Origin: Zygnema cylindricum | Taxonomy: Eukaryota > Streptophyta > Zygnematophyceae > Zygnematales > Zygnemataceae | Assembly (NCBI GenBank): GCA_037447655.1 | Contig: JBBHKE010000820.1 | Span: 62,001-126,000 of the forward strand | Direction: 5' to 3' | DNA length: 64,000 nucleotides | In this document: positions 1-64,000 of the stretch, piece by piece | Numbering within the stretch: position 1 is the first letter of the stretch | How the letters are laid out: each line of letters starts with the position of its first letter | Position numbers and translations under genes: made by a program | Notes under the pieces: generated by a model | What the model was told of the DNA's origin: nothing | What the model saw: the letters and a program-made list of their open reading frames with translations, nothing else | The model's database searches: none

Positions 1-445
1 TGATCTTCAATCGTGGCAGAGGCGATAATCAAATCATCAATATAACATCGTGCAAACTTGCAACCAACTTAAACTGAATCCATTACTTTTTGAAAAACTG
101 CGGGAGCTTTCTTAAGTCCAAAAGGCATCACAGACCATTCCCAACGACCATCACTACCCCAAAAGGCGGTTTTATGACTTTTTTTCTCCTCTATTTCAAT
201 TTGATTAAAACCTTGTTGTAAATCAAGAATACTGAAATATTAAGCGCCTCCTACATGATCAAATATTTCTTCGGCGAATGGCATTGGGTGTCGATCTTAT
301 ATAGTTATAGCATTGAGTTCACGATAATCGTCGCACAACCGGCGATCGGTAAAGTTTCCTTCGACATCTTTTTTTCCGGGTATGACAGTGGGAACTGCAA
401 AAGTAGAGTCCGATCGATAATTGAGGCCAGCTTCCTCCAATTAAG
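1..445 (-). pseudogene. Ty3-type reverse transcriptase relic
   Basis: On the minus strand this reads as the core of a Ty3 (Metaviridae-like) reverse transcriptase. Recognisable motifs are DYRELNAIT, FSILDLQQGFNQI, MPFGLKKAPAVFQ and the catalytic box YIDDLI near the window's left edge. YIDD or YLDD and the order of these motifs distinguish it from the copia RTs elsewhere here, which use YVDD. At least three in-frame stops interrupt it, so it is dead. It runs off the window on the left and is cut at about 445 by a 5'-truncated copia LTR. The plus-strand reading frame over 255-539 is only its antisense shadow. Confidence 0.85.
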
Positions 446-448
446 AGC

Positions 449-906
449 AAACAAATGCGCAGAACTCGTTTCTTATCCGTACTGTAATCCGTACTTTTAC
501 ATAACCGGATCTATGTATCCCGAAAACAGTTGCCGTTAGATGAATTATCATACGTGGTAACATTTAAATACTTAACAAATCTCACATCACGTAACTTTAG
601 TCCTAGACTTAATGGATAAGTCTAACGGCTACCGGCGGCTATATCGGACGGTAGGTACCAAGATCAAATCCAGGATTTGACATATCCCCTTTTAGTAAAT
701 AAACTACCTATCCGTAAATCAACTAATCTATTTCCCGTAAATCTCCAGATAGCATAGGCAACCATGGCTCTAGCTTCCTCTCCAACTTTCAGTAACTGCA
801 ATAAGTGTGGGAGTTGAAGAGAGGAGTTACAGGCAGATTGCCTCGGCTTCTTTTCTACATTATATTTTAGACCTAGAAAATACTAAAAGAACCATCAATT
901 TCCACA
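449..906 (-). repeat. Left LTR of M1, truncated
   Basis: This matches the right half of the minus-type LTRs (for example 11870-12312), including the tRNA-like block at 602-693, the conserved CCATGGCT block near 764 and the terminal TTTCCACA. About the first 500 bp, including the GTAC array and TATA region, are missing, and the truncation abuts the Ty3-type relic. Confidence 0.8.
602..693 (+). other. tRNA-like Pol III block in LTR of M1
   Basis: Plus strand, antisense to the element. An A-box-like TAGACTTAATGG is followed by a B-box-like AGATCAAATCC and a CCCTTTTAG terminator run. It is the same block, at the same place, as in the other LTRs of the window. Confidence 0.6.
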
Positions 907-931
907 CTCCCCTTATTTTCTAGTCACTCTT

Positions 932-2194
932 TCATTTCAGACCACACTTCTTCCAGCAGAAAATTTGCTTAGCGGAAGGCACAGGTTTGGTCATCATATC
1001 TGCTACCATCTCGCTATCTGGTCGGTACTCTAAACTGATAAGTTTGTTTTTTTCTTTCTCTCTAACAAAGCTGAATCTAATGTCCATGTGTTTGGCTTTA
1101 AAATGTTGTTTAGGATTGGCAGAAATAGCGATTGCTGTCTGATTATTGCCGTCCTCGGATTCCGCCTCATGTACCTGTGTCACAAGGGCCTTTTTCTTTC
1201 CTCTTAAGGGTCCACTGGTCTGCCCCTCCTTTAAACACAGCTCGGTTAACTTAGTACATTCAGCCATATAGTGCCCGGGTTTTTTACAAAAATGGCACAA
1301 ACCCTTGGGAGTCCTTGGTCTGAACTCCTCGGTGTAATTTTTTTGCCCCTCCCCTCGATAATTTCCAACCTGTTTCGTGGAATCATTGTTCTTCCAATCA
1401 GTCCCAGCTGCCAAAGATTGCCCACTCTTTCCTCCCCTTCGGATCTCAATCGTATTCTCCCAAACAAAAATCATCCCCACCACTAAATTCCAAATCCACC
1501 TCGAGTCCTCCAAGTCTTGCGCGCAATTGACTATGTTATAGAACTCATCAGGTAACTTCATCAGTAAACAGTTAACCTTTTCCTTTTCTCTAAATACTTT
1601 TCCAGCACTCTCCAGTTCCATGGAAAGTGTAGCAAACTCATTGCAAAAAGCCAACATCTTCCCCCGATTGTATGCATACTCCTTAAATTTCTGATCAGCC
1701 AACTGTTGTTGCTGAATCGGACCACTTTCTTAGATCTCTATAAGAGCCACCCAATGATCGGATGCCCTCTCTACCGGCATATGGGGAGATGCAAGCCCTT
1801 GAGTAAAATGGCGCAGGATGAAGTGCTTAGCTGCCATATTGTTGTAGTCCAAGGTATCGATATCATTCTCCTTGTTCCTCGGAATAAGTGACATAAACAC
1901 CGAACCGATTGCTATGGGTGTGTTTGTCTCCTTCTTCTTTCCTTTTTCCACAACCTCCCATTCTTTTGTCTCCACAGTTGAAGATGGATCTACATCTCTA
2001 GTGAATTTGCCTCCTGAAAACTCAGGAGGTATCCCAAGACTTGATGGACGCCTCACCCGTCCTCTCACTATTCCCCAAAACCGTTTCTCACATAGAGCTC
2101 CTGTCATCATACTTTCCTAGTATATGAAGCCAGCTCTATTAAAAATGGGCACCCTAGATAGTGGGCCAATAACCTGCAACTCTGAGACCCCCAT
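932..2194 (-). pseudogene. gag fused to RNase H tail (deletion derivative)
   Basis: One reading frame runs from the LTR-borne ATG (2192-2194) to 932, broken by two stops: TAG near 2120 in place of the Trp of the FIYW motif, and TAA near 1730. In order it holds the gag body, a CCHC zinc knuckle (CHFCKKPGHYMAEC) and the acidic AESED segment. It then passes directly and in frame into the last part of RNase H (NQTAIAISANP, HMDIR, ADMMTKPVPS). About 3.4 kb of pol has been deleted. The in-frame fusion may be chance or may mark a derivative able to move in trans. The second gag-only element at 44470-48765 has a similar architecture. Confidence 0.75.
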
Positions 2195-2845
2195 AGGTCC
2201 TCAGAGTAGGCAACTCACACGAAGCCTCTAGGATAACCCTGACCCCTTTATGTTTTGGCATGAATAAATGCCACCCTGGCAAACAAAAACTTTGACCACC
2301 TTCACCCTTGTGAAGGCAAGACTCCCCTTAGTTGATAGCAAAAAGAATCGCTGAATTTGCTCCCTTTAGTAGTAAGTTATGAAGGGTCAAAGTTGACCTT
2401 TTGTACAGAAGCTCTCTAGGAGAGAGGGTCCTATCTACCAATTTTTTCTAAGTCCTATCTCTCTCCAAAAATCTATCTAGTGATGTACGCCACCAATCAT
2501 ATTTCTCTGCCGTACACAAAAGTACAGTTGCCGGTGTACTTTGTGTACGAGTATTGTACGATATGGCCTAAATGTTGACACATGTCATATTCGGATTCAG
2601 TCTCGTGATCCCCGGAGACTATGTATAAAACTTGGCATCTTTGCCACCTTATAATTTATCGGCTGGTTGGCCGTTTTCACTGAATCTTTTTTCTACGGAC
2701 TCAGGGGAGTTTACGCTACACAGGGTGCAATCAAACTGTTAGTTTGCCATCTTGGGCAGCAGTGATTGTGGCTTGAAGTGGGTTAGTTAAAAACTATCTA
2801 GAGGCTTCCTGTATTCTGTCGTCCAATGGAGGACTTTGAATTGCA
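2175..2845. repeat. Chimeric LTR: minus-type start, plus-type end
   Basis: From 2175 the sequence follows the minus-type LTRs (compare 11264 onward), with the first bases changed from TGAAAC to TGCAAC. Near 2628, after the conserved ccggagac block, it joins the 3' part of a plus-type LTR (compare 19910-20112) ending in AATTGCA at 2845. No PBS follows, so the second part ends as a solo or 3' LTR would. A recombination between oppositely oriented LTRs, or nested insertion plus deletion, would explain it. Confidence 0.6.
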
Positions 2846-2918
2846 ATATCATCCAAAAACTTTTACAAGAGTCCAAAAAAAATACATCAAATTTAAAAAA
2901 AAATAACCATGAAAACCG

Positions 2919-2928
2919 NNNNNNNNNN
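2919..2928. other. Assembly gap (10 N)
   Basis: Ten N in an A-rich stretch shortly after the chimeric LTR. The true distance across it is unknown. Confidence 0.95.
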
Positions 2929-3214
2929 AAAATAAAAAATTGGAAAATACTACATGCGACGATCTCAATATTGTGATTAATCCAGAGTTGAGAAAAGCTG
3001 TGATAAAGTCCTTTACCTACTTTTATACGGTGCAAAGGGAGGTGGTGCCAGCCATAATATTTAACATTAGAGCGATATTGGGATTAGTATCAAGTTTTCA
3101 TCCACTGGCATGCGGGTATGTTATACGGATAACATGCGTTTTGTATGTTATACGGGAATTCTGGGTATAACATAACCGCGTTTTACTTTATTTTATCCCT
3201 GTCCCAACTCAAAA

Positions 3215-4442
3215 AAAAGTCCCTCAAAACTCACAGAAATATTTTCTTTTGTCCGATTTTTTTTCAAAATTTAGACATGTCGTTTAATTCTCTATCGATC
3301 GATGTGCAACTCAACCCTGTCCCTATTTTATTTCATTTTGCGCCAATACAATATGGGTCTTAAGGGCATATTGTATGTTTTGCGTACAATAGGCATATTG
3401 TATGGGCGTACGGTCACCTACTTTTGAACTATGATTAGGGTTATAGCGAGATTACAATTTATAATACCGACCGTGGTGGAGGGAAACGTGGCATATTTTC
3501 ATCCATTTCCTGAAATAGTGTCGAAAAGAGTTGAGACCTAATTAGTGTTATAACTCTAGCAGCGTACATCATAAAAGGTTAAAAAATAAAAACAGTCCAG
3601 CGCAGGACCGCACTGCTCTGAAACGACAAATTTACTGATAACTGATTTGGGAGTCAGTTAACAAAATTTGACACGTGGCAGCGCACTGGTGCTTTATCTT
3701 TATACAAAAACGATCGACGATTAGTGCACATTTTCTTCAAGGGGGGCGTAGGCCGTAAATTCGTCCTTGGATAGATTATTAGGTTTAAACCGTATAGTTA
3801 CCATAGTTCAAAAGTAGGTGTTTTCATGGTAGGCCTTTGGTAGGCGCACAAAACTTGGCACTAAACTCGCGTAGAGTAAGCATACTGTATGGGTGTGCGT
3901 TGTGGACACTCTTGTACGATTGTAGGAATCTGACGTATGATCATGGTACAACGCACGCCACCTGACGGAATTTTTTAGCGAACTAACACGGCGTAGGATG
4001 ACATTCTGCGGGAAAGAAAACCCGGAAAAAAAAAAAAAAACGCGGATGGGCAACTTGGTTGGTCAATTTGAGGCTTTATTTATTGTGGCCTTCAAAATTG
4101 CAGACGCTAATATGACAGATTGTCTTATCGTAAGTTGTGTTAATGGCTTTTCATGTGATCTTCTTAAGATCACTGCTTTGATTGGCCACCGTCCGATCGT
4201 CCATATATGATGGTTTAAATAGAAAACACCTCAAAACTCACAGAAAAAATATTTTTTGTCCGAATGTTTTTCAAAATTTAGACATGACGTTTAATTCTAT
4301 ATTCATCGATATGCAACTTAAGCATGTTACCCTTTTTATTCATTTTTCGACCAATACAATATGGGTCTTAAGGGCATATTGTATGTTTTGCGTACAATAG
4401 GCATATTGTATGGGCCTACTTTCACCTACTTTTGAACTATGA
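3215..4442. repeat. Direct repeat pair and 640-bp inverted-terminal element
   Basis: About 210 bp at 3215-3433 recur at 4222-4442, sharing blocks such as TTAAGGGCATATTGTATG. Each copy ends in CACCTACTTTTGAACTATG. The reverse complement of that end begins at 3802, so 3802-4442 is bounded by inverted termini (about 18-20 bp) and looks like a non-autonomous TIR element. The first repeat copy would be the right end of another copy. No transposase or clear TSD is seen. The rest of 2929-5155 is AT-rich with no gene that I recognise. Confidence 0.55.
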
Positions 4443-4450
4443 TATGTACT

Positions 4451-4600
4451 TAGGGTGAAGTTCCATCATACGTTTCCGTAATTGTACGGCAAACTCTACA
4501 GACAGGGTCTATTGAGTCGAACTTCCATCACATAGAGTTTGTAAGCCACGTGTTCTAAATTGCATGGCGCCACGCAAGCTAGGATCCGATATTAAATATC
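4451..4600 (+). repeat. MITE-like block also found at 13340 and 41474
   Basis: The block starts AGGGTGAAGTTCCATCA and contains a second related GAACTTCCATCAC about 60 bp on, then a GGCGCCAC segment. The same order is present at 41474-41610 (GGGTAACATTCCATTAGG and following) and, inverted, at about 13340-13372. It is probably one end of a dispersed small transposon. Its far boundary is not resolved. Confidence 0.45.
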
Positions 4601-5963
4601 TTTCAAATTTTTAGCACCGACAAACTTAACTTCAAATCTTGACTTGCGTTCCATGTACCTGCGTAAAAAAAACCAAGTTGTTCAATACGCGCGATTTTTT
4701 CCTTTTTTCCAGTTTCTACGTATTGTACGTGACTTTTCAAAAAATCGCAAAAAAACGTTTACTTTAAACTGAAACTGGAAATTTACGGAAAACTATAGAC
4801 ATGTTACAATAACTGTACGAATATTTACGGAAACTGTACGGAAATTGAAGAAAAAAATCGATGCACGTATCGGTACTTTCTGTTCAGCAAACTGATCAGA
4901 ATGTACAAATAAATGTACGGAAATTTATCGTAACATCTACGGACATTTCCAAAAAGAGACGCTGCGGCGTCACACTATTTGAGCGTCGTAAGTTCAAAAT
5001 GTGTACGGTCGTTTCTTTAAATTTTCGAAAAGAAGCCACCAGTTGAAAGCGAAAATTCAAGGAAGACGCAATTACCGACACCACGGCAGTAGTTAGACAA
5101 TTTTATTCTGACAAAAATAAACAATTCGCAAGAATTGAACCTGGGCCTACGTACGTGAAACTCTGAGGCCTCCATAAGTCCTCAGAGTGGACAGCTTCCA
5201 AGAAGCCTCTATGATAACTCTGACCCCTTTGTGTTTCAGCAAAAAAAACTGTCACCCTAGCAGACAAAAACTATGACCACCTGCACCCTTGTGAAGGCAA
5301 GACTCCCCTGAGTCGATAGCAAAAAGAATCTCTGAATTTGCTCCCCTGAGCAGTAAGTTATGGAGGGTCAAAGTTGACCTTTTGTACAGAAGCTCTCTGG
5401 GAGAGAGGGTCTTATCTCCTAATTTTTCTAAGTCCAATCTCTCTCTTAGACTCTATCTACTGATGTACGGAACCAATCAGATTACAATTCCATACGCAAA
5501 AGTACAGCTGCCGGTGTACTTTATGTACGGACATTGTACAACATGGCCTAAATGTCGACACATGTCATATCCGGATTCGGTGCCATAATCTCCGGAGATA
5601 CCACGATTTAGTGTAATTTCGCCAAGTGTCATCCGATGTGGCGATGGCCACAAACCACCGAAATTGTCTTCCGCAATCTCGGCGCTAATTCCAACCGTCC
5701 GATTAAATTCGAATTTAATCGTAGCCGTAATAAATACATGCGCGGTATTCGTTTCACTAAAGAAATAAATGCGCGGTATTGATTTCTTGTCCGTACCGTT
5801 ATCCTTACTTATACATTATCGGATCTATGTCTCCGTAAATAGTTTCAATTAAATGAATAATCCTACGTGTTAATGTTTAACTAAATACCAAACCTTGTAA
5901 TACGTAACACTAGTTCTAGACTTAACGACTAAAGCTACCGGCTACCTGCTGCGTGCCGGCCGC

Positions 5964-6912
5964 TGAAACTATGAGACCTCCATAAGTCCTCAGAGTAGAC
6001 AGCTTCCAAGAAGCCTCTAGGATAATCCTGACCCCTTTGTGTTCCAGCAAAAATAACTGCCACCCTGGCCAACAGAAACCCTGACCACCTGCACCCCTGT
6101 AAAGGCAAGACTCCTCTGAGTCGGTAGCAAAAAGAATCTCTGAATTTGCTCCCCTGAGCAGTAAGTTATGGAGGGTCAAAGTTGACCTTTTGTACAGAAG
6201 CTCTCTGGGAGAGAGGGTCCTATCTCCTAATTTTTCTAAGTCCTATCTCTCTCACAGACTCTATCTACTGATGTACGGAACCAATCAGAATTGAGTTTCG
6301 TACGCAAAAGTACAGCTGCCGGTGTACTTTATGTACGGACATTGTACATAATGGCCCAAATGTCAACACATGTCAAATCCGGATTCGGTGCCATAATCTC
6401 CGGAGATTCCACAATCCAACGGAATTTCGCCACGCGTCATCCGATTTGGCGATGGCCACAAACCGCCGAAATTTTCCTCCGCGATCTCGGCGCTAATCTC
6501 GGCCGTCCGATTAAATTCGGATTTAATCGTAACCGTAATAAATACATGCGGGGTATTTGTTTCACTTACGAAACAAATGCGCGGTATAATTAATTATCAA
6601 ACTATATCGTACTTAACATTAATTCTAGACCTAACGGCTAAGGCTACCGGCTATTCCTGATCTGGCGGCCGGTAGGTACAAGGATCAAATCATGCCGCCG
6701 GCACATACCTTTTAAATAAATAAATAAACCCTAATATAAAATTCCCGTAAACCTCAGGATAGCCAAGGCAGCCATGGCTCTAGCTTCCTCTCCAATTTCT
6801 CAGTGACTGCGACAAGTTTGAGAGTTGGAGAGAGAAGTTAGAGATAGACTGCCTCGACTTCTATATTTCTTTTCAGACCTAGAAAATACTAATAAAACCA
6901 TTAGTTTCTACA
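5964..6912 (-). repeat. 3' LTR of M2
   Basis: It begins TGAAACTATGAG and ends TTTCTACA on the plus strand. It lacks about 100 bp found in the partner LTR, just left of the tRNA-like block (6623-6713). The GTAC array is at about 6300-6350. The tRNA-like block here keeps the B-box-like GGATCAAATC, and a TTTT run is at 6710-6713. Confidence 0.9.
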
Positions 6913-6925
6913 CTCCCCTTATTTT

Positions 6926-8938
6926 CTAGTCAATCTTTAATTTCAGACCACACTTCTCAATGTAAAAAATTAGCTTAGGGGAAGGCACAGGTTTGGTCAT
7001 CATATCTGCTACCATCTCACTATCTGGTCTGTACTCTAACCTGATTATTTTGTTTTCTACTTTCTCTCTAACAAAGCTGAGTCTGATGTCCATGTGTTTG
7101 GCTTTAAAATGGTGTTTAGGATTGGCAGAAATAGCGATTGCTGTCTGATTATCACAAAATATTTCCTGCACACCACTCTTAAGGTGACCAAGCTCACCAA
7201 GCAAAGACTTGACACACATCAATTCTTTTACAGCAGAGCAAGAGGCCATATACTCAGCCTCCATGGTGGACTGAGCAATAACCTTTTGCTGTTTGCTACT
7301 CCAACAGCAAGCCCCATCACCCACATATAATACATATCCAGAAGTACATCTACTCATCGGAGCATCACCATAACTGGCATCACTCCAAGTAGTGATGTCA
7401 GTATTCTCTCCACCCAAATGCAACCATAGATCTCTAGTTCTTACCAAATATCTAAGGACTCTCTTAGCTGCCTCCCAATCCTTCTTAGTGGGAGCATTTA
7501 GACTTCTACTCAGCACTCCTACAGCTGCAGCTAAATCCGGCCGGGTACATTTCATAAAATAGATTAGACTTCCCACTACTTGTCTGTAAGGAATAGTCTG
7601 CATGAACTTCTGTTCATCAGGAGATAATTCCTCGTCTAAGACTATGACTCCTTCTTCCTCACTCCCCTCACTTCCCTTCTTCAACTCCATTGGAGTTGTA
7701 CAACTATTAGCTTTATCCATTTGAAATTTTTCAAGCATGTTCCCTATTGCTTCCTTTTGAGTCAATCTTATAATTTTCCTTTTTCGGTCTCTCTCTACTT
7801 GAATTCCCAAAATATATCTTGCTTCTCCCATATCCTTCATTTCAAATCTCCCCTTAAGATCGGTTTTCAGTTTGTTAATTTTTTCCATTGATTTACTTAA
7901 TACAAGCAAATCATCAACATAAATTGCAATAAATATCAAACCTTCCTCATCTTCGAAAACATAGATTGAGTGATCTGAGCTGATCCGAATATATCCCAGA
8001 ACGGTAAGAAACTCATCAAGCTTCTTATTCCATTGTCGAGGTGCCTGTTTCAAACCATAAAGAGATTTAATCAGCCGGCATACCTTACTCTCCTCTCTTT
8101 CCTCCACAAAACCTTCGGGTTGTCGCATGAAGATCTCCTCTTCCAATTCTCTATGCAAAAAGGCTGTCTTGATGTCCATCTGATGCACTTCCATGTCTTC
8201 CGCCGCTGCTAAACTGAGAAGTATGCGGACGGAGGGAAATCTGACCACCGGGGCATAGGTTTCCTCGTAGTCAATTCCTTCCTTTTGTGTAAATCCCGTT
8301 GCCACTAATCTCGCCTTGTAGCGTTCGATTGTGTTATCTGGGTTCAGTTTTAATTTGAAAACCCACTTACAACCGATTGGTTTTCGGTTAGGTGGACAGT
8401 CCACCAGCTCCCAAGTATCGGCTGCCATGATTGAAGCCATATCCTCATTGATGGATGTCTTCCACCGGTTTCTTTCTGGACAAGTCATCGCCTCTCCATA
8501 AGTTTGAGGTTCATCTTGATGAGATAGTTTAGTTACCTTGTTATTAACCTGTTTTTCTTGCAGTCTTTTGCTACTTCTCCTCCCCCCCTCAAAATTTGAG
8601 GCCGGAATAGATGGTTCTCGTGGATTCTTTCGAACAATCTCGGCTTCTCCCCTATCACTTGATTCCGAATCAATTTCCACCACGTCTTCCGCTTCGAGTA
8701 GAGTTGTTACTGGAGTTTCCACAGCCGAGTCCTTTTCGGTCAGATTTGTTCCTGCAAGAATGTCATTTTCTCTAAAACCTGGATAGGTAGGAAGCTCAAA
8801 GTCATCGGAATTTTCTGACTCAAATCTGATTTTTACTGACTTCGTAAATTTGAAGGGATCCACAGACTTTCCTTCATCCATAACTACTAGATGCTTTACT
8901 AAGATTATATCTTCCCTTTTTAGATCATAAACTCTCTA
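6926..8938 (-). pseudogene. M2 reverse transcriptase and RNase H (intact 651-codon segment)
   Basis: An open segment from an ATG at 8881 down to 6926 encodes the copia RT and RNase H, the enzymes that copy the element RNA into DNA. RT motifs in order: GCKWVFKLKLNPD, the catalytic segment MDIKTAFLH, SLYGLKQAPRQWN, and YVDD in AIYVDDLLVLS near 7900. RNase H shows TTWSDASYGD, QSTMEAEYMA and FCDNQTAIAI, then the terminal MTKPVPSPKL. It is in the same frame as the integrase part upstream. The two are separated only by a TAG at 8936-8938, where the related copies have a Tyr codon (GYRVYDL). This is the best preserved pol in the window. Confidence 0.88.
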
Positions 8939-10357
8939 TCCTTTAACATCTTCATCATATCCTAATAAGTATCCCGGTTTTCCTTTAGGATCTAGCTTCC
9001 AATTGGACCGATCAGTATCTAGACTGAACACTTGACTGCCGAAAACCTTTAAGTGAGATATGTCTGGTTTCCGGCCTGTCCATCTCTCATAAGGTGTTTG
9101 ATCTCTTATAGCTGAAGTAAGAACTCTATTCTTGAGGTAATTAGCACAGTTCATTGCTTCTGCCCAAAACCTTTTCCCTATCTTTTTATCTGACAACATA
9201 CTTCTAGCACTATCACTTAGTGTTCTATTTAACCTTTCAGCTACCCCATTCTGTTCTGGATTTTCTGGAACTGTCTTTTGGTGTTGAACCCCATCTTCCT
9301 TCAGAAAATCCTCAAACTGGTTAGAAGTATACTCTCCACCATTGTCACTCCTTACTCTCTTGATTGGAGTTTCATGGAGTTTTTCGCTCCATGCTTTATA
9401 TTGTCTAAAACAATCCTCATCTTCGGACTTGTTTTTCAAAAAATATACCCGGGAATACCGAGACCAATCATCAGTTATAGTCATCATAAATCTCTTCCCC
9501 CCCGGTGAGGGCACTTTAGCCGGTCCCCAAATATCTGTGTGTACTAGATCTAGAACATTTTCTCCCTTATAGGTGGCTGACTTAGGAAAGGGTAATCTGT
9601 GTGCTTTACCTTGAGCACATCCACTACAATCACTTATATCATCACTCTCATTGAACTGAATCCCTTCCACCACTCCCATCTTTTTCATCTCTCTTAACTT
9701 ATCTAGATTCACATGCCCAAGCCTCTTATGCCACATCATAATATCATGAACACCAGCATAATAAAGTTTCTTCTTTTCATTACTTAAGATCAGCCTAAAC
9801 ATCCCATGGCTACCTTTCTCAGCAATGAAATAGACATCATCCTCAAAACTAGCAGTAAAGACTCCTTCCCTAGTGCTAGTAAAAAAACCCTTATCATCTA
9901 ATACTGATGTAGAGATAAGATTTTTGTTCAGCTCCGGAATAAACAATACATCGGAGAATGTTAATATGGATGTCTTTCCTTCTACTAACACTTTTAGATC
10001 TACCGATCCTACAAGAGTAGTGGTGACTATCCTCCCATCCCCGTACTCTATCTCTACGGTGGGAATCTTTCTTATCTTAGTGAACAGGTGTCTATCCTTA
10101 CACATGTGCATGGAGGCACCTGAATCTACAATCCAGCATGCTTCACCTTTCAATCCACCGTAAGCACATTTCTGCCTTCGTGGAATTTCGACCTCATTTT
10201 TCGCCTCCAACTCCTCATCTAAAAGGAGCTCATCGTCCTCGTCCTCGGATTCAGCATCAAGTACCTGTGTGACAAGGGCCTTTTTCTTTCCTCTCGGGGT
10301 ACCACCGGTCTGCCCCTCCTTTAACCGAAGCTCGGTTAGCTTAGTGCACTCTGCCAT
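8936..10357 (-). pseudogene. M2 protease and integrase
   Basis: This continues in the same frame as the RT segment. The aspartic protease active site is intact (IVDSGASMHMC). The integrase follows: GAG-pre-integrase/HHCC motif with WHKRLGH and CSGCAQGK, then catalytic acids in HTDIWGP, SDNGGEY and NGVAERLNRT. Lengths and order are normal for copia. The segment ends at the TAG at 8936-8938. Upstream, a 1-nt deletion inside the zinc knuckle near 10370 throws it out of frame with gag. Confidence 0.88.
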
Positions 10358-11283
10358 ATAGTGCCCGGTTTCTTACAAAAGTGACATAGTCCTTTGGGAG
10401 CCCTTGGTTCGAACTCATCGCCCTATTTTTTCTGCTCCCTACCCCTATAGTTTCCGACCGGTTTTCGGGAATCCCTGTTCCTCCAATCAGTCGCTGTTGC
10501 CAAGGCTTGGCCACTCTTTCCTCCCCTTCGGATCTCAATTGTATTCTCTTGAACGAGAATCATCCCTACCACTGAGTTCCATATCCACCTTGAGTCAGGC
10601 AAGTCCTGCACACGGTAAACTATGTTCACGAACTCATCAGGTAACTTCATCAGTAAACAATTAACCTTTTATTTTTCACTAAAATCTTTTCCCGCACTCT
10701 CTAGCTTCATGAAGAGTGTAGCAAGCTCATTGCAAAAATCCAACATATTTCCCCCTTTGTATACATACTCCTTAACTTTCTGATCAGCCAACTGTTGTTG
10801 CTGAATCGTACCACTTCAGTACATCTCTATGAGAGCCATCCAAAGATCGGATGCTCTTTCTACCTGCAAATGAGGACATGCAAGTCCTTGAGTGAGATGG
10901 CGTAGGATGAAGTGATTTGCCGCCATATTGTTGAAGTCCCAGGTTTCAGTATCATTCTCCTCATTCCTCGGAATAGGTGACATGAATGTCGAACCAGTTG
11001 CTATTGGTGTGGTCATCTCCTTCTCCTTTCCTTTGTCCACCACCTCTCCTTCTTTTGTTTCCTCCGTTGAAGGTGGGTCCTCTTTCCTGGTGAATCTGGT
11101 TCCTCCAAACCCTGGAGGAATTCGAAGACTTGATGGATGCCCCAACCGTCCACTCACTATCCCCCAAAACCTTTTTTCGCATAAAGCTCCTATCATCATA
11201 CTTTCCCAGTATATGAAGCTAGTTCCATTAAAGATTGGTACCCTAGAGGGTGGGCCCATAACCTGAAACTCTGAGACCTCCAT
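10358..11283 (-). pseudogene. M2 gag, decayed
   Basis: gag starts with the ATG at 11281-11283, inside the last 20 bp of the LTR, and reads MEVSEFQ across the LTR edge and PBS into GPPSRVPIFNG. Lesions: TGA at 10816-10818 (Arg codon in relatives), TAA at 10669-10671 (Glu in M1), TAG at about 10423, and a 1-nt deletion in the zinc knuckle near 10370. In M1 this knuckle reads CHFCKKPGHYMAEC. The protein would form the virus-like particle and bind RNA. As it stands only the first 155 residues can be made. Confidence 0.85.
11249..11263 (-). other. PBS of M2, complementary to initiator tRNA-Met anticodon arm
   Basis: Minus strand GGTTATGGGCCCACC, directly beside the LTR. Its complement GGTGGGCCCATAACC is the anticodon stem-loop of plant initiator tRNA-Met as I know it, with the CAU anticodon in the middle. 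It is not the CCA end used by most LTR elements. The ATG inside it is in frame with gag. Confidence 0.85.
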
Positions 11284-11597
11284 AAGTCCTCAGAGTAGAC
11301 AGCTTCCAAGAAGCCTCTAGGATAATCCTGACCCCTTTGTGTTCCAGCAAAAATAACTGCCACCCTGGCAAACAAAAACCCTGACCACCTGCACCTCTGT
11401 AAAGGTAAGACTCCCCTGAGTCGGTAGCAAAAAGAATCTCTGAATTTGCTCCCCTGAGCAGTAAGTTATGGAGGGTCAAAGTTGACCTTTTGTACAGAAG
11501 CTCTCTGGGAGAGAGGGTCATATCTCCTAATTTTTCTAAGTCCTATCTCTCTCACAGACTCTATCTACTGATGTACGGAACCAATCAGAATTGAGTT

Positions 11598-11652
11598 TCG
11601 TACGCAAAAGTACAGCTGCCGGTGTACTTTATGTACGGACATTGTACGACAT
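11598..11652 (-). promoter_or_regulatory. GTAC array in LTR of M2
   Basis: Five GTAC cores lie within about 55 bp, in contexts such as TTCGTACGC, AAGTACAGC, GTGTACTTT, TGTACGGAC and TTGTACGAC. The array is conserved in every LTR subfamily here although surrounding bases differ. GTAC is the core bound by plant SBP-box (SPL) factors. Confidence 0.55.
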
Positions 11653-12022
11653 GGCCAAAATGTCGACACATGTCAAATCCGGATTCGGTGCCATAATCTC
11701 CGGAGATTCCACAATCCAACGGAATTTCGCCACGCGTCATCCGATGTGGCGATGGCCACAAACCGCCAAAATCTTCCTCCGCGATCTCGGCGCTAATCCC
11801 GGCCGTCCGATTAAATTCGGATTTAATCGTAACCGTAATAAATACATGCGGGGTATTTGTTTCACTTACGAAACAAATGCGCGGTATTGATTTCTGTCCG
11901 TACCGTAATTCGTACATTATATATTGCTGGATCTATGTATCCCGTAATTCATTTCAGTTAAATGAATTATCGTACGTATATGTATATAAATAAATATCAA
12001 ACTATATAGTACGTAACACTAG

Positions 12023-12113
12023 TTCTAGACTTAACGGCTAAGGCTACCGGCTATTCCTGATTTTGCGGCCGGTAGGTACAAGGATCAAATCCTGCCGCCG
12101 GCACATACCTTTT
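12023..12113 (+). other. tRNA-like Pol III block in 5' LTR of M2
   Basis: Antisense to the element. A-box-like TAGACTTAACGG, B-box-like AGGATCAAATCC, then TACCTTTTAA as terminator run. The block copy in the 3' LTR (6623-6713) and the interrupted copy in the host solo LTR (from about 5914, resuming at 12318-12358) align with it. Confidence 0.6.
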
Positions 12114-12569
12114 AAATAAATAAATAAACCCTAATATAAAATCCCCGTAAACCTCAGGATAGCCAAGGTAGCCATGGCTCTAGTTTCCTCTCCAATTTCT
12201 CAATGACTGCGACAAGTTTGAGAGTTGGAGAGAGAAGTTAGAGATAGACTGCCTCGACTTCTATATTTCTTTTCAGACCTAGAAAATACTAATAAAACCA
12301 TTAGTTTCTACAGCCGCTAGGTACCACGATCAAATCTTGTGTTTGGCACCTACCTTTTAGTAAATAAACCCCTAATTAATACAAATTTCGCGTAAAACCT
12401 CTGGATAGCCTAGGTAGCCATGGCTTTAGCTCCCTCTCCAATTTCTCAGTGACTGTGACAAGTTTGAGAGTTGGACAGAGAAGTTAGAGGTAGACTGCCT
12501 CGGCTTCTTTCTATATTTCTATTTAGACCTAGAAAATACTTAAAATGAACCATTAATTTCTACAGTACG

Positions 12570-14204
12570 CCCCTAAAACCCGCTAAGAGGATTGGCCGTA
12601 ACCAATTGATGTGAATGTTCCGATGAATACATGGGGTGTGATAATTATTTGAATATATATTGTTTTTTAGGGCTCATTTGACGGAAAGCGTACAAACTGT
12701 GGTACATGTTCAATTCAATTTTTTTAACATGTACGGATTTGTATGGAAAAAAATTCATTAACGTTTTTTACGATTTTTTCAAATCAACCTCTCCAGTTTC
12801 TACGTATTGTACGCGCGTTCGAATCGTGCGTAAATTATGTTTTGAACAACTATGGTACGAAGTAATCATACGACAAAACTTTTATACATTTTGCAGACGC
12901 CAGTCTATACGCCATCTCATTTTATAAGGTTTTTGTTTTCAAACATAATGAAAGTCCTTTGAGAGAAATGGTGTGACGAACAAAAGTTACCGAAAATAGC
13001 GTGACGAGGGAATGTTACGAAATTTCAATTTATTTGCGGTTGTATTTTGGAAACCGCGTGCCATGTGAAAGTCTTAAGATTTTTCGCTGGTTTTCCATCA
13101 TGACACGTTGGTTAATCGTCCAGCGTGTCACGATTTTTTTTTTCAACCCACCTCCTTGAGGTGGGTTGACAGTTACAAAAAAAAATGAAGCGAACTCCTC
13201 GCAGATGAACATCCGACGGCCAGTATTACCTCCAAAATCTTCGGAGAGTATCGGCAAGATTCTCTGTAATGTATTTTTTCGTATAAAATCAAAATAGGCG
13301 GTACGATTTGGTACGGACGTTAGCGGATTTCTGTAAACTACGCCACTTGTCACATGATGGAACTTCACCCTTATTCATAATTTGGTAACTTGAAATTGTG
13401 TGAGCCGTATACATTGCTAATTATGTGCGCACATGTCGGAGCTCCGTTTAGAGACCGTCGTTCGTATTGTAAGGATCTTATTGTTTTTCAATCGAAATCG
13501 TTAAATCAACAAACAGATAATTGTGCACCGAGAAAAGTTGGAGAGACGCTCAAGTAAACGTTACCGAATTGTTTTTAATTATCAGCTTTGTCCTCCTCTG
13601 TCAGCGTAACAAGTTACGGTTCACTTAGGTGGCTACTCGTGTGACATTATTACTACACCGTGTATCGCTATTAGTGTTTTTTTTTTTTTGCTGTTTAAAA
13701 CATTTTTTCTCCGTACACAATTGTCCGGTTTTCAATTCGAAACCGCCATTAAGAAGCTGAGACTTTTACCTCTCAATAGCAACGATCAGATCCACAATCC
13801 GACGTGTGTGTACAGAGAAAAGATGTTTTAAATGGCAAAAACAACATTAACCCTAATAGCGATTCACGGTGTACTGTAGAAAGAACTGTACCATGACGAA
13901 AATCTATGCCATGTGTTCGTCTACCTGGTTGCTACCACCCGGCATAACGTCACAGGGCATGGCGAGACGCACGGTCACGCGCATAGTGTGACGTTACACC
14001 GTGTCTTATTAGTGATAATCATTTTCTTGCTTAAAACAGAATTTCTCCGTCCACACTTGTCCTATTTTAACATGGAGACCGCCAATCGAAAGGTGGGAAT
14101 CTTGGCTGTCAATCGCGACCATTGGTTCTATAATCCGACAAGTGTGTACGGAGAAAATATATTTTTAAGTTGAAAAAAAAACACTAACACTAAAATGCGA
14201 AAAC
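12570..14204. repeat. MITE-like repeats, no gene recognised
   Basis: About 13650-13878 is a small element with long inverted ends: it begins CACCGTGTATCGCTATTAG and ends CTAATAGCGATTCACGGTG, with inner matching TTTAAAACATTTTTTCTC and GAGAAAAGATGTTTTAAA. A related, more diverged copy covers about 13990-14200 and a partial one about 16220-16390. A 12-bp stem with a 3-nt loop (TCAACCCACCTC and its complement) is at 13143-13169. The remainder is AT-rich. Reading frames here are short and match nothing I know. Confidence 0.55.
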
Positions 14205-15289
14205 TGAAATTCTATGGGCTCCATTGCCCACATAATTCGCAGATCCAAAAGAAGCTAATCTAGATAGTTCTGACTGCAAGTTGATATAAACCCAAATGAA
14301 TGATCCCCTGACAATTAAAACCCCAATACAACCTCACCCTTATGAAGAGAAGACCTTCTGTGTGCTCAGTTCCACCACAGAATGCAAAGCTTGAATATGT
14401 GTTTTGGACAATATTCCCCACTTTGACTTTCCCATTGAATAAGTGCCACCTTGGCATGAAAATACTCTGGCCGACTACACCCTTGAGTAGCTTGGACTCC
14501 CCTGAGTCTGTAGCAAAAAGAATCACTGAATTTGCTCACCCGGCATTAAGTTATGGGTCAAGATGACCGCTATAGTTACAAGCTCTCTTAGAGAGAGGTA
14601 CCGAAATATCACTAAGTCTTAGTCTGCCTCCTCATGACTACCTACTACTAAACCTTAGGCCAATAGGAACACTATATAGTACAAAAAGGTACGATGGGCG
14701 ATGTACTTATTATACGGCCATTGTACGACAGGGTCTACAAGGTGACATCTACCAAATCTGGAGCCATGGTTCCTCCTCCTATCTTCTCCAGTGTCAAATA
14801 ATGTGGCGCCACGTGGCACAGCGTGACGTTATCCCCAAATGCTGCCAAAAGCTTATTGCGGGTGGCGGCTGTAATGGTGGCCGTCCGATCAGTTGTGTAT
14901 ATACGACTTCGATTCGCTTCCATGCATGAATTGATTAATGCGCGTTTTCGTTAGTCTGTTGCGAATTAGTCCTTTAAATCAATAGGTAAATATGCGTGAA
15001 ACTATAAACGTGTATCGTTTCGTTAGTGACTTAATGGATAAGAAGTTGGTCTATATATTAGCCTACAGACCCCGGTTCAAAAGGGGCAGTATTTTGCTAA
15101 AACTAGTAAGACATCTTGTAATTCATTCTTCCTCTTTCTTAACGATGCGGCAACCATGGCGTGCCTTTGGTCCTCTCTTTCTCTCTCTTTACATTCTAAC
15201 TAAAATATAGAAGTGAACTATTAATCACTTTTTTTCAACACTCTATTTATATTTCCAATACAGACCTAGAAAATACATAAATTTCAACA
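14205..15289 (-). mobile_element. Solo LTR (1085 bp) with TSD aaaac
   Basis: Starts TGAAATTCTATGGG and ends ATTTCAACA, with AAAAC on both sides (14200-14204 and 15290-15294). Minus orientation. It is more diverged than M2 but keeps the GTAC array (about 14670-14725), the CCATGG block near 15157, and a tRNA-like block at 15024-15095 with GACTTAATGGATAAG, the B-box-like GGTTCAAAAGG and a TTTT run. It cuts the tail of an older MITE-like element. Confidence 0.9.
15024..15095 (+). other. tRNA-like Pol III block in solo LTR
   Basis: Plus strand, antisense to the LTR. GTGACTTAATGG resembles an A box, GGTTCAAAAGG a B box (only the last CC replaced), and GTATTTTGC a terminator. Its sequence between the boxes differs from the other copies, yet the layout is kept. 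Confidence 0.55.
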
Positions 15290-16522
15290 AAAACAAACCT
15301 ACAGTATTGAATGTTCGAAGGACGACGACGGCGGTTCAAAGTCATGCAGTGTTTTTGCGAGTACAATGAATTAGTCGTACGGATGTTGTTTTGGCTACGT
15401 CAGCTTTTCGACGAATTACGCGACTTTAACCCGACTTCAATATCCGGCAATATTTTGAGGAAGCTCATTTATACCGTTTTCATAGAAAGCCGTACATTAT
15501 TCCAACGTCCGTCTGTTGCGGAAGTGAATTTATTTCCGGTGGGAATAGGCCATGAATGAAAGGATCGCCGTTCGACAAACAGAAAGAAAGTTTCCCACGC
15601 ACAAAGGATTTTAAAAGTTTCATATTGTTATCATGATTTCGGAAAATCATCGGAATGGGAAATGCTCCGGTGAGAATAGGCTATCAATTTGATAGCCTAT
15701 TCCCACTGGAGCATTTGTAACCTTTTGCCCATTCCAATGATTTTTCGAAAACTCATCGGAAAACGGGTGTCGTTCACACCAAAATTATGGCACGTAACTC
15801 CGATCGTATGTGTCTTATGACACGTCATACGCTTTAACGTCATCAAACAAAGGCGCGAAAACAAACCTGTAAATTTTTAAATTTACTATGTTCGAAAGAC
15901 GACGACGGTGGCTCAAAGTCATGCAGATTTTTCGCGCGAAAACAGCGAAATAGCCGTTCGGATGTCGTATTTGCTACGTCTCCAAAACAACAAAATAGTC
16001 GTTCGGATGTTGTTTATGCTACGTCAGCTTTTCGGGTTACTGTTGGCTTGTTTCACAAAAAGACGCAAAATTTACCCTACTTTTATATCCGGCAATATTT
16101 TGAGGAAGGTAGTTTGTACGGTTTTCCGAGAACTTCCGAAATCTACAAAGTCGGTGCTCGAAAAGCCGAACATTATTCGAACGTCTGTCTGTTACGGAAG
16201 TGATTTTTTTTTCGGTGGGAACACGCTATGAGACCGCTTATCGGAAACTGAAAATCTTAACTTTCAATGGCAACCTTCAAATCCATGTTCCAACATATAT
16301 GTACGGAGAAAAGATGTTTTAAGAGACGAAAAATTCATCAGCGCTAATAGCGATTCACTTTTCAAAACTGTACTACCTGTACTGTATTTTTCAGGTTAAA
16401 CAATCGATGGCCCGCATGGCCGTACAGTAAAAAGCTAAAGACCAACAACTATTGGCTGCGTGACATGAACAAACAAATAGAGAAAACAGTGCGGGAAAAA
16501 AAAACATATGGGATATATTCTA
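15290..16522. repeat. Foldback element and duplicated block
   Basis: 15637-15750 is a foldback: about 50-bp arms centred on GGCTATCAATTTGATAGCC, with flanking ATCATCGGAATGGG and CCCATTCCAATGAT pairing further out. A block starting TATGTTCGAAAGACGACGACGG near 15888 is a second copy of the sequence from 15309, about 580 bp upstream, sharing GTCATGCAG and TACGTCAGCTTTTCG. No gene recognised. Confidence 0.5.
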
Positions 16523-17281
16523 GGGTATGTCCACATGTACTTGTAACTTAGCGAACTTACTTTGTATTTTAGCGCGGATCCGCCGGACACGGTTTTCAAG
16601 TGTCCCTATGTCTGTAAGGACGAAATCGTAACTTACGCTTGTGACGATTGTATACGTCGACAATACGTGTGACGGTATTCAACGACTACAATCTGTGGTC
16701 GCACGTTATGTTTTGGAACTGCTTGTGACGTCGCATGTCTTAGTGTGACATTGTAGACGTACCGCCTTCCAGCCTGTGCCGTTTCACAGTTGAAGACGAG
16801 GCGCTTTGATTTTGCATCTCTTATCCGGTCGACGTGAAAGGGCATCGGAATTTGAACAACCCTGCAAAAAGAAAAACGTACTGGACAAAAACGGACAAAA
16901 CCAAACAAATAATGTACTTTTCTTCGTCGTATTCAAACGCAAACGGACAAAACATAGCGAATTCTGTAAATTTTTTTGTCCTTGGAAATCGTATGAAAAT
17001 ACGGCACGTGCGAATAAATGTTCATATTTGTTTATCGAAAATACCTAGTTTTAAAACACATCGCGCATGTGTTTTTAACGTAAGGTTAAAGATGACGTTT
17101 TTTGTCGTGAAAGTGGGTCGAAAAACACAAGACAAATTTTCATACATCCTAAATTCTAGGATGACGCAAATTGTACTCTACGAATTTGCGATTCCTTTGT
17201 ACGATTGTAACTTAGGCAGTACGGTGCTAAGTTTTTCAGCAAAAAAAACCTTAACTTATGCACATGGGGACATACCCTTAG
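16523..17281. repeat. TIR element of about 760 bp
   Basis: The ends are inverted copies: TAGGGTATGTCCACATGT at the left and ACATGGGGACATACCCTTA at the right. Inside is an uninterrupted 188-codon plus-strand frame (16834-17400) that runs beyond the right end and has no motif I recognise. I treat it as chance. A 3-bp TSD (cta/tta) is possible but unproven. Confidence 0.4.
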
Positions 17282-17415
17282 TTTTCGGTTGTTTTACTGG
17301 TCGTCAAATTGTTTTGGGGGAATACTTGAGAACTTGGTCCTTTGCGGTTTACGCGGTACACTGGAATTGCAAAGCTATGATTACGGTGATGACCTTTTAG
17401 AGCCTCGAATCGTAG

Positions 17416-17452
17416 CCGTCCATTTCCAAATCATTTGTTTGGAAATGGACGG
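17416..17452. repeat. Perfect 15-bp stem hairpin
   Basis: CCGTCCATTTCCAAA, a 7-nt spacer, then the exact complement. Probably the core of a small MITE. The stretch 17453-18575 is AT-rich and shows no gene that I recognise. Confidence 0.5.
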
Positions 17453-18685
17453 CCGAGCGGATTTTTCATTCTTCCATCTGTTAAATATTATTACTTATTA
17501 TTGAATTTCGGTTTGAAAACGGAAAGGTGCATGGTTTATAGAGGGCCACAAAATCTGATTTATATTAAATAAAGAAAAAATGTCCTCGATATTTCACATT
17601 ATAGTGCCCATCATAATTAGATTTAAATAGAAAGGTACGTTTGTATTGTCAAAAACATGATGGTTAAACCATCAAATATATAAAAATTGATTGAAACTAA
17701 AAGTTGTTGAGGGCCGACATAGGTAAATGTGAAAATCCTTTAAGGACTAAAAACGTTAACCAACATTAAAAGCTTAAAATTGTAACTGGGAAGAAAAACC
17801 AAAATAAAAACAAATTCCAAACCATAAGAGCACTAACAACTAAACAAAAAACTTAATTCTATAAAATAAAGTGGGTCATTGGCCCAAAGCATGCGGCTGT
17901 GCCAGAATAAAGGTCATAACTAAGAATACCGCTTATATATGTCAGGTGGCTCAAAGGCATTTCTCTCTATCCTCAAGCATCATTCACCACCGTGCAGTAC
18001 CAAACAAGTGTCTAAGTTTAGGAACGATAAAGGGCAACAAATACGCATAAGCACTATGTAGTCGGCAGGAGAGTTCAAGGATGGTTGTAAGGTTAACTAA
18101 CTTCAGTAATATGTCGAGCACAATCATGTAAGAAGTTGACGAAGGAAGAGACCAAGCTCTATAGTATCTACAAAGCGATGGGTACGAAGTTTTCAGTTGG
18201 GCCTCGATGCGCGTAGTGGCGTTCTTCCCAAGCCGCGAAACCAACATGCCATGTTGAACTTTAATAACCATGGTTTCTCACACGGTTTATGCAATAATAG
18301 TCGCACTGTGTTATTTAATCTCAATGTAAAAACGCAAGATTCGCAAAAAGGCGACAATTACCCTTATATTGACGACATGCCAAGAGTATGTGTAACACTT
18401 CGTATTTGTATGTGTATCTCGCTTCATTACTCAATATAACGCTTACATTTTGAACCATATCGCGTGTTGTTCTAAGCTATATACCGCGAGAGCAATCAAA
18501 AAAATCAATGGTTTCCTCATTAATAGGTCTTGAAAATTGTGTTTTCTAAATTTATACTTCTATCAGTTTGTGTAATGTATTTCTTAGGTCCTCAAACTTT
18601 TCGTAGTCATTGAAGACTTGAGACAACCATGGCTGCCTTAGGCTGGCAAGGAGACAGACCAGGGGAGCAGGAGGTATATCCCTTT

Positions 18686-18790
18686 GCAAAAGGTAGGCAA
18701 TCATATCGGATTTGATCCTAAGTCCTACAGGGTGACCACCATATAGAAGTAGTCGTATGTCGTATCGGTTACGTCTTTGATTAAGCGTTA
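18686..18790 (-). other. tRNA-like block in old solo LTR
   Basis: Antisense to this plus-oriented LTR. The minus strand contains GGATCAAATCC (18708-18718), identical to the B-box-like motif of the minus-type LTRs, and a CCTTTTGC run near 18687. The A-box side is weak. Its presence in such a diverged LTR argues for conservation. Confidence 0.4.
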
Positions 18791-19095
18791 CACACGTAGG
18801 GTACGATTCATATTTAAAGATGTACTCATAAACACATTCCATTTAGCAGACTACGGTTCGAAAGTACATAGAACCAATCGAGACGCACGATATAAACAAA
18901 GATGCACGAAACAAATGAAAAAAACATTTACGTGAACCTACGTAATGAAATGGCGGTCTGGGATCGGACGGCTCACATCAGAGCGGAGATACCGGAATGA
19001 ACATTCAGCGGTTTATGGAGGAGAGATCATTGGATGACACGTGGCAAGATGTTAGTGGATAGCGGATACGATGGGAAGAAGAACCATGACTTTGG

Positions 19096-20112
19096 TGTTG
19101 AAATTCATAGATTTCTATAGTATTTTCTAGGTTTAAATATGTTAGGAAAAAGAAAAAGGACAGACAGCCTGCCTCCACCTCCTTTCTCTAGCCCCCATTC
19201 TTGTTGTAGTCACTGAAGGATAGAGAAGGTGGTTGATCCATGGCTGCCTTAGTTCAACAGGCAGTTATTTTTAGTTTACTAAAAATAGTCCTGACGGACC
19301 CGGGATTTGAACCCGGAACCTGCGGTTCGTCAAGTTGACCTATAGCGGTCAGCTTTATCTTACTAGACTAGGACCGATACTAAGTGCTATAGAGTATAAT
19401 AGATATATATATACATTTAGGAAGTAAGAAATCCATTTAACTAAAACTAGATACGGCGTGCATAGATAGAGTTTTAGTACGACACCATTTCAGAATGAAT
19501 ACCTCGCATTTGTTTGACAGCGAAATAAATATCTCGCATGTAATTATAACGGTTAAGATTACGTCTCATTACGAATCCGACGGCGCACGTCATCGCCAAA
19601 ATCCCGGAGTGGTCACCTTGGCGTTTTGTGACATGGCATGACCTGGAGCCACGTGGAGAGATGACATTCGGTCATAGGAATTCCGAGGAATGTATGGACA
19701 AGTAAAATGCCTACACGCGTCCACTTAATAGCCTTGTCGTACATAGGCCGTACAAAAGGTACACCGGAAGCAGTACTTTTTGGTACGGTACAGTAATTTG
19801 ATTGGTTCGTACTTCAGTGGATAGAAGTTATTTGAAGGAATCAGGACTTAGAAAATTTTGGTAGGTAGTCACCTCTCCCTTTGAGAGTTTGTACAAATTG
19901 GCATTTTTAGTGCCTCATAACATATCGGCTGGTTGGCCGTTTTCAGTGATTCTTTTTGTTACGGACTCAAGGGAGTCCAGGCTCCACAAGGGTGCAGTCA
20001 AATTGTCAGTTTGCCTTCTTGGGCAACAGTGGTCGTGGCTTAAAGTGGGTTAGTTAAATACTATCTAGAGGCTTCCTGTATTCTGTAGTCGAATGGAGGA
20101 CACAGAATTGCA
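19096..20112 (+). repeat. 5' LTR of element A
   Basis: TGTTGAAATTCATAG to GAATTGCA. Landmarks in order: TATTTTCTAGG, CAGCCTGCCTCCACC, CCATGGCTGCCTTAG at 19238, antisense tRNA-like block 19281-19376, GTAC array at about 19738-19812, a weak TATA-like TTGTACAAATTGGC near 19890, GATTCTTTTTG near 19950, and the gag ATG at 20093-20095. Confidence 0.93.
19281..19376 (-). other. tRNA-like Pol III block, 5' LTR of A
   Basis: Best example. The minus strand shows an A-box match TAGTCTAGTAAG (19359-19370), an anticodon-arm-like stem TGACC/GGTCA, and a variable-arm-like hairpin GAACC-GCA-GGTTC. A T arm CCGGG-TTCAAAT-CCCGG contains a perfect B box GGTTCAAATCC (19303-19313). TTTTT follows at 19281-19285. 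The 5' and 3' ends do not form a normal acceptor stem, so it is tRNA-like rather than a tRNA gene. The 3' LTR has the same block at 24824-24920. Confidence 0.7.
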
Positions 20113-20998
20113 GGTTATAAGCCCACCCTCTAGGGTGCCCACCTTCAATGGATCTGGGTTCATCTATTGGGAAGCCATGATGATGGGAGCTTTGTGTGAA
20201 AAACGATACTGGGGTATCGTCAGTGGACAAGTGAAAGGTCCACCTTCGGGAACTCCACCAGGATTTGGGGGAGTAAGGTTTTCTGCAACAACGGCTTCCT
20301 CAGCGGAGGAGGCAGATGATGGGGACAACAGTGTGTCCGAAAAGGAGAAAGGGAAGGAGACACCCCTCACTCCTATTGCCACAGTATCGGGAGCGGCGAC
20401 CGTGAAGACCGTGGAGAACGATACTCAAATGTGGGAGGATGTAAACATGGCTGCCAAGAACTTCATTCTGTGGCACCTCACTCAAGGTTTGGCCACTCCT
20501 CATCTTCACATTTACAAGGCCGAGGAGTTGTGGGAGAGTTTGGTGGAGATCTATAGAGCTGGAACTATTCAGGAGCTCCAGTTGGCTGAGCAAAAACTAT
20601 TGAGTTACACTTACAATGGAGGAAAGATGTTAGATTACTGTAATGATCTTTCTTGTTTGTATATGGAAATGGAAAGTGTCGGGTGTACAGGTACAATGAA
20701 AATGAAAGTTAACACCCTTATCATGAAATTACCAAATGAGTTCGAAAACATAGTGTACCGAGTACAGGGAATGCACACAGTAGTCAGGATGATACTTGTG
20801 CAGGAAAACATAATGGAGATTAGGAGAGGAGGAAAGAGCATTCAAGCTCTAGCAGCAGGAGGGGACCGATGGGGGAAGGACCCGAAGAAACCTTATAGAG
20901 GGGAAAGAGATCATTATGGGGGACAGAGGCCCCCAAAGGGTCTTTGTCATTATTGAAAAAAGCCGGGACACTTTATTGCAGATTGTGTGAAGCTATCA
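20093..20998 (+). pseudogene. Element A gag
   Basis: gag begins at the ATG inside the LTR (20093) as MEDTELQ, reads through the LTR edge and PBS, and continues with SPPSRVPTFNGSG. Mid-gag motifs conserved with M1 and M2 include LWHLTQGLATPHLH, IYRAGTIQELQLAEQ and VNTLIMKLPNEFENIVYR. Part of the GSWTW-like segment before VVRMILVQEN is missing. The zinc knuckle is broken by TGA at 20954-20956, where relatives have the second Cys (CHY-stop-KKPGHFIADC). This stop is also what separates gag from the in-frame protease. Confidence 0.85.
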
Positions 20999-22965
20999 GA
21001 GCTGAGGCTCCAAGAGAACCGTGGAGGGGGTTCTTCCGGAGGGAAGAAAAAGGCACTTGTGGTTACAAAAGTGTCAGGAGAAACCGAGGATGAGTCCTCT
21101 GAGGAGGATGGGGAACTTCTTCTTGACGAGAGTCTGGAGGAGAAGGATATTCCTCGGAGGCAGAAGTGTGCCCTTGGAGCAATCCGGGAAGCTCCACAGG
21201 AAGGATGGATCATCGACTCAGTTGCATCCATGCATATGTGTCGTGATAAAGAACTCTTCCCTAAGTTAAGAAAGATTCCTACTGTAGAGATAGAGTATGG
21301 GGATGGGAGAGTGGTTACTACAGATCTAGTGGGATCAGTAGATCTGAAAGTTTTAGTGGAGGGTAAGACTTCTATACTTACATTCTCAGATGTACTTTAC
21401 ATTCCTCAGCTGAGTAAAAATCTTGTCTCTACGTCTGTGTTAGATGACAAAGAGTTTGATACTTTCACTATAAAGGGAGTCTTTACAGCTAAGTATGGGG
21501 ATGAAGTTTACTTTACAGCAGATAAGGGTAGCCAAGGAATGTTTAGGCTTAACTTGAGTAATGAAAAGAAGAATGCTTACTATGTTGGGGTTCCTAAGGT
21601 GATGATTTGGCATAAGGGGTTGGGGCATGTGCATTTTGATAGGTTAAGGGAAATGAAAAAGCTTGGGGTAGTAGATGGCATTCAGTTTGGGGATAATGAA
21701 ATGATGGATGATTGTAGTGGTTGTGCTCAAGGTAAGGCTCACAGACTTCCCTTTCCCAAAACCGCCACATATAGAAATGAGAAAGTGTTAGATTTGGTCC
21801 ACACAGACATTTGGGGACCTGCAAAAGTACCTTCGGTTGGAAGAAAGAGGTTTATAATGACAATAACTGATGATTGGTCTAGATACTCTAGAGTCTACAT
21901 TCTGAAAAATAAGTCTGAAGCATCAACTTACTTCAAAGAATATAAAGCCTGGAGTGAGAAGTTGCATGAAACCCCTATTAAGAGGATAAGGAGTGATAAT
22001 GGGGGGGAATATACCTCTAACCAGTTTGAGGAATATCTGAGAGATGAGGGAGTGCAACACCAGAAAACTCTACCATATAACCCGGAACAAAATGGGGTAG
22101 CTGAGAGGTTGAATAGAACACTAGGAGATAGTGCATGCAGTCTGTTGGTAGACAAGAAAAATAGGAAAGAGATTTTGGGTAGAGGCAATGAATTCTGCCA
22201 ACTATATTAAAAATAGAGTCCTTACCTCAGCTGTAAAGGGAGTGACACCTTATGAGAGATGGGTTGGAAGGAAACCGCATATCTCACACCTTAAAGTATT
22301 TGGTAGCCAAGTTTACAATCTTGACACGGATAGGAAAAACTGGAAACTAGATGCTAAGGGAAAACCTGGATACTTTGTGGGATATGACGAGGATGTTAAG
22401 GGATATAGAGTCTATGACTTAGCAAAGAAAGATATCATTCTGGTCAAACACTTAGTTATCATGGATGAAGGGAAGTCATTTGACCGCTTCAAATATACTA
22501 AGAAGATAAGGATCAGATTTGAGTCCGAAAGTGAGGAGAACTCGGTCATCCCCGAAAGAGAAATGGGTGACACCGTGATTACAGATTCAGGGGAGATCGA
22601 AGATACAGGAGACTCACCGGAAACCTCACATACTCCCATGGACTTCCAAGAGATAGAAGAATCGGGACAAGAACCGGTTTCCATGGACAAGGGAGCCGAT
22701 GAGACAATGAGAAGAAATCCAAGACTTCCATCCATTCCAGCTTCGGAGTTTGAGGGAGAAAGGAGGAGCAGCAAAAGGATACAGGAAAAACAAGCCGTGC
22801 ATAAGGTAACTAAGCTATCTCACCCAGATGAGCCTCAGTCTTACTCGGAGGTAGTGAATAGTTCAGAGAAAGAAAGATGGATTAGAGCCATAAATGATGA
22901 GATGGCTTCTATCATGGAAGCAAATACTTGGGAACTAGCGGATTGCCCTCCAGACAGAAAAACTT
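20999..22965 (+). pseudogene. Element A protease and integrase
   Basis: In frame with gag. The protease motif reads IIDSVASMHMC, the Gly of DSGAS replaced by Val, so protease should be inactive. Integrase: HKGLGH and CSGCAQGK of the zinc domain, catalytic acids in HTDIWGP (about 21806), SDNGGEY (about 21991) and NGVAERLNRT (about 22090). A frameshift near 22165-22190 moves the C-terminal part (NRVLTSAVKG, VFGSQVYNLD, GYRVYDLAKKDIILVKH) to another frame. It keeps the Tyr codon that is TAG in M2. A further 1-nt insertion lies near 22965. Confidence 0.87.
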
Positions 22966-24602
22966 ATTGGATGTAAATGGGTATTTAAACTAAAACTGAA
23001 CCCAGATAATACAATTGAGAGGTATAAGGCTCGATTGGTAGCGAAGGGGTTCACCCAAAAAGAGGGGATTGACTATGAAGAGACCTTTGCTCCAGTTGCT
23101 TGGTTCCCATCGGTAAGGATTCTCCTTAGTCTGGACGCATCGGAAGACATGGAAATACACCAGATGGACATTAAGACTGCTTTTGTTAATGGTGAGTTAG
23201 AGGAAGAATTTTTTATGAGGCAACCCGAGGGGTTTGTGGAAGAAGGAGAAGAGAGCAAAGTCTACAGGCTCATAAAGTCCTTATATGGACTGAAACAGGC
23301 TCCACGACTGTGGAATAAGAAACTAGATGAGTTTCTCACCAATCTGAATACATCCGGATCAGCTTTGACCATTCTATCTATATGTTTGAAGATGAGAATG
23401 GTGTCATTTTTATTGCAATTTATGTGGATGATTTGCTTGTGGAAAGTAAGTCTTTGGAGAATATCAATAGGCTAAAGAAAGATCTTAGGGGCAGATTTGA
23501 TATGAAAGATTTAGGGGAGGCAAAATATATTTTGGGGATCCAAATGGAGAGAGATAGGGGGAAGAAGATTATCAGAATTACTCAGAAAGAAGCAATAGGT
23601 AATATGCTTGAGAAATTCCAGATGGAAAATGCTAACAGTTGTACCACTCCCATGGACTTGAAAAAAGTAAGTGATGGGAGTGTAAGAGGAGGAGTGATGA
23701 TCTTAGATGATCAGATGAGTCCAGAGGAGAGAGAGTTTATGAAGTCTATCCCTTATAGACAGGTCGTAGGAAGTTTAATTTATTTTATGAACTGTACCAG
23801 GCCGGACGTAGCGGCAGCAGTTGGAGTACTCAGTAGGAGTCTTAATGATCCTAGGAAGAGAGACTGGGAGGCAGCCAAGAGAGTCGTGAGATATCTGGTT
23901 GGAACCAGAGAATTATGGTTGCATTTCGGAGGGGAGCACACTGATATCACCACTTGGAGTGATGCCAGTTATGGGGATGCACCTATGAGAAGATGCACTT
24001 CTGGATATGTTTTGTATGTGGGGGAAGGAGCTTGCTGTTGGAGCATTTAGCAACAAAAGGTGGTTGCTCAGTCTACTATGGAGGCTGAGTATATGGCGTC
24101 TTGTTCTGCTGTAAAACAACTAATGTGGGTGAAGTCATTGTTGCAAGAACTGGGATATATGAAGGAGGGAGTGCATGAAATTTTTTGCGATAATCAATCT
24201 GCAATCGCAATCGCAGCCAATCCAAAACACCATTTCAAAGCAAAACATATCGACATAAGATTAAGCTTCGTAAGAGAAAAAGTTGAAAATAAAATTTTAA
24301 ATCTTGTGTATAGACCTAATGAAGAAATGTGGGTGAAGTCATTGTTGCAAGAACTGGGATATATGAAGGAGGGAGTGCATGAAATTTTTTGCGATAATCA
24401 ATCTGCAATCACAATCGCAGCCAATCCAAAACACCATTTCAAAGCAAAACATATGGACATAAGATTAAGCTTCGTAAGAGAAAAAGTTAAAAATAAAATT
24501 TTAAATCTTGTGTATAGACATGATGAAGAAATGGTGGCTGACATGATGACCAAACCTGTGCCCTCTCCTAAATTAAAATATTGTCGAGGAAATGCGGGTT
24601 AA
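22966..24602 (+). pseudogene. Element A RT and RNase H with duplicated segment
   Basis: RT is spread over two frames, the break being near 23345: first GCKWVFKLKLNPD to SLYGLKQAPRLWN, then AIYVDDLLVESKS (YVDD codons at 23421-23432). RNase H follows with TTWSDASYGDAP; TAG at 24048-24050 interrupts it before QQKVVAQSTMEAEYM. A 68-codon unit from MWVKSLLQELGY to about the PNEE segment is repeated once in tandem and in frame (24123-24326, 24327-24530), so the FCDNQSAI motif occurs twice. The frame then ends in MTKPVPSPKL. Confidence 0.87.
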
Positions 24603-24638
24603 AAGAAAAAATAAATTTAGACTAGAAAATAAGGGGAG

Positions 24639-25653
24639 TGTTGAAATTCATAGATTTCTATAGTATTTTCTAGGTTGAAATATGTTAGGAAAAAGAAAAA
24701 AGACAGACAGCCTGCCTCCACCTCCTTTCTCTAGCCCACATACTTGTTGTAGTCACTGAAGGATAGAGAAGGTGGTTGATCCATGGCTGCCTTAGTTCAA
24801 CATGCAGTTATTTTTAGTTTACTAAAAATAGTCTTGACGGACCCGGGATTTGAACCCGGAACCTACGGTTCGTCAAGTTGACCCATAACGGTCAGCTTTA
24901 TCCTACTAGACTAGGACCGATGCTAAGTGCTATAGAGTATGATAGATATATATACATTTAGGAAGTAAGAAATCCATTTAACTAAAACTAGATACGGCGT
25001 GCATAGATAGAGTTTTAGTACGACATCATTTCAGAATGAATACCTCGCATTTGGTTGACAGCGAAACAAATATCTCGCAAGTAATTATAACGGTTAAGAT
25101 TACGTCTCATTACGAATCCGACGGCACACGTCATCGCGGAAATCCCGGAGTGGTCACCTTGGCGTTTTGTGACGTGGCATGACCTGGAGCCACGTGGAGA
25201 GATGACATTCGGTCATAGGAATTACGAGGAATGTACCGACAAGTAAAAAGCGTACACGCGTCCACTTAATAACCTTGTCGTACATAGGCCGAACAAAAGG
25301 TACACCGGTAGTAGTACTTTTTGGTACGGTACAGTAATTTGATTGGTCCGTACTTCAGTAGATAGAAGTTATTAGAAGGAATTAGGACTTAGAAAATTTT
25401 GGTAGGTAGTCACCTCTCCCTTTGAGAGTTTGTACAAATTGGCATTTTTAGTGCCTCATAACTTATTGGCTGGTTGGCCATTTTTAGTGATTCTTTTTGT
25501 TACGGACTTAGGGGTGTCCAGGATGCACAGGGGTGCACTCAAATTGTTAGTTTGCCTTCTTGGGTAGCAGTGGTCGTGGCTTAAAGTGGGTTAGTTAAAT
25601 ACTATCTAGAGGCTTCCTAAATTCTGTAGTCCAATGGAGGACACGGAATTGCA
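24639..25653 (+). repeat. 3' LTR of element A
   Basis: Starts right after the PPT and ends in GAATTGCA, then TTTGG. It carries the same landmarks as the 5' LTR, including the antisense tRNA-like block (24824-24920) and an outward-facing ATG at 25634-25636, 20 bp from the end. Confidence 0.93.
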
Positions 25654-26072
25654 TTTGGATCTGACAAGAGTCACCGAACGACCATGTCGTACTATAGCTG
25701 TACAAGAAGTACAGCGGCATCTGTACCTTTTTTGTACTGTACAATATTTTGATTAGTTAGGTCCATGCGTAGTAGGGTGTTGAAAGAGGGATTAAGGATT
25801 TAGGAAGTTTTTGGGGCGCATCAATGTGAGAGTGTTTATGTATAATAAGGCCACCTTTCGCTAACCATAACTTAGTGCTCTAGGGAGCAAATTCAAAAAT
25901 ATTTTTTGCGTCTGACTTTGGGGAGTCGGGTCCTTACAAGGTTGACGGTGGTCAAAATATTTGTGTGCTTGGGTGGCAGTTATTCAGTGGGAATGTCAAG
26001 GGGGCAAATATTATGCTAGATGTTTTACATAACCTACATACTTTGTGGGCCTATGGAGGCCACAGAGTTTCA

Positions 26073-26472
26073 TGTGAAAATGCTTTATTGAGAATAAAGA
26101 CTACGGTAATTCGATACGTGAATGAAACACATAAAAAATTGAAGATAAGACAATCGTGAGGCAATAATTGTTTTAGCAAGAAGTCCAACTCTTGTCTTTA
26201 ACCATGAATATGATTTAAGTTAGTAGCGCACTTTACCCATAGGGCCCGCCTTGAGTGTGATCGTGAATCTTGTAGAAGCGACCTTATTGGCGAGATACTT
26301 TTGCATTGGTGGGTGATGTTCGACGACGAGGGAATTGAGCGAAAAACTTCATTTTGGAATTCTATCGAAAAAAACAAGAGTAAAAAAAACGATTGTGAAA
26401 GCGACAATAGTCTCTCTTTGACATGTGGTATTGTTGCCTAAGTTAAAATATGAGTGTCACCCATAAGAAACC
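26073..26472. other. Unassigned 400-bp stretch
   Basis: Lies between the old solo LTR and the next copia LTR. AT-rich, no repeat partner or gene seen in this window. Confidence 0.5.
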
Positions 26473-26675
26473 TGTTGAAATCACCAGATTTACGGGAGGT
26501 ATTTTCTAGGTCTTAATTAAAATAAATAAAAAGGAAAGCACAGGCAGCCTGCCTCCACCTTCTCTCTCTAGCCTCCATACTTGTTGCAGTCACTGAAGGA
26601 GAGAGAGGGCAGTGGAGCCATGGCTGCCTTAGCTCAATAGGCACGGCTTAAGAGTGATCTAAGTCACTCTCAACC

Positions 26676-26769
26676 AAAAAGGTTGACTCCGGCATGACTC
26701 GAACCTCCGACCGGTAGGGCGAGGCATAGCCGTCAACCCTTACCAGTCTATCGTAGTAGTCCGTTAGGA
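26676..26769 (-). other. tRNA-like Pol III block in LTR of B1
   Basis: Minus strand, antisense to the element. B-box-like GAGGTTCGAGTCATGCC and a TTTTT run (26676-26680). GGTTGAC and GTCAACC (26732-26738 and 26681-26687) form a 7-bp acceptor-like stem around the T-arm region. The sequence differs strongly from element A, but the position and layout are the same. B2 has it at 36063-36155. Confidence 0.6.
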
Positions 26770-27447
26770 TACATGGGGTTTGATAACTATTTAAACAAAT
26801 AAATAGGCGACTAATCCGATTAACGCAATTACAAATAGAATAAATAGAAACTAGTTGGAGTTTTAGTGCGCACGAAACAAATGTACCGGACATTTGTTTT
26901 TGAACAACTAACATTTAGAGCCGGTTTTTATCCGACGGCCCGCACCATCACCGAGATCCCGGAATGGCCGCCTTGGTGTTTTTCGGTCTTGACATGACCT
27001 GACGACACGTGGCACGATGTCATTGAGAAGAGGAAATCCCACAGATCATAAAGACAAGTCTGAAAGAGCTGGCGTCCACTCCATGGCCTTGTCGTACACA
27101 TGCCGTATAGAAAGTACATCGGCTATAGTACTATTCTCTACTATACAGTCATCTGAGTGGCTCCGTACCTCAATAGATAGGAGTTGTGAGAGGGTTTAGG
27201 ACTTAGTGAATTGAAGAGGTAGCCGCCTCTCTCCCAATAAGCTTGTATAAATATTGGCATCTTTCCCACTGCATAATTAATCGCCAAGTTGAGCGTTTTC
27301 AGTGATTCTTCTTGCAGTGGACTCAAGGGAGTCCACACTGCACAAAGGTGTAGTTAGATTATCTATTTGTCTGCTTGGGTGGCAGTTGCTCTAGTTGAAA
27401 GTGGGATAGTTGAAAACTACTTAGAGGCTTCCTCAATTTTGGTCCAA

Positions 27448-28434
27448 ATGGGGGACACAGAATTGTAGGTTATGGGCCCACCCTCTAGGGTGCCCATATT
27501 TAATGGATCTGGGTTCATTTACTGTAACGCTATGATGACAGGGGCAGTATGTGAGAAACGATAATGGGGTATTGTTAGTGGAAAAGTAAAACGTCCATCT
27601 CAAGGAACTCCACCAGGGTTTGGAGGAGTGAGGTTTTCTGCAGCAAGATCTGCTCCAACGGAGGAGACAGATGATGGGGACAGCTTTGTGTCTGAAAAGG
27701 GGAAAGGAAAGGAGACACCTCTCACTCCTATTGCCACGACACTCGGAGCGGTGGCCGTGAAGACCGAGGAAAACGACATTCAGATGTGGGAGTACACCAA
27801 CATGAATGCCAGGCACTTCATTCTGTGGCACCTCACTCAAGCTTTGGCGACCTCTCACCTTCACATCTTCAAGGCCGAGGAGTTGTGGATGACCTTAGTG
27901 GATATCTATAGAGCTGGCACCATTCATGAGCTCCAGCTGGTTGAGCAAAGGCTGACGAGTTACATTTTCAAAGGAGGAAAGATGTTAGACTATTGCAGCG
28001 ATCTCTCTTGTCTGTACATGGAGATGGAAAAGTACATGGAGATGGAAAGTGTCGGATAGACAGGCACTATGAAGATGAAAGTTAACACTCTCATCATGAA
28101 GTTGCCGGAGGAGTATGAAAATATAGTGTACCGAGTGCAAGAAATGGATGATAGTGCTTGGAAGTGGAACACCGTGGTCCGAATGATACTTGTGTAGGAG
28201 AATACCGTTGAGATCTGGAGAGGAGGAAAGAGTGTTCAAGCTCTAGCTGCCGAAACGGACCGGTGTAGGAAGGATCCGAAGAAGCCGTACAACAACTTCA
28301 AAGGGGAAAAGAACCAATCTGGAGAACCGAGGACTCCAAAGGGCCTTTGCCATTTTTGCAAAAAGTCGGGCACTTCATAGCTGATTTCATCAAGCTATTG
28401 GAGCTGAGGCTTCAAGAAAATTGTGGAGGGGGTT
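27448..28434 (+). pseudogene. B1 gag, decayed
   Basis: The LTR-borne ATG (27448-27450) is followed after five codons by TAG, caused by the CA-to-TA change at the LTR end. The in-frame ATG inside the PBS (27472-27474) remains, giving GPPSRVPIFNGSG. Further stops occur near 27560, at 28058-28060 and near 28196. A short tandem duplication gives MEMEKYMEMES (about 28014-28048). The zinc knuckle begins CHFCKKSG and is frameshifted just after. Confidence 0.8.
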
Positions 28435-29866
28435 CTTCTGGAGGGAAGAAGAAAGCACTTGTGGTCACACGAGTGAAAGGAGAGACCGAGGAGGACAAAT
28501 CTTCCGAGGAGGAAGATGGGGAGCTTTTTCTTGACGAGAATCTAGAGGAGAAGGAGATCCCTCAGAAACAGAAGTGTGCCCTTGTAGCCATTCGAGAGGC
28601 TCCAGAGGAGGGATGGATCATCGACTCAAGTGCATCCATGCATATGTGTCGTGGCAAGCACCTCAACACTAAGCTTAAAAAGATCCCTACTGTGGAAATA
28701 GAGTATGGGGATGGGAGAGTTGTTACCACAGATCTAGTGGGCTCGGTAGATCTAAAAGTCTTAGTGGAGGGTAAAACTTCCATTCTCACCTTCTCAGATT
28801 TGCTCTACATTCCTCAGCTGAGTAAGAATCTTATGTCTACTTTGTACTAGATGACAAGGATTTTGACACCTTCATTAGAAAGGGAGTCTTTAGAGCTAAG
28901 TATGGAGATGAAGTCTACTTCACAACAGATAAGGGTAGCCAAGGAATGTTTAGGCTTAACCTGAGTAATGAAAAGAAAAGTGCTTACTTTGGTGGTGTCC
29001 CAAGCTTGATGATCGGGCATAAACGTTTGGGACATGTGCATTTTGATAGACTGAGGGAAACGAAGAAGCTTGGTGTAGTAGAAGGCATTCAGTTTGGGGA
29101 TAATGAAATGATGGATGATTGTAGTGGTTGTGCCCAAGGTAAGGCTCATAGACTTCCCATTCCCAAAAATGCCACATATAGAGGTGAGAAAGTACTAGAT
29201 CTGGTCCACACTGATATCTGGGGACCTGCAAGAGTACCTTCGGTTGGGGGGAAGAGGTATATGTTGACAATTACTGATAATTGGTCCAGATATTTCAGAG
29301 TCTACTTCTTAAAAACAAAGTCTGAAACACCAAAATATTTTAAAGAAATACAAAGCCTAGAGTGATAAGTTCCACGGAACCCCCATTAAGAGAATAAAGA
29401 GTGATAATGGGGGAGAGTACACCTCTAACCAGTTCGAGGATTATTTGAGAGATGCGGGAGTTCAACATCAGAAAACTGTACCATATAATCTAAAACAAAA
29501 TGGGGTAGCTGAGAGGTTAAACCGGACTTTTGGAGATAGTGTATGCAATATGTTGGCGGATAAGAATATAGGAAGAAGATTTTGGGTAGAAGCCATGAAC
29601 TGTGCTAACTACATTAAGAATGAAGTGCTTACTACAACTATTAAAGGGATGACCCCTTAAGAGAGATGGGTTGGAAAGAAACCGAATATCTCTCACTTGA
29701 AAGTATTCGGTAGTCAAGTTTCCAGTCTTGAAACAGATAGAAAAAACTAGAAACTAGATGCCAAAGGGAAACCAAGATATTTTGTGGGATATGATGACGA
29801 TGTCAAGAATATAAAGTCTATGACTTAGCTAAACAAAATATCATTCTGGTAAAGCATCTAGTCGTC
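28435..29866 (+). pseudogene. B1 protease and integrase, decayed
   Basis: Protease motif IIDSSASMHMC (Gly of DSGAS changed to Ser). Frameshift near 28845. Integrase zinc motif HKRLGH with CSGCAQGK, then HTDIWGP, frameshift near 29360, SDNGGEY about 29401 and NGVAERLNRT about 29500. A stop near 29658 and others further on end the domain. Not functional. Confidence 0.82.
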
Positions 29867-31604
29867 ATGGATGAAGGGAAGTCTTTTGATCCCTTCAAAT
29901 ACACTAAGAAAATCAGAATCAGTTTTGAGTCCGAGAATGAGGAGGACTTAGATCTTCCCAGAAGGGACACTAGTGAAAACATGATTGCAGATCCATGGGA
30001 GATAAAAGATAACGGAGATATACCGAAATCCCCTCATATTCCTACACACATTGAGGAGAGAGAGGAAGAGGAGTCAGAACCAGTTTCCATAGATAGGGGA
30101 GTGGATAAGACATTGCGGAGGAATCCAAGACTTCCCTCCATTCTTGCTTCAGACTTTGAAGGAGGACGGAGGAGCAGCAAAAGGCTTCAAGAAAAATAGG
30201 TTGCTCACAAGGTAACAAAGCTTTCTCACCCAGATGAGCCTCAATCATACTCGGAGGCAATGGAGAGTCTGGAGAAAGAGAGATGGGTCAGAGCCATAAA
30301 TGATGAGATGGCTTCAATCATGGAGGCAAATACTTGGGAGTTGGTGGACTGTCCACCAGATAGAAAACCTATTGGTTGTAAATGGGTATTTAAACTTAAA
30401 TTGAACCTAGATAATACCATTGAGAGATATAAGGCTCGATTAGTGGCAAAGGGGTTCACCCAAAAGGAGGGGATAGATTATGAGGAGACCTTTGCTCCAG
30501 TAGTTCAATTCCCATCTGTAAGGATTCTCCTTAGTTTAGCAGCAGCTGAAGACATGGAAATTCATCAGATGGATATTAAGATCGCCTTCCTCAACGGTGA
30601 ACTGGATGAGGAAATCTTCATGCGACAACCAGAAGGCTTTGTAGAGGAAGGAGAGGAAAGCAAAGTGTGCAAACTTATAAAGTCCTTATATGGACTAAAG
30701 CAGGCCCCCAGACAATGGAATAAGAAACTAGATGGGTTTCTTACAAGTCTGGCGTATATTGGGATCAGTTCTGACCATTCTATTTATATGATTGAGGATG
30801 AGAATGGTGTGATTTTTATTGCAATTTATGTGGATGACTTGCTAGTATTGAGTAAGTTTATGGAAAAGATAAACAGGCTAAAGAAAGATCTCAGAAGCAG
30901 GTTTGACATGAAGGATTTAGGGGAGGCTAAATACATTCTAGGAATTCTAATGGAAAGGGATAAGGGGGACATGATAATCAGACTTACTCAGAAAGAGGCT
31001 ATAGGAAATATGCTGGAGAAATTCAGATGGAGAATGCAAACAGTTGTACCACTCCCATGGACTTAAAGAAAGTAATGATGGGAGTGTAGAAGGAGGAGTG
31101 ATAAAGTTGAATGATCAGATGAGCCCAGAAGAGAGGCAGTTTATGAAGTCTATTCATTACAGACAGGTTGTAGGAAGTTTGAATTTGTAGACAGTTTGTA
31201 GGAAGTACTTTATGAATTGTACCAAACCTGACATAGCTACACCACTTGGAGTCCTCAGTAGAAGTCTTAATGATCCCAGAAAGAGAGAGAGGAAAGCAGC
31301 CAAGAGAGTAATGAGATACCTGGTGGGAACTAGGGATCTATGGTTGCATTTGGGAGGGGAGCACACTAACATCACTACTTGGAGTGATGCGAGCTATGGG
31401 GATGTACCTATGAGAAGATGCACTTCTGAGTATGTATTGTATGTGGGGGAGGGTGCTTGCTGTTCGAGCAGCAAGCAACAAAAGGTTGTTGCCCAGTCCA
31501 CTAGGGAGGCTGAGTACATGGCCTCTTGTTCTGCTGTGAAAGAGCTAGTGTGGGTGAAGTCTTTGTTGCAAGAATTGGGGTACATGAAGAAGGGAGTGCA
31601 TGAA
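29867..31604 (+). pseudogene. B1 RT and RNase H, truncated at gap
   Basis: The longest open part, 30260-31066, holds GCKWVFKLKLN, MDIKIAFLNGEL, SLYGLKQAPRQWN and AIYVDDLLVLSK. Frameshift and stops near 31060-31200. RNase H resumes with TTWSDASYGDVP and SCSAVKELVWVKSLLQ, and is cut by the N run at 31605. Confidence 0.83.
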
Positions 31605-31614
31605 NNNNNNNNNN
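31605..31614. other. Assembly gap (10 N) between opposed elements
   Basis: Left of it is plus-strand RNase H of B1; right of it is the gag start of a minus-strand element. The end of B1 and most of the minus-strand element are missing here. Confidence 0.95.
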
Positions 31615-32754
31615 CACTATCCCCCAAAACCTTTTTTCGCATAGAGCTCCTATCATCATACTTTCCCAGTATATGAAGCCAGTTCCATTAAAGATTGGTA
31701 CCCTAGAGGGTGGGCCCATAACCTGAAACTCTGAGACCTCCATAAGTCCTCAGAGTGGACAGCTTCCAAGAAGCCTCTAGGATAATCTGACCCCTTTGTG
31801 TTTCAGCGAAAACAACTGCCTCCCTGGCAAACAAAAACTCTGACCAAGACTCCCTTGAGTCTATAGCAAAAAGAATCTCTGAATTTGCTCCCTTGAGCAG
31901 TAAGTTATGGAGGGTCAAAGTTGACCTTTTGTATAGAAGCTCTCTAGGAGAGAGGGTCCTATCTCCTAATTTTTCTAAGTCCTTTCTCTCTCACAGACTC
32001 TATCTACTGATGTACGAAACCAATCAGAATACAGTTCCGTACGCAAAAGTACACCTGCCGGTGTACTTTATGTACGGACATTGTACGACATGGCCTAAAT
32101 GTCGACACATGTCATATCCGGATTCGGTGCCATAATCTCCGGAGATTCCACGATCCAATGTAATTTTTCCACGTGTCATTCGATGTGGCGATGGCCACAA
32201 ACCGCCGAAATCTTCTTCCGCGATCTCGGCGCTAATTCCGACCGTCCGATTAAATCCGGATTTAATCGTAGCCGTAATAAATACATGCGCGGCATTCGTT
32301 TCACTTAAGAAATAAATGGGCGGTATTGATTTCCCGTCCGTACCGTAATCCGTACTTTACACATTACCGGATCTATGTATCTCGTAATAAATTACAGTTA
32401 AATGATTTATCCTACGTATACTTGTTTAAATAAATATCAAAATATATACTACGTAATACTACTCCTAGACTTAACGGCTAAGGCTACCGGCTATCTGATG
32501 TCTGCCGGCCGGTACGGACAGGGATCAAATCCTGTGGCCGGCACATACCTTTTAGATAAAATAAACCCTTTAACTAATATAAATTTCCCGTAAACCTCTG
32601 GATAGCCTAGGTAGCCATGGCTTTAGCTCCCTCTCCAATTTCTTAGTGACTGCGACAAGTTTGAGAGTTGGAGAAAGAAGTTAGAGGTAGACTGCCTCGG
32701 CTTCTTTCTATATTAGACCTAGAAAATACTATAAATGGACCATTAATTTCTACA
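31615..32754 (-). mobile_element. Copia element M3, 5' end only
   Basis: The minus strand carries the first part of gag (31615-31743, including GPPSRVPIFNGTG), a perfect PBS at 31709-31723, and a whole LTR at 31724-32754 (1031 bp, TGAAACTCTGAG to TTTCTACA). It inserted into the protease region of B2: the next base begins GGCTCGGTAGATCTG, which is continuous with B2 coding sequence. The other half is lost in the gap. tRNA-like block at 32463-32553, with GGGATCAAATCC and TTTT. Confidence 0.85.
32463..32553 (+). other. tRNA-like Pol III block in LTR of M3
   Basis: CTAGACTTAACGG, GGGATCAAATCC, then CATACCTTTTAG. Antisense to M3. Confidence 0.6.
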
Positions 32755-35700
32755 GGCTCGGTAGATCTGAAAGTCTTAGTGGAGGGTAAGACTTCTATTC
32801 TCACCTTCTCAGATGTGCTCTACATTCCTCATCTGAGTAAGAATCTTGTGTCTACCTCTCTATTAGATGACAAGGATTTTGATACCTTTACTAGAATGGG
32901 AGTATTTACAGCTAAGTGTGGAGATAAAGTCTACTTCACAGCAGATAAGGGTAGCCAAGGAATGTTTAGGCTTAACAAGAGTAATGAGAAGAAAAGTGCT
33001 TACTATGGTGGTGTCCTGAGCTTGATGATCTAGCGTAAGCGTTTGGGACATGTGCATTTTGACAGGCTGAGGGAAATGAAGAAACTGGGTGTAGTAGAAG
33101 GCATTAAGTTCGAGGGTAATGAAATGATGGATGATTCTAGTGGCTGTGCCCAAGGTAAGCCTCACAGACTTCCTTTTCCCAAAACTGTCACATATAGAGG
33201 TGAGAAAGTACTAGATCTGGTCCACACAGACATATGGGGACCAGCTAGAGTACCTTCGGTTGGGGGGAAGAGGTATATATTGACAATTACTAATGATTGG
33301 TCTTGATATTCTAGAGTCTACTTCTTAAAAACAAAGTCTGAAACACCAAAGTATTTTAAAGAATACAAAGCCTGGAGTGAGAAGTTGCACGGAACCCCCA
33401 TTAAGAGAATAAGGAGTGATAATGGGGGAGAGTACACCTCTAACCAGTTTGAAGACTATTTGAGAGATGAGGGAGTTCAACATCAAAAAACTGTACCAAA
33501 TCATCCAGAACAGAATGGAGTAGCTGAGAGGTTAAACCGGACTTTGGGAGATAGTGTATGTAGTATGTTGGCAGATAAGAAAATAAGAAGAAGATTTTGG
33601 GCAAAAGCCAAGAACTGTGCTAACTACATTAATAATAGAATCCTCACTACAGTTGTTAAAATGATGACCCCTTATGAGAGATGGGTCGGAAGGAAACCAA
33701 ATATCTCTCACTTGAAAGTATTCGGTAGTCAAGTTTACAGTCTTGCACAGATAAGAAAAACTGAAAACTAGATGCTAAAGGGAAACTAGGATATTTTGTA
33801 GGATATGACGAGGATGTCAAGGGATAAAGAGTCTATGACTTAGCTAAACAAGATATCATTCTGGTAAAGCATCTAGTTGTCATGGATGAAAGGAAGTCTT
33901 TTGATCCCTTCAAATACACTAAGAAAATCAGAATCAGTTTTGAGTTCGAGAGTGAGGAGGACTTAGATCTTTCAGAAGGGACACTAGTGAAAACATGATT
34001 GTAGATCCATGGGAGATAAAAGATAGGGGAGATATAGCGATTTCCCCTCATATTCTTACACACTTTGAAGAGAGAGAGGAAAAGGAGTCAGAACCGATTT
34101 CTATGGATAGGGGAGCTGATGAGACAGTGCGGAGGAATCCAAGACTTCCCTCCATTCCAGCTTCGGACTTTGAGGGAGGACGGACGAGCAGTAAAAGGCT
34201 TCAAGAAAAATAGGCTACTCAGAAGGTAACAAAACTTTCTCACCCAGATGAGCCTTAGTCATACTCGGAGGCAATAGACAGTCTGGAGAAAGAGAGATAG
34301 GTCAGAGCCATAAATGATGAGATAACTTCAATCATGGAGGCAAATACTTGGGAGCTGGTGGACTGCCCACCAGATAGAAAACCTATTGGTTGTAAATGGA
34401 TATTTAAACTGAAACTGAACCCAGATAATACCATTGAGAGATTTAAGGCTCGGTTAGTGGCAAAGGGGTTGACCCAAAAAGAGGGGATAGATTATGAGGA
34501 GACATTTGCTCCCGTAGTTCGATTCCCATCTGTAAGGATTCTCCTTAGTTTAGCAGTAGCGGAAGACATGGAGATACATCAAATTGGATATTAAGACCGC
34601 CTTCCTCAACGATGAACTGGAGGAGGAAATCTTCTTGCGACAACCAGAAGGTTTTGTAGAGGAAGGAGAGGAAAGCAAAGTCTGCAGACTTATAAAGTCC
34701 TTATTTGGACTGAAGCAGCCCCCCAGACAGTGGAATAAGAAACTAGATGAGTTTCTTACCAGTCTGGGGTATATTTGGATCAGTTTTGACCATTCTATTT
34801 GTATGTTTGAGGATGAGAATGGTGTGATTTTTATTGCAATATATGTGGATGATTTGCAGGTATTGAGTAAGTCTATAGAAAAGATAAATAGGCTAAAGAA
34901 AGATCTTAGAAGTAGATTTGACGTGAAGGATTTAGGGAAGGCTAAATATATTTTGGGAATTCAAATGGAAAAGGATATGGGGAAGAGGATAATCAGACTT
35001 ACTCAGAAAGAGGCTATAAGAAATATGTTGGAAAAAATTCAGATGGAGAATGCAAACAGTTGTACCACTCCCATGGACTTGAAGAAAGTAAGTGATGGGA
35101 GTGTAGAAGGAGGAGTGATAATGCTAGATGATCAGATGAGTTCAGAAGAGAGGCAGTTTATGAAGTCTATTCCTTACAGACAGGTTCTAGGAAGTTTGAT
35201 TTGCTTTATGAATTGTACCAGACCTGACATAGCTGCAGAAGTTGGAGTCCTCAGTAGGAGTCTTAATGATCCCAGAAAAAGAGACTGGGAGGCAGCTATG
35301 AGAGTAATGAGATACCTGGTGGGAACTAGGATTCTATGGCTGCATATGGGAGGGGAGCACACTGACATCACTACTCAGCGTGATGATAGTTACGGGGATG
35401 CACCTATGAGAAGATGCACTTCTGGGTATGTATTGTATGTGGGAGAAGGTGATTGTTGTTGGAGCAGCAAAAAACAAAAGGTTGTTTGCCCCGTCCACTA
35501 TGGAGGCTGAGTACATGTCCACTTGTTCTGCTGTGAAAGAGTTGATGTGGGTGAAGTCTTTGTTGCAAGAATTGGGGTACATGAAGAAGGGAGTGCATGA
35601 AGTGTTTTGTGATAATCAGATTGCAATTGCAATTGCAGCCAATCCAAAACATCATTTCAAAATTAAACATATGGACATAAGATTGAGTTTTGTGAGGGAA

Positions 35701-35857
35701 AAGGTATAAAATAAAATAGTGAATTTGGTGTATAGGAGTGATAGGGAAATGGTGGCTGATATGATCTCAAAGCCTGTGCCATCTCCCAAGCTAAAGTTTT
35801 GTAAAGAAAAGTGTGGATTAAAAGAGAAACTAAAATTAGACTAAAAAATAAGGGGAG
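32755..35857 (+). pseudogene. B2 protease tail, integrase, RT, RNase H
   Basis: Starts within the protease (GSVDLKVLVEG). Integrase: CAQGKPHRLPF, HTDIWGPARV, SDNGGEY (about 33415), NGVAERLNRT. Then GCKWIFKLKLNPD, a frameshift near 34580, MDIKTAFLNDELEEE, SLFGLKQPPRQWN and AIYVDDLQVLSKS. RNase H has a 1-nt insertion near 35490 and a stop at 35707-35709. The end MTKPVPS has changed to MISKPVPS. Non-functional. Confidence 0.83.
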
Positions 35858-36853
35858 TGTTGAAATTCTTAGATTTAGGGGAGGTATTTTCTAGGTCTTA
35901 ATTAAATTAAAAAAGAAAAAGAAAACACAAGCAGCCTGCCTCCACCTTCTCTCTCTAGCCCCCGTACTTGTTGAAGTCATTGAAGGTGGGAGACGGCAGT
36001 GGAGCCATGGCTGCCTTAGCTCCATAGGCAGGGCTTAAGAGTGACCTAAGTCACTCTCAACCAAAAAGGTTGAGTCCGGCAGGACTCGAACCTCCGACCG
36101 GTAGGGCGAGGCGTAGTCATCAACCTTTACTAGTCTCTCGTAGTAGTCCGTTAGGATACATAGGGTTTGATAGCTATTTAAATAATAGATAGGCGACTAA
36201 TCCGATTAAAGAAATTACAAATAGAATACATAGAAACTAGTTGGAGTTTTAGTGCGCACGAAACAAATGTACCGCACATTTGTTTTTGAACGGCTGTCAT
36301 TTAAAGCCGGTTTGATCCGACGGCCCGCGCCATCGCCAAGACCGTGGAATGGCAGCCTTGGCAGTTTTCGGTCGTGACATAACCTGGTGACACGTGGCAC
36401 GACATCATTGAGAAGAGGAAATCTTGGAGAACATGAGGACAAGTCCGAAAGAGACAGTCGTCCACTCCATGGCCTTGTCGTACACAGTCTGTATAGAAAG
36501 CACATCTGCCGTAGTACCTTTTTGTACTGTACAATCTTCTGATTGGTTCCGTACCTCAGTAGATAGGAGTTGTGAGAGGGTTTAGGACTTAGTGGATTGA
36601 GGAGGTAGCCGCCTCTCTCCCATTAAGCTTTTATAAATATTGGCATCTTTGCCACTCTATAACTAATCGCTTGGTTGGGTGTTTTCAGTGATTCTTCTTG
36701 CTGTGGACTCAGGGGAGTCCAGACTGCACAGGGGTGAAGTCAGATTATCTATTTGTCTGCTTGGGTGGCAGTTGCTCTAGTTGAAAGTGGGTTAGTTGAA
36801 AACTACCCAGAGGCTTCCTCAATTTTGGTCCAAATGGGGGACACATAATTGCA
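35858..36853 (+). repeat. 3' LTR of B2
   Basis: Same subfamily as 26473-27467. It contains CCATGGCTGCCTTAG, the antisense tRNA-like block (36063-36155), GTAC-like array near 36478-36530, the TATA-like TTATAAATATTGGC near 36630, and the LTR-end start-codon region (ATGGGGGACAC). Confidence 0.88.
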
Positions 36854-37870
36854 TGACAGACGAGAGTGGTTCGTCGTTTAGACTAAGCCACCAAAGACAT
36901 CAGTTCAGATAATCCAACGTTGGTATTCTCGAATGTAATTTGCGGACGACGACATTGTTTCGTCGAACCAATATTGGGAAACTAGAATAAAGTCGAACGC
37001 TCGACGATATTTTGTCGTCGCTTGAATGTCGATTTATAAGTTGCAGAGCCAACGGTTCAATTTTCCAACTGTGAATATTAGACTATTTTTACAGATGACT
37101 ATCTGAGTTAAGGTCTAAGTAAAAGAGCGTCTTTTAGGTTGATTTTGTCCCCCTCAATTGTGTATTTTCATTTTTATCTCTTAACCACTAGTTTTGTTTT
37201 TAAATGGAGGGCGGCCAACGACCATTAAAACGAATGCGCTTTGCCATTCCGAGGCGATTTCGTCCACTACAAGCGGCAACCGCGATGAGGGGTGATATAC
37301 TTGGAGGGGAGAACTTAGAGAGGGAATGGGTGGAACCGAAGGAGTGTTGGGGAATAGGGTCTAACCAGAAGAGGACGGTAGGGAAAGGGTTGGAATGGAG
37401 TTGGTTTTGAGAGAGGGGGAAGAATCGGGTGTTGACATAGATGATATGGAGGAAACTGAGGCGGTGGCGAGGGAACTGAGGCGGTGGGGAGGGAAGGGAC
37501 GGGTACGGAGAGGGTAGTAAGGGGAAGTGTGCCCAAGAGGGAGTTACCGAATGAAGGGATTAGAGCGGACGAAGAAGGTGTCTGCGAACTAGAAGAGGAT
37601 AAAGAGGTAGACAAAGAATATGAACCCCCGGGAACTGTGTCGGACGAGCCTACAAAGGAAAGGGAAAAGCCTACAAAAGAGGAGGAAGAACCGGAAGAAA
37701 CCAAATTGTTAGACATTCCAGTCACAAAATACGACAATGATCCCTCAACCTCGGACAGGCAATCTTTGGAGAGTTCGGAGAGACGCATGGAGGAAGAATA
37801 TAGAGACGACGACGAGATTGTCGCTTTTCCACCATCATCGAATCGTGATAGAGCTCTCGTGGCGGTACAA

Positions 37871-39180
37871 TGAAACTCTGAGACCTCCATTGGCCCTCAT
37901 AGTATGCAGATCCAAAAGAAGCTAATCTAGATAGTGCCGACTCCAAGTTGATATAAACCCAAATGAATGACCCCTTTACATTCAAAACCCCAATATAGAT
38001 TCACCCCTGTGAAATAACACTTTCTGTGTGCTCAGTTCCACCACAGAATGCAAAGTTAGAATATGAGATCTGGACACATTCACCCACTTTGACTTTCCCT
38101 TAGAAATACAGCCACCCTGGCAGAAAAAACCTCTAACCGACTACACCCCTGTGTAGCGTGGACTCCCTTGAGTCTGCAGCAAAAAGAATCACTGAAAATG
38201 GTCAAGTAAATTGATAGTTATGGCTGGCCAAAGTTTGCCATATATACAAGGTGCTCTGTGGGAGAGTCAGCTATCTACCCGAAATATTCTAAGTCCTAAA
38301 CCCCTCTCTAAACCCTCTAGTACTGAGGTACGGACCAATCACATTACTGTATAGTACATAAAGGTACAGATGTCAGTGTACCTTTTCTACGGTCATCGTA
38401 CGACATGGCTTAAAAATCAACAAATGTCCTAACCGGATTCGCTCTTATAATCTCCGGAAATCCTGCCTCCAAATCTTATCTCTCCACGTGGCGCCAGGTC
38501 ATGCCGCATCATAAAAATGGTACCGTACAACAAAGTACAAGTGCCGGAGTACTTTCTGTACGTACGTTGTACGATGTCGCCATAGTGCGACATTTGTCAC
38601 TCCCGGATTTGTTTTCTGCCGTTTTGGAAATTCCGTAATCCCGTACGACGTTGCCACGTGTCATCCGGAGTGGCGGCGTCTCCAAACTGCCAAATTTTCC
38701 TTTCCGCGTTGTCGGCGCTAACCACGGCCGTCCGATTTACATCGTAATTAAAACTGACCGTCGAAATAAATGTCCGTACTATTTATTTCGTCCGGTACTA
38801 AAAATACAACTGTTTCTATGCCCTATATTCCGTAACCCAGTTAAATGGAAAATCCTACCTATAATTATTTAAATATTTATCAAACCCTATACGTACTAGC
38901 ACTAGTCCTAGGCTAAAGGGACAAAGCTAACGGCTACGGGGATGTTTGACGGACGGCAGGTACCAGGATCAATTCCTGGGTCCGTCAAATACCTTTTTGG
39001 TAAACATACCTATTATCTATTCCTGTCTCTTTGGAGAGCTTAGGCAGCCATGGCTCTAGCTCCCTCTCCAGCCTTCAGTGACTACAACAAGTGTGGGGGC
39101 TTGGAGAAGGGATGCAGAGGCAGACTGCCTCTACTCTTTTTCCATCTAGTAAAGACCTAGAAAATACCCAAATATCAACA
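37871..39180 (-). mobile_element. Solo LTR (1310 bp) with TSD tacaa
   Basis: TGAAACTCTGAG to AATATCAACA, flanked by TACAA (37866-37870 and 39181-39185). Minus orientation. It is about 100-200 bp longer than its relatives, largely because the GTAC module is present twice (about 38350-38407 and 38521-38577). The tRNA-like block is at 38906-38998. Confidence 0.93.
38906..38998 (+). other. tRNA-like Pol III block with long stem
   Basis: A-box-like TAGGCTAAAGGG region, then a perfect 10-bp stem TTTGACGGAC (38945-38954) and GTCCGTCAAA (38980-38989). It encloses a perfect T arm CCAGG-ATCAATT-CCTGG (38963-38979). TTTTT follows at 38994-38998. The stem plus T arm resembles the acceptor/T minihelix of tRNA. 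Confidence 0.65.
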
Positions 39181-41245
39181 TACAACGACCTCAAATTCCG
39201 GCCGAGCGTGATGTGGTAATTCGAGAGGAAGAACCCGATTGGTTTTCTCGCCTCTAGTCGGAGATGAGGCCATGGATGGCTTCCGACCGACGGCTGCCCA
39301 TTATATCCCGGTCGAGGATTGGTCGGACTATTGGCGTTACGGGGAGGCTCGGCCTATTGACCGGTGGTTGGACCCCGTCCCATAAATTCTCGACATCCCT
39401 CCGGATGTCCGCGCCCACCCAACATGGCTGTACATGGCATCATACAACTATGCGTCAAATTTCCCATACATTAGGCATTTTCAGCCTAATGATGAACGTT
39501 TCACATGGATTGTACGTCGACTGATTGGATTCGAAATAGATGTCCCAGAATTAATCCGACATTATCACCCTTGGGACCCACGGTTATTTACCATTCTACG
39601 CAGTGCAATTCGTACTCCGGAGCTAAACGAATTTTTAGATGCTCGAAGTGCGGTCTTACAACGCTTCCAAAATTAACAAGTGAGGCGTACGTATCTTTGG
39701 GAAATTCCGAGGGTCCCACTTGTTGATGAGCCCCCTCCACCACCGGAAGTAGATCGATTGAGGAATGAAGTTCCAAATCTTAATCGCCGTTTGGAGGCTC
39801 AAGAAATAGCGATGATAACGGTTCGTCGCTTAATAATAATTGAACTCAAAAGCATCTTGGCATTAGGCGACGTTGATGGGAGATGACGAGGGTCAGTTTC
39901 AGGGCTTTCATTCGAACGAGAGGTATCCCGATTAAGCCCTCAGCCTACATTGGGTGCCACAATGTTTTGTTTGTTTTTTTTATTTATCATACAAGTGTGA
40001 ATTTAATATTTCTCTCCCTTTTTTCCACAAAATGAATGTAAATTTGACTTTGAGTCATATATTTGGTTTTGTTGATATCGCCATTGTGTTTGATAATCCT
40101 CTTTCTCGGTTTAACGACGACACAAGGTCGTCGTTGGTTCGTCGATGAAGTGAGGATTTCTCATTGGTTGTCGGCATCTCACTACGTATCAACGATGTTT
40201 CTAAAGAAAAAAAATAAATTTGCAGATAAAACGACGAGTTTCTGTTGTCGCTGAATCTGGGACAGCAACTATTCGTCGCTGAATATTGTCGTTTCCTTTC
40301 AGAGTCGTTCCAATTTTTTATACGACTTTCCATTCAAGAATCTCATTAATTTTTTTGACATTGTTTATTGTTTACAGGGTACCAAAAGGCCAAGCGATGG
40401 TGGGTAGAGAGGAGGTCCACGCTTGACGGACTACGAGAGACAACCCTGACGTTCTCTACTTCTAGTTTTGGGACGAGGTCGGTGGCGGTTGCGAAGGCTT
40501 TGCCGGGACGAGGAAGGAAGGAAGCCGCTTGGGTCACTGTTATACACAATGGGTTACTTTCGGATTTTTAACGTTTTAAGAAAGCGGGTATGAAGATGTC
40601 CACCACCATTCTCGGGGACATCGCTAGGGACATAATAAGAGAAAGGAGGAAAGAGTACGGCCTGGAATGGTTCAATAATGACAGGTCGGAAATACATCCA
40701 ATCATAAATAAAAGATGGGTGCAAAGGTGTCAAGAGAAGCACAACATCGTTGTGCGTGCAAAAAAGGGGAAACTACAATGTAGTCCCGAGAAAGAGGCAT
40801 ACATTGAGCGTACCGTAGCCTTCCACATGGGCGTTCTAAAGCGTGGGTTAGAATCCGACGAGTCACTCTTCTTTACGAATATAGTTTAATTACGTTTCCT
40901 TTTTTTGTGTTTTGTTTTCGTTGTATTCCCTACTTAACGGCGTATACAAAAAATAGCTAAATTTGCTTTGGTTTGACGACGAATGTATAACAAGACTTTT
41001 CAACGAATACCTCATGGAAAACATGGACAAAACTCACATGATAGTCAACATTGATAATGGAAAAAATTTGGGGTTTAGAAGGGATGAAGTGGTGAAATAC
41101 GTTGATGTTGCTGGAAGAGGCGAATCCATGACTCTCATGGTTCCACTTAGTGGAAGGGTGAACGCTCGTATCGAGAACCCAATGATAATTTTTGTGAATC
41201 GTGCCAGAAGCTATCCGGTATAAGGTTTACCGGACAACATCCCGG

Positions 41246-42316
41246 GTGTGTTTTTTCTCCCTCATCTAATATTTTCATTTTATTTTTATGTCTTTTTGAC
41301 TTTGATGGAGGTTTATCTATTTCTCTTGAACCATGTTTTTGTGTTTCATTTTTTTATCTATATCTCTTTACCTTGTCCTCGCATACCTCCTCCCCCCTTC
41401 TCCTACTACAAAATATGGTTTTTTCTTTTCTTTAACACTCTGATTTCTCTTATCTAAAATAATGACTTATATTAGGGTAACATTCCATTAGGCGGTCCTA
41501 GTAAATGTACGGACAAGTCTACTGACAGCCTTTACTGGAAGTCCGTTCCATTATGTCGGGCCAGTAACAAACATTCCTCAATTATGATTGGCGCCACATA
41601 GGTTACAGTCCAGATTCTAAAAATCTTAAAATAATCTACAAACAGGATATGTGTACGAAATATCTGTACGACCGGAGGTAGTTAATGACTTGTGCATAAA
41701 GTTTTCGGCCAGATTTTGAGTTTGAAAATAGAAATCAAAATTTGGAAACGGAATGGCAAAAAGACGAGGCAAACTTTGAAGGTCGCGGCAAAACCTTGAA
41801 TGTCAGTGGATGTCAAACAGAGCGTGCGAGGATATTTTCAACCTGACATCCATCCAGCGTGGCAGACGCCACATAGCTTGTACGACGTGCTCGCGTGTGA
41901 TCCCTAGATATGTATTTTTTTTATTTACGTGTACCAATGGCAATCATCTCGTGGGCCCCAACTCTCCTCGCGAGGAGAGTTGGGGCCCACGAGATGATGT
42001 GCCCGATTGCTTCGCGGATCTAAAATAGTGAAACATCTAACTGTCAGGAATCACTCCTACATCACTGGAGCTTCCCGACAGCTTTCCAGTAGCGATGTTT
42101 TGTCTTACAAAAAAAAAAATCATGGTACGGATATGTACGGTGTTGTACGAGTACATACGGCGTCCAGTAGCAAACCTCACTTTTCCTCTAATGGAAACAT
42201 ACCCTTATAAGCTTTATTTGGTACACGTAGCTTACTTTCCCTCTAATGCATATAAAAGCAAGCATTACAAAATGTTATTTTTTTTTCTTTTTTTTGTCTA
42301 ATATATATCGTTTTAG
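41246..42316 (+). other. Transposase intron carrying a MITE-like insert
   Basis: Donor G/GTGTGT at 41246, acceptor TTTTAG/G at 42316; joining them restores the PGVCYRTG motif of the family. From about 41474 to at least 42000 the intron contains the same block as at 4451, plus a perfect palindrome at 41943-41998. Confidence 0.65.
41943..41998. repeat. Perfect 56-bp palindrome, no spacer
   Basis: Arms of 28 bp meet at CTCCTCG/CGAGGAG with no loop; the outer ends are ATCATCTC and GAGATGAT. No mismatch by eye. Confidence 0.9.
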
Positions 42317-42993
42317 GTGTTTGTTACCGGACTGGTTCGAAGGGATGGAATGATAAAACGGTGTTCCCACAATGGGTCGAAGAGGCAATGTCTTACCAAA
42401 GGGACCGAGATGGATGTAAAAAAATTATCTTCCTGGACAACTACGGTGGTCACAATACGTCCGATGAGTTGGAGCGAGTTGTAGACGCCAAAAACACCGT
42501 GTTACACTATTTTCTACCAAATGCAACGCATCTTGTTCAACCGACCGACTCTTTCGTGATTTCCAAAATCAAGGACGTGTGGAGTCGCATTTGGGACATT
42601 TGGAAGGCGAAAGGAATTGAGAACGGTCAATGGGCTAAACCTTATAGTAGTGGATGGTCTGGTAAATTGGTTGGACCCGATAAAGCGTTTTTTTTTAAAT
42701 TGGCGAGGGACTCTATCCGAGAGGTTAATGCGATGAGAGACAAAAACGGAATGAATTACGCACGAAAAGCAATGATTGAATGTGGCTTGTCTCTACGCGA
42801 CGGAAAGTGGGAAGAAGACATGTTCACACGACAACTGCGAGGCATAATCAGCAAATATCACAACCACTTCGAAAGCGAAGCTGTGGAACCTCCTTGCCGC
42901 AAGGTAAGGGAATTCCTCCAAAATATTGAAGACGTCGAGAGTCAACAAGACAACATTTTCAATGAGGGAGGGATGAGCGGCAACGAGTTTTAA

Positions 42994-44469
42994 ACATATT
43001 ACATGATTGCGTATTGTTTTTTTTTATATATATTAGTTTGGGAATGGTAGTTTAATTATAGAGAGGGAATAACAGTTAAACGGGTGTAAGATTACGGGTG
43101 CAAGATTAATGTAGACAGTTCATGGAGTCCAGTATTATTTGGCTTCATAGGATAAAGCAGATTTCGTATGTGTGTATGGTTTTTTATATGGGAAAATATG
43201 ATTTCGTTTTTTATGAAGTAAAAAACCCTTGTATGTCGTGGAACATATTGATATATTTTACAAAATCCTTATGTATTTACCTTCAGATGTTGTTAATGTG
43301 GTGTTGAAAATTCCAATGTGCTTATAGTATAGAATTATATATTTTGTTGCAATTTGCATCCTACCCTAATCGGCGACGACTATGCTTCGTCGTTTGTTGA
43401 TCATCCTTCTCGGAAATTGATAAGTCGTTATTTTCATAAACAACATATTCATCGCACTGAGTAATGGTTACTCTTGCAGCAAGGATAATTTGACGTCGTA
43501 GGACAGTAATTTAGCTGCGAAAAAACTTGATTATCATATCTGACAAAGCACAGGCTGTGTCGTCGCTAAATGGAATTCAGCAACAAAACAACTTCATCAT
43601 CATATCTGAAAAAACAAAGTATGTTTCGCCGCTAGAAGGAAATTCATCGACAAAACAATGTTCTCACCATCTCCGACAAAGCAAAGTTTGTCGTCGTTGA
43701 ATTCAATCATGGAAGACTTTGAGGAAACTTTTCAACGCCGAGGTTGTTTCGTCGCTGATTCATAAAGTTTAAGTTTTCAAATTACATGGATATTATTATA
43801 TTGTGATCAAATAACAGCCTTAATCCTATGTCAAAAAACTCATTTTGACTAGACTGAAACCATTAATACAGTAGTGAAAATGAAACCAAAGTATTCCGGG
43901 TAGGAAAAACAAAGATCAAGAAAAATACGCGGTGTGAAGTTAAAAAAAAAAAAACATATTTGCAGAATATACAAATGATTCACAAACGAAAAAATGCAAA
44001 GTACATGAAATATATTTAAATGCGATAATATCAGCGAAACAACATGAAAGCAATTAGAAAAACACACAATGAATACAAAATATATAAAAAGTTGACACAA
44101 ATAAGATCATTCATTAAAAACAACGGGAAAAGAAGTACATAAATTTTAAATTTTATGATAAACTCTGTTTACAACGTTAAACTAAAACAAAAAAGTATTT
44201 AAGGCATATTAATTTGCAGTAGTCAACAAAGCTATAAATAGTACTGAATTATTAACGTTTCTGCTTGTAACTCGGAAATCCTCTTAAAATGATTTGGAAA
44301 ACCTTCATATTTTACACACACTAACTAAGTATCCACCATCCGTGATAACAAATGTAGATCCATGGAAAGCTCCTAACGGTATACTCCATGCGCTTTCGTA
44401 CGAACCAATACCTTCAACATGATATTTTATTCTTCCCTATATCGTATGTTTCCGTGGGGTGCTCTCCAA
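42994..44469. other. Transposon 3' flank and AT-rich spacer
   Basis: 43370-43760 holds cgtcg-type subterminal motifs, several followed by a recurring TCATCATATCTGA-like phrase. 43761-44469 is AT-rich. No gene recognised. Confidence 0.5.
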
Positions 44470-45683
44470 TGAAACTCTGAGACTTCCATTGACCCTCAGA
44501 GTATGCAGATACAAAAGAAGCTAATCTAGATAGTGCCGACTCCAAGTTGATATAAACCCAAATGACTGACCCCTTGACAGTCAAAACCCCAATATAGATT
44601 CACCCCTGTGAAATAACACTTTCTGTGTGCTCAGTTACACCACAGAATGCAAAGTTAGAATATGAGATTTAGACACATTCACCCACTTTGACTTTCCCTT
44701 AGAAATACAGCCACCCTAGCAGACAAAAACTCTGACCGACTACACCCCTGTGTAGCCTAGACTCACCTGAGTCCGCAGCAAAAAGAATCACTGAAAATGG
44801 TCAAGTAAATTGATAGTTATGGCTGGCCAAAGTTTGCCATTTATACAGGGTGCTCTCTGGGAGAGGCAGCTGCCTACCCAAAATTTTCTAAGTCCTAAAC
44901 CCTCTCTAAAACTCTATCTACTGAAGTACGGCACCAATCAAATTACTTTGTCGTACAGAAAAGTACAGGTGCCGGTGTACTTTCTGTACGGCCATTGTAC
45001 GACATGGCCAAAATGTCGACACGTATCAAATCAGGATTAGTTCCTGTAATCTCCGGAATTCTCGTAGTCCAATGTTATCACGCCACGTGTCACCTGACTT
45101 GACAAAGACCGTAAAACGCCAAAAGTACCTTTTCCGTGATCGCAGCGCTTATCGTAGCCGTCCGATCAAAACCGGCTATAATCCTAGTCGCTGAAATTCG
45201 ACGCGCGGTATTTGTTTCGCTATCGAAACAAATGCGCGATATTTGTTTCGCTGTCGAAACAAATGCGCGGTATCCGTTCTGCCCCCCATTCCGTACTTCG
45301 TACTAAATTAAACTGTTTCTATGTACTAAGTATCTATTTAGCCGTTAAACGGATTAATCTACATTTAACGATTTATATATTTGTCAAACCCTATATATCG
45401 TAATATCTGTTCTAGACATAACGGCTAGAGCTAACGGCTAGTGCGGATTGACGGCCGGTAGGTACCAGGATCAATTCCTAGGTCCGTCAACTAACTTTTG
45501 GTAAGTCTACCTAATTTACCCCCTGTCTTCTCTAGAGAGCCTAGGCAGCCATGGCTCTAGGTCCCTATCCAGCCTTCAGTGACTACAACAAGTATGGGAG
45601 CTTGGAAAAAGGGAGTTAGAGGCAGACCGCCTCAGCTCTTTTTCTATCCTAATACAGACCTATAAAATACTCAAATATCAACA
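44470..45683 (-). repeat. 3' LTR of M5
   Basis: TGAAACTCTGAG to TATCAACA. It contains the GTAC array near 44953-45000, two copies of a TTTGTTTCGCT-type phrase near 45209-45269, and a tRNA-like block at 45411-45499. Confidence 0.93.
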
Positions 45684-45696
45684 CTCCCCTTATTTT

Positions 45697-47571
45697 CTAG
45701 TCTATTTTCAACTTCCACAAACAAGTAAACAAACACCCCCTCCCCTTTTTCTTTTTCTTTTTCCTTTTTCCTTTTCCTTTCATAAAACTTAAGTATTTAA
45801 CACAGTGTATTAAATGAACTGAAATGATAATTGTATCACACATTTTATTTAACATCCCATTTTTCTTAAATCCGAGCAAAGATTTTATCCACCTCTTCCC
45901 TTTTCCATCCACACTAAATTCACTTTCCCTCTTGAAATAACCAGCCCCATCCCCAACCTTCAACACATACCCGGATGATAACCCTATTACAGGCACATCT
46001 TCACAAGAGACATCACACCAAGTAGTGATGTCAAATCCGTCCACCTCCAAATATTCCCAAAAACCACTAGTCCCCACTAAGTTCCTCATAAGATCTACAT
46101 CTTCCGTAATCATATTTTTATCCATGATAATTACCCCATTTTCTGAACTTCCCTCACTGTCTCTCATGGAATTCTTTCCACTATCACTTTCTATTTTAAT
46201 TCCCAATAAATATTTCTCTTCTCCCCTATCCTTTAAAACCCCCTCTAGAATTAATTCTCCCCTTTCCTCGGAATCCGTTGAAGTCTCCCTTTCCGACCAG
46301 TTTTCTGTTTCCAAAATATCTATGAAACTATCCTCAATATTTTGAACTTCTTCAAGTATCTCCTCTCTCTTTACTTCCCTTATACCTCCAAAAGCACACT
46401 GTTGCCTTCGTCCAATTTCTGTGTACTTTTCTATCTTCCCCATTCTACCGATGTGAAGAAGCTCCAATTTTTCTTCATCCTCTTTCTCCTCTTCCTCTTC
46501 GTCCTCCTCATCCACATTCCAACTTCTAAGTTTTTCCAAACAAGGGCATTCCTCCATATAATGACCTAGTTCCCTACAAAAGAAGCAAACCCCTTTTTTC
46601 AAAGCTCCCGTGTCTTTTCCTCTCCCTCTTTTTCCACCAAAGTTCCTATAAGGTTTACCTTTGTCTTTCTTCCTCTCATCACGCTTCCGCTCGTCACCAC
46701 CGTTCCTCTCATCACGTTTCCGCTCGTCACCACCGTTCCTCTCATCACGCTTCCGCCAATCACCACCAGCTGAAAATGCATTGACCCTGTCCTTTCCCCT
46801 ACGAAGCTCCAAAGTGCTTTCCCTTACAAGAATTATCCCCATGGTAAAGCTCCAAGTCCATGAGGAGCCATCCATTGCCTGCATACGATAAATAATGCTT
46901 TCGTACTCACTTGGGAGTTTCATAAGTAGTGTATTAATCTTACCCTCCTCAGATTCTACATATCCCGCACTAGCTAGCTCAACATATAACGCAGCAATAT
47001 CATTGCAAAACTCTATCATGCTACCGCCTTTATAAACATAGGCATCTATTTCCTGTTTTACTAATTGCTGCCTCTGAATAGTCTCACTCTTATAAATCTG
47101 AATTAGTACTTCCCATATCTCTGAAGACTTGGTTAGACTTAAAAGAGTGATAGCTATCGACTTAGACACATATCTAAGTATGAGATGTTTTGCTATAGTG
47201 TTTTTGTATTCCCATATTTTTCTGTCAGTTTTAATCCCTACATGTGGTACCATAGCTGAGAGCCTAGCTCCCCTCACGATAGGTGTCCCTTTTTCCTTCT
47301 CCCCTACTTCCCCATCCACGGAAAGATTCTTCCCTTCACCTTCCGTTGCATCTGAGCTCCGGATGATATTCTGGGCAGCCTCAGATGAATCTCCTTAGTA
47401 AGCTCCTCCAAAGCCAGGTGGCGGACATCTCACTTGTCCCGAAACAATTCCCCATAAGTGCTTCTCGAAAAGCAATCCCGCCATTGTAAACTCCCAATAA
47501 GTGAAGTTTGTTCCATCGAACATAGGCACCCTAGATGGTGGGCCCATAACCTGAAACTTTGAGACTTCCAT
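45697..47571 (-). pseudogene. M5 gag with RNase H remnant (one stop)
   Basis: A single frame of 625 codons runs from the LTR-borne ATG (47569-47571) to 45697. It has one TAA (47395-47397, codon 59), after which 540 codons are open from 47319 (MDGEVGEKEKG). Order: MEVSKFQVMGPPSRVP; gag body (KHLILRYVSKSI, IQIYKSETIQRQQLVKQ, NTLLMKLPSEYESIIYRMQ); a basic region with an 11-residue unit KRDERNGGDER repeated nearly three times (33-bp repeat, about 46676-46760); zinc knuckle CFFCRELGHYMEEC; and an acidic stretch. Then come short remnants recognisable as RT (YLLGIKIESD) and RNase H (TTWCDVSCED, SSGYVLKVGDG). The C-terminus is Lys-rich. Such a long open frame through a degraded pol suggests selection or youth. 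Confidence 0.82.
47537..47551 (-). other. PBS of M5 (half-tRNA type)
   Basis: Minus strand GGTTATGGGCCCACC, and the next base A also matches plant initiator tRNA-Met (16 bp in all). It contains an in-frame ATG for gag, codon 9. Confidence 0.85.
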
Positions 47572-47920
47572 TTGCCCTCAGAGTATGCATATCCAAAAGA
47601 AGCTAATCTAGATAGTGCCGACACCAAGTTGATATAAACCCAAATGACTGACCCCTTGACAGTCAAAACCCCAATATAGATTCACCCCTGTGAAATAACC
47701 CTTTCTGTGTGCTCAGTTCCACCACAGAATGCAAAGTTAGAATATGAGATTTGGACACATTCACCCACTTTGACTTTCCCTTAGAAATACAGCCACCCTG
47801 GCAGACAAAAACTCTGACCGACTACACCCCTGTGTAGCCTAGACTCACCTGAGTCCGCAGCAAAAAGAATCACTGAAAATGGTCAAGTAAATTGATAGTT
47901 ATGGCTGGCCAAAGTTTGCC

Positions 47921-47927
47921 ATTTATA
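47921..47927 (-). promoter_or_regulatory. TATA box of M5 LTR promoter
   Basis: Minus strand CTGTATAAATGGC. It lies about 350 bp from the LTR 3' end and about 80 bp downstream of the GTAC array. The B subfamily has TATAAATATTGGC at the same relative place. Transcription should start about 30 bp further on. Confidence 0.6.
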
Positions 47928-48007
47928 CAGGGTGCTCTCTGGGAGAGGCAGCTGCCTACCCAAAATTTTCTAAGTCCTAAACCCTCTCTAAAACTCTATC
48001 TACTGAA

Positions 48008-48082
48008 GTACGGCACCAATCAAATTACTTTGTCGTACAGAAAAGTACAGGTGCCGGTGTACTTTCTGTACGGCCATTGTAC
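48008..48082 (-). promoter_or_regulatory. GTAC array in M5 5' LTR
   Basis: GTAC cores at 48008, 48035, 48045, 48059, 48068 and 48079. Spacings in the dense part are 10, 14, 9 and 11 bp, roughly one helical turn. Several have the CCGTAC or CGTAC context favoured by SBP-domain proteins. Confidence 0.55.
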
Positions 48083-48492
48083 GACATGGCCAAAATGTCG
48101 ACACGTATCAAATCAGGATTAGTTCCTGTAATCTCCGGAATTCTCGTAGTCCAATGTTATCACGCCACGTGTCACCTGACATGACAAAGACCGTAAAACG
48201 CCAAAAGTACCTTTTCCGTGATCGCAGCGCTTATCGTAGCCGTCCGATCAAAACCGGCTATAATCCTAGTCGCTGAAATTCGACGCGCGGTATTTGTTTC
48301 GCTATCGAAACAAATGCGCGGTATTTGTTTCGCTGTCGAAACAAATGCGCGGTATCCGTTCTGCCCCCCATTCCGTACTTCGTACTAAATTAAACTGTTT
48401 CTATGTACTAAGTATCTATTTAGCCGTTAAACGGATTAATCTACATTTAACGATTTATATATTTGTCAAACCCTATATATCGTAATATCTGT

Positions 48493-48581
48493 TCTAGACA
48501 TAACGGCTAGAGCTAACGGCTAGTGCGGATTGACGGCCGGTAGGTACCAGGATCAATTCCTAGGTCCGTCAACTAACTTTT
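48493..48581 (+). other. tRNA-like Pol III block in M5 5' LTR
   Basis: A-box-like TAGACATAACGG, then TTGACGG and CCGTCAA as a stem around CCAGGATCAATTCCTAGG, then AACTTTTGG. Antisense to the element; near-identical copy at 45411-45499 in the other LTR. Confidence 0.62.
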
Positions 48582-48770
48582 GGTAAGTCTACCTAATTTA
48601 CCCCCTGTCTTCTCTAGAGAGCCTAGGCAGCCATGGCTCTAGGTCCCTATCCAGCCTTCAGTGACTACAACAAGTATGGGAGCTTGGAAAAAGGGAGTTA
48701 GAGGCAGACCGCCTCAGCTCTTCTTCTATCCTAATACAGACCTATAAAATACTCAAATATCAACATCCAA

Positions 48771-49048
48771 TACAACATGCCGTCGGATATACCCTCATCA
48801 TCGATGAGAGTTCGTAAAACATAAAAAAAAAAAGATAACAGATTAGTACGGGGTAGATGGGCTTGAAAAATATAATGTGAAAAAGAAGAAGAACAGAGAG
48901 GGACACAGGACGAAAATGAGAGTAAAATAGGAAAAAAATCAGTATGAAAGAAAAACAGACAAAGGATATGAGACAGAAAGAGGGAGAGAGAGATGGGAAG
49001 AGGAGAGCAAGAGAGAAGGGTAGGGAGAGTGAATGGGAAAAAATGTGG
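48771..49048. repeat. Purine-rich low-complexity tract
   Basis: Strongly purine-rich plus strand (many GAGAGAG and GGAAGAGG) from about 48880, continuing to about 49135. The same kind of tract follows the gap at 54314. Long minus-strand frames here are Ser/Leu-rich artefacts of composition. Confidence 0.6.
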
Positions 49049-50140
49049 GAGATGGACAATTCGTAGAGGGAGAGGTTAAGGGATAAAGAGGAAGAGAAAA
49101 TGAAAGGGGGAGAACAAGGAGGTAGAGAGCGCAAGAGAGATGAATAAACATGCTGAGCTGCGCACTTACCAATGATTTCTTAATTATCCCGGAAATATAC
49201 AGCGACGATATTTGCGCGACCTTTATTGTTGTTCCTCCATATTACGGTCTATCTAACTGCCGCTGCAAACCATAAAAATAGGCATAGATTACTGGATGCT
49301 GCTAGACTAAGCGAGGCGGTGGGGCGATGAATGGATATACGAGATTCAAAAGTCTGCCATCAGAAAATGAGGATGTGGTTGAGACTTGTCTGACCACAAA
49401 ATCCCTTTTTTGTGTTATGTCCGCATATGCCGTTGGTTTGTTACCAATTCTCGTTTTCAAGGCGCCGCGTTTTTTCAATTCTAAATTTTGTAACTTCACT
49501 CTAATATGTACACAATATGACACTAATTTGTTGTTGTTTTGTGAAACATAACCCATTTTAGAATAAAACTTAACTCTAATATGCGTCTCGTTTGTTTAAA
49601 GGTCTGGTATTACCGTTATGTACCCTAAAAAACCCTTTAATAGTGTAAACATATATACTATTAATCTCGCAAGATCTGAAATAGAGTTAAAAGGGCACCG
49701 TATTAGACTTAGCTTTCCTCAATATCAACATGTGTAAGTGTGCAACACTACGTTTATGTAACATGGACAATTTTTAGCATGTGCACATGTTATCAGTTCA
49801 CACTGACACACACAAAAACGAACGTCTGAATGTATGCTAACGCCTATTTTGGAAACTGGATTCCGCTAATTTTCTAAGCGCAGCTCTGTATGCGACCGAC
49901 ATAAGTTAACCAGAATTTCCGTACGGATGTCGGTAACGAAGTACACTGTTGTATGAACAAACAACTTTCGTACACCACACTATTAATGAATACAGTACGG
50001 TCATACCATTTACGATATTTTTCTAGAACCGTAATTAATGTCAAATATAAATTAGCTTCAATCACTGTATTTCAAGTATCAATGTCAAAATTTTGGGGTG
50101 CCGATATGGCGTACGTAAGGCTAATAACATTTCACGGTGT
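49049..50140. repeat. 1.1-kb direct repeat, copy 1
   Basis: Nearly the same sequence recurs at 54314-55441, right after the third assembly gap. Copy 2 has about 40 bp more near 54585-54625. The frames shared by both copies are short, with no known domain. Confidence 0.8.
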
Positions 50141-50283
50141 AGCTTTAACAAATATGATGTACGCATTTCCTGAATAGTGTGATATACGGAAGGTGTTTGT
50201 TCGTACATAAATGAACTTCGTTACGTAAAATCGTACGAAAAATGTAGTTAACTTATGTCGCTTGCATACAGAACTGCGCTTAG
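49874..50283. repeat. 410-bp foldback element
   Basis: The ends CTAAGCGCAGCTCTGTATGC and its inverted counterpart GCATACAGAACTGCGCTTAG start arms of about 115 bp, including ACATAAGTTAAC and GTTAACTTATGT. The left arm recurs at 55178 in the second copy, where the right arm is replaced. Confidence 0.7.
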
Positions 50284-50569
50284 ACGACACTCGTACCTAT
50301 TTTAGTGTATAAGTATGAACGGCGTGATAATTATTAACCCGGAAACCCAAATTATAATTATGGATTAATTTTAGTAAAAGGACGCGACGCTGTACGGATT
50401 GTCAGATTTTGTACTTCTACCGATTTTACCGCATATATAATTACGGCAGATCCGGTGTACCTAAATCAGCGTAGTGGAGCAATTAGAATTTAAACTTTTT
50501 TTTTGAAATGTTGCAAAACTCAAATTAGCATTAATAATACTAATTAATCATTAATACAAATAATTTCTA

Positions 50570-52910
50570 AACGCTAGTAACGATTCACGGTGTACTGTAC
50601 AATACACCGCCAATCGCTATTAGCGTAGAAGTTTTCTTTAGCGCACATGAATAATTACCGTGGTTTACGCTAATTAAGAATTTGAAAAATTTGAAAAAAA
50701 AAATACATCCTAATTGTTTAATAATTCGAATTTAGGTCTTTGAAAAAAATAAATGTCGGTCTGCAAACATGCTTACATATAGGTATTCGAACAAAATCTT
50801 ACAAATCGTACACAAATTGTACGTTCACACTGTCGAAACGCATAGATGCCCCGTGCGCATATTACGCACGGTATAAACTAACGAATACTACGTACGGTAC
50901 GCATCAAACGCTTTTGAAAAGTTAATAAAATGCGTACCCTGCTTTGTACCCGTACATTATTTTTACACTTACGTACAGTGTCCGTCTATGTTCGTACATT
51001 TTAGGGTTATTTAGGGGATTTTTAGGGTTTCCAAGGTACATTGCCGTACGCTCCTTTTTATTTCAGTACGGCTTGCGTAGATATTCCGTACTGTTAGGTT
51101 TGTTAGGGCACACTTTCATACAATTTCGGACATTTCTATTAAATTTCCGTACTTTTTAAGATTTTTAAGGATTTTCTAAGATTACGCTTTCCGTACGTTT
51201 TTGTACATGGCCGTACAACGAAATTTACTCGAATTTTACGAAAATTATGAAAAAAACGAATATTACGTAGTTTTCGTAAAAAAGTTGAAATCCGTACGAA
51301 TTGGACATCAACGTCGAAACGTGATTGCTGGACGAATATGTGCAAGCGTGATATTTGACATCCCGATTGTATCCCCTTTTTAGAGCGCACATTCTCATGC
51401 GTCCGTGGTTACTAAAACTCATTAATTATACTTTTTCATTTTAAAAAGGTCCAATTTTGTACCGTCTGACACTATCCGTACACCACACTAGTTAAATGAT
51501 GACATACTTCCATTTTGTACGGTACTAAAAAATTAACCCTAAATAGAGTGAAGAAAAAAATAGGATGAACTACGCTAATGGAGAATTCAAAAAAAAAAAA
51601 AGGCGGGACGGAATTAGCATACACTACGCTAATAGCGATTGGCGGTGTACTTTGACAGCTTTCGCCGAGATAGGTACACCGCGAATCGTAATTAGAGTAA
51701 ATTACTCTAATTCGGTCGCTCGAAGTTTCGACTCTATCACACGAAATAGAGTAAACGATTCTAATTTTTTCATTATTCTATTTAAGGTAAAGTTTAATTA
51801 GCGTTTTTAATTATAATATATGTTCGTTTTAAATAGTGTGGAGTACGGACGACCTCCGACCGTGCAAAATTGTACTTTATTAAGTAAAAAATTACAAATA
51901 ATGATTTAATACAGGCCGTTATCATGTAACTGCGTTTTAACAAACCGCGTAGTGCAAATGCCATAGTGACGATAAACTTTTGTTTCCAGTCAAACGTGCA
52001 ACATGTAGCATTACCAAATCAGCTAAATTGCCCATCGATATTAGAGTTAATAAGACTTATTCAGTCAATACTTGTTTTGGCTGAAAATCATAAAATAAAA
52101 CTATTTATGGGAATGGACTACATGCCACGTCGCCTTGCACTAATTAGTACTTTATGCTCTAACTAATAAATTCTTAACGCTAATAACGATGGGCAGCGTA
52201 TCGTCACATTTTCAAAATCTTCAATTCTGCTCAAAGACTATGGCTGTCATGGATTCCAATTTATCACGATACAAAAATACTAGTTATAAAACATCTAAGC
52301 AATTCTCTGTAAGCAACACTACACCGCTAATCGTTATTAGTGTTAAAAAAAATTAGCGTAAGCGCTAATTTGTGTTTTTGTGTCCAAGAAAAAAAAAGCA
52401 TTAACATTAATTTGGCACTTAACGCCAATTCGTGTGTCGACTTCGTAGCATGTACGCTGAGCTGTCATCAAGACTATATCAAGTGCAGGTGTACTACCCT
52501 GACAGCTTTCGCCGAAATAGGTACTTGTGGGGTTTCGAAATCGTACAAAACATGTAAATTAGAGTAAAACTTACGCTATTTCATGCTTTATATTTTGTAA
52601 TGTTCCGCTCTTTCTGGCGGCTAACTGGTACTGAAGTTTAATTAACATGCGAAAATCACTTAATGTTGTAGAAATGAGATGGCACGTGGACATGATGTAC
52701 GGAAACGAGCTTCTCGTACATCACACTAATTTTGACGAACAAAATATAAAATGGTTAACACTAAATAAATACTTTCTATATTAGCGTCAATTCTATTTTA
52801 ATGTTAACACTAATATATGATTTTGAGCCGAAAATAGCCTCGACAAAACTATTGTTATTAACACGAATAACGATTAGCGGTGTAATGTAGTCGATGGGAC
52901 AATTAATGAG
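50570..52910. repeat. Cluster of ctaatagcgatt-type inverted repeats
   Basis: Repeated ends of the form CTAATAACGATTGGCGGTGTAC occur in both orientations near 50575, 50610, 51630, 51685, 52180, 52325 and 52865, as well as near 13665, 13857, 55425 and 55943. Pairs such as 50572-50632 form near-palindromes centred on a GTAC-rich core. I see no gene. This looks like accumulated small TIR elements. Confidence 0.6.
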
Positions 52911-53002
52911 TTCAATACATCTTCTATAGTGGATGCCTCCCATTTAGACAAAACAGGAAAACAATTTTATTAAATCATTCAAAACTACTAATTCAATTAA
53001 AA

Positions 53003-53041
53003 ACACACACACACACACACACGCACACACGCACACGCACA

Positions 53042-53082
<41 letters not shown>
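53003..53082. repeat. CA microsatellite
   Basis: About 80 bp of (CA)n with a few CG and AA interruptions. Confidence 0.95.
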
Positions 53083-53083
<1 letters not shown>

Positions 53084-54303
53084 ATTGTTTTGTCAAACAT
53101 GGTATATGGTAGTTTTCCATTTGAACTTTTAAGTCAAGTTACATATTATAGTCTAGTCTTTTGACCTTTTTGTTGTTTTCTCCATTGTCTAACACTTATA
53201 GAGACGCATTTACTAATTTGTGCCTCGTTGGTAGGCTCTTTGATGCTAAGTAGACTAGGTTGCTATACTGTCTTTGTACCGAGTTTTCGTTTTTGCTTCG
53301 TTTATTAAGACAAAGCTTTCACCTACCTTATAGTCTTTTTTAAAAAAAAAAATATTTTTTCGCGTCATGGACATTCTATTTATTGAACATTTCACATTAA
53401 AACGCGCACAAACCGGAGCAACAAACTAAGTTTTAATCCTTAACAGGGTTCAATAAGGTTGTAGAACAGGCTGCTTAAGTGAGGAAACAAGAAGACCGTC
53501 CTTTACTCAGTTGTATCTTCTATTTTTCCCAACGCTTTTTTTAGGTCCTCAACGTAGTAAATATCTACTTGCTATTAATGCTCACTATAAAGTGGAGTAA
53601 TCCCTAAAATACCCTAAAAAAGGTGCTCACTATTGACTAAGTAAGGATCCACTCAATTGTTTACATTCTCGGGCTTCTCTCTCTTCTAAGTATTAGTGGC
53701 ACAAAACCCACTCACGGGAAATCCTCTCTTATACCTTAACTTGCTATCTTCTCTTTCTCTTTTCTTTTCTTTTCTTTTAGCCTTTTCACCTCTACCCCCC
53801 ACCCTTGTAGCGTTTATTGTATTACCACCTCCAATAATAGGTTATGGGAACCAACCACATTTTGATAAACTCGCTAACATCGGTGAAAATTTCTTCTATG
53901 ATTGGAGATTTTGCATTCATTTTCTGACTTAGTGCACACCCGAGGTTATAGTGTGGTGACCAGAGGAGGAACTGGATCCCATAGGGTTTCCCCTGAAAAG
54001 GTATACCGCTCACCCTTCGCCGCGACTTTTTTTGGCCAAAATTCACAAAATAGAGTTAGCAACATTATTTAAGACTGTGGCCGACTTTATTAAAAAGCGC
54101 GATGGTAAACCATCTGAGTCAATAAGAACAAAAAGAAGTAGCATTGCTAAAACTGAAAAACCACATAATAAGGGAATAAACAGAAGGGAAATTCAAGGCA
54201 AAAACTACGAAAATACGAAAGGATGGCAAGGAAGTCGAAAACACCCAAAAAAGCAAAATCCAACAAACAAAACATCAAAGAAAAAAGCTAACACGTACCA
54301 AAA
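53083..54303. other. No gene recognised
   Basis: AT-rich. A T/C-rich run is at 53745-53775, and a basic plus-strand frame (54032-54303, Lys/Asn-rich, open into the gap) has no motif I know. Confidence 0.5.
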
Positions 54304-54313
54304 NNNNNNNNNN
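54304..54313. other. Assembly gap (10 N)
   Basis: The right flank starts within the 1.1-kb repeat whose other copy is at 49049. Confidence 0.95.
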
Positions 54314-55441
54314 GAGATGGACAATTCGTAGAGGGAGAGGTTAAGGGATAAAGAGGAAGAGAAAATGAAGGGGGAAGAACAAGGAGGTAGAGAGCGCAAT
54401 AGAGATGAATAAACATGTTGAGCTTCGCACTTACCAATGATTTTCTAATAATCCCGGAAATATATAGCGACGATGTTGGCGCGGCCTTTATTGTGGTTCC
54501 TCCATATTATGGTCTAACCAACTACCGTTGCAAACCCTAAAAAGAGCCATAGATTACTGGATGCCGCTAGACTAAGCGAGGGGCGGGGCGATGACTCGCT
54601 TCCTGCCCAAAAAACGGCGACGTCGTGTAAAAATGGATATGCGAGTTTCAAAAGCCTGCAATCAGAAAATGAGGATGTGGTTGAGATTCGTTTGACCACA
54701 AAATCTCTTTTTTGTGTTTTGTCCGCATTTTCCGTTGGTTTGCTACCAATTTTAGTTTTCAAGGCGCCACGTTTTTTCAATTCTAAATTTTGTAACTTCA
54801 CTCTAATATGTACACAATATGACACTAATTTGTTGTTGTTTTGTGAAACATAACCCATTTTATAATAAAGCTTAACTCTAATATGCGTCTCGTTTGTTTA
54901 AAGGTCTGGTATTACCGTCATGTTCCCTAGAAAACCCTTTAATAGTGTAAACATGTATACTATTAATCTCGCAGGATCTGAAATAGAGTTAAAAGGGCAC
55001 CGTATTAGACTTAACTTTCCTCAACTATCAACATGTGTAAGTGTGCAACACTACGTTTATGTAACATGGACAGTTTTTTGCATGTGCACATGTTATCAGT
55101 TCACACTGACACACACAAAAACGAATGAATGAATGTATGCGAACTCCTATTTTGGAAACTGGACTCCGCTAATTTTCTAAGCGCAGCTCTGTATGCGACC
55201 GACATAAGTTAACCAGAATTTCCGTACGGATGTTGGTAACGAAGTACACGGTTGTACGAACAAACAACTTTCGTACACCACACTATTAACGAATACAGTA
55301 CGGTCATACCATTGACGCTATTTTACTAGAACCGTAATTAACGTCAAAGATAAATTAGATTCAATCACTGTATTTCGGGTATCAATGTCAAAATTTTGGG
55401 GTGCTGATATAGCGTATATAAGGCTAATAACTATTCACGGT
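54314..55441. repeat. 1.1-kb direct repeat, copy 2
   Basis: Counterpart of 49049-50140; sequence agreement is high to about 55441, then the two diverge. Confidence 0.8.
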
Positions 55442-55489
55442 GTACAGTACATCGCCAATCGTTATTAGCATTGTGTACGCTTATTCCGT

Positions 55490-55985
55490 CCCGCTTTTTT
55501 TCATTTTTATTCTCCATTAGCGTAGTTCAAATTTTTTTTGTACTCTGTTTAGGGTTAATTTTTTAGTACCGTACAAAATGGAAGTACACCATCAGTCAAT
55601 TAGTGTGATGTACGGACAGTGTCAGTTCGTACAAAATTGTACCTTTTAAAGTGAAAAAGGATAATTAATGAGTTTTAGTAGCCGTGGACGCATGAGAATG
55701 TGCGCTCTAAAAAGGGGGTCTAATCGGGTTGTCAACTATCACATTCGCACATATTCGTCCAGCAACCACGTTTCGACTGTGTGATCGTACGATTTGTGTA
55801 CGATTTGTCAGATTTTGTTTGCGACCGATATTTGTTTTTTTTAAAGACCCAAATTATAATTATTAAACAATTAGAATGTATGCTTTTTTTCAAAATGTAG
55901 CGTAAACCACGGTAATTTTTCATGTAGGCTAAAGAAAATTCTACGCTAATAACGATTGGCGGTGTACAGTACAGTAAGGTACAGT
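55490..55985. repeat. Inverted copies of 50600-51610 segments
   Basis: 55490-55780 is the reverse complement of about 51319-51610 (GTGCGCTCT and AGAGCGCAC mark it). 55810-55960 is the reverse complement of about 50620-50770. The ends carry the CTAATAACGATT motif. These are probably parts of one transposon family. Confidence 0.65.
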
Positions 55986-58900
55986 ACAGTACTTCTGCCG
56001 TTATCCTGTACCATTGTACGGTCTCGCTTTCTGGTTAGTGACGTTTAGGTACGTTCGGTTGGTATATTAGGTACCCTGGAGGAATTTTTATAAAGACTAG
56101 TAAAGATTTGTAAGTACGGTTAATGAGATCGAGTACGGAGCCCCAGACTTGGCTGAATGGCTCCCTATCAAGTACAGGTAATATGACATTCCTGTCTCAA
56201 TGCCCACCTGATATTGTGCCACGTGACACGAACGTCACTGTGACATCGATGTCGTAATTTACTAATTTATACCTGTCGTATGGTGGAGGACAAACGAAGT
56301 CGTTAACGTGGAATGCAGAACGTACTGTCCTGTAAATTGCGCATGGATGACGACTTGTACGATATACCGGCAATCGCGTGGCTAGTGTACGGCTGATTGG
56401 ACGACTTTGAAAATTCCAAAGCGCCGAAAGAGCTCGCTGTTAGACTTATCTGCCAGCCGGCGTCGAACTTCACGGCCATTGCAGAACAGGTTAGAAATCC
56501 GCAAGATTCAATGCTGCCACATCCGTTGTCGTTTAGACAACAAACAACCATAAAGGGACTGTACGATGGGCGCCGCCAACACGAGATCGACTGCCGCGTG
56601 CACGTTTTGATGACGACATATCTAAACTCAGCACAATACTCCGCATCAGCTGCGGCAAAGATTCTCCATTGACTTGATTTGGATATTCTTTCGGCTGTAC
56701 CCACTCAAAACCACAAAAAGGATTCGGTAAACCGCTCGCACGCGCGATTCTGCCAATGTGCGCATCACAGAATCGCGCATACGTTTCTTTTGCACGGTTT
56801 TTAAATTCACTTTCACACGCTTTTGAGCCACGTCAGATTTTCGCTATCTTCTGGAAGCTTTTTACGCCACCAGCCTGGCACGTAGCTAAGGCCACGCCAT
56901 CTAATCGTTTATCCATTCGGGGTTTTCTGCGCTTTCAAAGGCCGGATTCTGCGCAGTTCCGCAGTCCATGTCAAGTGGGTTACAAAATATTTTGGCATCA
57001 TCATTCCCGAGGGATTCTCGTACGGAAATGCCGTTTGTGTGGCGTGCGATAGCGCGGATCGCCGTCGTCGCGATGCGCCGCATAAAGTCGCACGGGAGCC
57101 GCAAAATCGGCCTGCCCTCACTGGTGCACGAAAATTAGGTCGTCAAAAGTGGTCTTTGCAATTTTTTGAAAAATTTGCGGAAATGCCGGCCACTGGAACC
57201 AAACGGCATTCTCAATTTTATGAAAGGAGTTTCGATGCCATTTACATGTATGCACGTGCGAAACCGGGCAATAAAAAAATAAACATGTCGTTTTGCAATA
57301 TATGTGTAATGGCATCCATAAAGTACTGTACTATACTGAATCTTGCAACTTTTTGGCCCTCCGGGGTGCCGAAGACGTCCGCGACCGCTCGTTTAGGGTT
57401 TATTTTTTCTGTTTTTGTTTTTTTTTTATTAAAAAAACAACCCAAACCCCAAAACCCTATTTTCTCGTACCCGATCCCAAGAGGTAAGAAATGTCGGCGC
57501 GAGGTGCCGCGAGGTGCCGAAGGTCCCACACTTGTATGGGGGCTTGTTCGATACCCTTGCTGTACAGTACTGTACCAAAATTTAAGAAGCCTAGTCTGTA
57601 CTGTACCGCTCTCATTCGCCAATTTTTGCATAAATTAAAGTGATTTCAAACTTAAATATGTCTATCGGGCAGAATATAAATATATATTTCTAGGACGCTC
57701 ATGTAGTTTTTCAATGGAGATGACAGTTTCGTGCATAATATGAAACGTCATATGGATCTTTGATGGAAGTAAATGTTCCTAATATTCGGGGCTGTACGGT
57801 CATGGACATTCATTCCTGCTATTATGACATGTTGCCAAAAATTGTTAAATCCGTACGGATCCCGAATGATTGGAGACGCGGCTGCGCGTACCTCTTCCCC
57901 AAATAATGAGGAGCCACGCATGCCCGAAACATTTAGCTCATTGGGCTGACCGTCCTGGAAAATGGCACCGTTAAAAACGTAAATACGGGCTAGAAAAAAA
58001 TCCTCCGAATTAGTCGGAAGTTTCACATGGTGCCACATCATGGCTGACTCACTGCATGTTATTGGAATATTAAAAAAACGTATAAAGATCGTTAGATTCT
58101 TGGCAATATCGGGAATCGACGGCTATCCTGCAACGATGCGCTAGATGCGCCAGGTCATATTGGCTTTCCGCAAAGTCATCCCGCCGTGCGACGAAAGCTC
58201 GCAAATCTTTGAGATTTGCCCGTGCTTTGTGGTCAGCTCAAGAAAATGTCAACCAGGCGGTATTTTCTAAGCAAATTCACGTGAAAAACAGCAGCGTTAA
58301 CCTTTCATGTGATGCCACGTGTTTTTGCTACACGACAAAGGAAGCCATTGACACACGCGCGATGGCGTGGAGAAAAGTCCATGCACCATTTTTGCCTGGA
58401 TGTCAACGTAAGGACGAAGGACAACGAACGACAACCCACATTGTACGGATATTGTTACAACACGTCTTACATTTTATGTTCGTGGTGAGAATCACATCAT
58501 AAAAAGTGATGTGACTGTCATTAATACATCACTACACGGATCTGTACTGTAGTTCTGTACTGTATATTCTTCATATACCGTACGCTCATGTCGACAGTCA
58601 CAGCCACATATGTCACCATACGCATGGAAATTGACGACTCGATGTGCACATGCGCAATTTGTCATGCGATCACGCGAAGCGCACGCTTCGAACTATTTCC
58701 GTGCAATATGGATAGTACGGAAATTTGGTGTACACTTTCCAAACTCCCTCTCACACGTGCGTAAAATGCATCTTCCAGGTGCACTGCACCTGGCGAGCCG
58801 CTTTCTGCACATTCATCTCCCCCGGACTCCCCCTTGGCCGACTTGGCACCCCGCTGTTTTCCGTACGCGTTGCAAACCTCTTCTCCTCGCAGCCCGACAA

Positions 58901-59092
58901 GGCCTAGACCTGATGTTCTGTTTCCGTACCTACATTGCCCGTAAATGATTGACCATATATTGTACGATATGAAGCGTCATATGGGTAATGTAGTCAATTC
59001 TATTTATTGTAGATGTCGTCTTCTGGACTGTTCCCAGGTACGTTATGTGTATTGTACGCTTCTGTCTTTATCTGTTTAGTGGCTGCCGTGTT
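55986..59092. other. Intergenic stretch, no gene recognised
   Basis: Contains many GTAC motifs and several short frames (for example 56397-56672 and 57039-57638), none with a motif or compositional sign of a real gene. A pair of phrases ATATGAAACGTCATATGG and ATATGAAGCGTCATATGG lies about 1.2 kb apart (57738, 58968). Confidence 0.5.
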
Positions 59093-59473
59093 TAGCACTC
59101 GGTTTGGTTCGGGATGAAACCGAACCTACTGAAACCAAACCGACATTTTGCAGTTCGGTTTCTAAAATTCAAACTCGGTTTAAAATCGTTTGGTTCGGCT
59201 TCGGAAAATGCTCTGTGGTTCGGCTTCAATATACATTTCTAATATATTTTTGTTGGTCGGGCGTGGGCGTGGAGGGGGGGTAAATAGTGGGGGATCATTT
59301 ATCATTTCAAAATTATTTAGAATTATGAACGGTTTAGAAGCTGTGTGGCTCAGATCGCTGTTATCCGACGGCTTCCGTTGCTTCGGAAAATAAAATACCT
59401 GTTAAGAGTCATCTGGTTCTGTCCGAGCCAAAATGAAACAGAACTGAAGCGAACCGAAGCGGGCCGAGTGCTA
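59093..59473. repeat. hAT-like MITE with ttcgg-rich ends
   Basis: The ends TAGCACTCGG and CCGAGTGCTA are inverted. The inside is rich in GGTTCGG and CCGAACC on both halves. Flanks GCCGTGTT and GCCGTATG match at 6 of 8 positions, fitting a decayed 8-bp duplication. No coding capacity. Confidence 0.6.
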
Positions 59474-60123
59474 GCCGTATGCACCACGCCAGTTCGGTTA
59501 GCGTGTCACGTACGGATGTACGGCCTTTGTAACTGCTCCTAAGCCTTCCCAAACATGCCAGAAGAATCTACATTATTCAAGTCTGCGTCACTAAACGCCC
59601 TGAAACTTTGAAAAAATCTGGCCGTCAAACGAAAAACGTTCTACTAACAACATGTACCGTTCGATTTCCCGGAAACCGCGTGCGGAACCGTGCGATTCTA
59701 CGCTTTCCAGAATCCTGAGATGCTTTGAATTTTGAATTTTTGATTCCTCCGTGTGCCAAAGTAGCCACATATGTAAATGCGGCTGCTGCAGTAGAGTCTG
59801 GCAATCATATTTTGGCCTGCCAACTTACAAGCGTCACATACAAAGTGTGTGATGCAAAGAGAAAGAGCATCATCTGTGATCATGCTGCAATACCTTTTCA
59901 GTTAATATTCCCCAGACGACTGGCATCTCCTAAAGGCATCTTGTCCTCTCCATTTACCATCCACTGCTGTTATATCCGTTTATATCCGTTTGCAGTTTGT
60001 GACAGAGGTATCTGCTAGGAGTCTCGCTGGATATGCCTGCCATTTTTATTTCTTCGTTTCTACTCCTGAGTTGACACGTGGCTGTTGTCCTTTTAAGAAG
60101 AGAGTCTACTTGTCATAGAGCAA

Positions 60124-60130
60124 TATAAAG
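60124..60130 (+). promoter_or_regulatory. Likely TATA box of the DUF506 gene
   Basis: TATAAAG in CAATATAAAGTAGAGG, 320 bp before the start codon. Transcription would start near 60155, leaving a 5' leader of about 290 nt. Confidence 0.45.
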
Positions 60131-60444
60131 TAGAGGCCCCACAGCAAGATTGTGTATCTCCAATTTTGTTTAAAAACTTTCATCCCAGTCATATATATTA
60201 CAGCTGTACTTTTTTCTCTTGTATTAGCAATTTCCAATATATTGAGCCTGGAAAACCTCCCTTTTAGGTCATTCCATTTCCATCAAACGGAGAGAACTAT
60301 TGTTAGTCTTACATACTATCAGTCTGGAAAAACTGTTAGGTCGTTTGATTTCCATCAATAGAAGAGTAGTATCAGTCTTGATAGTGGAAAAAGCATCTGC
60401 AATTCAGAGGTAACACACACGATTTAACGGTATCGCAAGTGAAG

Positions 60445-62957
60445 ATGCCAGGACTTTTTGCATTCCGGCCAATGGCTGGTATGAAAGCTGACAAAATGAA
60501 GCCTGTAGTTTCAACAGCTGCTACATCCACTGCGATGAAATCTGAAAGGCTTCCGACAATTTCTCGGTTTCGACAAATGAATACGAAAGTTTCTCCTCTT
60601 CCATTTCCTCCTACAGAAGAGCCTTTGGAGCTCGCTGTACAGAAGCCTATTACATCTTTTTCTAGCCATCAGAGAGCAAAGCAGGTCTCGGATCCAATTG
60701 GTGAATCAGTGAAGGCAAAAATATGTGAAAGTCACATTATTTTCGGCCACCAGCGAATTGGAAGCACTGGAAGTAGCAGGTGTGTAGAGCATTTTTTGTT
60801 TCCTCTTCACAGGCCTTTTTAACATTTCTTTTGCTGCTGTTGTAGTTTTGACATTGTTTTGACACTCATACTTAACGACTGTTGGATGAATAGTTTAGTG
60901 TATGAAGCGAAAGCAGCTCTCGAGGACAGAGAGTGTTGGTCTTATTCATGCTTCTCGCACCTCTTGTTGGACCAGTTTAGCCTTTGTGTGAATTGCTGCA
61001 AATTCTGTTCCTGTATTTCCGCTTTCCTCTTGCAGTTCAATTATGGACAAGTTTTTGGCATTTGTCTGATTTTCCTCTAACATTGTTTTCTTTTATTTCT
61101 GTTATCTGCCTGTTTTGCAGTTCGGGAAGTGAACATGAACCGAAGTCCGTCAGTCTTGCGGACATGGTTAATGAGTTTATGGAGGATGAGGCAGACCGAA
61201 ACTGCTGTGGACGAGTCCGATGTAATTGCGACAATGGCACCTGCAATGGATACGGATGCCATGGGAGTGACGAGGAAGACGCCTGTAGCTCTGCCGAAGT
61301 TTTGAAAACTCTTCAGGTTAGTGGCTTGCAGTAGATACTGGATATGTGTGCAAGAAGCTGGTTTAGACAATGGAAGAAAACTTGATCTCCAATAGAGATA
61401 GATGGCGTAGCTTTGTAAGGAGTCTCTTCACAAAAATGCATTCGTTTGCACCAGCAGTAAGGGACGGTTGCTGTCCTTTCAGGTCATTTCGGGAATTTAT
61501 GTTGAATCAAAGCTGCGCTGATTTCAAATTCGAGTTGATTTTATGTTAATCATTTTTTTGTCTGTGTATGTGCATATACAGGGTCTTTCCCGCCCTGCAA
61601 ATAACATGGAGAGGAAGCTTTTGGCGGATGTCGTGGCAAGTGCTGATGAAGCATGGAAGGATTCGGAGAATGTATGCGCTACAGAAAGTGGAGATTGTAC
61701 TCGAGGTTGTTTACGGCGGGCTGTCATGTCTCGTTTGAGGGCAATCGGATACAATGCAGCTATTTGCAAGTCGCGTTGGGATCATTCGAGAGGTTTCCCT
61801 GGAGGTAAGCATTGGTCACCGTTGGTCACAAGGATGGGTTTGAAATATGTTCTTTATCATATTTTTTATAGAAAGCGGTTCCAGTTTTTCAACCGTTGAC
61901 ATTTCTCACTTACTTTCTCCTGAGGGATATTAGTTGTCATGCTCGGGAGTAAAGCTATTGACAATTTTGATTGGAGTCAATACCGACAGGATGGTATTGG
62001 TCAGAAATGAAAAAAAAAAAAATTACCTGCTTTCATTGGGAGCCTTTGTCATTGGCTTGTAATCATGTATTTGAAGTATGGAAGCATGTTGTTGACATAT
62101 ATTGTTTTTCTTGTTGGGCATTTTCAGGTGATTATGAGTACCTGGATGTTATTGTGGATGGATCAACGATTGGAAAAGACAGGTTCCTTGTTGACCTGGA
62201 TTTCCGTGGTCAGTTTCAAATTGCTCGACCGACTCAGCAATTCACTCTAGCCCTTCAGGCCGTCCCAAGTATATATGTTGGGCGAGCTGATCGTTTACAG
62301 CAAGTAGTGGAGATTATGACAGATGCGACAAGGAAGTCTCTCAAATGGAGGACAATGCATTTGCCTCCATGGAGAAAGGCTGACTACATGAGAGCAAAAT
62401 GGATGTCTCCGTACAAGAGGACAACCAATGAGGTCCCTCTTTCAGGTCATGTTAATGGCTGTTTAGTTCAATCGACAGCTGTCAAAGGATTGGCTGGTAG
62501 TGCAAAGGGAGTTCCTCAGGAGGATGCTTTTCAGTATCTTCCAGACTTGACAAGTGGCGACAAAGTGGACGCTGTGATTTATAAGGGCAAAGTTTTCTCG
62601 GCTGCCAATCAAATGGAGAAGTCGAATGATGTGTCTCGGCCGCTCACAGAGAACTATGGAGGGAATATGAAGGGACATAGATCCTCCACTGTGTTACCTC
62701 TACCTAGGCAAGAATCAAAGGCAGGTTGCCGCGATATTGTGAATGAGAATTCTGTGCTCACGTCGACTCAGGATGCTAAACCAGTGAATGGAGATTGGCA
62801 ACCACCGGTTGTAAAACCAAGAACTAGCAGTAGGGCCGGACAGGTGAAGGCGGGACTGGCTATGGTCTTGAAGGAGTCCGGATTAAGGCAAATCAAGAAA
62901 GTGGTAAAAGACGAGCCTCTCGTGCAGATGCGGGCAGCCATGGCGTCAGCTTCATGA
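60445..62957 (+). CDS. DUF506 (PDDEXK_6) family protein, four exons
   Basis: Exons 60445-60779, 61121-61316, 61582-61804 and 62128-62957 join to 1584 bp, 527 residues, with GT-AG introns (phases 2, 0, 1) and no stops. The start ATG gives MPGLFAFRPMAG. Exon 2 carries VSLADMVNEFMED and a Cys-rich stretch ending SSAEVLKTLQ. Exon 3 has LRRAVMSRLRAIGYNAAICKSRW. Exon 4 has GDYEYLDVIVDG, FLVDLDFRGQFQIARPT, VPSIYVGRADRL and HLPPWRKADYMRAKWMSPY, in the family's usual order. The C-terminal 170 residues are less conserved and contain basic KK/RR patches. The family is plant-specific with a PD-(D/E)XK nuclease-like fold. Some Arabidopsis members limit root-hair growth. Activity on DNA is not established. 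A T-rich 3' UTR follows. Confidence 0.92.
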
Positions 62958-64000
62958 TCTTTTGGAGAAGCAGAAAGATCTGGTAAACCGGAAGTTACAT
63001 ATACAGAAGTTTGCCAACGGAAGTTATTACCAATGAAAGTTACAAGGAGGGAGCACATCTGCATATGACATACAATCAAGTGTATTGAGGAGGACTTTCT
63101 TTTTTTTGGATTGCTGTACATGTTCGCTGTGGATACTTTTGGTTTGCGTTAGATAGAAAGTCGTACATTTGGAGTTTTACTTCACTAGCTAAGGGTATTA
63201 GAGGAGTAGGCGTAATAGTTTTTTTATCACAGAAATGAAATGGAGAAACTGAGATTGTAGCCTGCATCAGCATACTCAGTGATGAGGTCTATTTTTGAAA
63301 AAGTGGAAAGTGAATATAGTTTTTGTACACCAACAGCCATCAGGGAAACTGAATATCATGTAGATGGATAGCCGCTCAGCACCATACCCAACATTTTTTG
63401 ATCAGGGTTGAAATAATTCTGGTCCTGTATGGGAAAGTGTTCGATAAAGCGTCCAAGGTGTGCATAAGAGTTAGTGTTTTGTTTTTCTTTTTCAGAGTGT
63501 CTTTTTTTGGTTCCCTTTGGAGGTTCATCAAAAAGTAGTGGCAGAAAAGTCTGTTCGCTCGCGGGATTTGTCAATTTTGGCTGTAGGACAGTGTCCTCGG
63601 TAAAGAGTTTGTTCTTTTTGTACATTTACTGAATTGGAAAATTATAATTTCTTCATTTTACGGGATAGTTTGCAGGATTGAGTTATGTTTTTAACTTTGT
63701 TTTTATAAAAATGTCTCCTTTTTCAGAATCGGCCGATGGTGCACGAAACATGTCATGTGTTATCAAAATGGTGTTATGGATGTTGAAATGGGGGGTAAAT
63801 AATGTGGAATGTTTCGGATTTGAAATTGTTCTTTCAGTTCGATGTATTCTCGTGTTTCCATGCCTGATGTCTGTTATCGCAAATTTTCATATCTTCTTGA
63901 ATCGATCTTAAACAGACTGAATTCTGTATTTCATACAAATGTGAATGAATTATTTTGGAAAATAGCAGTCCCCATGTTCTGGTGAATTTTCGTCAAAGAA
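62958..64000. other. 3' UTR and downstream flank of the DUF506 gene
   Basis: The first few hundred bases are probably 3' UTR (T-rich, TTGTAC elements); no clear polyadenylation signal stands out. Short frames at 63356-63625 (minus) and 63678-63911 (plus) have no recognised motif. Confidence 0.45.

Follow-up and report, generated by a model that had tools for sequence, protein, structure and literature searches.

In Pol III genes, TFIIIC binds the A and B boxes, TFIIIB and Pol III then assemble, and a run of T residues ends the RNA. The background on TFIIIC and the two boxes is covered in the excerpts of PMC5911963 on which we draw. The described system closest to the one reported here is Helenus, which carries a tRNA-like sequence with conserved A and B boxes inside its LTRs, mostly without a functional tRNA (Kojima 2024, PMC10886601). 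According to the same excerpted source, Helenus elements are non-autonomous TRIMs, in a set limited to lengths under 1000 bp, and Pol III is the presumed source of their transcripts; there is one plant member, in Selaginella. The plant and fungal members display 5-bp TSDs, most fungal members have primer sites matching the anticodon loop, and the tRNA-like part and the primer-binding site (PBS) lack complementarity. Helenus and Ajax are again described as non-autonomous in the consulted part of a 2026 meeting report (PMC12859917). Cassandra, the TRIM named as a parallel in the original prediction, is rightly cited as such, in that a Pol III promoter and terminator are kept inside the LTRs of a plant retroelement (PMC7215508, PMC10886601, both in part); Helenus, which was not named there, is the closer one. 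Genomic RNA made from an LTR Pol III promoter has been proposed for Helenus and shown for Cassandra (PMC10886601, PMC7215508), and the cited passages of PMC10886601 argue that the autonomous partners of Helenus need a Pol II promoter and are unlikely to have a long stretch of LTR in common with it.

The window analysed here, a 64-kb stretch within a 128.5-kb contig of the 352.8-Mb assembly of the alga Zygnema cylindricum, departs from both systems. Much of its positions 1-49 kb is filled by a nest of Ty1/copia elements with LTRs of 0.95-1.3 kb, and we consider it fairly likely, judging from sequence, that each LTR holds in its U3 region an antisense, putative type-2 Pol III/TFIIIC unit, serving for a cis effect and/or as a source of antisense RNA. 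As in Helenus, A and B boxes lie inside the LTR, the A box here being weak. Whereas the Helenus elements treated in the excerpts of PMC10886601 are short and non-autonomous, the units here reside in LTRs of about 1 kb belonging to elements with gag/pol domains, and they are antisense, a word absent from the text of that paper. The elements thus fall outside Helenus on two counts: they are not gene-less elements below 1000 bp (the complete LTRs alone measure 949-1312 bp, and the elements E1 and EA are coding), and their promoter is not placed to make the element's own RNA, being antisense in 12 of 12 whole units. Cassandra differs in that its promoter is of the 5S type, sits in a small gene-less element and starts that element's own RNA, whereas the promoter here is tRNA-type, antisense and carried by coding elements (PMC7215508, PMC10886601, in part). 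Nor is there 5S-derived LTR sequence, since the window has no gathering-level match to any Rfam family and no 5S match up to E 10. Among the matches listed in the open-access literature, no report of an antisense tRNA-type unit in the LTRs of coding copia elements was found.

Assignment of the elements to Ty1/copia rests on copia-type Retrotran_gag_2, rve (integrase) and RVT_2 domains, together with LTRs, a 5-bp TSD, a PBS and a PPT; E2 is the exception for the TSD, no matching one having been found. E1 (LTRs 19096-20112 and 24639-25653; TSD TTTGG) and EA (LTRs 12313->11264 and 6912->5964; TSD GCGGC) encode gag and/or integrase and RT domains, their long frames being interrupted by stops. The LTR pair of EC (TSD TTGGA) is 98.9% alike, SD is a solo LTR (TSD TTGTA), and copia fragments are present in the nest beside E1, EA, EC, SD and E2. 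EC (44470-48768) has a short interior in which a 565-aa gag frame is the sole frame of at least 250 aa; this gag had no relative at E <= 0.001 among 8000 candidates, and EC is probably a young non-autonomous derivative. A search of viral_contigs with one RT query and one PBS pattern found no relatives elsewhere.

Primer sites were found behind six 5' LTRs (at 20113, 27468, 2174, 11263, 31723 and 47551). That of E1 (20113..20127, + strand) adjoins the 5' LTR directly and reads GGTTATAAGCCCA, a variant of GGTTATAAGCCCACC; four of the six sites read GGTTATGGGCCCA and one GGTTATTGGCCCA. We take GGTTATGGGCCCA to be complementary to plant initiator tRNA-Met in its anticodon region, and all six sites resemble sequence complementary to the anticodon region of a tRNA and not to its 3' end. 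Anticodon-loop priming has been described for Drosophila copia and Ty5 (PMC10886601, in part). The idea that the antisense RNA itself primes reverse transcription was rejected, no stretch longer than 6 nt in the 16 aligned units (see below) matching the complement of the PBS region.

Several other features of the window were recorded. Ten N at 31605-31614, between the E2 interior and the LTR ER, are as expected at a scaffold join, so that the order of the pieces around 31.6-32.8 kb is uncertain. A perfect 54-bp palindrome at 41944-41997 (27-bp arms, loop absent), spotted through sub-cut-off likeness to Rfam miRNA hairpins, could be a foldback element or an assembly artefact. Outside the copia nest lies a second repeat set, 82-94% alike, in direct and inverted copies (49049-50141 / 54314-55444; 51307-51651 / 55785-55446), and a gene with a PDDEXK_6 (DUF506) domain occupies 61971-62957; the protein search gave 27 relatives of it, those with an organism name coming from Taxus, Cryptomeria and Diphasiastrum, which puts the host in or near the land plants and probably outside the flowering plants.

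Every whole unit in the window is contained in an LTR, always at the same place. On the + strand, the EB 3' LTR, itself on the - strand, contains a unit at 556..695 (A-like 606-615, B-like 661-671 AGATCAAATCC, T4 at 690); EA carries one at 6577..6715 in its 3' LTR (A 6628-6637 GACCTAACGG, B 6682-6692, T4 at 6710) and another at 11976..12113 in its 5' LTR (A 12028-12037, B 12082-12092 GGATCAAATCC, T4 17 nt behind B). Further + strand units are found in ER (LTR 32755->31724) at 32417..32555 (A 32468-32477, B 32522-32532 GGATCAAATCC, T4 at 32550), in SD at 38861..39000 (A-like 38911-38920, B 38966-38976 GGATCAATTCC, T5 at 38994), and in the 3' and 5' LTRs of EC at 45363..45501 (A 45415-45424 GACATAACGG, B 45468-45478, T4 at 45496) and 48445..48583 (A 48497-48506, B 48550-48560, T4 at 48578). 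The - strand units belong to H_E1, an old LTR cut elsewhere by E1 (18686..18823; A-like 18775-18766, B 18718-18708 GGATCAAATCC, T4 at 18691), to the 5' LTR of E1 (19279..19418, the main block of the original prediction; B 19313-19303 GGTTCAAATCC, T5 at 19285) and its 3' LTR (24822..24961; A-like TAGTCTAGTAGG, B 24856-24846, T5), and to the 5' LTR of E2 (26474-27467; unit 26674..26810, B 26705-26695 GGTTCGAGTCA, T5 at 26680) and its 3' LTR (35858-36853; unit 36061..36187, B 36092-36082 GGTTCGAGTCC, T5 at 36067). The orientation is antisense in all 12 window LTRs with a whole unit, and in the 11 LTRs with a start that could be placed, the B box begins 214-245 bp from it; both the antisense orientation and the distance of roughly 200-300 bp had been predicted. 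By eye, E2-type LTRs (26640-26680; L012:2066-2110) show a GAGTG....CACTC hairpin just behind the T run, with apparent compensatory changes, and EC and SD have GGTA....TACC at that place.

The layout is enriched in the window. The pattern GGWTCRANTCC with at most one mismatch and T4 13-19 nt behind has 13 matches, whereas 100 dinucleotide shuffles gave 0.53 on average and never more than 2; 12 of the 13 fall in blocks listed in the original prediction and the remaining one lies at 5141(-). Because this pattern allowed for letters seen in these very units, the test was repeated with a plant SINE consensus taken from an excerpt of PMC2774510 (A box RRYNNRRYGG with at most one mismatch, B box GGTTCGANNCC with at most two, and T4), which gave 13 matches, 10 of them in listed blocks, against a shuffled mean of 2.01 and maximum of 6; for E1 and E2 the A match differs from the A box of the 16-lineage alignment. 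Taken LTR by LTR, 11 of 15 LTR sequences had an antisense A+B+T score that no more than 5 of 200 shuffles matched or exceeded, so that the proposed scoring against shuffled LTRs came out well for the majority. It failed for EA_3 (13/200), for SE (17/200, with the best site outside the block) and for H_EA (105/200, the sense strand scoring higher); EB_5 is a fragment without the unit region. The type-2 Pol III layout of A box, B box and T4+ terminator in register is present, with the A box weak when taken alone. Of the 13 blocks predicted to share it, 12 have a B box with T4/T5 behind; the block at 15024, in the LTR SE, was missed both by the B-box pattern and by the model described next.

When the 352.8-Mb assembly was searched with the E1 and ER units, the first look yielded 1446 and 3255 candidates, respectively, figures that are not copy numbers (40 were scored for each); going by these matches, the assembly holds large families of such LTRs. 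As the loci L001-L060 were retrieved with the E1 and ER units as queries, only eight lineages, found beside those units by anchors outside the unit, are independent of the choice of block (L003, L006, L012, L020, L024, L029, L047 and L056). Sampling of the window and the 60 loci with the anchors CCATGGCTGCCT and GTAGTCACTGA, mismatches allowed, yielded 86 blocks, or 82 once duplicated window copies are discounted; they form 20 clusters, from which SE is absent. Sixteen of these clusters are usable lineages, L042 and L044 (no LTR-like unit, by eye), L027 (a truncated tandem copy of E1) and the H_EA half having been left out. In all 16 divergent lineages, a motif resembling the B box (0-2 mismatches to GGWTCRANTCC) is present and T4/T5 follows it at 14-18 nt, the distance expected of the tail of a tRNA gene. 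The prediction that every LTR subfamily carries the unit accordingly holds for 16 of 17 lineages and fails for SE. A sequence-only model built from eight lineages outside the window recovered 12 of the 13 listed window blocks, with E between 4.2e-28 and 2.1e-9. It also matched the two halves of the H_EA unit (E 6.8e-11 and 0.00045) and, at 12592-12657, a partial unit (E 0.00078); two further window matches with E near 5 were taken as chance. Over 72 loci the same model gave 76 matches at E <= 0.01, with none of the 12 focal host tRNA genes among them. A weak match (L061:2961-3073, 20.7 bits) lies about 1.4 kb from a tRNA-Phe gene.

Layout, orientation, position and the better keeping of promoter letters are direct observations. 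In the 16-lineage alignment, the B-box window ranks second among 99 windows of 11 columns, the first being the same window shifted by one base. The column sets (for the T loop and D arm, positions that are invariant or nearly invariant in tRNAs) and the tRNA numbering were chosen with the alignment in view, so the following p values serve as guides only: T-loop columns corresponding to tRNA invariants score 0.84 compared with 0.56 for other columns (p 0.002; 1/106 slid placements as high), D-arm invariant columns 0.79 (p 0.013; 2/94), upstream TATA-like columns 0.86 (p 0.0001; 1/108) and the columns matching C32/U33 0.94 (p 0.02). Narrower column sets used first gave higher values than the fuller sets quoted (T-loop 0.92, D-arm 0.83). 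The 12-column A box as a whole, at 0.60, is not above the rest (p 0.31; 30/96 slid placements as high), and the B boxes of several lineages have A for T54 or another mismatch. That key promoter letters were kept while others drifted suggests that the unit is in use, and the predicted persistence of the layout despite drift between the boxes is supported across lineages, in copia elements encoding gag/pol domains.

A rather improbable alternative is that a tRNA gene or SINE was inserted once in the ancestral LTR and has been inherited, unused, by all lineages. Decay of the tRNA-like stems in many lineages down to a weak covariation trace, the existence of an LTR (SE) without the layout and an A box that as a whole is no better conserved than the background are what such a relic would leave; decay, however, has been uneven, sparing the tRNA-promoter invariants (0.79-0.84 against an average of 0.56), and the spacing from B box to T run has been held within 5 nt. 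We regard as very unlikely the further alternative that the conserved letters are ordinary Pol II factor sites resembling a B box by chance. Conserved LTR stretches do exist outside the unit: in the whole-LTR comparison the unit block reaches 0.30-0.60 and several other stretches 0.70-0.76, so that the block is no island. Furthermore, CTAACGGCTA is kept in many lineages though unneeded for a Pol III promoter. The GCTAACGGCTA motif between the boxes (A1 columns 76-85, e.g. within 48445-48583) is likewise kept in many lineages and resembles a plant MYB/MSA element, which would make it a candidate for such a site; yet its AACGG core is absent at that place from E1, HE1 and L003, among others, and the conserved columns coincide with tRNA invariants and are followed by a terminator.

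Conservation does not extend to a fold of the putative transcript. RNAalifold predicted no common pairs for the 16-lineage alignment. In the D, T and outer stems, 63.7% of cells are paired, compared with 59.2% in shuffles (0/500 as high) and 27.5-41.9% in slid placements, and their covariation score is 0.188 against 0.140 (0/500 shuffles as high). Since the named stems exceed shuffles by so little, we claim only a weak stem trace: the proposed covariation check brought out this trace, and a conserved RNA structure was rejected. A T-arm hairpin had been predicted for each block, which proved incorrect, the 5-bp T stem being complete in 5 of 16 lineages (E1, SD, L020, L024 and L047), with two of its columns being alignment gaps in four more.

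Scoring of the blocks as tRNAs, also proposed, gave a divided answer. At the unit's place, ARAGORN with default settings called a tRNA in 3 of 30 E1-type loci, a count that rose to 12 at -ps95 and to 24 at -ps90. The 30 ER-type loci had no call there, and -ps90 gave six calls elsewhere within the 60 loci. In the window, the unit of the E1 5' LTR forms an ARAGORN cloverleaf at -ps95 with a partly paired acceptor stem, and that of the 3' LTR is called tRNA-??? at 24835-24921. Rfam gave no gathering-level match in the window and, over the whole window up to E 10, no tRNA match; when three short stretches were searched, a T-arm piece matched RF00005 at 14.4 bits. This value, the best for the three stretches, lies below the cut-off of 29, and 63 scored host tRNA matches have 45-73.9 bits, so the unit does not qualify as a functional tRNA gene. 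For the source tRNA, neither ARAGORN at lowered thresholds nor Rfam pointed consistently to one isotype; the calls at the 12 host tRNA loci examined were Lys, Phe and one 'Pyl' only. In the excerpted account of the Culex element cqgypsy_1 (PMC3286476), tRNA-like sequence also lies inside an LTR element of a coding superfamily, but as tandem tRNA copies with CCA ends at the 5' LTR/PBS boundary of one gypsy element, and not as a conserved antisense unit in U3. Foamy viruses are reported to have small RNAs attributed to Pol III (bovine and simian) that in a simian case are encoded in the LTR; these are animal retroviruses with miRNA hairpins, whereas no common hairpin is predicted for the unit here.

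With no common structure from RNAalifold and no tRNA gene from Rfam, it is the promoter rather than the fold that looks conserved, and that no common fold is predicted agrees with selection on the promoter. It would agree as well with a site for TFIIIC only, which Pol III transcribes little or not at all and in which the B box has been retained for the sense Pol II promoter, whether as an insulator, as an enhancer or to keep chromatin open; so would the B box being the strongest part and the A box being weak as a whole. We hold this to be unlikely: TFIIIC binding alone needs neither the T4/T5 run that every one of the 16 lineages has 14-18 nt beyond the B box nor the conserved upstream TATA-like stretch.

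We return to the antisense Pol III/TFIIIC unit as the preferred reading. The order of its parts (first a TATA-like stretch, then the A box, then the B box and, 14-18 nt further on, a terminator of T4-T5) and the distances between them fit Pol III biology. An ancestor of these copia families probably captured the head of a tRNA gene or SINE. TFIIIC and TFIIIB would bind the unit, and Pol III would make an antisense RNA of about 100 nt, complementary to the U3 of the 3' LTR in the genomic RNA. A sense-direction TATA-like motif near LTR position 790-800 (e.g. TGTATAAATGGC in EC; by eye) would put the Pol II start about 500 bp downstream of the unit, which is why we place the unit in U3. As it points away from gag, the unit cannot make genomic RNA; therefore, it would be used as a cis element and/or as a source of lineage-specific antisense RNA. 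In the former role, from a place some 500 bp upstream of where Pol II presumably starts, it might keep U3 open or bound chromatin.

Some units have themselves received insertions. EA (TSD GCGGC) sits inside the unit of an older LTR, H_EA, splitting it into an A-box half (5865..5959, +) and a B-box half on the other side of EA (12303..12360, +). The H_EA LTR (TSD CGTAC) in turn interrupts a further unit-like sequence on the - strand, which has no match in the LTR library and whose TATA/A-box half lies at 12592..12657 while its B box and T run continue at 5141 (-). In both cases the TSD is 9 nt from the B box (by eye). At L038, a junction cuts a unit in its B box; the presumed other end of that element lies in an E1-type LTR and has no matching TSD. 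Altogether, ten landing sites in LTRs or units could be placed, three of them inside units and the other seven at LTR positions of about 517, 574, 592, 654, 780, 794 and 845; nine further insertions are in internal regions. With the unit making up about 10% of the LTR, three or more of ten landings in units have a chance of about 0.07 (calculated by hand), which is not significant, and a role of the unit as an integration target is only hinted at. Ty1 and Ty3 are likewise LTR elements that meet Pol III promoters, as the few insertions inside units do here; according to the excerpts of PMC5911963, their targets are Pol III genes of the host, which they enter at the start or upstream of it, whereas the unit here belongs to the element. 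It is a distinctly long shot that an antisense Pol III gene carried in U3 would at once hold the LTR open and offer a landing site for new copies, such that the family would insert into itself between the A and B boxes, having made a safe haven from a captured tRNA promoter.

The Pol III promoters known from LTRs occur in tiny elements that they are thought to transcribe. If the interpretation favoured here is true, an antisense unit kept in many gag/pol-coding lineages would imply a use of Pol III or TFIIIC other than making the genome, which would go against the argument, in the cited part of PMC10886601, that autonomous partners should not share such sequences. It would also follow that tRNA-like matches in such genomes can be parts of LTRs, and LTR nesting would become linked, in a testable way, with Pol III promoters.
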